Below are positions 1 through 64,000 of a stretch of 64,000 nucleotides of DNA, one piece after another. Each line of letters begins with the position of its first letter. Positions within the stretch are counted from its first letter, which is position 1. This DNA is from Bolinopsis microptera. Taxonomy: Eukaryota; Ctenophora; Tentaculata; Lobata; Bolinopsidae. The stretch is taken from assembly GCF_026151205.1 (NCBI RefSeq), contig NC_087084.1:8357394-8421393 (forward strand). Reading direction: 5' to 3'. Both the position numbers and the translations under genes were made by a program. Under the pieces are notes generated by a model. It had not been told where the DNA came from. It made no database searches and saw only the letters and a program-made list of their open reading frames with translations.

Positions 1-120
1 GGCTGAACTGTGTCACGTGACGATTGGAATGTGTTACGCGTGCAATCTCACCGATACTGATACTGATACTGATATCAGTGATAGTAACACACTCATCCAG
101 TAAGGTTTAATTTGCTGGGC

Positions 121-478
121 TGGCCTCCAGCTCGCCATTTTTGAGATTTAATCGAATCGAGGATGTTCAAAGGGTGCAGGATGTTCAGCTCGACAAAATA
201 ACGGGGGAACTTATATCGTAGGCCCTAAGATGACTTCTTCAGGTCCAGTCTTAATTCTTTTCCTTAAATTGGAAGTAACTCACTAGCTGAAGTAGCACTT
301 AATTGTCGGATTAAAACTTGTGAATCTGACCTCCAGCTCGCCATTTTTGAGATTCAAGCAAATCGAGGATGTTCAATCGGTGCAGGATGTTCTGCTCGTC
401 AAACTACCGTTGGAGATTATTTGATAGGCCCTAAAATGACTCGTCCAGATCCAGTCTTAACTTTCATTTTCAATTGGA
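121..478. repeat. Two diverged copies of a ~150-bp unit
   Basis: Copy 1 (about 121-272) and copy 2 (about 327-478) share long stretches, including CTCCAGCTCGCCATTTTTGA, the segment around GAGGATGTTCA, GGTGCAGGATGTTC and TAGGCCCTAA. They differ at scattered positions, so this is an old tandem duplication. No coding potential is seen. The unit may belong to a larger dispersed repeat that starts before the window. Confidence 0.7.
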
Positions 479-729
479 CAACTAATTTAATATAATAATA
501 ACTAATATGATATAATGCTTTTGGACACGAAGAGAAATACGTACAGCGTAAGGCTTGAAATCTTCGTTAAACTACATCATTAGATTTAGAGCCTGTAAAA
601 ACATTTAACTTTAAGATAAGCTAAGCACCCTATCAAGTGAAATTCATATATAATCATCATAGTTTATTAATAATAATATATTAATAGTATAAACTGTAAA
701 CTATAGCTGATGTTGTAGGTTTAATATAA

Positions 730-908
730 CCTACCAGGACGCGCGCCGAGTTTTAACGGGTGATACTCCATACTCGTGAAATATCTGTTCCATATATTTA
801 TTGGGACCGTCGACGACTCCAACTCGGCGCACGTCCTGGTAGGTGTAAACCTACAAGCCGAGTTGGACTCGTCGACGAAACAAATATTTTTCGAGTATCA
901 TCCGTTAA
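730..908. repeat. Small nested foldback element
   Basis: Three inverted-repeat pairs are nested here: 730-752 with 821-843 (CCTACCAGGACG... against ...CGTCCTGGTAGG), 753-768 with 893-908 (TTAACGGGTGATACTC against GAGTATCATCCGTTAA), and 809-828 with 857-876 (centred on GTCGACGA). The whole segment could fold into a cruciform, as in a foldback MITE. No target duplication was identified. Confidence 0.65.
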
Positions 909-1794
909 TAGCTGATGTAGCTCTGATACATGATACATCGAAATAAAATCTATAATATCTATGCAGGAGTCCTTACTGGCTGGGGCCTGTCTTAGAATTA
1001 GTAAAAGAGATGGAGACTTTTGTGTTTTGGTTTTTTGCAAAATGTTCGCCTGGCCTGGCCTCTCGTCGCGAAAATTTAACATCTCCTTTTTTTAAATTAA
1101 AGAGAAATTTGGTACAATGTAGATTTTTAGATACACTAAAAAGTTTTATTTTGTGCAGAAATGTGTTAGAATGTGTTATGCGTACAATCAGTAAACTTAA
1201 TCGCGCGAGTATAAACTCGCTGTATGTGAACTGTGAAGACGCCGCGCAATCATTTCTAGTTGCAGTGTAACTAACACCTAATACAGCTTGTCGCACACAC
1301 AGCCACGCGCACGTATTGTTGAATTAAAATTCCCAAATACAAATGTTATATATAAGCACCGGGTGGAGAGCTTGTTCACTTATCAAGTTATATTATCAAT
1401 TTAAAAATACGTGTTACATTTTGCATTTACAATTTATTAATTACCGGAGCGGGGCCAAAATTTTATGAGTTTAATAATTTTAATTTGGCAAATATATCGA
1501 TCGTTTGCGTTATAGGCATTGCTTGTATCAGTATCACGTTGCGACCCCCACGGTCGTTTCACTATAGTCCCATATCGTCCTGACGATACAGGGGAGCCGC
1601 GCACTCGTGCGCGGCGGGTCTTACAACGTATGACAAGGCATTACTTGACCATTGTTAATGATCTGGCCCGGCGCGCGCTACTTCGTAGCACGTTCCATCG
1701 GGCCATTTGGAGAAGAAAGCGGCGCGCGCTACTTCGAAGAAATTTAGACGAGTAACATCCGTCAAAGGCATTGCCATTATTTTTGATTTAACCA

Positions 1795-1797
<3 letters not shown>
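909..1797. other. Intergenic, no gene seen
   Basis: The open frames here are short and look like chance. From about 1510 to 1760 the DNA is more GC-rich and repeats the words GCGCGCGCTACTTCG and GGCATTGC. It ends just before a poly-A run, so it may be the body of a short retroposon with an A tail. No RNA gene can be supported. Confidence 0.4.

Positions 1798-1830
<33 letters not shown>
1798..1830 (+). repeat. Poly-A run of 33 bases
   Basis: An uninterrupted A tract sits directly before the 5'-truncated LINE that starts at about 1832. It could be the tail of an upstream retroposon, or the junction at which the LINE was inserted. Confidence 0.8.
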
Positions 1831-1831
<1 letters not shown>

Positions 1832-1834
<3 letters not shown>

Positions 1835-4800
1835 TATGATAAGTATGATGTATTGTGTTTTAACGAAACTAACTGCACACTAGAAAAATTGCCTAACGGA
1901 ATAAACGACATCACATTAAATGGATTCCATGAACCGTATATCCAAGATCCCATCCGCACATCGGGTAAAGGTGGGGGGCTTGCCATATACATACACAAAC
2001 GTGTAGCTGACTCTGATAAAATTGATATTTTCAATCCCAACCCTGAACCCTCAAATACTAGCGGCGAATTTCAATTTATCAAGATCCACCAGTGTAAAGG
2101 ATATAATAGAACAAAGATAATTGGAAATGTTTATCGCTCTCCCGCTAGAAAACCTGAAGCATTTCTTGAAATTTTTAAAAGTACGCTTCACAACCTGGGA
2201 AGACACTCTCGCAAACATATGACGTTACATGGAGATTTTAATCTAAATTTACTGAAGCACAGTAGCAACCAGGCATGTCAAAGCATTATAGATATTGCAT
2301 CCTCTTACGGTTTCATCCAAATTGTATCACGTCCAACTCGCATAACAGACCACAGTGCCACGCTTATTGATCATATCTACACGAACAATCTTGAAGATAC
2401 AATAAGCTGCAACGTATTAACGACAGATCTGTCGGATCACTTAGCGATAGTTACAACAATTAATCTTGATAATACATCCACCAGCAGTTACCGCTCCGCA
2501 TCTTATAATCAAAATCCAACACAAACCAACGTACGTAGTTTTAATGAGGCCAACAACCATAAATTTAGAGATTTAATAATGGAAGAAAATTGGTCTGTAA
2601 TACTAACAAATACCCCTGATGCTAACCAGCAGTTTGATTGTTTAAATTCGGCTTACAACAGGATTTATAACGCTGCCTACCCGACAAAAAGACAGTCCGA
2701 GCGCAGACAAAATGAACGTGTTAATCCCAAACCATGGATACTGCCCTGGCTTGAAGAAGCTATAGAACGTAAAAATCAGGCATATCATGATTTTGTTAAG
2801 GAACCAGTTGATAGGAACCAGCTAAAATATGACCGTTTGAAAAAGTTTTGCACCAAACACGTTGACAAAGCCAAAAACATACACTACAAAAAATTCTTTG
2901 AACAACACAAAGATAATTCTAAGAAGCAGTGGCAGATGATTAACGGACTTCTGAATAGGAAACCAGCCAAACCTACATCGATAAAACTGTCGGACGAAAA
3001 CGGACAAGTCAGCACTCCGGCAGCAGTAGCAGAAAAATTTAATGATCACTTCTCAAACATCGCTCCAAAAATTAAATCTGAAATTAGTAGTAGGACCACT
3101 TTCGATCCTGGTGGGGCCCAGGGGACACTACGTAACCCTTCTCCAAATAGTATCTACATAAAACCAGTCACAACTACCGAAGTTCAAGACGTTATTAACC
3201 TATTTAAGAATAAAGCTACTCTTGACACCAAAATCCAACCACTCAAAATTGCCAACAGCTGTCATAATTTTACCACTGTATTGGCCCACGTTGTTAACAG
3301 CTCGTTCGAACAAGGGGTCTTTCCCCAAGCCTTGAAAACGGCAAAAGTAGTTCCTGTACATAAAGGTGGATCTAAAACTGACATCAAAAATTACAGACCG
3401 ATATCTCTACTTGCCACTTTCTCAAAAGTCTACGAAAAGCTTATGCACAATCGAGTCATAAATTTCTTGGATACCTACAATATACTTTGTGAAAATCAAT
3501 ACGGCTTCCGCCCAGGTAGGTCTTGTGAACATGCACTTCTTAATGCTAAAGACAGAATCCTCAATTCAATGTCTAAAAAGCAAGTTACTTTGCTCCTCTT
3601 GATTGACTTTAGCAAAGCCTTTGACCTTGTGGATCACTCCATACTCCTGAATAAGCTCGAGCACTATGGCATAAGAGGTCTAGCTTTAAACTGGTTTAAA
3701 TCATATCTTATGAACAGAAACCAGTTTGTATCAATTGGATCCTCTGAATCCTCAGCCAATCCAATTATTTACGGTGTACCCCAAGGTTCAATTTTGGGAC
3801 CTCTCCTTTTTATAATCTACATAAACGATCTTCCTCAAATATCAGAAATAGCTAATTTCATCATGTACGCAGATGATGCAAACATTTTCCTAACAGGAGA
3901 AAATATAAACGAGGTTTATGATAAGCTCAAAATTCTTAGCGATGTCTTAGTTAAATGGGTAGATAACAACGGATTAGCTCTAAATCTTAAAAAACCGAAT
4001 TATATGATCTTTTCTCGACAAAGAAACCTCATTTATCGCGATGTAGTAATTTCTGGTGTCACAATCGAAAGAAAAACAGAAGCCCGTTTCTTAGGTGTTA
4101 TAATAGATAACAAACTGAACTGGTCGCAACATATTTCTGCCATGAAAATGAAAATGGCCAGATACATTGGAGTCATGTACAAACTTAAAAAATATTTGCC
4201 TCTGGAAGCACGTTTACAAATATATCACAGCTTTGTGCAGTCTCACCTTAATTACTGCTCCCTCGTCTGGGGTTTTGCTGCCAAATCCCATATAGAAACA
4301 CTATTTGTTAAACAGAAAATGGGTCTTAGAGCAATACTACCAGGTTTTGTTAATTACTGGTACAAAGATGGTACACCACCAGCAAGTACCAAGTCTGGTT
4401 TCTATGTACACAAAATATTGACAGTTCAAAGTATCATCGTGAAGAACGCATTAGTTTTTATACATAAGCTAAAAAACTTCCCAAGTCTAGTGCCTCCCTC
4501 TATAAAGAAAACAATACCTAACAGTGCACCAATATTTAACGTCGCCGATCCGGATTCGAGTCTTACAACTTTATGGTCAGATGAATACGGTAAACACCCT
4601 TACAATAATTCAGTATTCTACAAAGGTCCACTATTAGCAATAAACAGATATAGTGTCGCAGCAACTTCCTTGCCAAGTCTATTCAACCTTAACATCTACA
4701 AAAGGTGCATAAAAAACATGCTCATTGATCAACAAAACGAGGGCATTGCAGACGAATGGCCTAACTTTATGTTATACAATAAAACGGGACTAAGGAAATC

Positions 4801-4846
4801 AGAGCGCAACATCAACCGTAATGCTAATAATAACTCTGTCCCATAA
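1832..4846 (+). CDS. 5'-truncated LINE ORF2 (APE endonuclease + reverse transcriptase)
   Basis: This is one open frame of about 1000 codons. The N-terminal part is an apurinic-type endonuclease entered in mid-domain: it has the NET catalytic motif close to the start, GDFNLNL near residue 130 and SDHLAI near residue 195. A basic linker follows, then a LINE reverse transcriptase with LLIDFSKAFD, GVPQGSILGPLLF and the YADD active site near residue 670, and a thumb/C-terminal part ending in a stop at 4844-4846. The order EN-RT and the RT motifs are typical of the Jockey/CR1 superfamily. There is no starting Met: the frame continues upstream to the poly-A run, so the copy is 5'-truncated. The 3' untranslated part runs to about 5190. 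The RT frame is intact, so the insertion is fairly young, but without its 5' end it is probably immobile. Confidence 0.9.
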
Positions 4847-5710
4847 GCACGCCATCACAGAATCAATTTCACTGCATACCATCTCAGTTACACTGCCATC
4901 AATTCGCCAGCAAAAACGGCATGACGCTATGCGACTGATAACTTTTAGTTAAATTTTAAAAATTTTGGAATAGCTAGCTAGCAGTAGCTATGCGCCTGTT
5001 TCCACTCTAACAAATCTAAAAGCATATTAATATGATAATTTCAACTAAAGGCAACTTTATATGTGCTCAGCTATGTTTTGTTTCGACAAGCTCTATTATA
5101 TACATTTTAATCGTTTTAATGAGATCTAATCTTGTATGAGTTTTGAGTTTGAATTGATAACACTTATTATATATATTATTTTTTGAGTAAACATTGGCTG
5201 GTACTTCGGGCCGGTCCCCAACAAAAAAATATGCTTTTGCGGCGCTGGGGGCGCGCCCCACTTGCTCTGCAAATGCAAGGATTTTGGTTGGAGTAACTAT
5301 TATAAGGTAATAAATCTCAAAACCGATGGTGATTGAGCGCGGCTCCACGAACATCGGCACAGTGGGGCCGGTACTCGGAGCAAAGCACCCGGGTGGTATT
5401 TTGCGGAATACTGTCCGATTTGGCAGAAAAATTTACAATAGGCCTTGTTTTAGGTCCGCGTAAAGTTGTCGGTTACCTAGCTTGACTTTCTTTCTGTTTT
5501 TATAATAAAAATCTTAATGGCCATCTGTTATGACGGCGTTTTGGTGAATTAAAATAACTCCATTTGAAAACTTCACTTTAATCAACAACTTTTTTGGAGA
5601 GTTGCTGAAACGTATGTTTAAGATTATAGCTTGTAAGTGCATCTATGATTGTCCTGGAAGATCATCGTTCAGTAAAGTGACGCTTATAGATATCTATAAG
5701 GTCCGATAAG
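4847..5710 (+). other. LINE 3' tail, then unassigned sequence
   Basis: The first ~340 bases are the AT-rich 3' tail of the preceding LINE. From about 5210 to 5400 a GC-richer block (GGGGGCGCGCCCC palindrome, GGCGCTGGGG) looks like part of a dispersed repeat. No gene is seen. Confidence 0.4.
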
Positions 5711-6941
5711 GTCCAAGGGTGGTGTAAAGACATCAAGATGCTAGCTGATATTGCAGAATCTGAGCCTCAAGCAGCCTACTCAGCCTACATCTCTGGCATC
5801 CAACACAGATGGAAGTTTTTTCAAAGGACTGTTCCTCACATCTCTGAAGCCATGGAGCCGCTAGAACATGAGATAAGACAAAAGCTTCTGCCAAAGATGC
5901 TGGGCAAGGAGATCTCAGACTTAGAGAGGGACGTGTTAAGTCTACCAATAAGATTGGGAGGATTGGGCATTGGTAAACCCCACGAGGAATGCCACTCTGC
6001 GTACACAGCTTCCAAGCTACTCACCACCGAGCTTACAAAGGCAATAGTGGACCAACAGGAAATTTACACTGCATCCAGTAATCTAAGCAAATCAGGGAAA
6101 GAAATGATCAAAAATTTGAAGAACTCCGAGCTCCAAGCCAAGTTTAACGCTATAGCTGAAAGATGTGGCACCTCCTCCAAGAGAGCACTACTAGCAGCAA
6201 GAGAAAAGGGAGCATCCAGTTGGCTTAACACATTGCCACTTCAGCAGTATGGCTACACTCTGAACAAAGAGGAGTTTCGTGACAGCGTCTGCTTACACTA
6301 CAGCTGGTGGATACCAAACACTCCCATCACTTGTGGATGTGGGAAAACAAGTGACCAGAAAACATCTTGACCACCTTCTCACCTGTAAGCTAGGGGGCTA
6401 CGTGATAATGACCCACAACAACATCAGAGACACATTGGCAAATCTCCTTCGTGAGGTATGCCATGATGTGAAAGTCGAACCCCAGCTACAGAAGGTAAAT
6501 GAGGGTGACTGCCTCAACCCCAAGACTATAAAAGGTGACCAAGCTCGGCTTGACGTATCTGCTAGAGGAGTTTGGACTCCATTTGATAAGACCTTTCTTG
6601 ACATAAGGGTTTCACACCCCAATTGCTTATCAAACAGGACCAAAACTCTTCAAGAAGTATACGAAGAGAACGAGAAGGAGAAGAAGGATGAGTACTTGGA
6701 GAGAGTGTTGAATGTAGAGAAGGCCACTTTCACCCCAGCTGTATTTCTCACAACTGGAGGCATGTCCAAAGAATGTAAGCGATTTGTAAATAGATTAGCA
6801 GACCTCATCGCCAGGAGAAGGAAAGAGAGGTATTGCGATGTGGTAAGACATGTGAGGACAAGAATAAGATTCGCAATGTTAAGAACCACACTCATTGCTC
6901 TACGAGGGTACAGAGGGAAAAAAAATGGACAGCAAATATGA
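5711..6941 (+). pseudogene. 3' fragment of a LINE with restriction-like endonuclease, frameshifted
   Basis: Two overlapping frames (to 6370, and from about 6350 to 6941) together read as the C-terminal part of a LINE polyprotein. The first frame carries the post-RT region (WCKDIKMLADIAESEPQAAY, then LPIRLGGLGI) and the first half of a CCHC-like zinc motif (CGCGK). The second frame continues with HLLTCKLGG, then HNNIRD, VEPQL, ARLDV and FLDIRVSHP. This matches the R2-type layout CCHC-(R)HN-EP-(P)D-D of a PD-(D/E)XK restriction-like endonuclease. It ends RGYRGKK and stops. The frame change at about 6345-6370 and the loss of everything before the RT C-terminus mark it as a dead 5'-truncated copy. 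A second copy of the same 3' end lies at 23306-25770. Confidence 0.8.
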
Positions 6942-7125
6942 GAAACCACTATCAGAAGTCTCTTATAACCTCATCCCTGCCCCTATGATGGAGTAGATGT
7001 GTATATATTTGATTTTTGATATTTCATATTATATAATATTGGTAGCAGTGGACAATTTCCGTTACCTCTGTATTGTGCTCTGCCAATTGCAACACTTGAA
7101 TTAATTTATTGTATATATGTTTTAA
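6942..7125 (+). other. 3' untranslated region of the RLE LINE
   Basis: This stretch matches 25571-25765 almost base for base in places (CTCATCCCTGC, ATGGAGTAGATGTGTATATAT, ATTGGTAGCAGTG, GTGCTCTGCCAAT). The two are copies of one LINE family's 3' end. The match fades near 7120, which sets the element's 3' boundary. Confidence 0.75.
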
Positions 7126-7244
7126 TACTTTCAACACTACTATATAACAAATAATTTGAGGACCCCTAAACTGCCACTTACTCAAATTTTGTCACTACCC
7201 CCCGTGACTACAGTTTAAGACCTGCTCCCCAACAGGATCTTCTT

Positions 7245-8651
7245 GTGATGCCCCCAAAGATAGATCATATGGAAATTAAAGTGGCCGGGTCGGTGTCTTC
7301 GAATTATGTACCATTACAGGATAATGACAATGTATTAAAAGATCCTCGACAGCTTGAGGAAAATGGCACTTGTTCAAACTGTGCAGTTGAAAAAGCCCAA
7401 GTTAAAGATGAAACGGTATGTTGTATCAATTGTAAAAAGTTGTTTCATGCCCTCTGTGTGGCTCCTGTTTCAAATGACTCAAACAGTGCTAGGCCCAAGT
7501 CTAAGTCAATGCCCAATAATCCCTGTACCAAGTCTTTCTACACAGCTTTTGTACAAAACAGTTCGAACAAAAGTAAAGAACAACATATGGGAAACTTTCT
7601 CTTTATGTGTGATCCTTGCTTTACACATCATCAAGTGAAGCAGACTAGCACAACTAATGATCATGTTCAGGTACTTGACAACAGAGTAACACACTTAGCT
7701 AGTGATGTCACAGAGATTAAGAAATTATTGGAGAATGTAATTGCTGGGAAATCTATTAACCATTCCCCTGTTGATAATCTCATCTCGACAGCCAAAGCAC
7801 AGTGTACCTTGAAACCAGCTACTGATCAGGGTGAGAACGTGTGGCTCGATGAAATAAGAACAAAATCCTTGCTGGTTGTTACAAAAGGTGCTAATGTTCC
7901 ATGTAAAGATCTAGAAAAGACAGTGGTTGATAATGGAATCCAGGTTCATAAGCAATATGTTGATAGTAATGGTGATCAAGTACTCATATTACCAACCCAA
8001 GCTTCACGAGATAATCTGAAGACAGAGCTGATATCATCAGGTATAGCTGCTAATCAACTGAAAGAACCAAAGCAAAGATATCCCACTATCTCAGTTGTTG
8101 GTCTACCTAAGGATTTTAGTAGAGATCACAAAGAAGAGATAAGGAACACCATCCTGAAGCAAAATCCTTACATTTCTCACTGCCTCAAAGCAGACTCTTC
8201 ACTGTTTGATGTTCTGTCTGTGAAACCTCTCCGTGCAAACCAAAATATCAAACAAGCCATCATAAGGTTGAGTGATAATATTAGAATTGCTATACGAGAT
8301 AATAATAACAGGTTGTTCTTCGGTTTACTGTCTTGCCAAGTGTATGACCAACTTTACATAAAGAGATGTAACAAGTGTCAAGGCTTTGGTCACTATTCTA
8401 AGACTTGTAAAAACGAAGTGTATTGTGGTTTCTGCGCCGCCCCTGGACATGAAACTCAACAATGTGATAATAAGGACAACAATTCAGAGGAGAAAAATGA
8501 TCTAATGCCCACATACTGTTGTATCAACTGCAAAAAGTCTGGCTCACCTGATGATTTATGTAAACATGCTGCATTTTCTACTGAGTGTCCTTCTTACCGG
8601 GTTCAGCAAGAGAAACTTAAAGCCTCCCTATCTTATTATTCAAAAAACTAG
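7245..8651 (+). CDS. LINE ORF1: zinc-finger/PHD-like nucleic-acid-binding protein
   Basis: The 468-aa protein has an N-terminal PHD-like cysteine cluster (residues ~42-70: CSNC, CCINCKKLFHALC, then CDPC near residue 124). A short coiled region follows (near residues 145-165, LDNRVTHLASDVTEIKKLLE), then a central domain that may be RRM-like (residues ~280-365). Two zinc knuckles lie near the C terminus (CNKCQGFGHYSKTC and CGFCAAPGHETQQC), followed by a further cysteine cluster. This is the layout of CR1/L2 ORF1 proteins, which coat element RNA in the ribonucleoprotein. The first ATG of the open frame is at 7248 (ATGCCCCCA); TTG/GTG starts just upstream are not credible. It ends 20 bases before the next frame. 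Confidence 0.8.
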   Translation: MMPPKIDHMEIKVAGSVSSNYVPLQDNDNVLKDPRQLEENGTCSNCAVEKAQVKDETVCCINCKKLFHALCVAPVSNDSNSARPKSKSMPNNPCTKSFYTAFVQNSSNKSKEQHMGNFLFMCDPCFTHHQVKQTSTTNDHVQVLDNRVTHLASDVTEIKKLLENVIAGKSINHSPVDNLISTAKAQCTLKPATDQGENVWLDEIRTKSLLVVTKGANVPCKDLEKTVVDNGIQVHKQYVDSNGDQVLILPTQASRDNLKTELISSGIAANQLKEPKQRYPTISVVGLPKDFSRDHKEEIRNTILKQNPYISHCLKADSSLFDVLSVKPLRANQNIKQAIIRLSDNIRIAIRDNNNRLFFGLLSCQVYDQLYIKRCNKCQGFGHYSKTCKNEVYCGFCAAPGHETQQCDNKDNNSEEKNDLMPTYCCINCKKSGSPDDLCKHAAFSTECPSYRVQQEKLKASLSYYSKN

Positions 8652-8671
8652 TTTCCTCCAAACCAAAGAAA

Positions 8672-9538
8672 TTGCATCAACTTCGATATATGATCTGGAA
8701 TGCTAGAAGTCTTAATAATAAGTGTGACGACATTATGTGCTTACTTCAAGATCATGATGTAGACGTTGCTATTGTAACTGAAACATGGTTATCTGACCAA
8801 GCCAATACTACAACAGCAGTTATAAAATCATATGGCTACAGTATTGTTCATGATTTCAGAGCAAACAACAGAGGTGGTGGCACTGCTCTGATTTACAACA
8901 TGGCATTACATTTCTCTGTTGTTAATTTGAAAGTTCCGAACCTGACAACCTTTGAATTCATCGCTGGATCTATAAAGTGCACTCCTGACATGAAGATCCT
9001 TGTCCTATGCATCTATCGAACTGGCCCTGTCTCAAAGAAGTTCTTTGAGGAACTTGATGACTTATTGGGTTCTGCAAGTCTGAAAAGTGACTATATAATA
9101 ATTGGAGGAGATTTCAATATTCACACAGAGTCAATTACTGTAAACTCAACTGAACTGCTGCAGACCACCTCATCTTATGGTTTCAAGCAACTTATTGAAA
9201 ATCCGACCCACATGAGTGGAGGAACTATTGACCTGCTCTTTGACCAGAGTAACTTGATTGAAACGTCTACAATTGAAATCCTGAAAAACTGTACCCTGAG
9301 TGATCACTTCCCCATCATATTTGCCACCAAGAAGTTTCAAACTAACCTCAAAGCTCCTAAAACAATCAATACTAGACAGCTTAAAACCGTGGATTGTGAT
9401 CAGTTGGCGATTGATTTACTGATGTGTTCCTCTGACTATGAATTGGCAGACTGCTTTGTTGAATCTTGTGAACAATTTTTCCAATGCATTGGTAGTGTCC
9501 TCGATGAACATGTGCACCTTTGGTCCAAAAGACTATAA
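8672..9538 (+). CDS. LINE ORF2 N-terminal part: APE endonuclease (frameshifted from RT)
   Basis: The 288-aa frame carries the apurinic-type endonuclease that nicks target DNA for target-primed reverse transcription. Visible motifs are WNARSL near the N terminus, ETW in the E box, the GGGTAL loop, YRTGP, GGDFNIH and SDHFPI (catalytic SDH). The reading frame runs into a stop at 9536-9538. The RT domain continues in another frame whose first codons overlap this end, so one small indel at about 9505-9535 separates the two halves of what should be one ORF2. The frame has no separate start with a convincing context. Confidence 0.85.
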   Translation: MHQLRYMIWNARSLNNKCDDIMCLLQDHDVDVAIVTETWLSDQANTTTAVIKSYGYSIVHDFRANNRGGGTALIYNMALHFSVVNLKVPNLTTFEFIAGSIKCTPDMKILVLCIYRTGPVSKKFFEELDDLLGSASLKSDYIIIGGDFNIHTESITVNSTELLQTTSSYGFKQLIENPTHMSGGTIDLLFDQSNLIETSTIEILKNCTLSDHFPIIFATKKFQTNLKAPKTINTRQLKTVDCDQLAIDLLMCSSDYELADCFVESCEQFFQCIGSVLDEHVHLWSKRL

Positions 9539-11517
9539 GCTTTGTTCCCCATGCTCCCTGGTTTGATTCTGAGTACAAAGATCAAAGGAAACTTAGAAGG
9601 AAAGCCGAGAGAACTAAGCATAAAAGTGAGGAGAACAGGATACTCTTTGAAGAGATCCGAGATGAAACAACAAACATGGCTAATCTTAAAAAACAACAGT
9701 ATTATAAAGGTTTACTTGACAAAAATCAACATGATGTTAAAGCTATATATAGCATTGTCAATCGTGAGCTTGACAGACATCAGAATACTCCTCTCCCAGA
9801 ATCAGAAGATTTTTCAAAACTTTGCAGTGATTTTAATCACTATTTCAATGAAAAGATCAAGAACATTAGGAAAGATTTCCCCAGCATAGAAGATTTTGAT
9901 GTTGATAAACACATTATGAATCAACAGAACAATTCCAACTGTGAAGGTCGGTTATATGAATTTGAACCATGCACAGAGGATGAGCTGTCTGAAATAATCA
10001 AAGAAAGTGGAATCAAGTGTGCACCATCTGATTTTCTTCCAACAACTGTCCTCAAAGACAATATCACAAGTTTCATTCCTGTCTTGTGCAAACTGGTGAA
10101 CCAGTCTCTAGCTAAGGGCACATTCGACGGTTTGAAGACTGCTGACATTATTCCTACCATCAAGGACCACAAACTTGATCCAAATGACTTCAAGAGCTAT
10201 CGACCTATATCTAACCTCTCTTTTCTGGGTAAACTCATCGAGAGAGTTGTGCTGAAAAGGTTAAATGAACATCTGGCTAAAAATGATCTCAATGTTCCAC
10301 AGCAATCTGCCTATAAGAAGTTCCATTCTACTGAGACCATCTTGTTAAAAGTAACAAATGACCTACTGCTGGCATGTGATAGCAAATCCTCCACTGTTCT
10401 CATGATGCTCGATTTATCTGCAGCCTTTGACACAGTGGAACACAGAAAATTACTCAAAATTCTTTCTGAAGAGATCCATATCGGAGGTACTGCTCTTAAA
10501 TGGTTCAAGAGTTTCCTGGTAGGCCGCACTCAAAGAACCAGAATAGGCTCTTCTACTAGTGATACGATCATTCTAGAATTTGGTGTACCTCAAGGTTCTG
10601 TGTTAGGACCGGTGCTATTCAACATATACATCAGATCTCTGTATAGGACCATCGAGAAATCTGGATTCAATGTGCAAGGATATGCAGATGACCACCAGGT
10701 ATATAAAACTTTCAAACCTTGTGATCAGGTAAATGTTCTGGGCATCCAAATTGTGAATTGCGCTAGGACCATACAGCGCTGGATGGTTGAATATTGCCTT
10801 CAACTTAATCCTGGAAAAACACAAATACTTATCATCGCCTCACCTCAAGTTCTTAACCAGGTCAGTATAGGGGGAGTTAAGCTATCAAATGATACCTGTA
10901 TCAGATTTGTCAGCACAACAAAGAACCTTGGTGTTCAAATTGACCATCATCTTACTTTTGAGCCTCAAATCATGTCCCTCAAAAAGCATTGTTTCAGACT
11001 CCTTAGGAATGTAATAAGGAGAAAATATCTTTTTAGTAAAGCTCAGCTCAAGCTTATAATTAACAGCATCATTGTCTGCAAATTGGACTACTGCAATGCT
11101 CTTTATTATGGAATTAGTGACAACCTCATCCACCAACTCCAACTCGTTCAGAATGCAGCTGCTAAAGCTATAGTAGGACTATATAAATATGATCATCTAG
11201 GAGACACTCTGAAAGACCTTCATTGGCTGCCTATTAGTTACAGAATTCAATATAAGTTATTGCTTCTTGTCTATAAATGTCTTAATGGTATGGGACCAGA
11301 TTATTTAAGTGATATGTTTAAATATGCCAATTATAATCATCTTATCTATTTGACTGAACCAAGAGTATATTCACAGTATGGAGAAAGATCGTTTCAGAAG
11401 GTTGGCCCTAAATTATGGAATGAGCTGCCTCTTGAAATTAAGAATTGCATGTCACTGGAATCTTTTAAAGTGTATCTGAAAACGTTTCTTTTTAAACGTG
11501 CTTTTGATATTAATTAA
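9520..11517 (+). CDS. LINE ORF2 C-terminal part: reverse transcriptase
   Basis: The 665-aa frame begins in the EN-RT linker (PHAPWFDSEYKDQRKLRRKAE) and contains a complete RT: SYRPISNLSFLGKLIERVV, LMMLDLSAAFDTVEH (motif A), FGVPQGSVLGPVLFNIYI (motif B) and YADDHQVY (motif C). The C-terminal region (LDYCNALYYGIS, LQLVQNAAAK, LHWLPISYRIQYK) is characteristic of CR1/L2-like LINEs. It stops at 11515-11517, about 200 bases before the (ATT)n tail. All catalytic aspartates are present; the only damage is the upstream frame change. Confidence 0.9.
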   Translation: MVQKTISFVPHAPWFDSEYKDQRKLRRKAERTKHKSEENRILFEEIRDETTNMANLKKQQYYKGLLDKNQHDVKAIYSIVNRELDRHQNTPLPESEDFSKLCSDFNHYFNEKIKNIRKDFPSIEDFDVDKHIMNQQNNSNCEGRLYEFEPCTEDELSEIIKESGIKCAPSDFLPTTVLKDNITSFIPVLCKLVNQSLAKGTFDGLKTADIIPTIKDHKLDPNDFKSYRPISNLSFLGKLIERVVLKRLNEHLAKNDLNVPQQSAYKKFHSTETILLKVTNDLLLACDSKSSTVLMMLDLSAAFDTVEHRKLLKILSEEIHIGGTALKWFKSFLVGRTQRTRIGSSTSDTIILEFGVPQGSVLGPVLFNIYIRSLYRTIEKSGFNVQGYADDHQVYKTFKPCDQVNVLGIQIVNCARTIQRWMVEYCLQLNPGKTQILIIASPQVLNQVSIGGVKLSNDTCIRFVSTTKNLGVQIDHHLTFEPQIMSLKKHCFRLLRNVIRRKYLFSKAQLKLIINSIIVCKLDYCNALYYGISDNLIHQLQLVQNAAAKAIVGLYKYDHLGDTLKDLHWLPISYRIQYKLLLLVYKCLNGMGPDYLSDMFKYANYNHLIYLTEPRVYSQYGERSFQKVGPKLWNELPLEIKNCMSLESFKVYLKTFLFKRAFDIN

Positions 11518-11733
11518 TTTACTACTTTTTCAACGTTTCTACTGTTAAGTGCATACCCTTAACCTTGTAATTTAGTGTATCAAGTCTTTACAATTTTCTA
11601 TGGTTTGGAACCTAAATGTGGATTGCTTTTCAGGTTTTCTTGTATCCTGACTTGTTTTCGTGGCACACCTGTGCATTTTAAGTTGTTGTGCCACTATAAT
11701 CTATAAGTTTAAATTATTATTATTATTATTATA

Positions 11734-12950
11734 TACTGTTTGACACACTTTACACCAAAAATAGATATCTATAATAAATAATAAAAATATGCACCCATTG
11801 TTCTATACTAAGTACAAGTGGGTATTGACTAGACTGTCCAATGGCCTAGATCTGGTTATATGTAATGGGAGCCTTAAATTCAGGTAGGCAGGAGTTGTAT
11901 CTTAGCTTTATTATATCTACATTTATTATATCTACATTTCCCAACGATAGATAAAAGGATAAATAAAAGGAACTGTTATATCACAAACAGGTTACCAGAC
12001 TGAGACCAACAGATTGTCATTGAAAGCTGCAAGCTTATTATAGTTTGATTCCACTTTGACCCGTTATTATGCAATCACCTTCAGGTGGTGTCAATGGATC
12101 AAATGAAAAGCGTTGTTAAAGTGAACCAAATAATACTGCATTTTTTTCTTCTTGTTAAAAATTATTCGTAACAATTATGATTCCAGTTTCAATTAGAAGT
12201 TATTCCTGTTGTACTGACTAATAATATTAATACTATCACAAAGATCATTATTACATGACAGCACTCTCCCTATCCATCTCGTTATTATACTTCCCCTCAG
12301 CTCAGCCTCTCCTACTTATCCATCTTATGGACGTCAATATTTTGAGTTTAGTTGAGAATTGTCAACACCCATTTCCAAGTCGAGTATATATATGTAGTTA
12401 TCGCCGAAGATGGAACCATTTGTGTCTATTGTCGTCAGAGAATAGAAAAATTAGTCTCATCTGGGCACACCAGCAATTAAGGTTGCTGCCTTTTGTTCCA
12501 TTTAATTTATGATTTGATCGTTGCACCCAAGTATTTAAGAGAAATTTCTTTAAATAATTTTAATGCAGTCAATCTGATAGGTTTTATACCAGGATATGCT
12601 CATTGCTTTCTCGGATGTCTGCTTGTTAATGTTAGGTCCATCTGCCTTATTTAGTCAGGATTTAATTTACAGTTATTCACTTCTGATTTCTTAACAGTTT
12701 CTTGTTTCACCTCCGTCCAAGGCGAAGATGCACGATCTCGTTAATTTATCATTTACAGCTGAGCATAAGGGTTCAATTTAAATTATTTAACCTTATGGTG
12801 CTGTATAAAAATAATATTATTATTATAAAGGGTCTCAATAAGAGGTCTCGACTGCCTAGGCGTCAAACCTTGGCAGTCGGTAGTTTTCCTCTGGCCCGGG
12901 ATCAGCTGACCCTAGGGACCAGAGGGTAAAGGTGTAGAGACTATGTGTAT
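11734..12950. other. Intergenic, no gene seen
   Basis: AT-rich sequence with scattered short frames and no recognisable protein, RNA or repeat. A short imperfect hairpin lies at about 12850-12925 (CTCTGGCCCGGGATCAGCTGACCC...). Confidence 0.4.
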
Positions 12951-12959
12951 CTACAAATC

Positions 12960-13560
12960 TTTCGAGGTTGTTTTTACAAGAGACAGGGCTTGCTACGCAA
13001 GGGAAGAAAACCGGGAGAAACAATCACAAATTATACAAATAAATATTATAAAACCTAGCAAAAAGAAATTCAAACAATCCTACACAGTTACTACAAATGT
13101 TTATTACATACTACAGTGTAATACACGATAAATAAATGCTGTATAATCAAGAAACAGGGCTTGCAGGGCAAGGGATGGAACACAGGAACTGGTTACAGAG
13201 TGTATAAAACAGTGATTCAGCAAGTACCCATTGGGTATTGCTGATTCTGACCCACAAAATACCACAATCAAAACAAGAATATACAATATAACAAACATCA
13301 TGTTTATACAAGAATCAGGGCATGCAGAGCAAGAGAAGGAAAATAAGAGAAAAACTCATGTATACCCCTTAGTCCAGTAATTAACAATAATTACTTGTAC
13401 ACAAAACTGTATAATATAAAATACATAACAAATACACAGTCTACCCAATATAAGAGTTAAAAATTGTATAAACAAGAGACAGGGCTTGCATAGCAAGGGA
13501 AGAGATATAAGAGGACCAGGTAAAAAGTGTTTATTACAGTATCCAGTGAAGAATAAACTA
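12960..13560. repeat. Four copies of a ~160-bp tandem repeat
   Basis: The landmark CAGGGCTTGCnnnGCAAGGGA (with variants) recurs at about 12980, 13155, 13317 and 13477. Each copy is followed by a similar AT-rich stretch (AAGAAAA, ACAAATATA, TACAGTGTA, GTATAAA). The landmark is itself a short palindrome. Divergence between copies indicates an old array. No coding function is suggested. Confidence 0.7.
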
Positions 13561-13599
13561 AATATAGAGTATCTACAGTGTAATATACTCTCAATAATA

Positions 13600-13940
13600 T
13601 CATATGTCTAAGACCATCCTGAGAATTCTGGCTGATCCAAGCAAAGCTGTCTTCTGGAGATTAGAGATGCTCAGATTGCAGTGGACTGCGTCGAGGTGTT
13701 TACGAAAGTTAATGGTGATAGTTCCTAATGCGCCTATCACCACAGGGACGATTGTGACCTTTCGTAAATTCCAGTTCTTCTTAATTTCTCTTTTTAGGTC
13801 TTGATATTTCAGTATCTTTTCTTGTTCTCTATCCAGGATCCGGGTATCTCCTGGGACTGCAACGTCAATGATGGTTGCTGCGTTGGTTACCTTGTCTACC
13901 AGGAGGAGATCCGGTCTGCAGTGTTCGATAACGTGGTCCG
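13600..13940 (-). pseudogene. C-terminal fragment of a second RLE-type LINE (left part)
   Basis: Read on the minus strand, the sequence encodes the end of a LINE polyprotein: EHCRPDLLLVDKV, IIDVAVPGD, KILKYQDLKREIKKNW, VVIGALGTI and LLGSARILRMVLD, then a stop at 13600-13602. RPDL followed by IDV fits the PD-(D/E)XK restriction-like endonuclease core. The frame is interrupted exactly at 13940, where an LTR retrotransposon begins. The other half resumes at 23172. The family differs from the plus-strand RLE LINE at 5.7 kb. Confidence 0.8.
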
Positions 13941-14258
13941 TGTTAATATGTGTTCACAGGACTTGAGTTGTTTACAAGAGAAACTCGCTGGGTTTGAAAT
14001 AGAAACAGAACCTGTAATAAATAGGATTTATTACACCAATAATATAAACTCAAATAGTTATATCAAGTTCCAATTATCCATTGTAAATATATAATAGTAT
14101 ATAGATCATTGTAAATATATAGTTTAAAGGAATACGTACCGGTTGATACTCTACAATAACATAAATCTTCTTTCTACAAACTTAATCTTCTTTCTACAAA
14201 CTTCAACCGGTTCTCATGCTATGAATATATAATGATTAGTATTCTGCTAAGTCTAACA
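13941..14258 (-). repeat. 3' LTR (left)
   Basis: 318-bp direct repeat beginning TGTTAATATG and ending GTCTAACA, matching 22854-23171 throughout by eye. It contains an internal direct repeat of ATCTTCTTTCTACAAACTTA. On the plus strand it is preceded by GTCCG and followed by the complement of the polypurine tract. Confidence 0.95.
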
Positions 14259-14267
14259 TTTCCCCCT
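14259..14267 (-). other. Polypurine tract
   Basis: On the minus strand the 9 bases next to the 3' LTR read AGGGGGAAA. This is the expected purine-rich primer site for plus-strand DNA synthesis. Confidence 0.75.
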
Positions 14268-15049
14268 ATTTAAAAACTTTTGAAAATAGCTCGAAGCTCT
14301 TTAAAAACACTTAAAAACACTTGACACGTAATCACCCTAAATTCTACAAATTGCTTAAAAGAACGCGCGTGCGCGGTAAAAATATTTCAACTTTTCACAA
14401 TCCAATATTAGAAAATTGCTAGTTGTTAGTTACTTCAAACAAAGAAAATGTCCCAATCTCTCAGACAGAAAATTTTGACTGCCATACACGTAGCAAACGT
14501 GTGATTAACAATATCTACTGGTAAATTCACAGTAAATAACCAATCTTTTCACCTCTTTCATATCGTAACTAAATATAATCTGTCACAACTCATGTCACAG
14601 TCTCAGTGTAACACTCTATACGAACATTACTACTGTCACATAAACCACACTAGTACCATGAACTATGAAACTACCTGTACTGACATGTACTAACATACTA
14701 ATTCGAATGAATGTCATTGTGAAATGTTAGGGTAGAAATGGTGATTTTGCAACATTATTCTAATCGAAATTATATACGGTAAGGTAAACTATACTCGTAA
14801 TATGAGTAATATAAGGTAAGTAAGCTACTCAAAACGTGTAATCACGTAATAAAATCATATCCAATACGTGTAATCACCAAAATATACGTTATTCAAAACG
14901 TGTAGTCAGGGAAAAAAGTAACTAACAAGTTAAAAAACGCTAAAAAAATAATAAATTATTCAAACAAACATAGTTTAATCTCTCTCCAGAAACTCTCCTC
15001 TCTCGATCACAGTGCACAACTGCTCGCAGTTTGCATCTTTCTTTATTAA

Positions 15050-16403
15050 GGGGGGGGGGGGGGGGTCAATGGGTATTTTTTTGTGAAACTTGATTTCGAG
15101 ATAGTAGTTGACCAACAAACTAGGACCAGTGACCGAACTTTTGAGGGGGTCCCGGACCCCAACCGCCAAACGGTGCGCGCAGGGCAGCCACGCCCATATT
15201 TGGTCCAAATTAGGCCCAATTTAGCCAAATACCCTGAACATGCCCAAAACCCAGGTTTATGGTGCTCTACTTGTAGCTAGTGGTCTCCTGAACTCGTATA
15301 TGAAATTTCATCAAGATTGGACAAAAAATGACTGAGTTATGAGCCAAAAACCATATGCCCATATTTGGGCATACGCACCAAATTTGGTAGATTTCGTCCC
15401 ATAAATTGGTCAAATATCAATATTTTTGGATGAGACTTACTTTATATGAAAGGTAAGCCTAAACTACATATTCTCTGTAAGTTATAGCTTTATATCTGTT
15501 TAAATGTGGATACTAAGGCGAAAAAACCACAAAAAATGAACTAAATTGCCCATATCTCGGTTCGCGATATTCGCGGAATTGATCTCACCAAAATTGTAAC
15601 AACTCAATCAGTTTTCAAAATTTTTGCATGAAATTTTTGAAATCGACTCGAAATCGCATTTCGACCTTATTTTAAGAACGGATTTTTGATTTAGGCCTCA
15701 AAAAAAATTTGGCGGCCAAATTCTGAATTTCTGTAATATAATTTTGGAATTTGGCCGCCAAATTTTTTTGAGGCCTAAATCAAAAATCCGTTCTTAAAAT
15801 AAGGTCGAAATGCGATTTCGAGTCGATTCCAAAAATTTCATGCAAAAATTTTGAAAACTGATTGAGTTGTTACAATTTTGGTGAGATCAATTCCGCGAAT
15901 ATCGCGAACCGAGATATGGGCAATTTAGTTCATTTTTTGTGGTTTTTTCGCCTTAGTATCCACATTTAAACAGATATAAAGCTATAAATTACAGAGAATA
16001 TGTAGTTTAGGCTTACCTTTCATATAAAGTAAGTTTCATTCAAAAATATTGATATTTGACCAATTTATGGGACGAAATCTACCAAATTTGGTGCGTATGC
16101 CCAAATATGGGCATATGGTTTTTGGCTCATAACTCAGTCATTTTTTGTCCAATCTTGATGAAATTTCATATACGAGTTCAGGAGACCACTAGCTACAAGT
16201 AGAGCACCATAAACCTGGCTTTGGGGCATGTACAGGGTATTTGGCTAAATTGGGCCTAATTTGGACCAAATATGGGCGTGGCTGCCCTGCGCGCACCGTT
16301 TGGCGGTTGGGGTCCGGGACCCCCTCAAAAGTTCGGTCACTGGTCCTAGTTTGTTGGTCAACTGCTATCTCGAAATCAAGTTTCACAAAAAAATACCCCC
16401 CCC
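15050..16403. mobile_element. TTAA-flanked foldback element with ~650-bp arms (piggyBac-like, non-autonomous)
   Basis: The two halves are reverse complements over nearly their whole length, around a centre at about 15725-15745 (GAATTTCTGTAATATAATTTT). The outer ends are G-rich/C-rich and are flanked on both sides by TTAA (15046-15049 and 16404-16407), the target duplication of piggyBac-type transposons. No transposase is encoded. It sits in the 3' end of the copia-like ORF: the last ~70 codons of that ORF, after the LADCL motif, are read from the foldback arm. Removing the insert and one TTAA leaves the ORF in frame with a short conserved-looking tail coded at 14975-15045. The insertion is therefore recent. 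Confidence 0.88.
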
Positions 16404-19400
16404 TTAAACAATCTGCCAACATGATGTCAGTAGGTATCCATGTTAATGACTTTAGTGTCTTGTTGGAGAGTGTTTGTTGAAGTTCTGCTAGGTCGAGTCT
16501 CAGTCTCTTTTCTTCACACTGCTTCGATGTATGAACGTGATCATGTAACTGTTTAGAATCAGCGAAACCTTTGATTGGTATGACTTCACTCTTCGGATCT
16601 CCGTACAGTATCTCTGACAGTATTTGTCGGACATAGATTGCAGCTCCCATGGCATCTATGCAAGCTAGAGTTTCGGCTCCAAACGCCGAGTGCACGACAC
16701 GTTTTATCTTCCTAGTACTCCAGTCGATTAAGTTAGCCGTTTTTCCGTTAGTTAGAAAAACAAGGTAACCTCTCCCACTCTGTGTCTGTCTTCCGTTCTC
16801 TGTGAACGTGTTTCCAACACTAGCATCAGTGTAGAATGTGATCGAAATGTTGTCTCTCTGCAGATCCAAGCCTTTGAAACACAGTGATTTTGGTCCTCCT
16901 GCGATTTTCTTAGTAACTTTGTTCCAATCTGGACGGGTTTGGCCACTAAGCCACAACATTCTCCCGAGTTGTTTCTGGTACACTTTCTTTTCTTCTTCTG
17001 TCAGCTTTGACTCTGGGGGTTTCTTCTGTTCCGGTTTCTTTAACCTCCACATCACACCCTGCTTCCTGATATCGGCAGGTGGTTTCAAATACACCTCACG
17101 AGTCATTTCATCCGATTCTTCGTCTTCTATCTCCAAGTTATACTCATTATTGTACTGACCAGTCGATTTTCCTGCCCGACTTGTCACGAGTCCTTTTGTC
17201 CAGTCTTCGGTTTCTTGGCCTCTAAATCTCACTATATCATCCTTCTTGAGATTGAGAGCTCCTTTCTTCACCGGCTCTACATTGGTCCAGTCCTCTTCAA
17301 TCTTCACTGGCTCTTTACTTTTCCAGTTCCCTTCAATCTTCACTGGCTCTACACTGGGCCAGTTCTTTTCAACCACGCGACTAATAGTGTTGTCTTCAGT
17401 TTCATTCAACACCTGCACAACAGGATCCTCTGTATCTCCCGATTCCTCACAGTCGCTTTCCACTGGTTCTTCTGTACCTTCAGACTCCTCACAGTTGCTC
17501 ACAACTGGTTCTTCTGTTCCTTCACATTCCTCACGGTCGCTCAATATTATCTCTCCATAAAGACGACTTCCGCTTTGTCTACGGATCCCACGTGTGACAT
17601 TCCTTTGTTCCACTCCCACTTGGAGTCCTACAATCCTCCCGCTCCCGTCTGTACCACGGTTCTTTGCCTTTGTGCGGGGTTCTTTATCAACTGCAATCCC
17701 GCCAGCACACATGCTACGAGTCTTTGTCAGCTCTTCTTTGTCATCACTTGGTTGATTCAATTCTTCAACCCTCCCGCTCCCGTCAGTACCACGGGTCTTT
17801 GCCTTTGTGCGGGGTTCTTTCTCAACTGCAATCCCGCCAGCACGCATGCTACGAGTCTTTGTCAGCTCTTCTTTGTCATCACTTGGTTGATTCAATTCTT
17901 CAACCCTCCCGCTCCCGTCAGTACCACCGGTCTTTGCCTTTGTACAGGGTTCTTTATCAACTGCAATCCCGCCAGCACACGTGCTACGAGTCTTTGTCAG
18001 CTCTTCTTTGTCATCACTAGGTTGATTCAATTCTTCAACCCTCCCGCTCCCGTCAGTACCACGGGTCTTTGCCTTTGTGCGGGGTTCTTTATCAACTGCA
18101 ATCCCGCCAGCACACGTGCTACGAGTCTTTGTCAGTTCTTCTTTGTCATCACTAGGTTGATTCAATTCTTCAACCCTCCCGCTCCCGTCAGTACCACGGG
18201 TCTTTGCCTTTGTGCGGGGTTCTTTATCAACTGCAATCCCGCCAGCACACGTGCTACGAGTCTTTGTCAGTTCTTCTTTGTCATGACTTGGTTGATTCAA
18301 TTCTTCAACCCTCCCGCTCCCGTCAGTACCACGGGTCTTTGCCTTTGTGCGGGGTTCTTTATCAACTGCAATCCCGCCAGCACGCGTGCTACGAGTCTTT
18401 GTCAGTTCTTCTTTAGTGTCCTTGTCAGTGTCTTCCTCATCTTTATCATAAGGGTCTTTTCCTCCAGCTCTCATTTTATTCACTGTCATTTCCTGATCAT
18501 GTGGCGGTACAACTCTAGAATCCTCTCCTCTCCCGATTGACATCCCCATGTGTCCTGAAGCTGTGTCAAGGATTGGTTCTTCTCCGCCATGAGCATACAC
18601 TTTCTTATTTCCTACATCGATGACAAACCTGTGTTCATTCATGGTTTGTTTTGACAGCAGTAACGGAATGTCTGTGTCGACAACATGTGTTCTAATCACT
18701 ATGTTCTTACCAAACATTTTCACAGGTAAAGTTACAAGCTTTCTAGCCACAACGCTTTCACCATCTCCAAAGCGAAATGTTGCTTTACTGTTCTTTGTCT
18801 TTAACTTCCTCGCTTCTTCCCCTGTGAGTGACTCTGTGTAGACTTCTAGCCACTTTTTTCCACATACCGTTGCAGACGCACCTGTGTCTAGTAAACCTTT
18901 GTTTACAGTTTCTCCGATGAAGTATGTATACTGTTCGTCTCTTTCAGGTAGAACTACTTCTCTCGTCATATCAGCCAGGTATGTATACCTTTGTCTTTGA
19001 CCTTCTGTCTTATAAGTATTTCTTTGACCTTCAGTCTTGTAAGTATTATGAGGGCAGTTTGCTACACGATGGTTTGGATTTTTGCAAATATAACAACCCT
19101 GGTAGTTTTGGTTGGTTTGCTTTGTTCGGTTATCATTGCCATTACCATACTTTCTGAACTTTCCTTTCCCCCTGAACCTTCCGGTATTGTAAAGAACACC
19201 CTCATCTTCACTTTCTGCAGTTTCTCCACTGGCACTGCTGCTTTGTCTACTTCTTTGATCTGTAAACATGATGCCTTGTTCTTCCTTAAAAACAGTTTCT
19301 ATCCGGGTAGGACTTTCAAATGGTACTTCATCTCCAAATGTCTGCTTCAACGATTGGACCATCATTTTATAGTCTAGCTTTGTTATTGTTGCTTTAACAA

Positions 19401-19812
19401 GCCGTTTCTGGTCCGGGTTAAGGTTTGCTTGATTGAGAAGTTTATACGCTAACACTCCATCCTCGTACACTTCTTTTTCCCTCAGTTGGTCTATCTTCTT
19501 TCTTTTCTGTTCAAAGTCTCGCACATACAGGTCCATTGCTACACCTTCTGGTCTCTTATAGTGCTCGAAATCTTCAATTGCCATGAACAGATCGTGTGTG
19601 GCGTCTTTTAGAAACAGAGAATCCAGCTCTGTTATCAGCTTATCAACTCCGGTTTCAACTCCTAACTCTGCTGGTGCTATTTGTAGTGCTGCTTCATACG
19701 CTCTTCCATTCATGAATCCAATCAGACGGCTGGCTTGTTGAGTTTTCTTTGCTGTTGTTCCCAACTGTTGGAACCCTGTTCTTGGGTTAATTAAATAACA
19801 AATAATACTCAA
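16189..19812 (-). CDS. Copia-like Gag-protease-RNase H polyprotein without integrase/RT core
   Basis: The open frame of 1207 codons carries a Gag domain (residues ~20-165). A CCHC zinc knuckle follows (C240-x2-C-x4-H-x4-C253), then an aspartic protease with DTGAS at 309-313. Six 45-residue repeats occupy residues ~468-737. After an acidic stretch comes a short segment rich in lysine and tryptophan. The frame ends with a copia-type RNase H (YTDASVGN, AETLA, GFADSKQL, LADCL near residue 1135). The integrase HHCC/DDE core and the RT YVDD box expected between protease and RNase H are missing, so this is an internally deleted element that still keeps an open frame. The final ~70 residues come from the inserted foldback. 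The first residues (before ~17) may be intron: a 3' splice site lies at 19765, and the Gag N-terminus is found at 22506-22583. Confidence 0.88.
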   Translation of the reverse strand: MSIICYLINPRTGFQQLGTTAKKTQQASRLIGFMNGRAYEAALQIAPAELGVETGVDKLITELDSLFLKDATHDLFMAIEDFEHYKRPEGVAMDLYVRDFEQKRKKIDQLREKEVYEDGVLAYKLLNQANLNPDQKRLVKATITKLDYKMMVQSLKQTFGDEVPFESPTRIETVFKEEQGIMFTDQRSRQSSSASGETAESEDEGVLYNTGRFRGKGKFRKYGNGNDNRTKQTNQNYQGCYICKNPNHRVANCPHNTYKTEGQRNTYKTEGQRQRYTYLADMTREVVLPERDEQYTYFIGETVNKGLLDTGASATVCGKKWLEVYTESLTGEEARKLKTKNSKATFRFGDGESVVARKLVTLPVKMFGKNIVIRTHVVDTDIPLLLSKQTMNEHRFVIDVGNKKVYAHGGEEPILDTASGHMGMSIGRGEDSRVVPPHDQEMTVNKMRAGGKDPYDKDEEDTDKDTKEELTKTRSTRAGGIAVDKEPRTKAKTRGTDGSGRVEELNQPSHDKEELTKTRSTCAGGIAVDKEPRTKAKTRGTDGSGRVEELNQPSDDKEELTKTRSTCAGGIAVDKEPRTKAKTRGTDGSGRVEELNQPSDDKEELTKTRSTCAGGIAVDKEPCTKAKTGGTDGSGRVEELNQPSDDKEELTKTRSMRAGGIAVEKEPRTKAKTRGTDGSGRVEELNQPSDDKEELTKTRSMCAGGIAVDKEPRTKAKNRGTDGSGRIVGLQVGVEQRNVTRGIRRQSGSRLYGEIILSDREECEGTEEPVVSNCEESEGTEEPVESDCEESGDTEDPVVQVLNETEDNTISRVVEKNWPSVEPVKIEGNWKSKEPVKIEEDWTNVEPVKKGALNLKKDDIVRFRGQETEDWTKGLVTSRAGKSTGQYNNEYNLEIEDEESDEMTREVYLKPPADIRKQGVMWRLKKPEQKKPPESKLTEEEKKVYQKQLGRMLWLSGQTRPDWNKVTKKIAGGPKSLCFKGLDLQRDNISITFYTDASVGNTFTENGRQTQSGRGYLVFLTNGKTANLIDWSTRKIKRVVHSAFGAETLACIDAMGAAIYVRQILSEILYGDPKSEVIPIKGFADSKQLHDHVHTSKQCEEKRLRLDLAELQQTLSNKTLKSLTWIPTDIMLADCLRGGYFFVKLDFEIAVDQQTRTSDRTFEGVPDPNRQTVRAGQPRPYLVQIRPNLAKYPVHAPKPGLWCSTCS
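17600..18410 (-). repeat. Six 135-bp tandem repeats within the polyprotein gene
   Basis: The period is 135 bases (45 codons). Each unit encodes a variant of ELTKTRST-AGGIAVDKEPRTK followed by a glycine-rich turn and EELNQPSDDKE. The copies differ by only a few bases, so the array expanded recently. It lies where integrase would be expected. Highly charged low-complexity protein is predicted, with no known fold. Confidence 0.9.
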
Positions 19813-20396
19813 TTATTATAAATACAAATTAGATGAATAAAGAGGTTATACAAATCTTGTGTCAAAAGTAACCTTGTTACTCTACAATGTACTCTCTTAA
19901 ATAGTGAATGATTGATATGGTGTGACTCAGTAACTCACACTACTCTGCTCTGACTAATAGTAATAAACAATGTCTTTTTTACTATTAGATTAAACTACTA
20001 TTAAATTAAAACTACTACTCCTGATGATGATGTTCTTCTTACTATATGAGGGACTTCTGAATGATGAGGACTTCAAGTAAAACTGGAACTGATAACTATA
20101 AAACAAAACCCTGGGGGAAAACTACCGTGAGTAAAGTGAAAGGTAATCCACATGAAACTATAAATGAAAGTGAAAGAGGAGGCGGGAACTCCTAGACTAA
20201 ACTACTAAACTATAACTATAAACTACTTACCACTCTTTCCACGTCACAGAACACAGATAGTATCTGTCGACTGGAATCTGTGGATCACTAAAACAACGTC
20301 ACTCCTCTCCCTTCTGCTACGCTAGAGTCTGGAGTCGACAACGTCACTCCTCTCCCTTCTGCTACGCTAGAGTCTGGAGTCAACTAAACACTGGAC

Positions 20397-22320
20397 CAGC
20401 AATAGCAGCAAATCTGGGGAAACTTGGTGGACATTGACTTTTTTCACACAATTTGAGTATGTTGACTTCAACATTATGTTGCAGCTCATTGTGGTTAATC
20501 TCAATGTTGGAGTGATGTTTTTCTGGTGCACAAAACACTACAGTACGGTTATGTTGAATAATTGTGGTTAATGGGTCATCTATGTGGCCACTATGGTGGT
20601 TAAAATACCAGTTTTAGGGTTAACCACCATTTTGAGATATGATATTATGAACTGAGTAGTCATTATATTGAGATCATATCATGGTGCAACTATCACAAAA
20701 GTTTTCAAACCTCATGGGGGGCATTTTGTGGTCCTAATGGTGGTTAAATTGAAGATGAACGGTGAGCTATAAATATTGCTCTGATTATAGATGTATAGTG
20801 GTGGTTGTTCATTTGTGCATGGATGATAATTTTTTATCACAAATGTGCAATTTAATAGTATGGTTGATTTGAGGTGGTTAATATTCGTAAAAAGTGCTAA
20901 AAAGATGGTTAAAATGTCAAAATTTGTTGTTAACCACCAATCAAAACATTATTAATGATTTTAGTCAACATTTTATGGTCAACAAAGGACATTTGAAGGG
21001 TCTTGATAAAAGTTATCAAGAAATGTTGTCATAAAAGTGGTTAAAAGGGCTATATTACTTGCTAGGCTGTTGAACAAGGCATCTATTAAAGTGAAAATTA
21101 ACCACAATATGAACTTCAGATAATGGTTTGCTATCCAAATGACTGTATATTTGTTTGCAAATCCATAATTGACCCCAAGTTCATGCATTCCGATCAATGT
21201 GCAGCTAAGGTGGTTAAAATGTCTCGAAAATACCCTATATTTGCACTAATTAACCATTTTTAGAGCACATATTAGCTTTGTAAAGCTATAGCTGGCCATG
21301 CTACATTATCTAGATATAACTACCTGCTCATTTATATGACCAGAAACATTGCTGAGTCCTATGTTGCGTCCATCATGGTTAATAAAGGTCTAAAATTGAC
21401 CAAAATCAGTGTTCTTGGTCGTTTTAACCACCATACGGCCACACATTTTGTTGCATTATCTTTAAAATCACTTATTATCCTCCAGCTATCTCTCATAATC
21501 AAATATAAAAACAAAATAAGGCACAAAAAGTTCGGAGGTTGCTGAATAATGGTTAATTTGTGATGGCTTCTGTTGACCGAAAGTCCAAAATAAACATGTT
21601 TTAACCACATTGAGGCCACATCTAAGGTTTTATGGTATTGGGACCGTAGTCAAAAGTTTTGGGCACCTGAATGGTGACCTCTGCTTTTGAAATTATGGTG
21701 ATATTTCAATGCTGTGCCATACCAGGTGGTTAAGTACGCGCTAGCGCGCGCACGCGTACAAACATGGTTTTTTTGATATACCACAGTTGGTGGTTAACTG
21801 TTCTACATCAAACCTTCACTAAAAGTATTGGGCACCATAGTGGTGACATAATATATAAAGAATTTAAGCCTAGACTAAATATGTTGGCCTACAGATGGTT
21901 AAGTACGCGCTAGCGCGCGCACGCGTACACTATAACATAAACAAATAAACCACTCCACAGACCACATTTATTAATTTTTTTAATTTCCTTCTTCAACTAT
22001 GTGTCAATGAACCATTTTTGTTCAATAATGACCATCAATATTAACTGTAGTACTTATATCTTCACTGTAGTAAGGGTTTGGGTGTTAGAGGTATAAAAAA
22101 TGTCCACTAACAAATCAGTCATTTTTCGACTACTTAACCACCTAACTCAGCACCAAAATGTTCTGAGATTTTTTTCGTTGCACTATCATGAAGCTATGAC
22201 ATTTTTGGACCTATGTAAATAATCAGATTACTAAAATTCATAATCTTTGATTTTTAAGGGGGGGTTAAATGCTTCAAATTGGTGTATTTCAAAGTTTCCC
22301 CAGATTTGCTGCTATTGCTG
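20397..22320. mobile_element. Non-autonomous DNA transposon with 29-bp TIRs and many GGTTAA motifs
   Basis: The ends are an inverted pair: CAGCAATAGCAGCAAATCTG... (20397-20425) and its complement (about 22291-22320). Between them TGGTTAA/TTAACCA occurs dozens of times in both orientations. Two copies of a GC-rich near-palindrome (GTACGCGCTAGCGCGCGCAC) lie at about 21732 and 21901. No transposase frame is present. It is inserted next to a short repeated word (ACTCCTCTC...CTAGAGTCTGGAGTC) seen at 20293, 20342 and 22322, inside the leader/intron of the LTR element. Confidence 0.8.
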
Positions 22321-22505
22321 TGACACTCCTCTCTCTTCTGTTACTTCAACTAGAGTCTGGAGTCGAGCCTTGTCTGCCTTCTGGAGTCCCTTTACCCCAA
22401 CACTGTATATACAATCACTGGAACTAAACCTTTGCTAAAGTGAGATACAGGGTTAGTAATATGAAGTACAAAAACAAGCTACAAATAGAATTAAGATTCT
22501 AACAC

Positions 22506-22583
22506 CAACTGCCACACTTTGACTGCTTTCTTCCAACGGCTGTAGTCGCTGTCATCCTCTAAATTCGGTATCTTCTCGCTCAT
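22506..22583 (-). CDS. Candidate Gag N-terminal exon of the copia-like element
   Basis: The 26 codons from ATG at 22583 (MSEKIPNLEDDSDYSRWKK...) look like the start of a copia Gag, with the characteristic W-x6-W spacing. The frame meets a stop 12 bases further on. A GT at 22505 (CAGTTG|GTGTTAG) and an AG at 19765 (CCAACAG|TTGGGA) would join it in phase 0 to the long ORF just where Gag homology should continue. The start lies ~270 bases inside the 5' LTR, as expected for a gag start. This is an inference: the intervening 2.7 kb could be an insertion rather than an intron. Confidence 0.5.
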
Positions 22584-22843
22584 AATGTGAATGAACGTGA
22601 CAATTACTACAAACACAAAACTACTAGACTGTACACTGACACAAACAAATGTACACTGACTATAACTAACTAACACTGAGTTTTAATTACTTTCAACACT
22701 TGAATCAGTTCAATACTTTCTAGTTAGTCTCTTTCTTCTTTAAATTAACTGAACAGTCTATAACAATTTCTTCCAATTACCTTTTCTCTCCTTTCCTCTG
22801 GTTCTTCTTCGGTGGATCTGTCGTCTCTCACAAGTTAACTGAA

Positions 22844-22852
22844 CTGCTACCA
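22844..22852 (-). other. Primer-binding site (initiator Met tRNA)
   Basis: Minus strand TGGTAGCAG, one base inside the 5' LTR, is complementary to the conserved 3' end of eukaryotic initiator Met tRNA (...CUGCUACCA). This is the primer commonly used by Ty1/copia elements. Confidence 0.8.
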
Positions 22853-22853
22853 C

Positions 22854-23171
22854 TGTTAATATGTGTTCACAGGACTTGAGTTGTTTACAAGAGAAACTCG
22901 CTGGGTTTGAAATAGAAACAGAACCTGTAATAAATAGGATTTATTACACCAATAATATAAACTCAAATAGTTATATCAAGTTCCAATTATCCATTGTAAA
23001 TATATAATAGTATATAGATCATTGTAAATATATAGTTTAAAGGAATACGTACCGGTTGATACTCTACAATAACATAAATCTTCTTTCTACAAACTTAATC
23101 TTCTTTCTACAAACTTCAACCGGTTCTCATGCTATGAATATATAATGATTAGTATTCTGCTAAGTCTAACA
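22854..23171 (-). repeat. 5' LTR (right)
   Basis: 318-bp copy of the left LTR with the same TG...CA ends, followed by the second GTCCG target duplication. It should contain the element's promoter; no canonical TATA box was assigned with confidence. Confidence 0.95.
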
Positions 23172-23305
23172 GTCCGACTGGACATGGAAGTCCCACAATA
23201 TCTTGACTTTTTCGTTCTCCAGCACCTTCTCTGCCCGGTGTTCGAACCACCTTTTACTGCGTCGCGTGGGAAGCCGTATTCCTTGCACAGACTCCAGTGC
23301 AATGC
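23172..23305 (-). pseudogene. C-terminal fragment of the second RLE-type LINE (right part)
   Basis: Minus-strand reading gives LCKEYGFPRDAVK, then (one frame over) WFEHRAEKVLENEKVKILWD and FHVQSDH. This leads directly into the EHCRPDLLL segment at 13940 once the LTR element and one GTCCG copy are ignored. At least one frame change occurs near 23250. It is the 5' side of the fragment at 13600-13940. Its right edge abuts the plus-strand RLE-LINE 3' end at about 23306. Confidence 0.75.
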
Positions 23306-23452
23306 TATTATTGCTCTACGAGGCTACAGAGGCAAGAAAATGGACATAATAGTTAATTATTTATTAAATAACTTTATTCAAATCAAAAATAGAACATAAA
23401 GAACATCTTGATGACCTGATAAGTCACCAAGAGAAAAATAACACAGAATAAA

Positions 23453-25264
23453 CTAAATCATGCTTAACTCTCTCCATGCTTTTCTATCTGTTGCAAAAAG
23501 TCTTAAATGGTATAAATCGTCTGTATTTACAAGTCTAAAGTTTCTGTCACTTAAATCGTTCAAAATAGTTTTTAACAAGTTTGACTGGTGTCGTCCGACT
23601 CTACCTCTCATCAAACTCTGACTCTCTACAGCAAAATGTAAGGCAAGCTGGGCAGGTGAGTTATTATCACTGCGGAGGATGTGACCGAGCATTCTCCACC
23701 GTGCACGAGCAACACGCTCACTTAGTGGAACAACTTCGCAGCGTTTGTATAGAGTCACATTTCGTATGACATTAGGGTAGGTCATGCCGATGATCGTACG
23801 GAGATGATTCCTGTGGCAGACATCAAGTTTTTGAAGGAGTTGTTTAGATGTTGCCCAACTGTTGCAATTATACATCAGTATTGAAACAACTTGTGCTTCA
23901 TATATCTTGAGTCGAATCTTCAAGGGTATACGTCTACCTTGTTCCCAGACTTTTTTGTAGTTCTGAAAAGCAATGTTAGCAAGTATACATCGTCTCTTGA
24001 CATCTTCGATGCTACACAACTTAGAGCCTAAAGAGATAGATGACCTCCAAGGTTCTCTACCTCTGAGTGTCTCTCCTTTGTTATCAACCTCGTTCTTGCC
24101 GGCCAGATAGAAGTGGGTGAACTCGGTTTTTGACTCATTGACAAAAAGATTCCACTCTTCCAATATCTCTTTACATATTGGCAACAAAGACTCCAAATTG
24201 CTTTTATCCTCATCAGTAAAATCAACATCATCTGCGTACTCCCACTCGAGGGGTAACAGATTCTCAGCTATGGGAGGGTTAGGTCTTAGATAGGACATAA
24301 CAGCACGCAGGTGGTAAAGTGCTGCTGCCAGATATAGAGTGAACAAGTTTCCAGACAAACTGTCGCCTTGAAAAGCTCCAATCGTGACAATAAACTCTCC
24401 CGATATTGTTGAGTTCACTTTGATCTTCAGTTTAGTATTTGCGAGCAAATACCTTACCAGTCGAATGTCGTCCTCACTACAACCAGCATCAGCTAAAATG
24501 TCAAGTAATACCGACCTCTTTATGGTATCAAAAGCAGAGGACATGTCAATGCCCATCTTATGAAGAGACCAGCGTTTTTCCTTGACAACTGACACTAGTA
24601 TTCGCTGGGTCCAAACGATATTTGCACAACTATGGCCAGGTTTATAGGCATTCTGCCAAGGACCAGTGTACTGAGATACTTGCCTTTGGATGCGCTTTAA
24701 GACTATCATGGACAATATCTTTCTAGTACCGTTTAGTAGGCAAAGTGGGCGCAAACTCTTAGGGGGGCCTAGTGGCTTTCCAGGTTTTTGGAGCGGAGTA
24801 AGGTATCCCTCTGTGAAAGAAGGTACATGTTCATGGAGCTCAAAGGATCGATTAGTAAGTTGTGCAAATGTGGAAAAAAAGATTTCAGGAGAGTGTTTAA
24901 GAAATTCGTTTGGGATCCCATCTGGTCCAACAGCTTTACCGTTCTTGATTTTCTTGGCCGCAAGCTCAACTTCAAACGCTGTAATGGGGTTTTGAAGGGG
25001 CCTAGGGTTACCTGTGAACGGTTCTAGTGGTGGTTCACTGTCAGGTCCAGTGTAGTGTTCTTCGAAATACTGGCGAGTGATTTCAGCCTTGTCTCGTTCA
25101 TTATCTACCAGTTGGTTGTCAGTGTTGAAAACAGACACAGAGCCTGCACCCGTTTTCTGTTTGCCTGATAGTTGACGAGCAGCTTCAAACATTCTCCGTC
25201 CTTCGTCTATGGTGGCTATAGAGTCAGCTAGGCTGTTTGCTAACTCAACTCTCAATGTTTTCAA
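23453..25264 (-). CDS. Reverse transcriptase of the tRNA-headed LINE
   Basis: An open frame of 603 codons that continues ~20 codons upstream without a Met. RT motifs are present: KNGKAVGPDGIPNEFLK, LRPLCLLNGTRKILSMIV, MGIDMSSAFDTIKR (motif A), GAFQGDSLSGNLF (motif B) and EYADDVDF (motif C, near residue 342). The C-terminal part has WATSKQLLQKLDVCHRNHLR and RWRMLGHILRSDNNSPAQLAL, a tail seen in several invertebrate LINE groups. No apurinic endonuclease precedes the RT and no restriction-like endonuclease follows it, so the copy is 5'-deleted or relies on another enzyme. The clade is not certain. The frame has no internal stop, which suggests youth. Confidence 0.85.
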   Translation of the reverse strand: MKTLRVELANSLADSIATIDEGRRMFEAARQLSGKQKTGAGSVSVFNTDNQLVDNERDKAEITRQYFEEHYTGPDSEPPLEPFTGNPRPLQNPITAFEVELAAKKIKNGKAVGPDGIPNEFLKHSPEIFFSTFAQLTNRSFELHEHVPSFTEGYLTPLQKPGKPLGPPKSLRPLCLLNGTRKILSMIVLKRIQRQVSQYTGPWQNAYKPGHSCANIVWTQRILVSVVKEKRWSLHKMGIDMSSAFDTIKRSVLLDILADAGCSEDDIRLVRYLLANTKLKIKVNSTISGEFIVTIGAFQGDSLSGNLFTLYLAAALYHLRAVMSYLRPNPPIAENLLPLEWEYADDVDFTDEDKSNLESLLPICKEILEEWNLFVNESKTEFTHFYLAGKNEVDNKGETLRGREPWRSSISLGSKLCSIEDVKRRCILANIAFQNYKKVWEQGRRIPLKIRLKIYEAQVVSILMYNCNSWATSKQLLQKLDVCHRNHLRTIIGMTYPNVIRNVTLYKRCEVVPLSERVARARWRMLGHILRSDNNSPAQLALHFAVESQSLMRGRVGRHQSNLLKTILNDLSDRNFRLVNTDDLYHLRLFATDRKAWRELSMI

Positions 25265-25484
25265 CCGTTTAGTAATGTCGTTTGAGAGCCTGTTAATTTT
25301 AGCTCTAATAGTTAATAGTAATAGTAATAGTTAATAGTAATATGTTTACAGGGGTATCCTAGGAAGTTTCTTGAACTTTTAACAGGTACCCCTCCTCATT
25401 TAACCCTCAATTAAGTTTCCTATTATTCGGCTGAGTCGACCGAGGAGATCACATAGATCCAATGGATCCTTAGCTACTCCCTAG

Positions 25485-25563
25485 ACTAGGTGACACTGGG
25501 ATTCGAACCCTAAACCTTCTGCGTAGAAGGCGGATGCTCTAACCACTAGGCCACCTAGCCCCC
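25485..25563 (-). promoter_or_regulatory. tRNA-derived head with pol III A and B boxes
   Basis: On the minus strand CTAGGTG can pair with CACCTAG as an acceptor stem. TGGCCTAGTGGTTAGAGC matches an A box/D arm and GGTTCGAATCC matches a B box/T arm. The anticodon arm (CCTTC-TACGCA-GAAGG) has a six-base loop, so it is not a normal tRNA. The position at the 5' end of the inserted LINE suggests an internal pol III promoter, as in SINEs. Confidence 0.75.
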
Positions 25564-26015
25564 GACATAAAATATGAGACTTCTCTATCAGAAATCTCTT
25601 ACAACCTCATCCCTGCACCTGTGATGGAGTAGATGTGTATATATATTTAGTTGTTGCTATTTCATATAATATTGGTAGCAGTGAAAAATTTCCATTACCT
25701 GTTTATCGTGCTCTGCCAATCGCATCACTTGATTTAATTGAATGTATATATATATAATATTGTTTGAATGACCTTCACTATGTATTATACCAGGATACTT
25801 CCGCAAAGACACATATTCTGCCCTCTAAAAGGGGCCATAATTGTTGCAATTATGTAATTTTATAGATTTATCATTATTATTATTACTAATCAATAATATC
25901 ATAAATTGCAAACTGAATTGTTATTTTATTACAAAATTTATGATGTTGACCATCTATTTGATTTTAGATATGTTACCATTTTCCACCTGCTATCCTGGAT
26001 TTTCATTTTCCTCAG

Positions 26016-29000
26016 CTCCTTCATCAAGTGTATTGCCGCAAATAGATCCTCATAATCCACCTATACCAACAACAGAACACCATCTAAATATAGACTCGAG
26101 ATTTGCTAACAAGACATACGGAGAAGTTCTAAAAATGTATCAAACTTCTTTTAAAAAGAAGTCAAATCTTAGTAATGAGCTATTGTTGAGGTGTTCAGAT
26201 TTGCTTTCAGATAGTCCAAAATCAGCATCTCATCATTACAAAGAGGACTCCTTAATATCACCCATTGATAACAATCAATCAACTGCAAGTGTTGGAAACA
26301 AAAAATCTGCAAATCAAAGTGAGTACAATCGTGAACTGATTTTGGGTTATATTTGTGTTTTTTGTGGCTGGCAATCAAGAGGTTGTACATTATGTCCCAT
26401 TGTGTTTACAGAAAGTATGTAATTCACAATCATGCAATTGCCTAAATATAAAACTTGTCTGCAAAACTATAAAACGTTTGGCACAATTTTCAGCAACAGC
26501 ATCAAGGAGGAAAAGAGCTGAAAAACCTTGGGTAACTGATGAATTATTGGAGAAAATCGTACATAATCGTGACCTTTATGATAAATGGTTCAAAGTGAGA
26601 AAAAAATTGTGCTCCTATGATGAAACTGACGCTAAGGGAGGAAAATGCCCTTGTATGACATGCACTGAAAAGCGGACTCGTTATACTACATACAATCAAC
26701 ACAAACTAAAACTAACTAAAGCAAAGTATAATGCTAAACTTGAATACTATGGCGGTGAGTGTATTTTGATAATAGTGCGTTTCAAATTTGATAATATTAG
26801 AGACATTTATTTTATATATTAGAAGTACTTACATTGATTTTGAGGGGGCAGGGGGGGTCTTTATGAAATTTCTCTCGAAATTGATTTTATAATTGTTTCT
26901 GATAGAGGGGAGTGATATCTACCAGATGTTTTTGGTCCCATGGAAAAATTTTGTTCCTTTTTTATTCGATTTTGAAAATCTTGGACCTGAAAAAATCGTC
27001 AAAAAACGAGGTCCAAGATTTTCAAAATCGAATAAAAACTTTTCTAAGGTAGGCCCCGTGACAGCATGGACATTTTTTCGTAATTCGCATCTTTTGGCGT
27101 TAAGCTTAACTCCAAAAGATGCGATTTGACGTCGTGTCAAATAATTTTGACTTGAAATAATCGAGATTTATCCCCAAATTGCATCTTTTGGCGCTAAGCT
27201 TAACGCCAAAAGATGCCGTTTGACGGATAAAGTCGTAAAATCTTAAAATGCGTTTTCAAATGGCATCTTTTTGAGTTAACCTTAACTCCAAAAGATGCGA
27301 TTTGGAAAATACTTTTGCGCGAAATTTCAAAATTCTTCTTCCGAATTCTTGAATTGCTGCATTTTGCAAATCAGCTGATATTTGTAACTTTAAAAAATAA
27401 CTGTAACTTATATATTTATACAGGTCCCCGGTTTAACAAGCATTCAGGATAGAACCAGCAGCGGCTAATGACACTGAAACAGAGATGAAACACAGTAAGA
27501 ACAGCAGAAAGAGTGGAGTGCGATAAATATCTTCTTTTCTTCTGCAGTCTGCACTGGTTACTGATACTGATTACTGGAATCGGTTATCTAATCGAAGCCT
27601 AGCCTATTTGTAACTGGCAAGTGATTTTCCGGATTCAATTTTCAGATAGTCCTTTTTAGCTAGTCGTGAATTTCGTCGATTTCCGATATTTTCAGACGAT
27701 TCTTCATTAGGTCCTCAATCCTGAGCACTAGGATTACCTAAGTTTTTGTTACTATCTGAATTATTTTCTCATGCTACTGGTTCGCTAGGTTCAAAAGTTT
27801 ATTTTCTATTTATCATGAAAAAAAAATGTGTGCTCAGAAGTGATTTGGGCAAAAGCTCAATCAGCAGTCACGTGGGATAGAACTACCAACCGTCCGCTCT
27901 ACAGAAGGACGTTCTAGCCGCTGAGCTACTTGGGAGATGTCCTATAGAAAATTTTAATGTCCATATTTTGGTAAAAAGTGCTTATTTGGCTTAAATTAGC
28001 ATCGCATATAATGCTCAATTACTCGATTAATCAATTTCGAGTTTGTTTAGTACTATAGTACTAAACAAAAGTACTGATATAGGGACTGTATGTAAACAAT
28101 TAAGTTGAAGTACAATATTTCTATACATTACTGTGCTGTTATGTAATACTCCCAATTAAAGTGCTCACACTTGAAACTGGCGATTCAGTGTAAAAGTTTT
28201 TTGTAAGATTTTGCACGATGTTTAATGGGATGACTGTTTAATTTAGAAGTTGCATCGACCTCTCGAACTAACATTTTGATCCAGGGCCATGTCTGGTGCC
28301 ATAGCTTGCGACAACGATGCTTCTCGGCGGACAATCTGCCACAAACAGCCAGTTTCAATTGTGACAAAATCATAAGACCTGCTATTGTTAACAGAATCTT
28401 CTAAGAAGAGCATAGTGATACTTACTAATAGGAAGGGATCAAGGTAAATAGTCTCTCAATCATATCTAATACAACTAGCACGTTTCCTTGATTTTTGTAG
28501 GGGATTTGTAGGGGATTTGACCCCTGTATGGGGATTTATGTTCCGGGGTATTTGTAACAGGTTTAGGGGTTTAAATAGTTAGTTCCTGTCCCAAACCATC
28601 AGAAAAATCAAGTTTCAACCTCCCAACCCACTCAGGCCACTCCCAGGGGCCACGCCCATCCCAAAATAGCTGAAATCCAGGTCAAATCAAGATTACTATC
28701 TTTGTATCTTTAATACACTATCTACTTATTCACTAGCTTGCTAAAATTCATCGGCAAATTACCGCTGCTCGAGTTACCTAGCAAGGCCCATGTCAGTTTT
28801 GTTTATGTTATATTTATCATGAAAAATGATTTTGCTCAGAGTGATCTGAGCAAAAAAATTAACATGCCAGTACGCTGAGTTGAACATTCGATCGTCGGCT
28901 TCAATGCTGGCGCTAAGGTTTTTTTTTATTGGGTGCCAAGGGTGCCAGCACCCTTGCCTCAAATTTTTTCATCGAAAAATTAAAATTGGCTGAAACGAAA

Positions 29001-32000
29001 AAAAACATAGTTTCTTGGGGGGGGGGGCGGGGGGGGGGGGGGAGGGGGGGGGGTGAGGTTAGGATTGAATTGACCATGGTTAATGAGGGTCTGTACATGC
29101 TCAAATAGTGGGCCTGTTGATAGCTTGGATGTGTTTTATTATAGTGTAGACTTACTTACATGGGTCTATACTCTATAAGGTGGAATAGTGGGTCTGTTGA
29201 ATGTTGATATTGATAGTGGGTCTGTTGTTATTAAGTGTGTGTCTACTCGCTTAATAGTGGGTCTTTGCTACTCTGAAATGGGTCTGTAGGACGTAGGTTG
29301 ACTTGTGGGTCTGTAAGATGAAATAGTGGGCCTGTTGATATTGATAGTGGGTCTGTTGTTATTAAGTGTGTGTTTACTCGCTTAATAGTGGGTCTTTGCT
29401 ACTCTGAAATGGGTCTGTAGGTTGACTTGTGGGTCTGTAAGATGAAATAGTGGGTCTGTTGATATTGATAGTGGGTCTGTTGTTATTAAGTGTGTGTCTA
29501 CTCGCTTAATAGTGGGTCTTTGCTACTCTGAAATGGGTCTGTAGATTGACTTAAGGTCTGTAACTCTGTAAGGTGGAATAGTGGGCCTGTTGATATTGAT
29601 AGTGGGTCTGTTGTTATTAAGTGTGTGTCTACTCGCTTAATAGTGGGTCTTTGCTACTCTGAAATGGGTCTGTAGATTGACTTGTGGGTCTGTAAGATGA
29701 AATAGTGGGCCTGTTGATATTGATAGTGGGTCTGTTGTTATTAAGTATGTGTCTACTCGCTTAATAGTGGGTCTTTGCTACTCTGAAATGGGTCTGTAGG
29801 TTGACTTGTGGGTCTGTAAGATGAAATAGTGGGCCTGTTGATATTGATAGTGGGTCTGTTGTTATTAAGTGTGTGTCTACTCGCTTAATAGTGGGTCTTT
29901 GCTACTCTGAAATGGGTCTGTAGATTGACTTGTGGGTCTGTAAGATGAAATAGTGGGTCTGTTGATATTGATAGTGGGTCTGTTGTTATTAAGTGTGTGT
30001 CTACTCGCTTAATAGTGGGTCTTTGCTACTCTGAAATGGGTCTGTAGATTGACTTGTGGGTCTGTAAGATGAAATAGTGGGTCTGTTGATATTGATAGTG
30101 GGTCTGTTGTTATTAAGTGTGTGTCTACTCGCTTAATAGTGGGTCTTTGCTACTCTGAAATGGGTCTGTAGGTTGACTTGTGGGTCTGTAAGGTGGAATA
30201 GTGGGTCTGTTGATATTGATAGTGGGTCTGTTGTTATTAAGTGTGTGTCTACTCGCTTAATAGTGGGCCTTTGCTACTCTGAAATGGGTCTGTAGATTTA
30301 TTTGTGGGTCTGTAAGGTTACAAAGTGGGTCTGTTGTTATTGGCAGTGGGTCTGTAAGGTCAAATAGTGGGCCTATTGTTATTAAGTGTGTGTCTACTCG
30401 CTTAATAGTGGGTCTTTGCTACTCTGAAATGGGTCTGTGGATTGACTTGTGGGTCTGTAAGATGAAATAGTGGGTCTGTTGATATTGATAGTAGGTCTGT
30501 TGTTATCAACTGTGTGTCTACTCCCCCATGGTCACCTGGTAACTGGGCTGTGTTTATGACTGCAGTCAGTCAACGATTTGAACTGTGGATTAGTCATTAG
30601 TAAATATCTGTCATAACATCCAAGCAAACATTCTAGAAGACTTCTATAAATAGTCAATAGTGTCCCCTAGACCGTAGGAAATGTAAAAATTTTAAGACGA
30701 TGAGGCCTGAGTAAGTCGTAAATTCTGATTGGAGAATGCAGATTGCTGTTGTGAAGTTACCAACTTTACGTGAGTACTTGATTCTTTTCAATCCCAGTTT
30801 ATTGCTGTCCTACAAATTTCTTTAATGCCAAATGTCGTCTAAAACACCCTGTTTCGCAAAAAATTTCCGGGGGGCTGCGCCCCCCTAGCCCCCGCCAAGG
30901 GGCTCCGCCCCTGGACCCCGCTTGGGGCTGCGCCCCCAGACCCCTGCCACAGCTTGCTCGCTTCGCTCGCTGCGCAGATGGATTGGACACGTCGGCTCGC
31001 TTCGCTTGCCAACAGCCCCCCTCAAAGAAAAATCCTGGCTACGTCCCTGTACGTGAGTACTTGATTCTTTTCAGTCCCAGTTTATTGCTGTCCTACAAAT
31101 TTCTTTAATGCCAAATGTCGTCTAAAACACCCTGTTTCGCAAAAATTTTCCGGGGGGCTGCGCCCCCCAGACCCCTGCCACAGCTTGCTAGCTTCGCTCG
31201 CTGCGCAGCTGGATTGGACGCGTCGGCTAGCTTCGATCCCCGACAGCCCCCCTCAAATAAAAATCCTGGCTACGTCCCTGACCCTATACATCTTTATACT
31301 ATAAGTATAAAGCCAGCATTTTAAGGGGTATTTGTAAGTTTTCCACATATGTATGAGTGGACTTTGGAAATCAAATTATCAACCAAAATGTGGTAGAATA
31401 TTGCATATATGAATTATAGTACATATAATTATTCTGACGGAAGAAGGTCATCAACTTCAAGTCCTAAATTATGGAATGTAATATTTAGTCCAATCTCTAA
31501 GATTGTTGATAGGGAAAGTTCAAAAAATTGGATTAAAAAATTTGCGAAAAAAGTTACTGCGAGCGCAGCTCAGCCAGCGAGCCACATTCAATGGAAAAGT
31601 GGGTCTTTAACCCAAAAAAGTCAGCACCATTGGGTGGGTCTGTGGCACCCAGAAAAAAAAACCTTAGCTGGCGCTCTAGGATGCACGCCACTGCTGTATT
31701 ACATAGACTAAAATTTTGATGACTATACTTTTGCAAGACATGAACCGTGCTTATTTTACAGAAATTAGTACCGCATACAATCCTCAATTTCGAGTTGGTC
31801 ATGATTGTAATTGGGAGGTGGGAACAACTCTTCTGCATTTAATTAGAACTGTCTGTACAGTTTACAAATACAATGGAGTAAATACAAAGGTTGTGTACAC
31901 TACTGTGCTGATATGGAAAACTCCCGACTAGACTATATGTTGCTACAATTCATTCGGGGGCGTGGATGAGGTTTGTAATTTAGCTATTTAGGCATTTGTT

Positions 32001-35000
32001 TTTGACTGATTTATCTTCTGGACAGTTCTTGGAACATTGGAAGTTCAATAAAAATCAGTGCAGTAGAGGAGTAAACTTGCACGAGAGTTAAAATGGTACT
32101 ATTATAATCTGTGTTGTCAGGTAAGATTTCAGTTTTAACTTTTTAGTGGCGTTTTTAATCACGATAAACTCCCCTTAAATCGCATCTTTTGGCGTTAAGC
32201 TTAACTCCAAAAGATGCGATTTAGCGACGCGTTATAAAATTTTCAAAATATTTCTTAAACCGCATCTTTTTCAATGAAACAAGAAATTTCAATGAAACAA
32301 GAAATTTAATTTTAGCACATTTTTACAGAATAAAAAGATGTAAAACAATTCATAAAATATAATGCCCATTTGGTGTATGACTTTTTGTCCTTGACTGCTA
32401 GTTTGGTTTTGGAAGGACAGGTAACTAACGGGGCAAGGAATGCGCGTGCCTGGAAGCTTTTGCACACACCGAAACGCTAGTTCAGTTAAGTTTATAGAGA
32501 CAAGGCTCAGATTAGGACTAGAAGAAAAATTGTAAGCAGACATTAGGGGTTCTGTTTATAGTTGTTATTATAGGTTGCAGTCTTGTTGTGACAAAAAGTC
32601 TACACTAAAACATTCTTTGGTTTATATTGTGTAGTTCAAGGATATAAAATGCAGCTTCAAGCTTTCAAGGTGGATATTGGAGAGCTGGCGAAAGATTATG
32701 GCCTTTGTATCAATGGTTATAATAAGCTATAAATATCTTAAACTATACAGTGCTAATTAAAATTTCTTTAAACTTCATTCTCAAATTAGATTTTTAAAAT
32801 TCAAAAGTAAATATACAATAATTTTATTAAAACTTTCTCACACATACTTTACTCACAGGACAAGACTTGGAAAACAGTAGCCTAGGGTAATTTTAATTGA
32901 GATGTGTGTGACCAGCCAGTTATAATGTTTGGGAAATAAGATTTGCGCAGTCAAAATCTTTGACAGTCCAATCAAGCAGGGCGTGATTATGTTGATTCGT
33001 TAATAGCGCACGTTTTAGCTTACCTCGCAAGCACATTACACTAGTAGTAAAGTCAGTCATTCTGAATTTTGGGGTTAAAATGTTAAAAATTTTGGTTGAT
33101 CTAGTGTTGTGATTGTCAGGTGGGTCTGCCTGACAGATTAGAAGGCAGGGTTTCCTCGAGGAACACGTGTAACCTTCATGTAAGGATATTGGAGCACGGA
33201 ATTTCATTATCTTGTAGAGCTCGAGGTAACTGTGGTATGTATAGAGATTTTGTATAGCTAGAATATTATTATGCTTAAATATCGGTTTGGTGTGCTCTTT
33301 TATGAAAAATTTTTGGTCAAGTTTCTGGTGTCCTATAGGCCTAGTACGTGCACAAGTCTTAAACTTATCAAGGTACGCCAGCCTGTCACCAAATAGTACT
33401 CTGAGACAGTACTTCTGAGCAGTAAATAATGAGCTTATACGTTGTTTCGCTGCCCCACCCCATACAGATATACAGTAGGAAAGATGTGATTCGAACAGAG
33501 TATAATATAATTGTTGGTGTAGAAATTCTGGAAGGGAGCAGCGAAGTCTACATAAAGTGGATGTGGAATGATTTAGAGTTCGCTTAAGTGCTTTGATGTG
33601 ATCTTCCCATGATAGGTTCTCGTCAATTATAACACCCAGAAATTTTGCGGATGAAACCTTTTTGATTGGAAAGTTGTCTATAGTTAATACAACTTCAGGG
33701 TGTGATAAAGTCTCTAACTTAGAACCTGCCATGGTGGGTTTGAAGTGTATGTAGCAGCACTTAGACATGTTTATATGTAACTTATTCGCTCTCATATAAG
33801 ACTTTAATGATGACAAAAGCTCATTTCCTCGTTCATATGCCTCACGTTTTGTTTTTCCGACAACAAATATATTGGTATCATCAGCAAAGGTAACAAATGA
33901 TCCTAGTTTAGAACTGTTTGTGATGTCGTTCATATAAAGAAGAAATAGGAGAGGTCCAAGAATTGAACCCTGTGGGACACCAAATTGAATAGATAGGGTA
34001 TCTGATTTTTCTCCTACAACTTCGGTGTATTGTTGCCTGTTTGTCAAGTAGCTTTTAATGAGGTTATTTGCAACTCCTCTCACTCCACATCCCTCTAGTT
34101 TTATAAGAAGTGTTGAATGGTCGATAGTGTCAAAAGCTTTGCTTAGGTCAATGAATATTCCTAAAACATGATTCTTAAGTTTAAGAGATTTCGTAATCAA
34201 ATTTACAGAGTAATTGACTGCATGAGATGTAGAGTGAGATTTCCTAAATCCAAACTGCGTCTTCGATATAACTCCCTGGGAGCTAACAAATCCGTATATT
34301 CTAGAATATATGAGCTTTTCAAAGATCTTACCGAAGACGGACAGTGTGGAGATAGGACGGTAGTTCTCAATTTCTTCTGGGTTACCTTTCTTATATACAG
34401 GTGTTATTTTACCAGTTTTCAGGACATCAGGAAATATACCTTTGGTCATAAGGATATTGAAGTAATTCGATAATACAGGTGCAATTACATGAGATGACTT
34501 TTTTACTACACTTATGGGAATGTCACTGGCTTTACCATTTTCGAACTCGCTTATGATTTTCAATATTTCGTTCGAGGAGCAATCTTCTAGCCTAATATTT
34601 TTTTCATTTCTTGGGTTCAGGAAGTCATAGAAAGTTTTCATGGGTAATATAGGCAGGCCATCAGATAGATTATGCAGTGTCTCATTCAGCTTTGGTGCAA
34701 TAGAGACAAACCAAGCATTGAATCCATTAGCAATTGCTCTTCTATCAACTATTCTTTGGTTATCAATGATAAATGGGGGCTTGGTTTGCCTCTTCTTTTT
34801 GCCCCTGAGTTCGTTAATAATTTGCCAGGTTTTCTTGCTGTTTTCACAGTTGTTTACGATTTCGTTACAGTAATGCCAACGTTTGGCAGCTTTAATGATA
34901 GCTTTGAGCATCCTACGATAATCACTAAATACTTGGTAGAGCAATAAATTACCACCAGGGTTCTTATTAGTAACGGTGTCAGACCACTCCTTACGCAGTT

Positions 35001-38000
35001 CATGCTTTCTTTCTACAGACTGGATGATACTGTCTGTAATCCATGGGTTAAGTTTGGGAGTTCTTTTTGTCACTTTTGGTACCTCCAGTTTGCAGTGTTT
35101 GTCAAGTGTCTGGTCAAAACATGCCGTGAACTCATCAAATTTTGTTGAAGGAGTGAGCTGGTTTACCCTCACCTCAAGTTCAGATACAAAGCTTTTTAAT
35201 TTGGAACTTGAGTAATCATAATAGCGGACATGTTTCTGAGGCTCTGTATTGCGAGGGGTCTCTACTGAAGTGAAGGTAAATATAGGGGCATGCTCACCAA
35301 GCCGTTCTTCAATAACACCTGATAAGACTATATTCTCAATTTTATTTGTTAAAATGTTATCGATGCAGGAACTTTTACAGTTTTGACGAAAATGTGTTGC
35401 AATGGAGATAGTCGGGTAAAAGCCATTTCTGTATAAAGTATCCTCAAAGAGCTGGGAACTGGTAGATATATTAAGTATGTTTGAGTTAAAGTCTCCCAAC
35501 AAATTGACAGTTTTCCCATTTAGCTGCTTTGCAAGTAATTCAATGGTTTCACAAAAGCTATCAAAGCAGCCATTAGGGGGTCGGTAGATGACTCCATGAA
35601 CAATTTTGCAGCCTGCGCTATCTGTGGTTTCAACAAAGAGACTCTCAATATTTGTAGTACAGTGTGATACATTTTCTAAGACCACAGTGTTTAAATGGTC
35701 AGATACATAGAGTGCAACACCTGTGCCTTTTTTCTTACCTGCCAATGTTTCTTGATAGAATCCAGTGTATGCTGGAATTTGGTACAGACCCTGCTGTGCA
35801 GGATCAGTATTGGTTTCAGCAAGACCAATCATATCAAACGAGTGCCCTATACTTTTGAGTTCAATTAGGAAGCTATCAAAGTTAGATGCGTTTCCATCTA
35901 TATTGTAGAATAAAGTTGATAACATAGATTTTTTTGAGGAATTGAGCTGCTTGATTGCATTTAAGAACTCGAGTTTAGAGTAGCGACGGCAACTTTCAAG
36001 TACATGGGCATATGATGCAATTAAGGCATCCTCCTGGTTTCTATTATCATAGAATCTATCAGAATCAATAGATTCCTCATCAGATGGAAATGGGCAGTAC
36101 CGTTCTTCTGCAGAACTGGCACACTCGCAGCACATCCATAGTCCATTTTTGCATGAATATTTAGCTGATTTGAAACACTTAGTATGAATGGCATTACTAC
36201 AGTTTTCACACTCTAGTAAAGGTTGTCCGATATTAATAGATCTACTGCATGGCTCACACACATCTTTAATAATTTTCATAATCATTTTTACTAAGTGGGG
36301 TTGTTAGACCCCACTGACTGGTTGTGTTTTCCACGTCTTGTCCGTTCTTGCCTCTCTCTCACATACACCCAATGCTTCACACACCTCACAAATTTGGTAA
36401 TACCATAAACTCCTAAGTGAATATCATCACCACCTCTGGTCAGGTTGGTGGCAAGGAGTCCCTTGCTATCTAAAAAGTGTCCAACTCCAAGGTGCCACAC
36501 ACTCTGGTTAAAGTTGGCACTCAACATTTCTCCAACAAGCCGATTGAAGGTCATGATATTCTCGTTCATTTGAGGTAGCCTGGTTGGAAGGACTGCTGCT
36601 ACAAAAACTTTGATCCTAGGGGAGAGCTTTTTTATCTGTTGGATTTTCATGTGGAGAATGTCAACCAGCTGATGGATTGAATTTTCTCCTCTAAGGCTGT
36701 CTGCTCGGAGGTCATTTGTACCACAAACAAGAACAGCGTTACTGTATCCGATACAGTGACAGGGGTCAATCAAACTAACTTTGCTTGCCTTAACTCTTTC
36801 ACCCGGGAATGATTGACCCATTGTTCCAGCACCACTACCAAACTTTATTGTTTTGGTGTTCGAATCTCCAAGTATGATGGTGCTTCTCCTAAATTTTTTG
36901 TCAATTGCTCTAAGGGTAATGGAATACCGGCCCATAGACGGGTTTACCGGAGTCTGTTGGGTGGGTTTAATCCCGTGTTTGAACCATGCCTGTGAGAAAC
37001 GTGTCATGGTGTAGACTGAGTTCGATTCTAGGGACATTTCAGTATTTTTTGTAGGTGATTGTCCTTCATGGATGGGCATAAAACTTATTTTTCTAACTTC
37101 TCCTATGGAAATTGTTGCTATATCAGAGCCAGCAAGAATCTCTGGCTCGTCGTCACAGTGGAAGGGTAACATACTTTCCTCTGTACCACTTGGAGGGAAG
37201 TAGTTTATAAGTACAGAGTTAGGCTTGTGCGTGAGTTTACACTGAGAAGTGACTCTATCAATGGCTGCTGATAATACTGGTGGGATAGCTGGTGAGGACG
37301 GGGGATTTGAGTCTCCGGAATAAGTGTAGCTTTCGCCGTATTTGAGCACTGACCTTCCATTCATCTGGTTAAACTTACCAGATTCTTTGCACTCAGTGAG
37401 AAATCTGGATACCTCGTCAAGCAGTTCTTCGTCCAAGATGTCTACTTGGTAGTCCTTTAACGGCACCCTTACACATTTAGGGAGAGCTACTGATGGTTTA
37501 CTCTCTTGTATAACTGCTGCAGCATAGGCAGAGGTGGAATGATTCCTAGATTTCTGGAAGGAGTGGATCTCTCCACTCAGTTGCGAAAGTCTTGCTTCCA
37601 ACGATGAAATCTCCACGGTAGGCATGCTGTAGGATACAGCACTTGAGATGGCATCAGATACAGCTTGGATGTTCTTACTGTAGTCAACACTAGACTTGAG
37701 AGCTTCATCCAATTTAGCTGAGGTGCTGCTGTTTGGCTTGGAATGGATTGACGTGAAGCACCATGGACATTCCCAGTACTGAAGGATGGCATCAAGATCA
37801 ATCTGACCAATCTGGTTTGCTCCCTTAAGGTTACTGCAAGAGGCGTGCCAATGCTGAGAGCACCTGCAACATTTGAGAAGCCATTCTTTGCCCTCAGAGC
37901 TTGCTCGACAGGGACAGTTACCTTTAATGGCACGTTGCTTTGGACTTGGCTGATCTTTTTCTTCTTCTTCAGTATGGAAGGGTGGGAACGGTTTGTACAT

Positions 38001-41000
38001 AGGACTCATAGGGCTCTGAGGACTACCCCTTAGGCTGCCAGGGTCTATTATGAGGCTAGGACTAATTTTTAGGGTAAGAGATGTAGGTGGCTGTAATGTT
38101 GATAGTCCCGGTGAGGAAACAGTGACCTGCTTATCAGCTGACTTAGTTGGCAGGCTGTTTGATCTTCGTCGTCCTGAGATGCTGGCTGCAGGGTTCTTCT
38201 GATTGGCCTTGCTTGTGAGGGGGCTCTTCCTGCGAAGAGGATTAGACACTTTAGGGGAATGAGGTGAGGTAGCCTTAGCCTTAGCAGATGCTGCAGGAGA
38301 GTTGTTTCTGGGCGAGCGTCTGGTTTCGAGTGGTGGTGTTGCAGTTCTGTTCATGACTGTGGATTGATCAGGGGGATGTGCTGAGTGCCCTCTGGGCTGC
38401 CACCACCGGCGAATAAGCTGCACCTGAAATGAGTAGATCATGGGTGGACGTCTGATTTATAATGGAAAAAGGGAACATTGATTACTTAGAACTATTTAGT
38501 AACTAGTTTTTTCATTAGATATACCATAAAGAAGAATTGATTTCGATTGAAACATGATATAACAATAAGTTGCTTTAAGGGTGGATGGTTGGGTAGGTGA
38601 AGTGGTGGATGTTGTTGATTGGATTTAATGGTTTGATGAAGCATATGTATCGTTTGGAATTTCTTTATGGGTTAGAGGGTGGGCTAGGGTTGGGTAAAGG
38701 GAATTGTGGGATTCCTAGGTAAGGAGACATTGTGGAAAGCTGGTAGAGTAAATATAAATTGTAGTCGACGAGCTTGCCACAAAGGGATTTAGAGTAAAAT
38801 AAGCCACAACAATCAAATAATTTGGTTATGGTCATACAATAATACAAGTTATGAAAGGTAAATATATATCAAAATCTGTTTGAATTTGGGTAAGAAACTT
38901 GTATTATATAATGACTATCCAATAGACCACTGACACAAAGATACATGTAGTTTAGTTAAATAAAGTTAACACTTTACACACAACAAATAATTTAAGGAAG
39001 AGACCAGCCAGAAGCCAGCAATCAATGTCAGGAGCTTTTAGGGAGGGGCATTTTATGAGAGGATGTTGGTATGTGTTGTGATGTGGAATTTCATAATCTA
39101 CTCATCTTCAGTTGGAGCATCATCGCCGGCAGCAACATCCCTTTGGACACCTTCGCATCATCCCCCAGTGATCATTCTTTTACTCAGACATTGATTGCGG
39201 CTCGAAGGCTCGGTCTACATCCTCCAATTATTTGTTATATAGTAGTGTTGAAAGTATTAAAACGAGTTAACGACACGAATTACGATTCTAGCTTTCGGTT
39301 TAAAGCGCATCTTTTGGCGTTAAGACTAACTCCAAAAGATGCGAGTAAAGAATCGATAGATGCACGTTCACGACTCGGGTTTTTTAAGAAATTTTAGCGT
39401 AGAAATGCATCTTTTGAGCTTAAGCAGGCATCTTTTTTGCGTCAAAGCGCAATGTCCAGGGCCCGGTGTCACGGGGCCTTAAGGTCTATTTTAAAATTCT
39501 GAGAGACCAGAAGTTTCTAAATGGTCCTTAGAACATATCCTGAAAGTTTCAAGGTGATTGCTCAAAAAATGTAGGAGAAGATAGATTTTTAGACTCGATT
39601 TTCAGGGCGTGCGATTGAAATCGCTCGCGCAATACAATTACACATGAGCGCTACCCTTTGACCGGCAATAATTTCGGCTAGGAACAAAATTTTTCCATGG
39701 GACCAAAAACATCTGGTAGATATCACTCCCCTCTATCAGAAACAACTATAAAATCAATTTCGAGAGAAGACCCCCCCTGCCCCCTTAATATAATACAGGG
39801 TGTCCCAAAAAAAGCTTCTCACGTCATTTAGTAATTTATTTAAATGCTCCAAGATCCGTGTTTAATTTTCCATCAGAAACCAGTTTATTTGGCCCATTCT
39901 TGCTTTCCTAGAATGGGTACTAATTGGATTTAATACATAAAAACGTTTATGAATGACTGAAGACCACATTCTGATAATTCCTAGAATTCTTAAATGATAT
40001 TTTCACAGTGGATCCTAAAAAGAAAAGTGAACTCACCAATTCAGCTCTTGTAGATAGCATCTTCCCATCTGTCCCGTCTTTCAATGATTTTGGTTGGTAA
40101 GACATTACTTTCTGTGGTCATTTTTTTCAGCAACAGAAAATAATATATATTATATAATAATATATTAATGAAGTATAGTACTAGCAAACAGTGATTGTAT
40201 GTTCAGCCTTTTTGAGTTACACACTTTTAAATCACAGATCAAACGAAAAATAAAAGTTCAACTGACAACATCTCTGGCCTTGATATTGCGCCTTCTACTG
40301 ATGCTGTTCCTCAAAGTTCTTATCCACAAGCACACAACGATAAACCTACATTATCATCAGCTAATAATTCAGGTATCTTAAATAATTTGACATAATTGTT
40401 GATTATTGTTGAGTTGTCGCTGAGATTTTCGATCGTGTATTGTGATTTTAGCAATCTAATCCAACCTTAAATATTTCAAATATTTAGGAGGAACAACAGC
40501 CACTAAATCCCCCTTGTCAACACCAATGGCTTTGGAAACCTCAAAGAAACAATTTAACCCTGTTTCTGAACGAGATTTTGGTCTGCAACTACGCTGTGGA
40601 AACTACTATACTGTTGGTACTGATATTCCATCAAATCCTGAAGAAAAAGCTGTAATTATAACCAATCTACGGTACGATTTCAACCACCAACAATCACTGA
40701 TGAATGTAGTTAAAAAGTTCGGTCCAGTAGAGAAATTACATTATCGTTTTATGAAAATGAGGCACATAGCTTTGGTGGAATACAAAGATCATAAAAGTGC
40801 GTTGAGATTTATGATGGCCCCTGGCAACCTCTCCATAAAGCAGCCAAGCACCCGAAAATTCTGGCGACTGATTTTACCAGTACCAGATAATGATGCTGGT
40901 TTCGCTGCTGTTCAAGCTCATTTGACACAGCCCCCAGCTCAAGCAAGGGTCTCAGTAAAAAGAAACAATTTGACACAGCCTCCAGCTTTGACACAGCCCC

Positions 41001-41449
41001 AAATTCCATCCAGGGGCTTAGTGAAAAGAAACAATGTTCCCAGGACAATTCCTTCCACTTCTAGCACAAAGTCACAAATGCAAGGGAGTCATAACAATTT
41101 TGAGATGCATGTTCCTGCAGTTGTTCCAAGTCTTGAGGAAACTGGATCCAGAAACTCAACTGCTAGGACTCTGTCATTTGCTCCAAAAAGAAAACCAATG
41201 CTTAAACTAAGCTCTAAACCTAAAAGTTTTGATCCAGTCAGTACCAATGATATAGAAATAATTGATTTAGAGGCAGTCAGCCAAGATTCAGTTCATGATG
41301 AATACGTCATTGTGATAAAACCAATTGTAATAATCGACGATGAAACAGTTCATCCGATGAAAAAATCCGACGAAGCTAGTGCAGAGAAGAAAAAGGAGGA
41401 GCAACATCTATCAGCACAGCTTCTTTACATTCTATGGAGACTGGATTAG
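26016..41449 (+). CDS. Spliced RRM-protein gene (RBM26/27-like), N-terminal and first RRM exons
   Basis: Five exons join in frame, all introns in phase 1: 26016-26318, 26494-26754, 40009-40092, 40238-40372 and 40488 onward. Splice sites are AG/GTGAGT, AG/GTGAGT, AG/GTTGGT, AG/GTATCT and AG. The first exon is Ser/Pro-rich. The second contains a PWVTDELLEKIVHNRDLYDKW-like segment resembling the linker between LINE endonuclease and RT. The last one has an RRM: VIITNLRY (RNP2), then KKFGPVEKL and RHIALVEY (RNP1). The frame stops at 41449, but an overlapping frame carries further RRMs (separate entry). Likely an RNA-binding nuclear protein. The true 5' end and start codon were not found upstream of 26016. 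The 13.2-kb intron 26755-40008 is filled by mobile DNA. Confidence 0.65.
27087..27300. repeat. Palindromes of the GCATCTTTTGGCGTTAAG family
   Basis: Near-perfect 36-40 bp palindromes (GCATCTTTTGG...CCAAAAGATGC) occur at 27087-27124, 27181-27216 and 27262-27299. Others lie at 32182-32217 and 39306-39341, with half-sites near 39408 and 39430. They look like a subterminal repeat of the surrounding large element. Confidence 0.8.
27800..27945 (-). repeat. SINE-like copy with tRNA-like head
   Basis: Minus strand: AAGTAGCTCAGCGGCTAGAACG resembles a tRNA A box/D arm and GGTAGTTCTATCC a worn B box. The tail GAGCTTTTGCCC...TTCATGATAAATA is shared with a second copy at about 28805-28905. Decayed and short. 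Confidence 0.55.
28805..28918 (-). repeat. Second, more decayed SINE-like copy
   Basis: Shares with the copy at 27.8 kb the tail TTTATCATGAAAAA...TGCTCAGA-GTGAT-TGAGCAAAA. Its tRNA-like part is barely recognisable. Confidence 0.45.
29017..29057. repeat. Poly-G tract
   Basis: About 40 bases, G except for single C and A interruptions. It directly precedes the minisatellite. Length may be unreliable in assembly. Confidence 0.8.
29103..30527. repeat. Minisatellite, ~123-bp period, about ten copies
   Basis: The unit runs ATAGTGGGTCTGTTG, ATATTGATAGTGGGTCTG, TTGTTATTAAGTGTGTG, TCTACTCGCTTAATAGTGGG, TCTTTGCTACTCTGAAATGG, GTCTGTAG and a short variable link. Within it the sub-word GTGGGTCTGT recurs several times. 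Central copies are nearly identical and edge copies are worn, the usual pattern of unequal exchange. No open frame spans the array. Confidence 0.93.
30768..31285. repeat. Duplicated dispersed repeat (GTAGCCAGGATTTTT type)
   Basis: A ~280-bp segment beginning TGAGTACTTGATTCTTTTCA is repeated at 30771 and 31053. Each copy continues into GTTTCGCAAAAA, a GC-rich hairpin region (GGGGGGCTGCGCCCCCC) and ends AAAATCCTGGCTACGTCCCTG. The same element is found inverted at 60052-60232. It is non-coding and probably a non-autonomous DNA transposon. Confidence 0.75.
31290..32780. other. Unassigned sequence inside the large TIR structure
   Basis: AT-rich, with short frames only. It holds one GCATCTTTTGG palindrome (32182-32217). 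A segment at 31800-31925 ending ACTGTGCTG...ACTCCC faintly resembles 28085-28160. No gene is seen. Confidence 0.35.
32920..36285 (-). CDS. LINE ORF2: PHD finger + APE endonuclease + reverse transcriptase
   Basis: An intact frame of 1121 codons. Residues ~8-65 form a PHD-like zinc cluster (CEPC, CENCSNAIHTKCF, CCEC). The endonuclease follows: YNIDG, AETN (E box), KGTGVALYVSD, YRPPNG, GDFNSN and GEHAPIF. Here the usual SDH of the catalytic triad reads GEH, which keeps the histidine but not the Asp. After a linker (NPWITDSIIQSVERKHELRKEW), the RT has ENYRPISTLSVFGKIFEKLI, IFIDLSKAFDTIDH, FGVPQGSILGPLLFLLYMND and FADDTNIF. It starts five bases after the stop of ORF1 (TAG-TAAAA-ATG), suggesting re-initiation. 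All domains are present, so the element may be competent unless the EN change is disabling. Confidence 0.92.
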   Translation of the reverse strand: MIMKIIKDVCEPCSRSINIGQPLLECENCSNAIHTKCFKSAKYSCKNGLWMCCECASSAEERYCPFPSDEESIDSDRFYDNRNQEDALIASYAHVLESCRRYSKLEFLNAIKQLNSSKKSMLSTLFYNIDGNASNFDSFLIELKSIGHSFDMIGLAETNTDPAQQGLYQIPAYTGFYQETLAGKKKGTGVALYVSDHLNTVVLENVSHCTTNIESLFVETTDSAGCKIVHGVIYRPPNGCFDSFCETIELLAKQLNGKTVNLLGDFNSNILNISTSSQLFEDTLYRNGFYPTISIATHFRQNCKSSCIDNILTNKIENIVLSGVIEERLGEHAPIFTFTSVETPRNTEPQKHVRYYDYSSSKLKSFVSELEVRVNQLTPSTKFDEFTACFDQTLDKHCKLEVPKVTKRTPKLNPWITDSIIQSVERKHELRKEWSDTVTNKNPGGNLLLYQVFSDYRRMLKAIIKAAKRWHYCNEIVNNCENSKKTWQIINELRGKKKRQTKPPFIIDNQRIVDRRAIANGFNAWFVSIAPKLNETLHNLSDGLPILPMKTFYDFLNPRNEKNIRLEDCSSNEILKIISEFENGKASDIPISVVKKSSHVIAPVLSNYFNILMTKGIFPDVLKTGKITPVYKKGNPEEIENYRPISTLSVFGKIFEKLIYSRIYGFVSSQGVISKTQFGFRKSHSTSHAVNYSVNLITKSLKLKNHVLGIFIDLSKAFDTIDHSTLLIKLEGCGVRGVANNLIKSYLTNRQQYTEVVGEKSDTLSIQFGVPQGSILGPLLFLLYMNDITNSSKLGSFVTFADDTNIFVVGKTKREAYERGNELLSSLKSYMRANKLHINMSKCCYIHFKPTMAGSKLETLSHPEVVLTIDNFPIKKVSSAKFLGVIIDENLSWEDHIKALKRTLNHSTSTLCRLRCSLPEFLHQQLYYTLFESHLSYCISVWGGAAKQRISSLFTAQKYCLRVLFGDRLAYLDKFKTCARTRPIGHQKLDQKFFIKEHTKPIFKHNNILAIQNLYTYHSYLELYKIMKFRAPISLHEGYTCSSRKPCLLICQADPPDNHNTRSTKIFNILTPKFRMTDFTTSVMCLRGKLKRALLTNQHNHALLDWTVKDFDCANLISQTL
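36291..38441 (-). CDS. LINE ORF1: PHD finger + AlkB-like 2OG/Fe(II) oxygenase + SGNH esterase
   Basis: A frame of up to 716 codons; the likely start is Met30. Residues ~30-170 are Ser/Pro/Lys-rich and disordered. A PHD finger spans C176-C227. A short coil follows at ~240-300. Residues ~320-515 match the AlkB family: the NSVLINYF strand, the iron ligands H428-x-D430 (FHCDDE), the GSDIATISIGEVR segment, distal iron ligand H489 (WFKHG), and the 2-oxoglutarate pair R505 and R511 in the RxxxxxR motif. Residues ~519-690 form an SGNH/GDSL hydrolase: GDSN at 525-528, GTND at 574-577 and D672-x2-H675. Esterase domains are known in CR1-type ORF1 proteins; the AlkB domain is the unexpected part. AlkB enzymes remove methyl groups from nucleic acids by oxidation, so this protein may demethylate element RNA or cDNA. 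Confidence 0.88.
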   Translation of the reverse strand: MIYSFQVQLIRRWWQPRGHSAHPPDQSTVMNRTATPPLETRRSPRNNSPAASAKAKATSPHSPKVSNPLRRKSPLTSKANQKNPAASISGRRRSNSLPTKSADKQVTVSSPGLSTLQPPTSLTLKISPSLIIDPGSLRGSPQSPMSPMYKPFPPFHTEEEEKDQPSPKQRAIKGNCPCRASSEGKEWLLKCCRCSQHWHASCSNLKGANQIGQIDLDAILQYWECPWCFTSIHSKPNSSTSAKLDEALKSSVDYSKNIQAVSDAISSAVSYSMPTVEISSLEARLSQLSGEIHSFQKSRNHSTSAYAAAVIQESKPSVALPKCVRVPLKDYQVDILDEELLDEVSRFLTECKESGKFNQMNGRSVLKYGESYTYSGDSNPPSSPAIPPVLSAAIDRVTSQCKLTHKPNSVLINYFPPSGTEESMLPFHCDDEPEILAGSDIATISIGEVRKISFMPIHEGQSPTKNTEMSLESNSVYTMTRFSQAWFKHGIKPTQQTPVNPSMGRYSITLRAIDKKFRRSTIILGDSNTKTIKFGSGAGTMGQSFPGERVKASKVSLIDPCHCIGYSNAVLVCGTNDLRADSLRGENSIHQLVDILHMKIQQIKKLSPRIKVFVAAVLPTRLPQMNENIMTFNRLVGEMLSANFNQSVWHLGVGHFLDSKGLLATNLTRGGDDIHLGVYGITKFVRCVKHWVYVRERQERTRRGKHNQSVGSNNPT
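38442..39300. other. LINE 5' region and unassigned sequence
   Basis: The first part should hold the 5' UTR and internal promoter of the minus-strand LINE, but no boundary or target duplication could be found. No other gene is seen before the right arm of the large TIR structure. Confidence 0.35.
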
Positions 41450-43002
41450 GTGTCATCACAGTTGTTTCACAGCATGACGCAATAAATGTTGACACTTGCA
41501 CTGGTGCTTCACAGCTTAAAATGAATGTTAACACAGTTGCTTCACAGCATGTAATGAATGTTAACACTGGTACATCACAACACATGGATGTCACCACGCC
41601 CTTTTTCACACCAGCAGGATTAAGACTTATACCCCACAGCTTCAAGATACTGCCTCCCCCAAATAGTGGTATGGAATATATTATAACAGGATCATTAAGA
41701 CCTACTGTGGGATTGCATAGAAATCTTGTATTACGAGGTATTCCTTATGAGTTAAACATAGAGTCAAATCTAAGATTGCTTACTTCATTTGGTCAATGCA
41801 AGATAATCCCACGATATTTGGGCCTTCGGACAACTGCCTATGTGATGTACTGCAATAATATTGATCCTATCAACTGCTTTAATGGAGCTTATAAAGTATT
41901 GAATCTTGAGTATCTCAAAGTATTTTGGATGGATAAGCTTCCTCTTCCTGATCCCACTTCTCGGACCTGTATTAATGAAGATACTGATGGAGTCGAATTG
42001 GAGTGTGCTCCAGGTGATCTACAAACAAGGAAGATACAGTTCAAAGCTCTCAGACAAAAAATTCTTGCCTATAAAACACATAGAAAGGAACATGCCAGAG
42101 AGAAAATTGACAAGAGTTTCCGTTGGAAACCTTCTGGTATCGTTAAAGCTAAACTTATGATGAAGAGTCAGACGCTTATGTCAAATAACATCAACATTCA
42201 GAAAGTGTTACTCACCCGGCTGGAGTCATGTAAGAACGCTAATACTAGAGAGCGCCTGATGGCCATGCTGAAGAAGCTTGAAAAGACTCATCTTGATCTT
42301 GTAACTACAGTCAATTTTAATGTTCTGAATACTACATCTGAGCCTGGTGACCTGTCAGTAGAACAACCACCACAGCTAGGACCGCAACCAGAACCACAGC
42401 CTGTTCCAACCCCATCTCAACTGCCAGTTCCCACTTCTTCAAATCCCATTCCCAGAAACATAAAGATAGTCAACTTTTCTGATCAAAATGTCCTGCAAAA
42501 CCATTTCATTAAGTTTGGAAAATGCACTGTGGTCAGCTATGTTGTGAATAATTCGAATTTTATTCTTTGTAAGTTTGAGGAAAGTAAAGAAGCAGTCTTA
42601 GCCTTTGAAAAAGGACGAGAATTGGTTTGGTACGAGTGGGGAAATAAAAAAGATATGACCCTGGATCTGGAATGGGGTGATGAACAGACAGTAGAATCAC
42701 AACCTGTTCCAACCCAATCTAAACCAAATGATTTCGTTCCTTCAAACCCCTATCCCAAAAACATAAAAATAGTAAACTTTTCTGATCAAGATGTCCTGCA
42801 AAACCATTTCCATAAGTTTGGAAAATGTACTGTGGTCAGCTATGTGGTAGAAAAATCGACGGTGATTCTGTGTAAGTTTGACAAGAGGAAAGAAGCAGTC
42901 TTAGCTTTTATAAGAGGACGTGAAATGGTTTGGTCGGAGTGGGGGAATAAAAAAGAGATGACCCTTGAACTGGAATGGGATTTAAGTGCACCTGTTGAAT
43001 GA
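41378..43002 (+). CDS. RRM gene, 3' part: RBM26/27-like RRM plus duplicated C-terminal RRM
   Basis: The frame opens after a TAG at about 41374 and is one register away from the preceding RRM exon. A frameshift, an unrecognised splice, or a separate start at ATG 41434 is possible. The protein has an RRM near residues 95-170 (LVLRGIPYELN, then YLKVFWMDKLP) that resembles the RBM26/27 RRM. A basic helical segment follows (KALRQKILAYKTHRKEHARE, KVLLTRLESCKNANTRERLM), similar to the coiled region after that RRM. Two nearly identical RRM copies end it (SDQNVLQNHFIKFGKC and SDQDVLQNHFHKFGKC, each ending near WGNKKxMTLxLEW). The stop is at 43000-43002, and AATAAAA in the 3' region lies at about 43192. 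RBM26/27 proteins work in nuclear RNA surveillance; that role is inferred here. Confidence 0.7.
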
Positions 43003-43570
43003 ATATTCCATTGAACAATGAACAGTCTAGTTTGGAAGAGACTGTCAGTGATTCTAGCAAATGAACTGTAAGACTAGAATTTGTTGTAATCGATTTGTTT
43101 TTGAATTTTATTATAGTGTTTTTAAATGTAATGATTTATCATAGAACAATTATGGAAATTACAATTATTGCGTGCACTATTAAATTATTTAATAAAATGT
43201 TTACCATCCTTCTTCTAAAAAATGCAGGTAACAGAAATAACCTAGTTTATCTAATTATTGTAGATATAATTATGCACGGAAATATTTTGATTTACCTTAG
43301 TTTTCAATTAAACGCTAAGTTCAAATTAGCATCCATGTATCCATGGCTACTACTTCCTCGTTATTTAGTTATTTGTTTGAAATGTTTAAAACATTTTTTT
43401 CTTATATTGCCGTTTTAATGTAATCAAATTTCTACTTTTGTTTGAGATGTGCGTACAAATCTCATTGAAGCCTGTTGGCGCCATTGATTGGGATTTTAGG
43501 GCTTCTTGCTCGAACTTGTGTTATTCATTAGAATACAAAGTGATCGTTTTATAATATCAGCCGTTTATAA

Positions 43571-43664
43571 CATAACAACATAGCAACAACATAGTAACAA
43601 CATAGTAACAACATAGTAACAACATAGTAACAACATAGTAACACCATAGTAACAACATAGCAAC
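43571..43664. repeat. 11-bp tandem repeat, about eight copies
   Basis: Unit AACAACATAGT with minor variants. It lies between the 3' end of the RRM gene and the 5' exon of the next gene. Confidence 0.85.
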
Positions 43665-43942
43665 GGATAAAATATGCAAACATGAACAACATTAATTGGT
43701 TCCTTTTTCTGGGAACAATCTTTCATCAAATATTGAGAGCGATAATATTCTCTCTATGAGGGAATTACTTGGTTCTTTCACTTTCAGTAAAAATAGAATT
43801 GCGTTGTTGACTTAAAAATTGTTCCTTTAGGTGATGGCAAGATCTCTTTTTCCGTAGCACGATAGTTCGCTCATTTAAACCGAATGTTTCCCTCACAACC
43901 CTCCAGCTTAGGCGGGAAACGCACCACTCTTTTACATTCCAG
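43665..43942 (+). promoter_or_regulatory. Probable 5' UTR exon and promoter region of the RS/zinc-finger gene
   Basis: A perfect donor (CAG|GTAAGT) lies at 43942/43943, upstream of the first coding exon, which has its own acceptor at 44152. This implies a non-coding first exon ending at 43942. Its start and the core promoter could not be fixed. Confidence 0.5.
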
Positions 43943-44159
43943 GTAAGTAACCAGTAACCATGGTTACCAGGACACAAGGTACCATCTGTATTATACAGTA
44001 AATAATATGGTGAATTTTAAAACTTAACAGTGTATACTGCTTTTTGTCATTATCGTAGACGTTACGATCTTTACTACGCTACACGCCATGACCAGTATCA
44101 TCAGCTGCTGCACTCTCATTTGAATTTATAACTCACCATTTTTCCATTTCAGACCGAAC

Positions 44160-47100
44160 ATGGGTGCTTTCCCTGCGTCCTCCTCAACGAATCATATGTA
44201 AGTAAATGTATATATCCATGTAAATAATATTGATTGCAGGTTTTTGCTTTATTGGCTTCTTGGTAACCACTTTGTTCTTGATTTTGAATTGTTGTACTAG
44301 TGCACGGATGGGCTAGCTTAAGTTGAGCAAGAACATCCCCATTACAAAATTCTCCTATAACTACAATATCCTTTCCATTCTACTCTACATTTATATTATT
44401 TTCAGCGTATCGAGGAACTCTATAGACTCACTAAACCAAGCCATAGCTTCTAGAACACTTCCTAAACCGGGCCACCCCCTTCCCAACAAGATAACTCTCA
44501 ACCTAGAACCTTATGAACGTCCAAATTCTCATGTAAGTCAGGTTGACTGTGCTTCATTCAAAATTCTTCTCATTTTAATAACTGTCTCAATTATTGGCTA
44601 CGAAGTTTTAAGATTCGAGCACTTGCAAAAATGCGAGTTGAGAATGCTGTTCTGTCAAACTCCATCCTTTAATCAATAGACTTTACAGGCCCAGGGATAT
44701 CAAGAGCCCCAAAATTACAACAATCCTCGAGAACGAAAGTACATCCACAACCCTGAACAGCATATGAAAGGTGACAGTGGACAGTTCAGTCAGAGGGATG
44801 TTCCCTTCAGCGCATCCCAGTTCTCCCCCCAACACCAACCCCAACACCAACAAATGTCATCCCAGCAACAAAACATACCAAACCAACACACCCCCTCCCA
44901 GTTTAACTATCAGTCCTCACCACATGATCAGTCCTCTATGCAGCAGTCTCAAGGCAATGGACATTATTCTTCTCAAGGACAGATGGGACATAGTGGACAT
45001 CAGATGGTACCAGGTGGACACCAGATGGTACCAGGTGGACATCAGATGGTACCAGGTGGACATCAGATGGTACCAGGTGGTGGTCAGAATCGGGCTGGGT
45101 ACCCATGCCATCAGCGGGATTTGAATAACTCTGAGGAATTTGATGGGGATCCTTTCGATGAAACCCCAGGTTGGTTTAAGTGTCACGGGTTAGCTTATTA
45201 GTCGTTTTACTTCTATGATTTTATGTTTGTAAATTGTACTTCGATTCATTCTCCTTTAATCTGATTTTTGAAAACCAATTTTTTCAGTTCAAGAGCCGGT
45301 CCAATACTACGAAGAAGAAATGTCCTCAAACATTGCCCCCACCTACAACCCGGGATACGTGGTAAAAGAACCCGCCCCCTTCCAATCATTCGTTAACGAG
45401 CAATTGGAGAGCTCCAGTCATCACAGTGATCACCACAGCAGGGACCGACCCAGAGAAGAACACCACACCTCCGCAGAGAGAAGATTCCACGAAGAGAGGG
45501 TAGGTCAGCACGTGTTGGTGCCCCCGATGGTGCCTGATCATAATAGTAGGAGCGGACATCATGAGAGCCGAAGTGGACATCATCATGATAGCAGACATCC
45601 TGAGGGTAGACATTCCGAGACCAGACATTCCGAGACCAGACATACTGAGGAGAGGCAACACGGACACCAACAAGAGGAGAAACGTCATCACCAGGACAGA
45701 CATTCTGACGACAGAGCCCATCGGAGAGGAGCTGAAGAGAGAGGTCGTCATGGTCATCACTCGGAGGAGAGAGGTCGTCATGGTCATTCCAGTCGGTATC
45801 CAGAGGAGGGAGAGAGGAGTAGGAATGAAAGGTCACGTGGTGGGCACGTTTATCAGGACTCAGTTCAGACTATGAGGGGACTTTCCCCAGCTCACAGGTA
45901 TTTATGTTTTTATGTTATTTATGTTATTTGAGTATATCTAGCTCTAAAGCACGAGCATTGATCCTTTAATGATTGAACTGATTCACATTAGTTTCATCTC
46001 ATAGTGATTATTATAATATAATAGTATAATATTGTGATTGATTTATATATCTCTGAATCTAACTTTTTAACACCCCGACAGCGCCACCGCCTCACCCAGC
46101 ACAGCAGCAGTTCAGAACATCCTGAGCTCTATGAAGGGTCTGGGAGGCTTAACCAATCCCCTGCTCAACAAACCTAATACTTCAGAGGAATCCGAGATTG
46201 GGGCCAGCAATCTTCAGGTTTTTTATTTGTCAGTTTTCTATCGGTATCACAATTTTAGATATGTTGGGATGTTCAGATTTTCAATTACGTTTCTAAATGA
46301 ATCAAGCTGAGCTTAAATAAAAACATTCCAGGTATCTGAACTATTAAGGAACCACATCCGTGAGGTAGCTAAACAGTTGATAGAAGAGAACGGACTGTCA
46401 GGGAGTTTGGACCTGGTGGGTAAGACTGATCAGAATAATAAGAGTGTCAGTCCACTAAAGATAACAACTTCTATGAAACGGAGTGATTCCAAAAAGAGGT
46501 CAAGGTCTATATCTCCTAGAAAGTAAGTTTGATCAAATGTAGTGTTTCGTATTCCCTTTTTTCGGATATTATTATTATGGTAGTTTGCCATGTTTTGGGA
46601 TATCGGTGTATGTTTATTGCGTATGATTGATTCTTGTGACCTGTATGTGTGTACTATAGAGTGTAACTCTAATAATTGAAATATTATATAATACTCCCTG
46701 GAATTTTAGATGTAATAACATAATATGCCATTTTATCAGAAGAAGCTCCAGAAGATCTCACTCCAAAGAACGACGCAGTTCCCGACACAGAAGCCGCCGC
46801 CAACGCAGTCGCAGTCGAGACCGTGACAGCAGACGAGACAAAAAACCAGACCTGGACAACGACACAATCAAGAGAATAATGACAAACAAGTACCCTAAGC
46901 TAGCAGCTACTTTGAAAGCAGGGGAGAGGCTGGTGGAGGAACACCACAGCTCTCCGATTGAGACCATGCTTACACAGCAGCATGGTCAGATTCCTGTTTC
47001 CATTCCTACAGGTGCACTGCCTCCCCCCACAGGGGCGTTTCCTCCTCCTGCTGGGGCCTTGCCTCCTCCTCCTCTACTTAATTGTGAGTTGGAAATACTG

Positions 47101-50100
47101 GTCTTAGTGATTGTGGCCAAATCATCGAAAGGAGAATTGGTTTTTTACCTGGTTAACAGTCTTTTAAATACATTAGTTACAATATATTTTTGATTGAACT
47201 TGAAAGGTTATACAAATTCATTAGTCATATTGACTGTAAACTGGATTTGTTGATACGAATAGAATTTCTTCTGAATTACTATAATCAATCTAATGTCAAT
47301 GATTTCGATCTAAAAAACCACATTTCACCAGATGGAGGCGTTCCAACCACAATGTACCAACAGTACGCCTCTTTCCCCGGACTTCCCCGTCAGTTTAACA
47401 TGCCACCTGTATCCAGTAGCGGAGTAGTGTCTGGGTATAATCCCATGCTGACTTCTGGAGGGGTAGGTGGATTTATTGAGGTGTTTTGAAAACTGAGTCG
47501 GTGTGAGTTGTCAATTGTTTGATAACATTGGATATCCGGTTTCCCGTTTCTGATATACCATTTAATTAAGGTTGTGTTTTTGGGATATTTCGAGAAAATA
47601 TGTTCCCCTTTTTTCTTGTTTAATATGTTTAGACCACTTACTGAGCCCTATTCCCGCCAGATGTTACCCCTGCCCTCAGCAACGGCTCCTGAACCTCCGA
47701 AACTAATGACTGGCCCGATGCCAAACAGGGAGAAGAGAGTGGGTGTTGATCAGGGCAATCTTCTCAGATGTACGCCCTGCAACCTGAACTTCAAAACTAA
47801 GAAGGTTTGGTGTTTTTAAATGTTCTATATTGTTATCTACATTTATTATTATCGTTGTCTTGATGTTGTTATTGTGATTTTTGTTTTGATATTCTTTTAT
47901 TTGATAGAAATCAAGGGTTGTTTTTTATGAATTTGCTATTTTTTGATGATGATTTGTTTGGTTCTTTAAAATATATAAATTGAGGCTGTAAAACATTTAT
48001 TTTTGGCTTTTGCTGTCATTTAAAAAAAATCATCATACTGTGTACGGACTTTTGACTACATTTACGTTATTTTTTGTTGTTACTTTGCTGTTTGACCTAT
48101 ACTAATAATAATGGTCGCAAATTGATAAATTTTTCTTCTTATAATTTTCATTTAGTTTCTGTACATTTTTAAATTGTTGTTCTATTAAATTATTTATCAT
48201 TTAATAACAAAATATTGAAAACTTTTTTAACTACACATTTTCAAGTTTTAAATTTCTTAACGTTAGTCATACTATTTTAGTTTAAGTCCTCATCTCTATT
48301 TCATTAGTTTCGGTAGTTCCAATTTTTATTTTTGAATATCTGGTTTTTAAACGTTTTATAATTCTATTCTTTCGCTTTTCGATAGTCAAGTAAATGTTTT
48401 ATAACGATTAAATTAAATTAAAAATATCAATTTCAATTTAGATACAATTATATTTATTTTTGCGTTTTCATTACTTGACACATAGATCATAAATGGTTCG
48501 AGCCCCTGAAAAAAATGTCAATCACCTTTTTAATATCTTTAGCTGAGAATTGAGATTTTAAATCGATTTTTAATCGACATTTCGTAGTTATTTCTTAAAT
48601 CGTTGCTAAATAATTTAAGCTGCATTTATTTCCATTAAATGTATTGTTAGTTCTTAAAAGTCACCCCCAATGTTTCAGGACGAACCCCAATCTGGTCCAC
48701 TAAGTCCTGTAGAAATAAGTATCACATCTCCGGCTCCAAAACCCATCCCCCAGCTTGTTTCCCCTCCAAAAGAAGATGTGGATAGGATCACCCAGCCGGG
48801 GCATGTCTGGGTACACACTATCTCTGGCATGCACGAGATCAAAGAGTCTGACCTGGAGGTTTTGGTCTCTCTAAGGGGTTTGGACCTGCAAGAAAACACG
48901 GCGGGAATAAAGCGGACCGTCGATATTCTGCAGTTTAAGTGGAGTTTTGAGGTGACGAGTTTGGCATCAGGATGGGAGGACATCTCAGAAAATGCTGATG
49001 AGAGTCTGGAAATGATTAAAAGTCTTCACAAGAAGACATGGGAGGATGGTAAAGCGTTTTTGAAGAAAAGAGGTTGTAATGAGCTGGTCACTCAGGTGCG
49101 TGAGAAAGAACTGTGGGACATACTCCAACTGATCGGTGACGACGTGAACGGAATCATCAACACCCTTCACAGCCACGGCAGACCTCTCCCTCCCCAGAAC
49201 CCTTCCTACAGATGGGCAATAGAAGATCAGCGCATTGCCATCCTCCAACACATCCTGCCATTACAAGACCTGGCATACCAAGTACCTCCTGACAAGTTCA
49301 AATACCTGGACAAATGGGGGGATGATCTTCAGAACATTCGTCATGAGATGCGGAAGAGCATTGATGTGGCACAAGCCCTGATCGGGAACAATTTCGAGGG
49401 AAGTACAACCTGGGAAGAGATACAGAAGCTTATTCAGGCATGCCTGGACACGCTCGATGCACTGAAAAACATGTGCTTTGAAGAGAGCTCTGCGTATATG
49501 AAGAAACAGAAGCTGCAAAAGGATTTGGTCAGCAGGAGGGTGCAGATCGGGAATTGTTTCAATCAGACCAGGACTGATTTGGTGCATTTTAAGGAGTTTG
49601 CTAAGGAGAAGATGTCGGAAGCTGCTCCTTTTATCCACCTTCATTTGTTGGAGTTCAGGAGGCAGAAACTGATTGATCTAGTTCAGAATATTGCGTCGCT
49701 TTAATTAAAGCTCTAGTCGTTTTGTAGTGTATCGTTTAGGGTTCTTTCTTTAGGTTTGTAGTTATCGTTTACCTGGAACTGGTGAAAATATTAGTATGTC
49801 CGTTTTAATGGATCCGTTTTTACTTCTATTCATGCGGATTAGTTTCCGAGTTTCCGAGTTTTCCTTCAGTTAAAGTTTAACGGATTTTCAGAGTATAAAA
49901 CGTTAGCACTTAGCAGTGTTATGTATCATCGCAACATATATAATGTAATGTATCTTGTTGATTGTTTCGAACTATATAAGTAAGTAACGATTTGAGCATG
50001 TAAAAGGAGTTTGGGATATTATTATGTTATATTTACTAATTTATTTTGTAAACAATTTGGACCACATAATTAATTAAAATTTCGAAACTATTTAGAATAC

Positions 50101-52326
50101 AGCCTATCTGTAGCATTTATTTAATATAAAGAAACCCACTAAAAAGGGTCAAAAGACTTTCAGGAGACATTAATGTTTGAAATTTATAATTCTTTTTTTT
50201 CAATATTGCCATTTTAAACATTTTTGGCCTTTTTTTCGTCTTCGACACAATTAGAAACTTTAAAAATTATGAGGTTTTGGCTTATATCATTAAACCTTCC
50301 AATTAAATTTTCAAAATAGTCTTTGTTGCAAGAATAATTCTATTGTATTTATTCTATCTATTGTCGATTTAAATTATTGACTAATTCATTAGTTCCAATA
50401 TTAGCATCTTCATTTTGTTTAAGCATTCTTAGCTAGATCATCATTGAAATATCATTAAATACATACCTGCACTGGCAAGCATTGATGAAAATTAGTTCCT
50501 CGGCTCTATGCCAGTCTTGTTTGTCCAATAGTTTTAGCTTTAAATGTACCCGAAGTTAATTACAACATTATTAATTAGATTATTACGCTCACAACCTGGA
50601 TTGTATGTAATATTTTATTAATAAATTAATTAATTGGTTAATTAATTAATTAAATTTAGGTTAATTAACTAAATTCCTTCCTCACGCAGCCGTTCCTGGA
50701 TCACATAGACACGAACCTGCACAAGAAGAGATTCACAGCCTACGTCAAGGACAAGCTAACTAGCAAGAAGAAAAAGGTTCATCCCTGCGAAATGTGCCAC
50801 CTTGTCTTCACTGCTTCCTTAGATCTAGCAAATCATCAGATCGGGGAGATTCATCTTGCTGTTACCTCCGTAAGTTGGGTAATGTTTCCGAAATTGTTAG
50901 TTGTTCGTAGGTAATGTAGTGTAAAATAGAGACGGCCAACCAGATCAGTCCTACAAGGGCGTACCTGTGATTACACACTGCACTCACACAGCCGTATCAC
51001 GACCAATAATCACAATAACGCACGGTAAACAGTATCGTACACTAGTTCAACAGGGTGGATACGATATTTAGTATCGTATGATTAGTTAAATAGGAAGCTG
51101 GAAGATACGATATGTATAATATGTAGTATCGGGTAATGAGTTAAATACGAAGGTGCTAGTATCGTACAATAATGTAACCACAAACCTTCACAAGCAGTCA
51201 GCGTCAGTGCTGTAACGGGATTATGTATACGATAAAACGGGTATCGCTCTAAACTCTTATACACAATTAGGTGCAGTATTACATTCAATTCGATCGAATG
51301 ACTATAATTTGAATTCTAAGTTAGGGATGTACAAAGGAAACAGAAAATTCGAACAATAAGTTTCGGAAGTAAAAATATATAAACTTTGACCAACAAATCT
51401 TCACTAACCTATCTAATCTTACACTCATCCAAATGGTTTTTTCCACTATTAACTAGAATATTCTAAAATGATAACTATGCTAATATACTGCTGTAACCAT
51501 TTTACCACACATCACTATATCGGGGGACTATAATATCCCCCGGGAAGAATGAAGATTTAATCGACGCTCGTAACAAACAAATATCCAAAAAATCCCTGTG
51601 ATATAAATCACGTGATCTCATAAATAAAATCCACACATTTCACTACAGGAGGTGAGTTTAAGTCCTGCCAGAGAAGAAAAGAAAGAAGAGGGATGTCAGG
51701 AACCTGTGGCAGCTGCTGCAGGGAGCTCAAATAGGGGAGAAAAAAGAAGAGAGATAGAAAGGGAGGTTAGCGAACGGAGAGGATACCATCCCAACCAGCA
51801 TGAAATACCTCCTCCCCCACCACCCACTTACTACGACCAGAGGCAGGTGGAAAGTTTCTGTCATGACGTTTATGATGCGAATTTGGTAGTGGAAGAGCAA
51901 ACGGCAAACGAGAGCATTCGAGTAGAGGTGTTTAGGAGGGAGAGTGTGATAAAGCACGGAAAAGATCTGTTGACGGTGTCGAGAGTGAGAATGGAGAAGA
52001 TGATGAGAGAGGCGAGAACAAAGGAGGATGTGTTGGAGATTTTGAAGTTTATCCAGACTCAGATGGTGGGACAGCGAGTATACCTGACGGAGAGAGTGAA
52101 AGCGAGGTGTGAGGAGTTAGTGGGAGAGGGGAAGATGATGCCGGGTAAGGGGTACGGACATTATAGATCAGATATGAGAGGAAACAGTAAGTTCCTGGGA
52201 TGGTATGTCCAAAAAATCAACAAGCTTATGGACACGGCGAGGGAGGCAGAGAGGATACCGCCGGAGAGTCTAATATCAGGGATGTTGGGTCTGACGAGAA
52301 TCTGCACTCTCCACGCTCGGTTTTAG
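44160..52326 (+). CDS. RS-domain protein with U1/matrin-type C2H2 zinc fingers (spliced)
   Basis: Coding exons joined in frame: 44160-44197, 44406-44532, 44689-45169, 45288-45897, 46082-46217, 46332-46522, 46740-47083, 47332-47462, ~47646-47804, 50690-50869 and 51649-52326. The start of the ninth exon is uncertain. The product has a Gln/His-rich N-terminus with four GHQMVPG repeats, a His/Arg/Glu-rich block, a helical segment (VSELLRNHIREVAKQLIEEN), an RS domain (KERRSSRHRSRRQRSRSRDR) and a Pro-rich stretch. Zinc finger 1 is split over the intron after 47804 (CTPCNLNF... then ...DHIDTNLH, spacing C-x2-C-x12-H-x5-H). Finger 2 lies wholly within 50690-50869 (CEMC...NHQIGEIH). The helical C-terminal exon ends at TAG 52326. 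RS plus U1-type fingers indicate a nuclear pre-mRNA processing factor. The ortholog was not identified. Confidence 0.8.
48679..49704 (+). CDS. Alternative terminal exon of the RS/zinc-finger gene
   Basis: An acceptor (TGTTTCAG) opens a 341-codon frame in phase 0, matching the donor at 47804, and ends at its own TAA. It lies between the two halves of zinc finger 1, so splicing to it removes both fingers and replaces the C terminus. The encoded protein begins Pro/Ser-rich and is then mostly helical (SLEMIKSLHKKTWEDGKAFL, then FVHFKEFAKEKMSEAAPF-like segments). No family was recognised. It could instead be a separate gene with its own ATG at 48670, but that ATG lies in the acceptor. Confidence 0.65.
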   Translation, partial: DEPQSGPLSPVEISITSPAPKPIPQLVSPPKEDVDRITQPGHVWVHTISGMHEIKESDLEVLVSLRGLDLQENTAGIKRTVDILQFKWSFEVTSLASGWEDISENADESLEMIKSLHKKTWEDGKAFLKKRGCNELVTQVREKELWDILQLIGDDVNGIINTLHSHGRPLPPQNPSYRWAIEDQRIAILQHILPLQDLAYQVPPDKFKYLDKWGDDLQNIRHEMRKSIDVAQALIGNNFEGSTTWEEIQKLIQACLDTLDALKNMCFEESSAYMKKQKLQKDLVSRRVQIGNCFNQTRTDLVHFKEFAKEKMSEAAPFIHLHLLEFRRQKLIDLVQNIASL

Positions 52327-52344
52327 GTATTTGAGTAAGTAGAA

Positions 52345-52510
52345 GTTCGTACCTTGTGTACAGAACATTTTGAGTATGGTTAGTAATGGGAGGTTCGTAC
52401 CTTGTGTACAGAACAATTTGAGTATGGTTAGTAATGGGAGGTTCGTACCTTGTGTACAGAACATATTGAGTATGGTTAGTAATTGGAGGTTCGTACCTTG
52501 TGTACAGGAC
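52345..52510 (+). repeat. 48-bp tandem repeat in the 3' UTR
   Basis: About 3.5 copies of GTACAGAACATTTTGAGTAT-GGTTAGTAATGGGAGGTTCG-TACCTTGT lie just after the stop codon of the RS/zinc-finger gene. Each carries TTGTGTACAG, and the copies differ at a few bases. Confidence 0.9.
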
Positions 52511-52620
52511 ATAGTAAGTAGTAGGAGTAGTAACTTGGGGAGTATTGAAGGAGGTCGAAGGATCAACAGCAGGTGGAGAGTGCAGGAGACGGTACTACAT
52601 CTTCGTCAGTCAAAGAACAT

Positions 52621-52765
52621 CAGAGACAGTTTAGAAGGGACAGTTTAGGAGGGACAGTTTAGGAGGAACAGTTTGGAAGGGACAGTTTAGGAGGGACAGT
52701 TTAGGAGGGACAGTTTAGGAGGGACAGTTTAGGAGGGACAGTTTAGGAGGGACAGTTTAGGAGAG
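52621..52765 (+). repeat. 14-bp tandem repeat
   Basis: About ten copies of GGGACAGTTTAGGA with small variants (GGAACAGTTTGGAA). Probably in the same 3' UTR or just downstream. Confidence 0.9.
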
Positions 52766-54512
52766 AGTATAGGGTAGCAAGTGTGTAATTTTTTCCTTTT
52801 CACCCTTTTGAAAAAAGGCAATAGTGAAAGGTTACGAATGGAGGTTTTTGCAGAAAAACGTGGATTTTGGAGAACGAGATAGGTGGGTTTAAATATGTCG
52901 TGTGTTCGTTCGTTACCATGCAACGAAAAAGTTGGGCGCGCGCGAGGATTGCTTGCGGAGATGTGATGTATAGATAGCCTGTGATCTATGAATGCGCGGC
53001 GCGACTGTGTATATGATGCATGTAATGTATAATATTACTATTAGGTAATACACCCAATTTGTACGTGGCACGCGTAGTGTATTGATGTGTACACGAGTAT
53101 ATATAATTGATTCACGATGTCAATCCTTCGCAGCTCGGTGAGGCACAGTGGTGCATCTCGCCGATCTACCGAAGGTAGAGAAGCGTTGGTTGCGAGAAGC
53201 GTTGGTTGCGAGAACCATTATTTGATGCGCGCGCGCGACCCAGTAGTGCATTGCGCTACAAATATATAATAGTTTACCTTTGCTGATAATTTCTTGAATT
53301 ACAGATACAAGTTAAGTTCTACGGCAATTGAACTGAATTTCAAGTGTTTCCCGTATTTGATGCATAATTGATCAATATTATTATCATGAAGATTGAAGTG
53401 AGCTGATTGGAGCTTATAGTTATACTTAAATTTATAGTAAATGTGAAATGGAAATCTAGCGTCCGCCAAAACGAAACAACGGGCGCAATTCTTGTTGTAT
53501 CACGTGTCGTGTAATGAAACCTGTGGATTTTATTTATGAGATCACGTGATTTATATCACGGGGATTTTTTTAATATTTGTTTGTTACGAGCATTTTTTAT
53601 ATGCGCGTAATTGTTTCAAAGTTTATATATATATATTATGTTTACTTTCGAAACTTATTGTTCGAATTCTCTGTTTCCTTTGTACATCCTTAACTTAGGA
53701 TTCAAATTATAGTCATTCCATAAAATTAAAAGTAATACTGCATCTTATTGTGTATAAGAGTTTAGAGCGATACCCGTTTTATCGTATTTATAATCCCGTT
53801 ACAGGCTACACTCTACAGCACTGACTGCTTGTGAAGGTTTGTGGTTCCATTATTGTACGATACTAGCACCTTCGTATTTAACTCATTACACGATACTACA
53901 TATCTAATCGTATCTTCCTATTTAACTAATCATACGATACTTAATATCGTATCCACCCTGTTGAACCCGTGTACGATACTGTTTACCGTGCGTTATTGTG
54001 ATTATTGGTCGCTATACGGCTGAGTGAGTGCAGTGTGTAGTGTGAGAATACTTGTGAGCAGGCAGAGTTTATCACAGATACGCCCTTGTAGGACTAGTCT
54101 GGTAAGCCGCCCCTATTTTACACTATAAAGCTTTAAAATCAATATTTAGATAAGACCATGATCAAATTGTCGTTATAAATCTTTATAAAATTCCAATAGA
54201 TCTAACCTGATTCTATAGTAAGCTTAGGTAAATAACAATGACTAACCCACACCTCTGCAGAAGATGGGACCCCGCCCTGATGTTACCGGAGCAGAACAAA
54301 CCAAGGCGTACCCGGTATCCTGGTCTCACCTCCCTACTAACAGTACGCCTCTTTTTACACACTCTTATTATTGATTTTAAACTTATAGTGTTTATCAATA
54401 TTATCATAGCATTAGGGATCTAGGTAGTATCATTAGGGATCTAGGCAGTATCCAAGAAGCCCGACTAATTATGACATGATGGTAAACAGATCATAATATT
54501 AATTATGGTATC

Positions 54513-55321
54513 TTGGATGCAATTAGATACGATATGTTTACCATGCCCATCTCAGTAACTCCCTCCACTGCAGTGGTTAAGGGGGAGATAAATGCGGAAA
54601 TGTCCGGGGGAGACCGAAAAAAGCCCCACACTAAGCGCCCCCGGGTCAAGCGGTCTAAAGAGGCCACAGCCCGCCGCAACCAGAAAACACACTCAACACA
54701 GGCAAAAAACAAAGCTAAAAAAGCAGCTGCTAACCACAATGCACAGTGGTCAAGCACTGCACCCACCGCCACCCACCAACCATCCAGAACCTGCAGGCCG
54801 GGCCCGTCGTTTAATGTTCAGGTAGCTCTGAACTCGGGCTCACCTACGGAAGAGGCACGCCGGGATCTCATGAGGTTCCTGGCGTCGCGGATCGCGGAAA
54901 TGACCTCGACATCCGTGTCAATCTCACTTAGAGATAGCCGGATAGTCAGGGATCAGGTTGTCCTGGTGTGCGATGACAGGGCCTCCCAGAGCGTAGTGAC
55001 AGAGCTGCTTGGAGACAGGGAAGATCTCAGGGTCGTCACTGGACCCACGTGGCGACGTTACGCATTCGGAGGGCCCGGATACCTCACTAACCTCACTGGT
55101 GGGCAAATTGTTTGAAGTTTCTCCAACGGCAGAATCCGGACTTGCCCGCTAACTCGTTGAACTTTGTGTCCATTAACAAGGGGGGCTGCAGCCCGACAGT
55201 GTACGTGGACGTTGGTGAGGCTGGCCATATCTACTTAAGTGGGAATGGCTGCAAACTCAATACTATGACCACTACTGTCACGCTGCGACCAGCCAACAGC
55301 AGTAGTCAGCGCACCAATTAA
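54513..55321 (+). pseudogene. GC-rich retroelement ORF1 remnant (DUF4780-like), frameshifted
   Basis: The first frame (54513-55115) has a basic, nuclear-localisation-like segment (KKPHTKRPRVKRSKEATARR), then an acidic/hydrophobic domain ending TWRRYAFGGPGYL. The following frame (55112-55321) continues with FLQRQNPDLPANSLNFVSIN, TVYVDVGE and LSGNGCKLN. Together they resemble the DUF4780 domain found in invertebrate retroelement ORF1/Gag-like proteins. The base composition (over 50% GC) differs sharply from the neighbours, which suggests a recent arrival. A frame change near 55100 breaks it. The assignment rests on general pattern only. Confidence 0.5.
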
Positions 55322-55432
55322 GGTGACTGACTCACTGGCCACCTCGAATGGCCAGAGCCCGAGGACCTCATCTTCGGACACAAATTTTTATCAATTTTAT
55401 CAATTTTAACAAACAAAAAAAAACCTGCTTTC

Positions 55433-55675
55433 TTGGGGCGGCCAACGAAATTAGCAAAAAAAATTGAGGTGAGAAAGATTAAAACTTTATTCAACTGGAT
55501 GAGGAAATGGAAATTTTCAGAACCTCTAAATAGTCTAACAGATTTTCACAGATTTAACAGTAAACTATTTTCTTCAGAAATGACAGTGAGTGATGCTATC
55601 AAAGACGAACAAGAGTTCGCTAAAACCTTCTGTTACGAGTGCCGACTGAAACTCAACAGTCCTGAGGTAAACTAA
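55433..55675 (+). other. Exon-like open frame of unknown origin
   Basis: About 80 codons (LAKKIEVRKIKTLFNWMRKW, then TFCYECRLKL) end near a possible donor (CCTGAG|GTAAAC) at 55668. CYEC hints at one half of a zinc motif. No start or partner exon is seen. It could be host or transposon derived. Confidence 0.3.
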
Positions 55676-55974
55676 ACTTCTAAATTGCTTGATATTTCGT
55701 TTAAGTAATTTTAAAAGTCACATCTATTTTATTTTGAGTCTCACTTCCGGCTCTTAGAACGGTCACAACATTTACAGTGGTGACTGGTGAGTGGCTCTAG
55801 ATCGGTTCTGAACCGGATATAAATTATAAACATGTTGAAGAAAAGGTCCCGACCACCCCTGGATAAGTTTTTGACTTGACTGCGCTCGTTATAGAGAGGT
55901 TATCAGTGTTTAGTGTTTGTTAATTGGCCTTATTCTTCAAGCTTATCAATCTGCTATTACTTGACATGATGATG

Positions 55975-57580
55975 AGGACACGTTCATAAAAAGGTGGCAC
56001 TAGAGATTGATTTTTCACTGCCAAAATTGTGTGAAGCATTTTAAAATACTTGTATCTCAAGGAGTATGCTATGAAAGTTAACCAAGTTTTAATATGTGGT
56101 CCAAAAAGATTCAAATATCACATAATTAAGTCATTCATCTCTTTATATCTGTTAATTGTTCAGATATGAGCCAGAAATCACAAAATATTCATTTCTTGCA
56201 CCTCTAATGATGAATTTACATTCTGTGAGTGTGTCCTGCTTCTCAATGTGATTATTGAACCTTTTTGAGATAGTTGAGTGTTAAAAGTGCAAAGAATCAC
56301 CGGTTAAATGTGGAGTTACGATGCAATTATCACACACAGGGTTAATTCTGACTAAGTGTTTTAGAATGATGAATGTGATATGAATATCAACGGAACGATT
56401 GTAACAATGAACTCTATCAATCACAATTATAGCATGCTAACTAATATTTAGAGAATTTAGACGGTTAAAAGTGCAATAATGAGTCAAAAATCACATAAAT
56501 GAGCATGTATTGTAATGATGCTGTATCAGGGGAATCTATCACTTTTTGGCTCTATATCAGGTTGGTATTCATAGTAAATCTGCAGTGATTTGTTGTGACA
56601 CTTGTTTATGGTCATGGAGAAGTTCGTTATTAGAGTAATAGTGGAATCAATAATCACAAACACTGATTTTAAACAGGGTAAACTAGGCAAGTACTTTTAC
56701 AGCTCAAGCCATGATAATTTTGTCGCCATAATGTGACAAATGAATCATATCAGTAACATATAATACTTAATCGGATTTTTGAAATGTGATTATCGATTCA
56801 TTACCTTTACTTTCAAAATGTCATTACAACTTGAACATTACGTATGATTCAATTATCACACTTTAAAGGAAATTACATATTTGGTAGCCAGATTTGTGTG
56901 ATTTTTGAATCATTTAAGCACCGAGATCAAAAATTATCGCTCAAAGGCCTTCAATATGGTATAAGCTTAGACATGGATTCAAAAATCACATAATAAGAAT
57001 CATAGAATGGATATGAATTGTCATATCGTGCACTTAATTTAAGGCTTACTATAGTGTGACTTAATAGCGCACCTTTAACGAAAATGTGATTTTTGAATCA
57101 TATTAACTGGTTTTAATACTATTTAATACTATTTTGTACCCTAAAAAATGATAGAAAGCCAATAAAAACGTAAGATGATTCAATAATCACTGTTCAAAAT
57201 AGGCTCATTTCCAACGTTTAAGTTGTGATTTTTGAATCATTTTGGCACCAATAACAATTTCAGATTATAAGACATTCCATTCCTTACATGCATTATAATC
57301 ACCATATCAATTTTGGCGTCTTTGTGAATAGTACTTTTCAGATTATCTAGTGTTGATTCATCTTGCATTTCTAATTGTGTGATATTTGAATCATTGGCAC
57401 ACAAATAACGATAACTTCTGTGATATAAGCACTAGAGACTCCGTGATTTCAGGATCATGAAATTTAATCGAATTTCTAAAGGTATAGATAGATATATATC
57501 AACCAACAAAGAACAATGACTATTTTTAAAACGCATTTAAAAAAATCAATCTCTAGTGCCACCTTTTTTTGAACGTGTCC
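55975..57580. mobile_element. 1.6-kb non-autonomous DNA transposon with repeated GTGATTTTTGAATCA motif
   Basis: The ends are a ~42-bp inverted pair: GGACACGTTCATAAAAAGGT... at the left and ...ACCTTTTTTTGAACGTGTCC at the right (57541-57580). ATGA flanks both sides as a likely target duplication. Inside, the word TGTGATTTTTGAATCAT and its complement recur about twenty times at irregular spacing and in both orientations. No transposase is encoded. It lies just downstream of the last recognised exon of the minus-strand secreted-protein gene, probably in an intron. Confidence 0.85.
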
Positions 57581-57950
57581 ATGAGGAAAAAAAGTAGTAT
57601 ATAAACTTGGCTATTTTATAAACAGAATGTCCCCTAAACATGTTGTTTACAAAATTACAGTTTACACCTATTAACATTGCAATCTGATATTCTGATTATC
57701 ATTTTTTTGTTTAGCAACAATCTCTATATTATTTTAATTATATATTTATCGCCGTGCCGTGGTTAAAATACGATACATTATTTTTTCAAACAGCGCGTAC
57801 ACGGCGTGAACCTGTTTATAGTTATACGCCGAATGCGCCGTTTTACGTAATTTTGGCAAGAATTTTTTGAAACTGTTAAAAATTGCTCTCAACACTTCAA
57901 CATGGCATTATTCTAGTATAGAGAGAAACTTAAACATTATTTTCACTTAC

Positions 57951-58540
57951 CGGTTGAGTAGTAAGCAGTAATTTCTCTCATAGCGATCATTCCTTCATAC
58001 TCATTCTCGGCCCGAATAACACTGAATTTAACCCTGTTCGCGCACACATATTCTCCGCACTCAATATCATAGTTCTGGTCTTCACCATCTCTTGTCCGCA
58101 ACACACCACATAGAGTCTGCTTACCAGTGGAGGAGTTCACCACTAAGATGTTTACGTTTCCATCTATGCAGTTTTCTGCTATATACCCATCAAAAGTTGA
58201 TTCCTGTGATGCCGTCACCGCTTTTATTGCAACCAATCCTGATGAAATTGTAACAGGGAAACTTATCGATCAATCATAATCATGAAGATTAAGTTCTGTT
58301 ACGATGAAAAAAATCTTGCGCTGATTCTCTTTTCAACTTTGTATTGGATAAATAATAAGTTATAGTTGTTTTTTGAATGATCAAATCTTGAGGGAGCTAA
58401 ATTCGACATAATATTTCTAACGGTGCAAACATTGATTGTCACGTCATAATATGTGTAGTATGTACTAAATAGACTCTATTACCAGTGTCAGCGATGCAGA
58501 AGAGGCTCACAAGTGCTGAAAGTACCCACTTTATATCCAT
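57951..58540 (-). CDS. Secreted discoidin/fucolectin-like protein (5' two exons)
   Basis: Exon 1 (58540-58483) starts at ATG and encodes a classic signal peptide (MDIKWVLSALVSLFCIADTG, with the final G split by the intron). Exon 2 (58238-57951) encodes ~96 residues: LVAIKAVTASQESTFDG, AENCIDGN, five further cysteines and FSVIRAENEYEGMIAMREIT. This resembles fucolectin/F5-8C (discoidin-like) lectin domains, where a hypervariable loop binds sugars. Both introns are phase 1 and the splice sites are canonical (G|GTAATA, CAG|GA, G|GTAAGT). The message must continue to the left, but no third exon was recognised; a DNA transposon starts 370 bases on. The gene may be truncated. Confidence 0.65.
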
Positions 58541-58849
58541 TCTGCTTTAACTTACTGAGTAATTATCAAGACGAGATCATGCTGTAGATGTTTCTGAATT
58601 ATTTTTGCCAAAACGAATTCAAGTTAGATAATTTCAAAACTAGAAGTAAATAATTGATCGCGCCAGGTGGAAAAGTAAAAACAATATTATTCTCAAGATA
58701 CAAAATTGCTAGTTGATCGGTTTAATAAAAAGGTATAAAACTTCTGCTTTTTTAGTCGAAACTTAAGATGCATTTACATGACCATAGCCATGACATCCAG
58801 ACACACTAACAAGATTAGAGACTTATACAATTAATGAACTTCAAACTCT

Positions 58850-59010
58850 TAACGAAATAATCCACAGAGCACAAACTAACCTGATATATTATTCCTGGAT
58901 TAATTTCTGGTTGGCGCTCCGTTATCCTGGTAACCTTGGTAACCTTGCGCATTTAATGCACATGGCTGTCCGGTCTGCCTCCACGAGGGTCATTTCCTTA
59001 TTTAATTAAT
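58850..59010 (-). promoter_or_regulatory. Upstream region resembling that of the neighbouring receptor gene
   Basis: Words in the same order recur in 63470-63640: CTTCAAA-TCTT-A-GAAATAA, GATTAATT, GGCGCTCCGTTA/GGGCTCCGTTACC, CCTTGGTAACC/CCATGGTACC and CACATGGCTG/GCATATGGCTGA. Each copy is several hundred bases upstream of a signal-peptide exon on the minus strand. A shared promoter of a duplicated gene family is a plausible reading. Confidence 0.4.
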
Positions 59011-59523
59011 AATTAGGATCTCTGCTAGATCATCTTCACTGGTAATAACACGTGTTTTCCTTCTAAATCCATTTATTGGGGAATATTATAACAGCTATAA
59101 TGTTTTGTTCGACGTTTCCTAAATTAACAGTGGCGTGAATAATTGCACCAATTATATCGGAGTAACTCAATTATCCTTGCTTTCTAGTGAGGACTAAGAA
59201 ATTTTAAACGATTCTTTTAGGGGACGTCCATTAAACTGGGTGTGAATTATGCGAAGAGAAAGACTACTGCTGCTGAAAGTTTTGTGAATATCAAAAACTA
59301 GGTGGATGATTTTCATATAATGCAGAGACATTATTTCACAAACAACAAGTCCCTATTACATGTTGTTTGAAAAATTATGCCACTGATTTTAAAACAAACG
59401 GATGTAACTTAACATACTTCTCAGTACAGTTTATTATCTCAATCTTCTAAACTTTAACATCAATTGATAATACTAGTAGTATTATACAATTACATATCTA
59501 TAATACAGTTCTATAACACCCAC

Positions 59524-62500
59524 CTAAATTATAGAGACAACCTGGTTGTTCATTAAAGAAGTATCGAGTATCCCCCACACACGTGACACTATTATCACCA
59601 CGTGGAGAGTAGGCCAGATCACATGACAGCGGTATCACGGTACTCTGCTCCACTGGGAACACGTGGTCTGTAGTCACGTGATACCAGGATTCTGGTAGTC
59701 CACTGCACTTGATACTATCTGAAGGTGTTGGATTTGTTATGCCTTATTTTGCAATATTGTGTTTTATTCATCGTATATTTTGAGAGATTTTTATAATTTA
59801 CTCTTCGTTTAAATAGCGGACATGTAAAATTGAACTTTACAAGGAGCCTGCGCCTGACCATAGGTGCAGATTTCGTTTTGAGGTGAACTTTTAAGTTCCC
59901 GAGAAATTTTCTTAAGTTTGCTTTTTTTTCCTCCTCGGGCACATTCGTAACCTACGGGCCAGGTAAACCTAAACTACATATTGACCGTTATGTACGTCGG
60001 TATCTGTTGAGGAGCCAAATCATCTGAAAAGCCCTTAGCCTATATTTTGCTCAGGCACGTAGCCAGGATTTTTCTTGGGGGGGGGGGGGCTGTCGGCGAA
60101 CGAAGCTGCAAGCTGTGGCAGGGGTCTGGGGGCGCGGCCTCCAGCGGGGTCCAGGTAAGGGGCGGACCACATTGGCGGGGGCTAGGGGGGCACAGTCCCC
60201 CGGAAAAATTTTGCGAAATAGGGTGTTTTAGGCTAAATTGAAAGTTTAATGAATTTACAAAAATGTATGGTTTGGCATAAACATTGCCTACAATCCTGAC
60301 CTGAGTAATTTACCCCTTTGAGACTTAATTTTTGGGTTGAAAATTAAGTTTATCGAGAGGAAGTGAAAAATCTCTGGTTCAAATTTGGATTTGAAGCCAT
60401 GTTTAATTTTTTTTCCGGAAAAAATTTATGTTTGCTTTTAATTTTTATGGTGCCGACGGCACCTGAAATCGACGAAATCTGCAGGGGTGTGCGCCTCTGC
60501 AGTCTGCACAAAGAGCCTCGGGTACACTGGGTTTAAAAAAAGGTTGACTAATGTTATAATTTACAACTTTGATAGTCCTCTCTTATCAAATGAATGTTTG
60601 CGTTTAAAAACATACCATCAATGTTAAGATTAACAATGGTATCAAAGTGGTAGGAATCTGGAAACGACCCGGAAGTGACTCTGCAAGTGTAGGCAGTATC
60701 TTCTTCCACAAGAGTTTCGTCCACAGTTAGAGTTGATGTCTGCGTTCCTGCAGAGTGGCTTCCTTGGAGAGGGGTGAACTTAATATTGTCTGAAACTGGT
60801 CCTGTACTTGTTAGCCAGGTCACTGTTGCTGTTTCTGTTATACCAGTGATAACACACGATACTGTTGTAGTAGAGCCTTTCATTACTTCTTTATTCACTG
60901 ATTTGACATCTGAAGTAATTTTTGGTATTAATGAATAGCCACAATTTTACAATCTACAACACTCAGATGATATACAATTTTCATTGATTTGATACAAATT
61001 GATTTCTGGCAGTGAGACAGAAATTCGTAATGAAATCCAAAACTGCATTGCAAAATGATTGTCAGCATACCATAAACGTTTAGATTGACGGTGGTATCTG
61101 AGTGGCTTGAATCGGATTCTGATCCGGAAGTGACTCTGCAAGTGTATGCAGTATCATCGTTCACAAGAGTTCCGTCTACAGTTAAAGTTGATATCTGTGT
61201 ACTTTCAGAGAAAGTTCCTTGGACAGGGGTGAACTTTTCAGCTGGAACCGGTCCTGTACTAGTTCGCCAGGTCACTGTTGCTGTATCTGTTATGCCAGTG
61301 ATAACACAGGATATTGTTGTAACAGAGCCTCTCTTGACTTCTTTGTTCACTGACTCGATGTGCTCTGAAGTATGTCTTAAGTGAAATAATTTTATGATTG
61401 ACATGAAATGTTTTTTATCTCATTAAATGATCTGATGTTGAAAATGCTGATGCTTTCTGATCAAACTTGAGTACGAACAAGATAAAACTGGAAAAATAGA
61501 AGTCCCGTTACAACGTCACAGTTAATAGAAGATCTTGTAAAATTTATTTTACGATAGTTATCCGTAGTTATAGGTATATCAAAAATGTCATTAAAAAGAC
61601 GAATTTTAGTCACATTTACCTATTTGGTATCTGTAATGGCTAGACACCGTATCGGGTTTATTTGCTTTAAACCTTAGGCCTGTCAAGGCATTTCTTAAAG
61701 TGCAACGTAATTCATCAGTATCCTTATAAACCCAGGTTACTTCAAGGACATCATCAAACCATACTTGTAGCTGGGTAGAAGTCTTCAGGAACGTCAGAAC
61801 TCCAGCTCTCTGAAAGAATCCCTCAGTTCCGTTTCCTTCAAACTGGTAGTGGTTATCACAATTAGCTGCATCAATTTTAACTGTTGTAAACGTGAACCAT
61901 GAGATACCGGCCATAAACCACCTGATGTCATTACTACTATCTATTTTATTGTTCATTTGTATCTGGAACTTCTTTCCCTCCACTATTTCCGTAATGTAGA
62001 CACTTTTATCGTCAGGAACTGGCACCCACTCACTGTACTGGGATTCTGAAACAGGAAATTGGTTTATGGTTATTTTTCGTTCTTAATTCTTAAAAAGTCT
62101 GGTTATAGAAGACATATTATGATATTCCTGAACTCGACGTAGATAAAGCCTTTTCCCCCGCTTTCATAATTGAAGGACGAACTAAACTTCTATGCTCTGC
62201 ACTCTGCAGTCTGCATGACGCAAAGATATCACCTTGTTTGGGAGGAAAGTGGTGTAGTGGTGAAAAAGTTGAGCAGGACTAAACTGAGCAACACTCACCT
62301 TTCCATTTGAATCCGATTTTCAAGTAACATCTCCATCCCATCTTCTGGATATTATCAAAGTTGTTATCGCTAAACGTTGCATCTATAAACTTGATATTGC
62401 CAGACGTAACTAGGTTAGACCACTGTGGAAACAATTCCGAACACTGGTTTACGTTGTTGGTTCGGTAGGCCCTCTCTGCAGTCATGATTGCGTCATTCAG

Positions 62501-63025
62501 CAAGTCTATTTTAATGTGTGTTGGTAGCCTACCTGCCTCTGCTATCTTCAGGAACGTATTGTACTGTTTGCAACGGACTTTCTCCGTATCGTCTCCTACC
62601 TGCAGCTTTTCCACGGTTTTGGTTATTTTGCCCCCTTTGATTTTATACGCATCCTCAACATTCCCAAGTATTCCATTGTTTGTTGTGCTGTCGCTGTGAA
62701 ACTGAATGAGGATCCGTATCACAAATTCCCCAGGCAGATCAGCTACTTCATTCAATGGATTCTGTTTTTCAGTTTCGAATTTTAATTCGATAACTTCTCT
62801 TTTTGGATCAAATGACTTTCTCTGAGTCCACCCTGTAACTTCTGTCCAATCGTCTGAAGTTTTAAAGGAATGTCAATGTCGCAGTTATGTTAAAAGAATA
62901 AACACCTAAAGTAAATTGAACTTCCTTATATTAACAGAAACATTGTTTAGAAATTTCAAAATACCTAGTGCAATTGAGAAATTTGTCAGCAGCAGGATAC
63001 AAAGTAGGAATTTTAACGTCATCAT
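59524..63025 (-). CDS. Secreted modular receptor-like protein: novel domains + 2 Ig + Sushi
   Basis: Six exons, all separated by phase-1 introns with canonical sites: 63025-62965 (signal peptide MMTLKFLLCILLLTNFS...), 62853-62299, 62045-61620, 61364-61071, 60909-60616 and 59718-59524. Exon 2 (~185 aa) begins DDWTEVTGW and has no recognised fold. Exon 3 (~141 aa) is probably all-beta with two cysteines, also unassigned. Exons 4 and 5 are Ig-like domains (SC...W...DTAYTCRV), about 97 aa each and closely similar, hence a recent duplication. Exon 6 has the four-cysteine, Trp-containing pattern of a Sushi/CCP domain (KCSGLP...SCD...SVTCVGD...PGC). No transmembrane or final exon was found before the next gene's start at 58540. 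The domains suggest a cell-surface or secreted recognition protein. Confidence 0.75.
60052..60232 (-). repeat. Third copy of the GTAGCCAGGATTTTT dispersed repeat
   Basis: Begins CAGGCACGTAGCCAGGATTT, has a poly-G stretch, CTGTGGCAGGGGTCTGGGG and ends GCGAAATAGGGTGTTTTAGG. It is the inverted relative of 30840-31043 and 31125-31281. It lies in the intron between the second Ig exon and the Sushi exon. Confidence 0.8.
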
Positions 63026-63469
63026 TGTTTCGTCAATGAGACTTTTTGTTTCGGACAGTACTGCTCCTTTTTATCCAGTATTTACTAAAAGTGGTCGCGC
63101 GTATTATTAATTGAAAGATGTACTACACGGTTTTACCACCAAACGATTAAAAAACAAGAGATCCTCCGATTAAAATAAGTTCAATGGAACGTATAGTAAG
63201 AGAAAAGAAAGAGAAACGTAAAGCAACATTTGAATCGGAAATAAAAACAATGCTCAGCGAACTGACTAGTTTGTCAATTATAGCTAACTGGCAGCAGGCG
63301 TAGCTGTGTAGCTATCATTAACGGGGACTGAAATCTGCGTAACTTAAAACTGAATGGCAGCAAAAACCGAATGGCAACTGAATCTATACAAATTACAAAT
63401 TACAAATTACAAACAAATTGTGCAGTAAAATTAGATTAAAACACGTGAGTATGAAAATAAAACAGCCGA

Positions 63470-63640
63470 GCTTCAAATTCTTCAAGAAATAAATCATCGA
63501 CTGGACTCAGCTGGGATATAAATACGACGAGGATTAATTACCTTTTTCTCAAAGACACCTGTAAACCACTCCTGGGCTCCGTTACCATGGTACCATAGCG
63601 CATATGGCTGATTAATAATCCTTCCCTGTCAACGTGGCCT
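63470..63640 (-). promoter_or_regulatory. Upstream region of the receptor gene, similar to 58850-59010
   Basis: See the matching entry for the shared words. A TATAAATA lies at about 63520 (plus-strand sense), so its role for a minus-strand gene is unclear. Confidence 0.35.
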
Positions 63641-63679
63641 AGATAAACTCTTAATTAAACCAGTGCAGGGCAACTACTG

Positions 63680-63702
63680 CCCCCCCCCCCCCCCCCCCCC
63701 CC
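63680..63702. repeat. Poly-C tract
   Basis: 23 consecutive C; length may be unreliable in assembly. Confidence 0.85.
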
Positions 63703-64000
63703 AACTACTACAGATCATTATTAGTCACCACGTACTGTTACTCCGTTAATCATTAAAACAGAGTCCTGGGTCGAGAATATCATTACCTGCTCTTAACAGA
63801 TATTAATTACAATAAATATCAGGCTCATAAGTTTCAGCAAGTGCACGCTCCTAAATTACTCTGACACTCAAGTTTATTGTAACATACAATCAGTGATAAT
63901 ACGTCATGATAATAGTGGGAAAATAATTAATTTATATAGTGTTAAATTTTGTAGAGTGTTATCGACAGATTAATCCTCAATGAATACTGCACGTGCATAG

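Follow-up and report, generated by a model that had tools for sequence, protein, structure and literature searches.

AlkB-type dioxygenase domains in the ORF1 proteins of LINEs and in a Helitron of the ctenophore Bolinopsis microptera

Introduction

ZfL2-1 and other LINEs of the CR1/L2 lineages with a type IV (esterase-type) ORF1 contain two open reading frames, the first encoding a helical part and an SGNH esterase and the second an APE-type endonuclease and a reverse transcriptase (RT). A survey of esterase-type ORF1s contains no occurrence of “alkb” or “oxygenase” (PMC4120745), and AlkB is unmentioned in the compared passages of PMC3905857.

Domains of the AlkB family are built into other genetic parasites. 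In plant RNA viruses, which are not known to have a DNA-only relative, they sit in replication proteins, not in a LINE ORF1 or a Helitron, and are thought to protect viral RNA. These viruses resemble the elements described here in being genetic parasites with a built-in AlkB domain (PMC544882). Orchid Ty3/Gypsy elements carry an ALKBH5-like ORF with demethylase activity shown in vitro, for which RNA demethylation has been proposed (PMC9289625). Like the LINE described here, they are retrotransposons with an AlkB-family domain; however, they are plant LTR elements with a separate ALKBH5-related ORF, whereas we report fused, ALKBH2/3-like domains. An AlkB domain in an LTR retrotransposon is already known from the orchids; its carriers here are non-LTR LINEs and a Helitron, all from an animal.

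Among literature titles and abstract openings, we found no established case of AlkB in a LINE, and an earlier mention in a LINE or Helitron may exist. The remark in a sequence-only reading of this locus that no case with a built-in AlkB is well established holds for LINEs within that literature, but the orchid elements are a precedent among LTR retrotransposons. A krill genome paper containing both “Helitron” and “AlkB” was rejected as a precedent; the relevant part concerns a host alkB2 gene (PMC11294593).

Results

The window (the whole 64,000-nucleotide stretch of B. microptera DNA analyzed) contains a structurally intact LINE of about 6.99 kb (32271..39262), which lies, with all of its parts, on the minus strand, and in which ORF1 fuses a PHD-like finger, a helical part, an AlkB domain, and an SGNH esterase. 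Its extent was defined by the ends of matches of other copies. At the 5′ end, matching of five other copies (L003, L004, L005, L007, and L009) breaks off at 39261-39263; the 3′ end at 32267-32273 is shared by 37 of 39 other matches with ≥93% identity, among the matches listed (40 of 895 candidates). The 5′ untranslated region (UTR) of about 0.82 kb (38442..39262) is matched end to end over 38442-39260 by six other copies with 80 to 99% identity. The 3′ UTR of about 0.65 kb (32271..32919) terminates in a short tandem repeat (TTGTTTCATTGAAATTTC) and is without poly(A). Comparison of the flanks revealed no clear target-site duplication; a 10-base flank match was rejected as such, being part of a repeat that flanks the LINE and lying, on the 5′ side, ∼50 bases off the element end.

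The 1,121-amino-acid (aa) ORF2 (32920..36285) encodes a weak N-terminal zinc finger (C1/PHD-like; C1_1 E value of 9.2e-4, under the cut-off), an APE-type endonuclease (Exo_endo_phos E value of 4.8e-5; 23.7 bits, just under the cut-off of 24.5), and an RT (RVT_1 E value of 7.7e-37). Pfam gave no match to RNase H in ORF2 up to an E value of 1. An SGNH domain in ORF1, together with an ORF2 that has APE and RT and is without RNase H, corresponds to the esterase-type ORF1 LINEs (CR1/L2, Jockey superfamily). Based on the architecture of both ORFs, the designation “CR1-type” is plausible, the RT comparison having covered the LINEs of this genome.

ORF1 (716 aa; 36291..38441) consists, in order, of a disordered N terminus, the PHD-like finger, a helical/coiled-coil part, the AlkB domain, and the SGNH esterase. 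Profile, predicted structure, and homologues agree on the AlkB-like oxygenase and the esterase, confirming these two parts of the PHD/AlkB/SGNH fusion first proposed from the sequence; the PHD part is weaker. The candidate finger (residues about 166 to 235; 37737..37946) matches PHD_4 with an E value of 0.0014 and 19 bits, under the curated cut-off of 30.6, and locus L044 scores 20.4 bits against a PHD cut-off of 24. Because both scores are under curated cut-offs, we use the name “PHD-like”; the Cys/His spacing is seen in those ORF1 homologues that extend that far. The part that follows (residues about 240 to 300; 37542..37724), with predicted helices at 240-251, 254-272, and 278-300, is likely a coiled coil. 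A Pfam scan of ORF1 detected neither an RRM nor a zinc knuckle.

The AlkB-type Fe(II)/2-oxoglutarate dioxygenase domain (residues 320 to 516; 36894..37484) matches PF13532 with 63.9 bits against a curated cut-off of 31.2, and the predicted structure has the double-stranded beta-helix fold of AlkB enzymes. The full catalytic set named in the sequence-only reading is intact: the iron ligands H428-x-D430 (37152..37160) and H489 (36975..36977), and R505 and R511 (36909..36929), which, by their role in the AlkB family, would bind 2-oxoglutarate. All five residues are invariant in 14/14 homologues and in 11/11 sequences across three LINE lineages. In a wider tally of 64 entries, H489, R505, and R511 are invariant in all 62 that reach that far; only these three residues are independent in the tally because its entries were chosen by an HxD[DN]E pattern. 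That pattern is present in each of 60 loci, which were themselves found by homology and 3 of which are presumed host genes. The tally comprises one entry for each of L001 to L060 plus L061 to L064, three of the latter repeating L052, L037, and L058, and leaves out one spurious entry (L040, minus strand). Low dN/dS indicates purifying selection on the AlkB domain, in line with the proposal that intact ligands in an intact frame are a sign of selection.

Compared with solved relatives by sequence profile, the domain matches ALKBH3 (2e-26) and ALKBH2 (5.4e-24) best, both at 1.6e-22 or better. Matches to ALKBH8 (1.2e-13), Escherichia coli AlkB (5.8e-9), ALKBH1 (1.2e-5), and ALKBH5 (0.0029) are weaker. 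By this measure, the element AlkB resembles ALKBH2/3 and not ALKBH5. Its HxDDE motif is likewise ALKBH2/3-like, and ALKBH5 has an HxDP motif.

The SGNH hydrolase domain (residues 517 to 700; 36342..36893) has the predicted fold, and its catalytic residues (S527, G547, N576, D672, and H675) are invariant in the homologue alignment. Profile A2 matches 4c1b, the ZfL2-1 ORF1p esterase (E value, 7.6e-4), and the single-sequence Pfam score is under the cut-off.

Rather than a single odd element, as first supposed, we found a recurrent arrangement: three LINE lineages (the window element belonging to LINE 1) and one Helitron in this genome carry AlkB. The ORF1 protein was found at 62 places and the AlkB domain at at least 151, among the matches listed (150 of 587 candidates). 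Helitron matches lacking an AlkB partner in this listing may still have one. Homologues in other public sequence records differ from the copies of this genome with which they were compared. A profile search, among 7,997 candidates scored, brought up 11 ORF1s that were already known, together with a short fragment (P0022). Further AlkB ORF classes are known by length alone, e.g., 592-593, 676, 707, and 777 aa, among the matches listed.

In L061, a single 3,082-aa frame encodes Helitron_like_N (Rep region; 4.8e-22) and a PIF1-type helicase (1e-21), and by these domains, which known Helitrons share, L061 and its kin are classified as Helitrons. A platyfish Helitron is likewise associated with an SGNH hydrolase, there a captured gene (PMC4021074); here, SGNH and AlkB are not a separate passenger but lie in one protein with the Rep-region and helicase domains, a set retained by four of six relatives. 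The Helitron esterase is supported by GDSL_2 (34.7 bits against a cut-off of 32.9 in L054) and by an 80% probability in a profile comparison with LINE 1. An esterase in LINE 2 is supported by GDSL_2 E values of 8.3e-6 and 4.6e-5 (both under the 32.9-bit cut-off) and a 97% probability against LINE 1, but with SSS in place of the first-block GDS. LINE 3 yielded no convincing esterase match: Pfam gave an E value of 0.07, the LINE 1 profile a 6% probability, and the comparison with the Helitron esterase region was negative (1.5%), although DS-, GVND-, and DxxH-like stretches are visible. Pfam reported no PHD in the scanned LINE 2 and LINE 3 ORF1s or in the L061 Helitron frame.

Whether all elements share one ancient capture was addressed with a phylogenetic tree of the element AlkB domains and three presumed host genes. 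It separated the 23 element domains from the latter with a branch support of 90/83, which is not decisive, and long branches were flagged. The best tree does not unite the 15 LINE domains in a single clade, but forcing them together was not rejected (p-AU, 0.138).

Discussion

We suggest, with a probability of roughly 45%, that the ORF1p AlkB domain removes Watson-Crick-face methyls from the element's own single strands. Such methyls block polymerases and arise preferentially in single strands, so that demethylation would keep templates copyable. ORF1p would oligomerize via its helices and coat the element RNA, and the ALKBH2/3-type domain would use Fe(II), O2, and 2-oxoglutarate to strip N1-methyladenine (m1A) and N3-methylcytosine (m3C) from single-stranded nucleic acid. 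Its substrates would be template RNA and nascent cDNA in the LINEs and single-stranded rolling-circle DNA in the Helitron. A substrate of this kind fits both, since neither can do without a single-stranded intermediate and each also has an mRNA. The SGNH domain may tether the particle to lipid membranes, by analogy with the proposal for ZfL2-1, and the PHD-like finger could guide it to chromatin.

The resemblance to ALKBH2/3 rather than ALKBH5 leans toward such a repair function. Less likely, the domain instead clears the element mRNA of a mark that the host has put there, either m6A or regulatory m1A, so that host readers neither destroy nor retain it. Such evasion sits poorly with the profile likeness to ALKBH3 and ALKBH2 (1.6e-22 or better, against 0.0029 for ALKBH5) and with the HxDDE motif. 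Moreover, METTL3, which writes m6A, promotes retrotransposition of human L1, and ALKBH5 impairs it (PMC7873242), effects that run opposite to what evasion would need.

Quite improbably, the domain and the PHD-like finger might together demethylate DNA bases, e.g., 6mA, at the insertion site or in the element itself. The finger in the LINE 1 ORF1, the DNA nature of the Helitron, and the erasure of 6mA in unpaired DNA by ALKBH1 (PMC7054317) are in its favor, but the profile match to ALKBH1 is just 1.2e-5, and AlkB is kept in LINE 2, LINE 3, and the Helitron, in whose scanned frames Pfam reported no PHD. More doubtful still is a noncatalytic AlkB fold whose sole task is to bind single strands, a role that the RRM fills in other ORF1s: an RNA-binding part is expected and neither an RRM nor a zinc knuckle was detected in the window ORF1, but binding alone would not demand invariant iron and 2-oxoglutarate residues (14/14 and 11/11). 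A chance frame, a misassembly, or a captured host gene that has since died is ruled out for practical purposes by copy number (62 places for ORF1 and at least 151 for AlkB, among the matches listed), by homologues in other records that are distinct from these copies, and by low dN/dS.

Separate element classes of one animal lineage, several kinds of LINE as well as a DNA transposon of the rolling-circle type, keep AlkB, at least three of them with SGNH. Tentatively, and at slightly less than even odds, we view it as a module that the elements bring along to repair their single-stranded transposition intermediates or to erase marks from them, and that was exchanged among elements or captured in parallel. 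Its presence in separate classes would point to an undescribed methylation barrier to transposition, either host imposed or chemical. The Helitron is the most informative part of this pattern, since in a DNA transposon the reason for AlkB cannot lie in shielding an RNA genome.

The extra domains that transposons keep reveal the host barriers that count for them. That three LINE lineages and a Helitron have kept AlkB catalytically complete under selection suggests that methylation of bases, as either damage or a host mark, limits transposition in this animal lineage. It raises the testable question of whether methyl groups of the m1A, m3C, or m6A type act as a barrier or defense when they sit on the RNA or single-stranded DNA of transposons.

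AlkB in the ORF1 of a young LINE

The LINE at 32271-39262 (− strand; LINE 1) has an ORF1 of 716 aa without a stop (36291-38441, −), and its 1121-aa ORF2 (32920-36285, −) starts 5 bases past the end of ORF1, bearing out the intact LINE ORF1 frame of the sequence-only reading. ORF2 matched RVT_1 at 7.7e-37, an APE-type endonuclease at 4.8e-5 (slightly under the cut-off) and, weakly, a zinc finger at its N terminus; the Pfam scan of the 1121-aa protein gave no RNase H match. Comparison with other genomic copies fixes both ends and thus an element size of ∼6.99 kb. The match breaks off at 39261-39263 in five copies on the 5′ side, and at 32267-32273 on the 3′ side in 37 of 39 among the matches listed (best 40 of 895 candidates; 41 matches, less the window's own and one at 70%). 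The UTRs measure 0.82 kb (5′) and 0.65 kb (3′), and the terminus carries a short tandem repeat. Because both frames are open and many contigs hold copies at 99-100% identity, we conclude that the family is young. A palindromic repeat of ∼48 bp (TTAAATCGCATCTTTTGG...) lies close outside both LINE ends (32174-32223 and 39301-39350), part of it also touching the 3′ junction; it could be a very small transposon or a site favored for insertion.

AlkB is not universal among LINEs of this genome, since the LINE-like array at 7245-11517 (+) gave no AlkB match in its first frame (468 aa), which is followed by endonuclease-like and RT frames and has a weak PHD match under the cut-off and, by eye, CCHC-like stretches. 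A 1207-aa frame at 16189-19812 (−) shows by eye a gag-like zinc knuckle and protease- and RNase H-like stretches; it contains a 45-aa repeat in six copies and had no Pfam match at E 0.01. Two frames adjoining the LINE at 40514-43002 (+) carry repeated RRM-like segments by eye, and the second, which was scanned, likewise had no Pfam match at E 0.01.

Conservation and selection

Protein searching recovered 13 ORF1 relatives, all with the AlkB profile PF13532 and 32-86% identical in a 14-row alignment; one of them comes from Mnemiopsis leidyi. Public protein relatives (P0003-P0022) were at most 93% identical to any copy fetched from this genome. The earlier claims of a complete catalytic set (H428, D430, H489, R505, R511) and of selection held up. 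These residues and E432 were invariant in 14/14 rows, as were SGNH esterase residues S527, G547, N576, D672, and H675. The AlkB set was also invariant in 11/11 rows picked to span LINE lineages, among which the first SGNH block was not invariant. For the window copy against two others of 86% protein identity, dN/dS (NG86) was 0.15 and 0.11 for AlkB, 0.11 and 0.10 for SGNH, 0.09 and 0.13 for the PHD-like part, 0.25 and 0.20 for the helical part, and 0.34 and 0.41 for the disordered N terminus. Synonymous sites were saturated almost throughout against the more distant loci L016 and L044. Between locus L004 and the window ORF1 (36291-38441), dS jumped from 0.16 (N terminus) and 0.19 (PHD-like) to 0.68, 0.84, and 0.54 in the following parts, as though subfamilies had swapped the 5′ portion of ORF1.

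AlkB in further LINEs and in Helitrons

In the 264.65 Mb genome, whose 232 contigs include C13 with the window, the window ORF1 protein matched at least 62 places (best 62 of 1468 candidates) and PF13532 at least 151 (150 of 587 candidates scored). The representatives read comprise four kinds of element: LINE 1, LINE 2, LINE 3, and a Helitron. LINE 2 has AlkB and then an SGNH-like part in an ORF1 of 646 aa (L037 and L062, a single element) or 551 aa (L064, layout from reading of the sequence), with endonuclease and RT in ORF2s of 998 and 1003 aa. In LINE 3 (L063 and L058, a single element), the 884-aa ORF1 has AlkB first and a C-terminal part with no more than a resemblance to SGNH, and ORF2 (1191 aa) again encodes endonuclease and RT. 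RT identity among the three lineages is 26-35%; the window RT is 40% identical to an RT frame at 1853-4846. A 697-aa ORF1 subfamily (L015-L028 and L030), 59% identical to the window ORF1, has 15 fetched copies, all sharing 99.2% identity or more with a single reference copy among them and 13 free of stops; judging from these copies, its activity is very recent.

The Helitron locus L061 holds a single open frame of 3082 aa in the 10 kb read (L061:1-9246, +), encoding AlkB (residues 182-314, 6.8e-21), DUF6570, Helitron_like_N (1591-1790, 4.8e-22), and PIF1 (2236-2442, 1e-21). AlkB is flanked by long tandem repeats that are proline/alanine-rich or of the TEGVSSSGPVSLKP type, and a finger-like, duplicated NCANKCTFCPGFMDNC stretch lies ahead of DUF6570. 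A GDSMVK esterase motif sits in the AlkB reading frame in the upstream part of this element (L052) and likewise in L035 and L054, the last with GDSL_2 above the cut-off (34.7 bits). Among the AlkB matches listed, 6 of 41 genomic matches to PF14214 (Helitron_like_N) have a PF13532 counterpart on the same contig and strand in an open frame of equal length (C3, 3321 aa; C9, 2225 and 3226; C10, 3388; C12, 2459 and 3366). Helitron_like_N, PIF1, AlkB, and GDSL_2 occur together in four of six relatives from other records; AlkB only is listed for the remaining two. In two comparisons, dN/dS was 0.20 and 0.18 for AlkB, 0.39 and 0.60 upstream, and 0.94 and 0.97 downstream, where the frame is repeat-rich and the alignment uncertain. 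AlkB versus its flanks is an internal control inside one frame.

The AlkB tree (26 rows) covered the four kinds of element plus three genes (L031-L033) presumed, from their highest scores, to be the host's. Each kind of element formed one group, as did the presumed host genes, with support of 90/83 only for the split between element and host. A single LINE clade was absent from the tree, yet it was not rejected (p-AU, 0.138). Several captures and an old exchange are both possible.

Proposed role

LINEs and Helitrons have in common an mRNA and an obligatory single-stranded intermediate, and the element AlkB would remove m1A and m3C, methyls that block base pairing. ALKBH2/3-like features favor m1A/m3C removal and hence template repair. 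A less likely alternative is that AlkB instead takes a host-written RNA mark off element mRNA, a role consistent with MT-A70 (7 matches) and YTH (5 matches) in the host genome and with the in vitro RNA demethylase activity described for an orchid Ty3/Gypsy AlkB (PMC9289625), but at odds with the suppression of human L1 by ALKBH5 (PMC7873242). The esterase may tie particles to membranes, as suggested by the liposome binding of the ZfL2-1 esterase (PMC3905857); the same paper already notes esterases in elements from cnidarians and sponges. In PMC4120745, which surveys the ORF1 types of the Jockey superfamily, “alkb” and “oxygenase” occur 0 times and esterase-type ORF1 is given for vertebrate groups only. 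Among the titles and abstract openings listed from an open-access collection, which leaves most subscription papers outside, none placed AlkB in a LINE or Helitron. What is found is a selected enzyme added to LINEs and Helitrons of otherwise known design, across more than one class of transposon.
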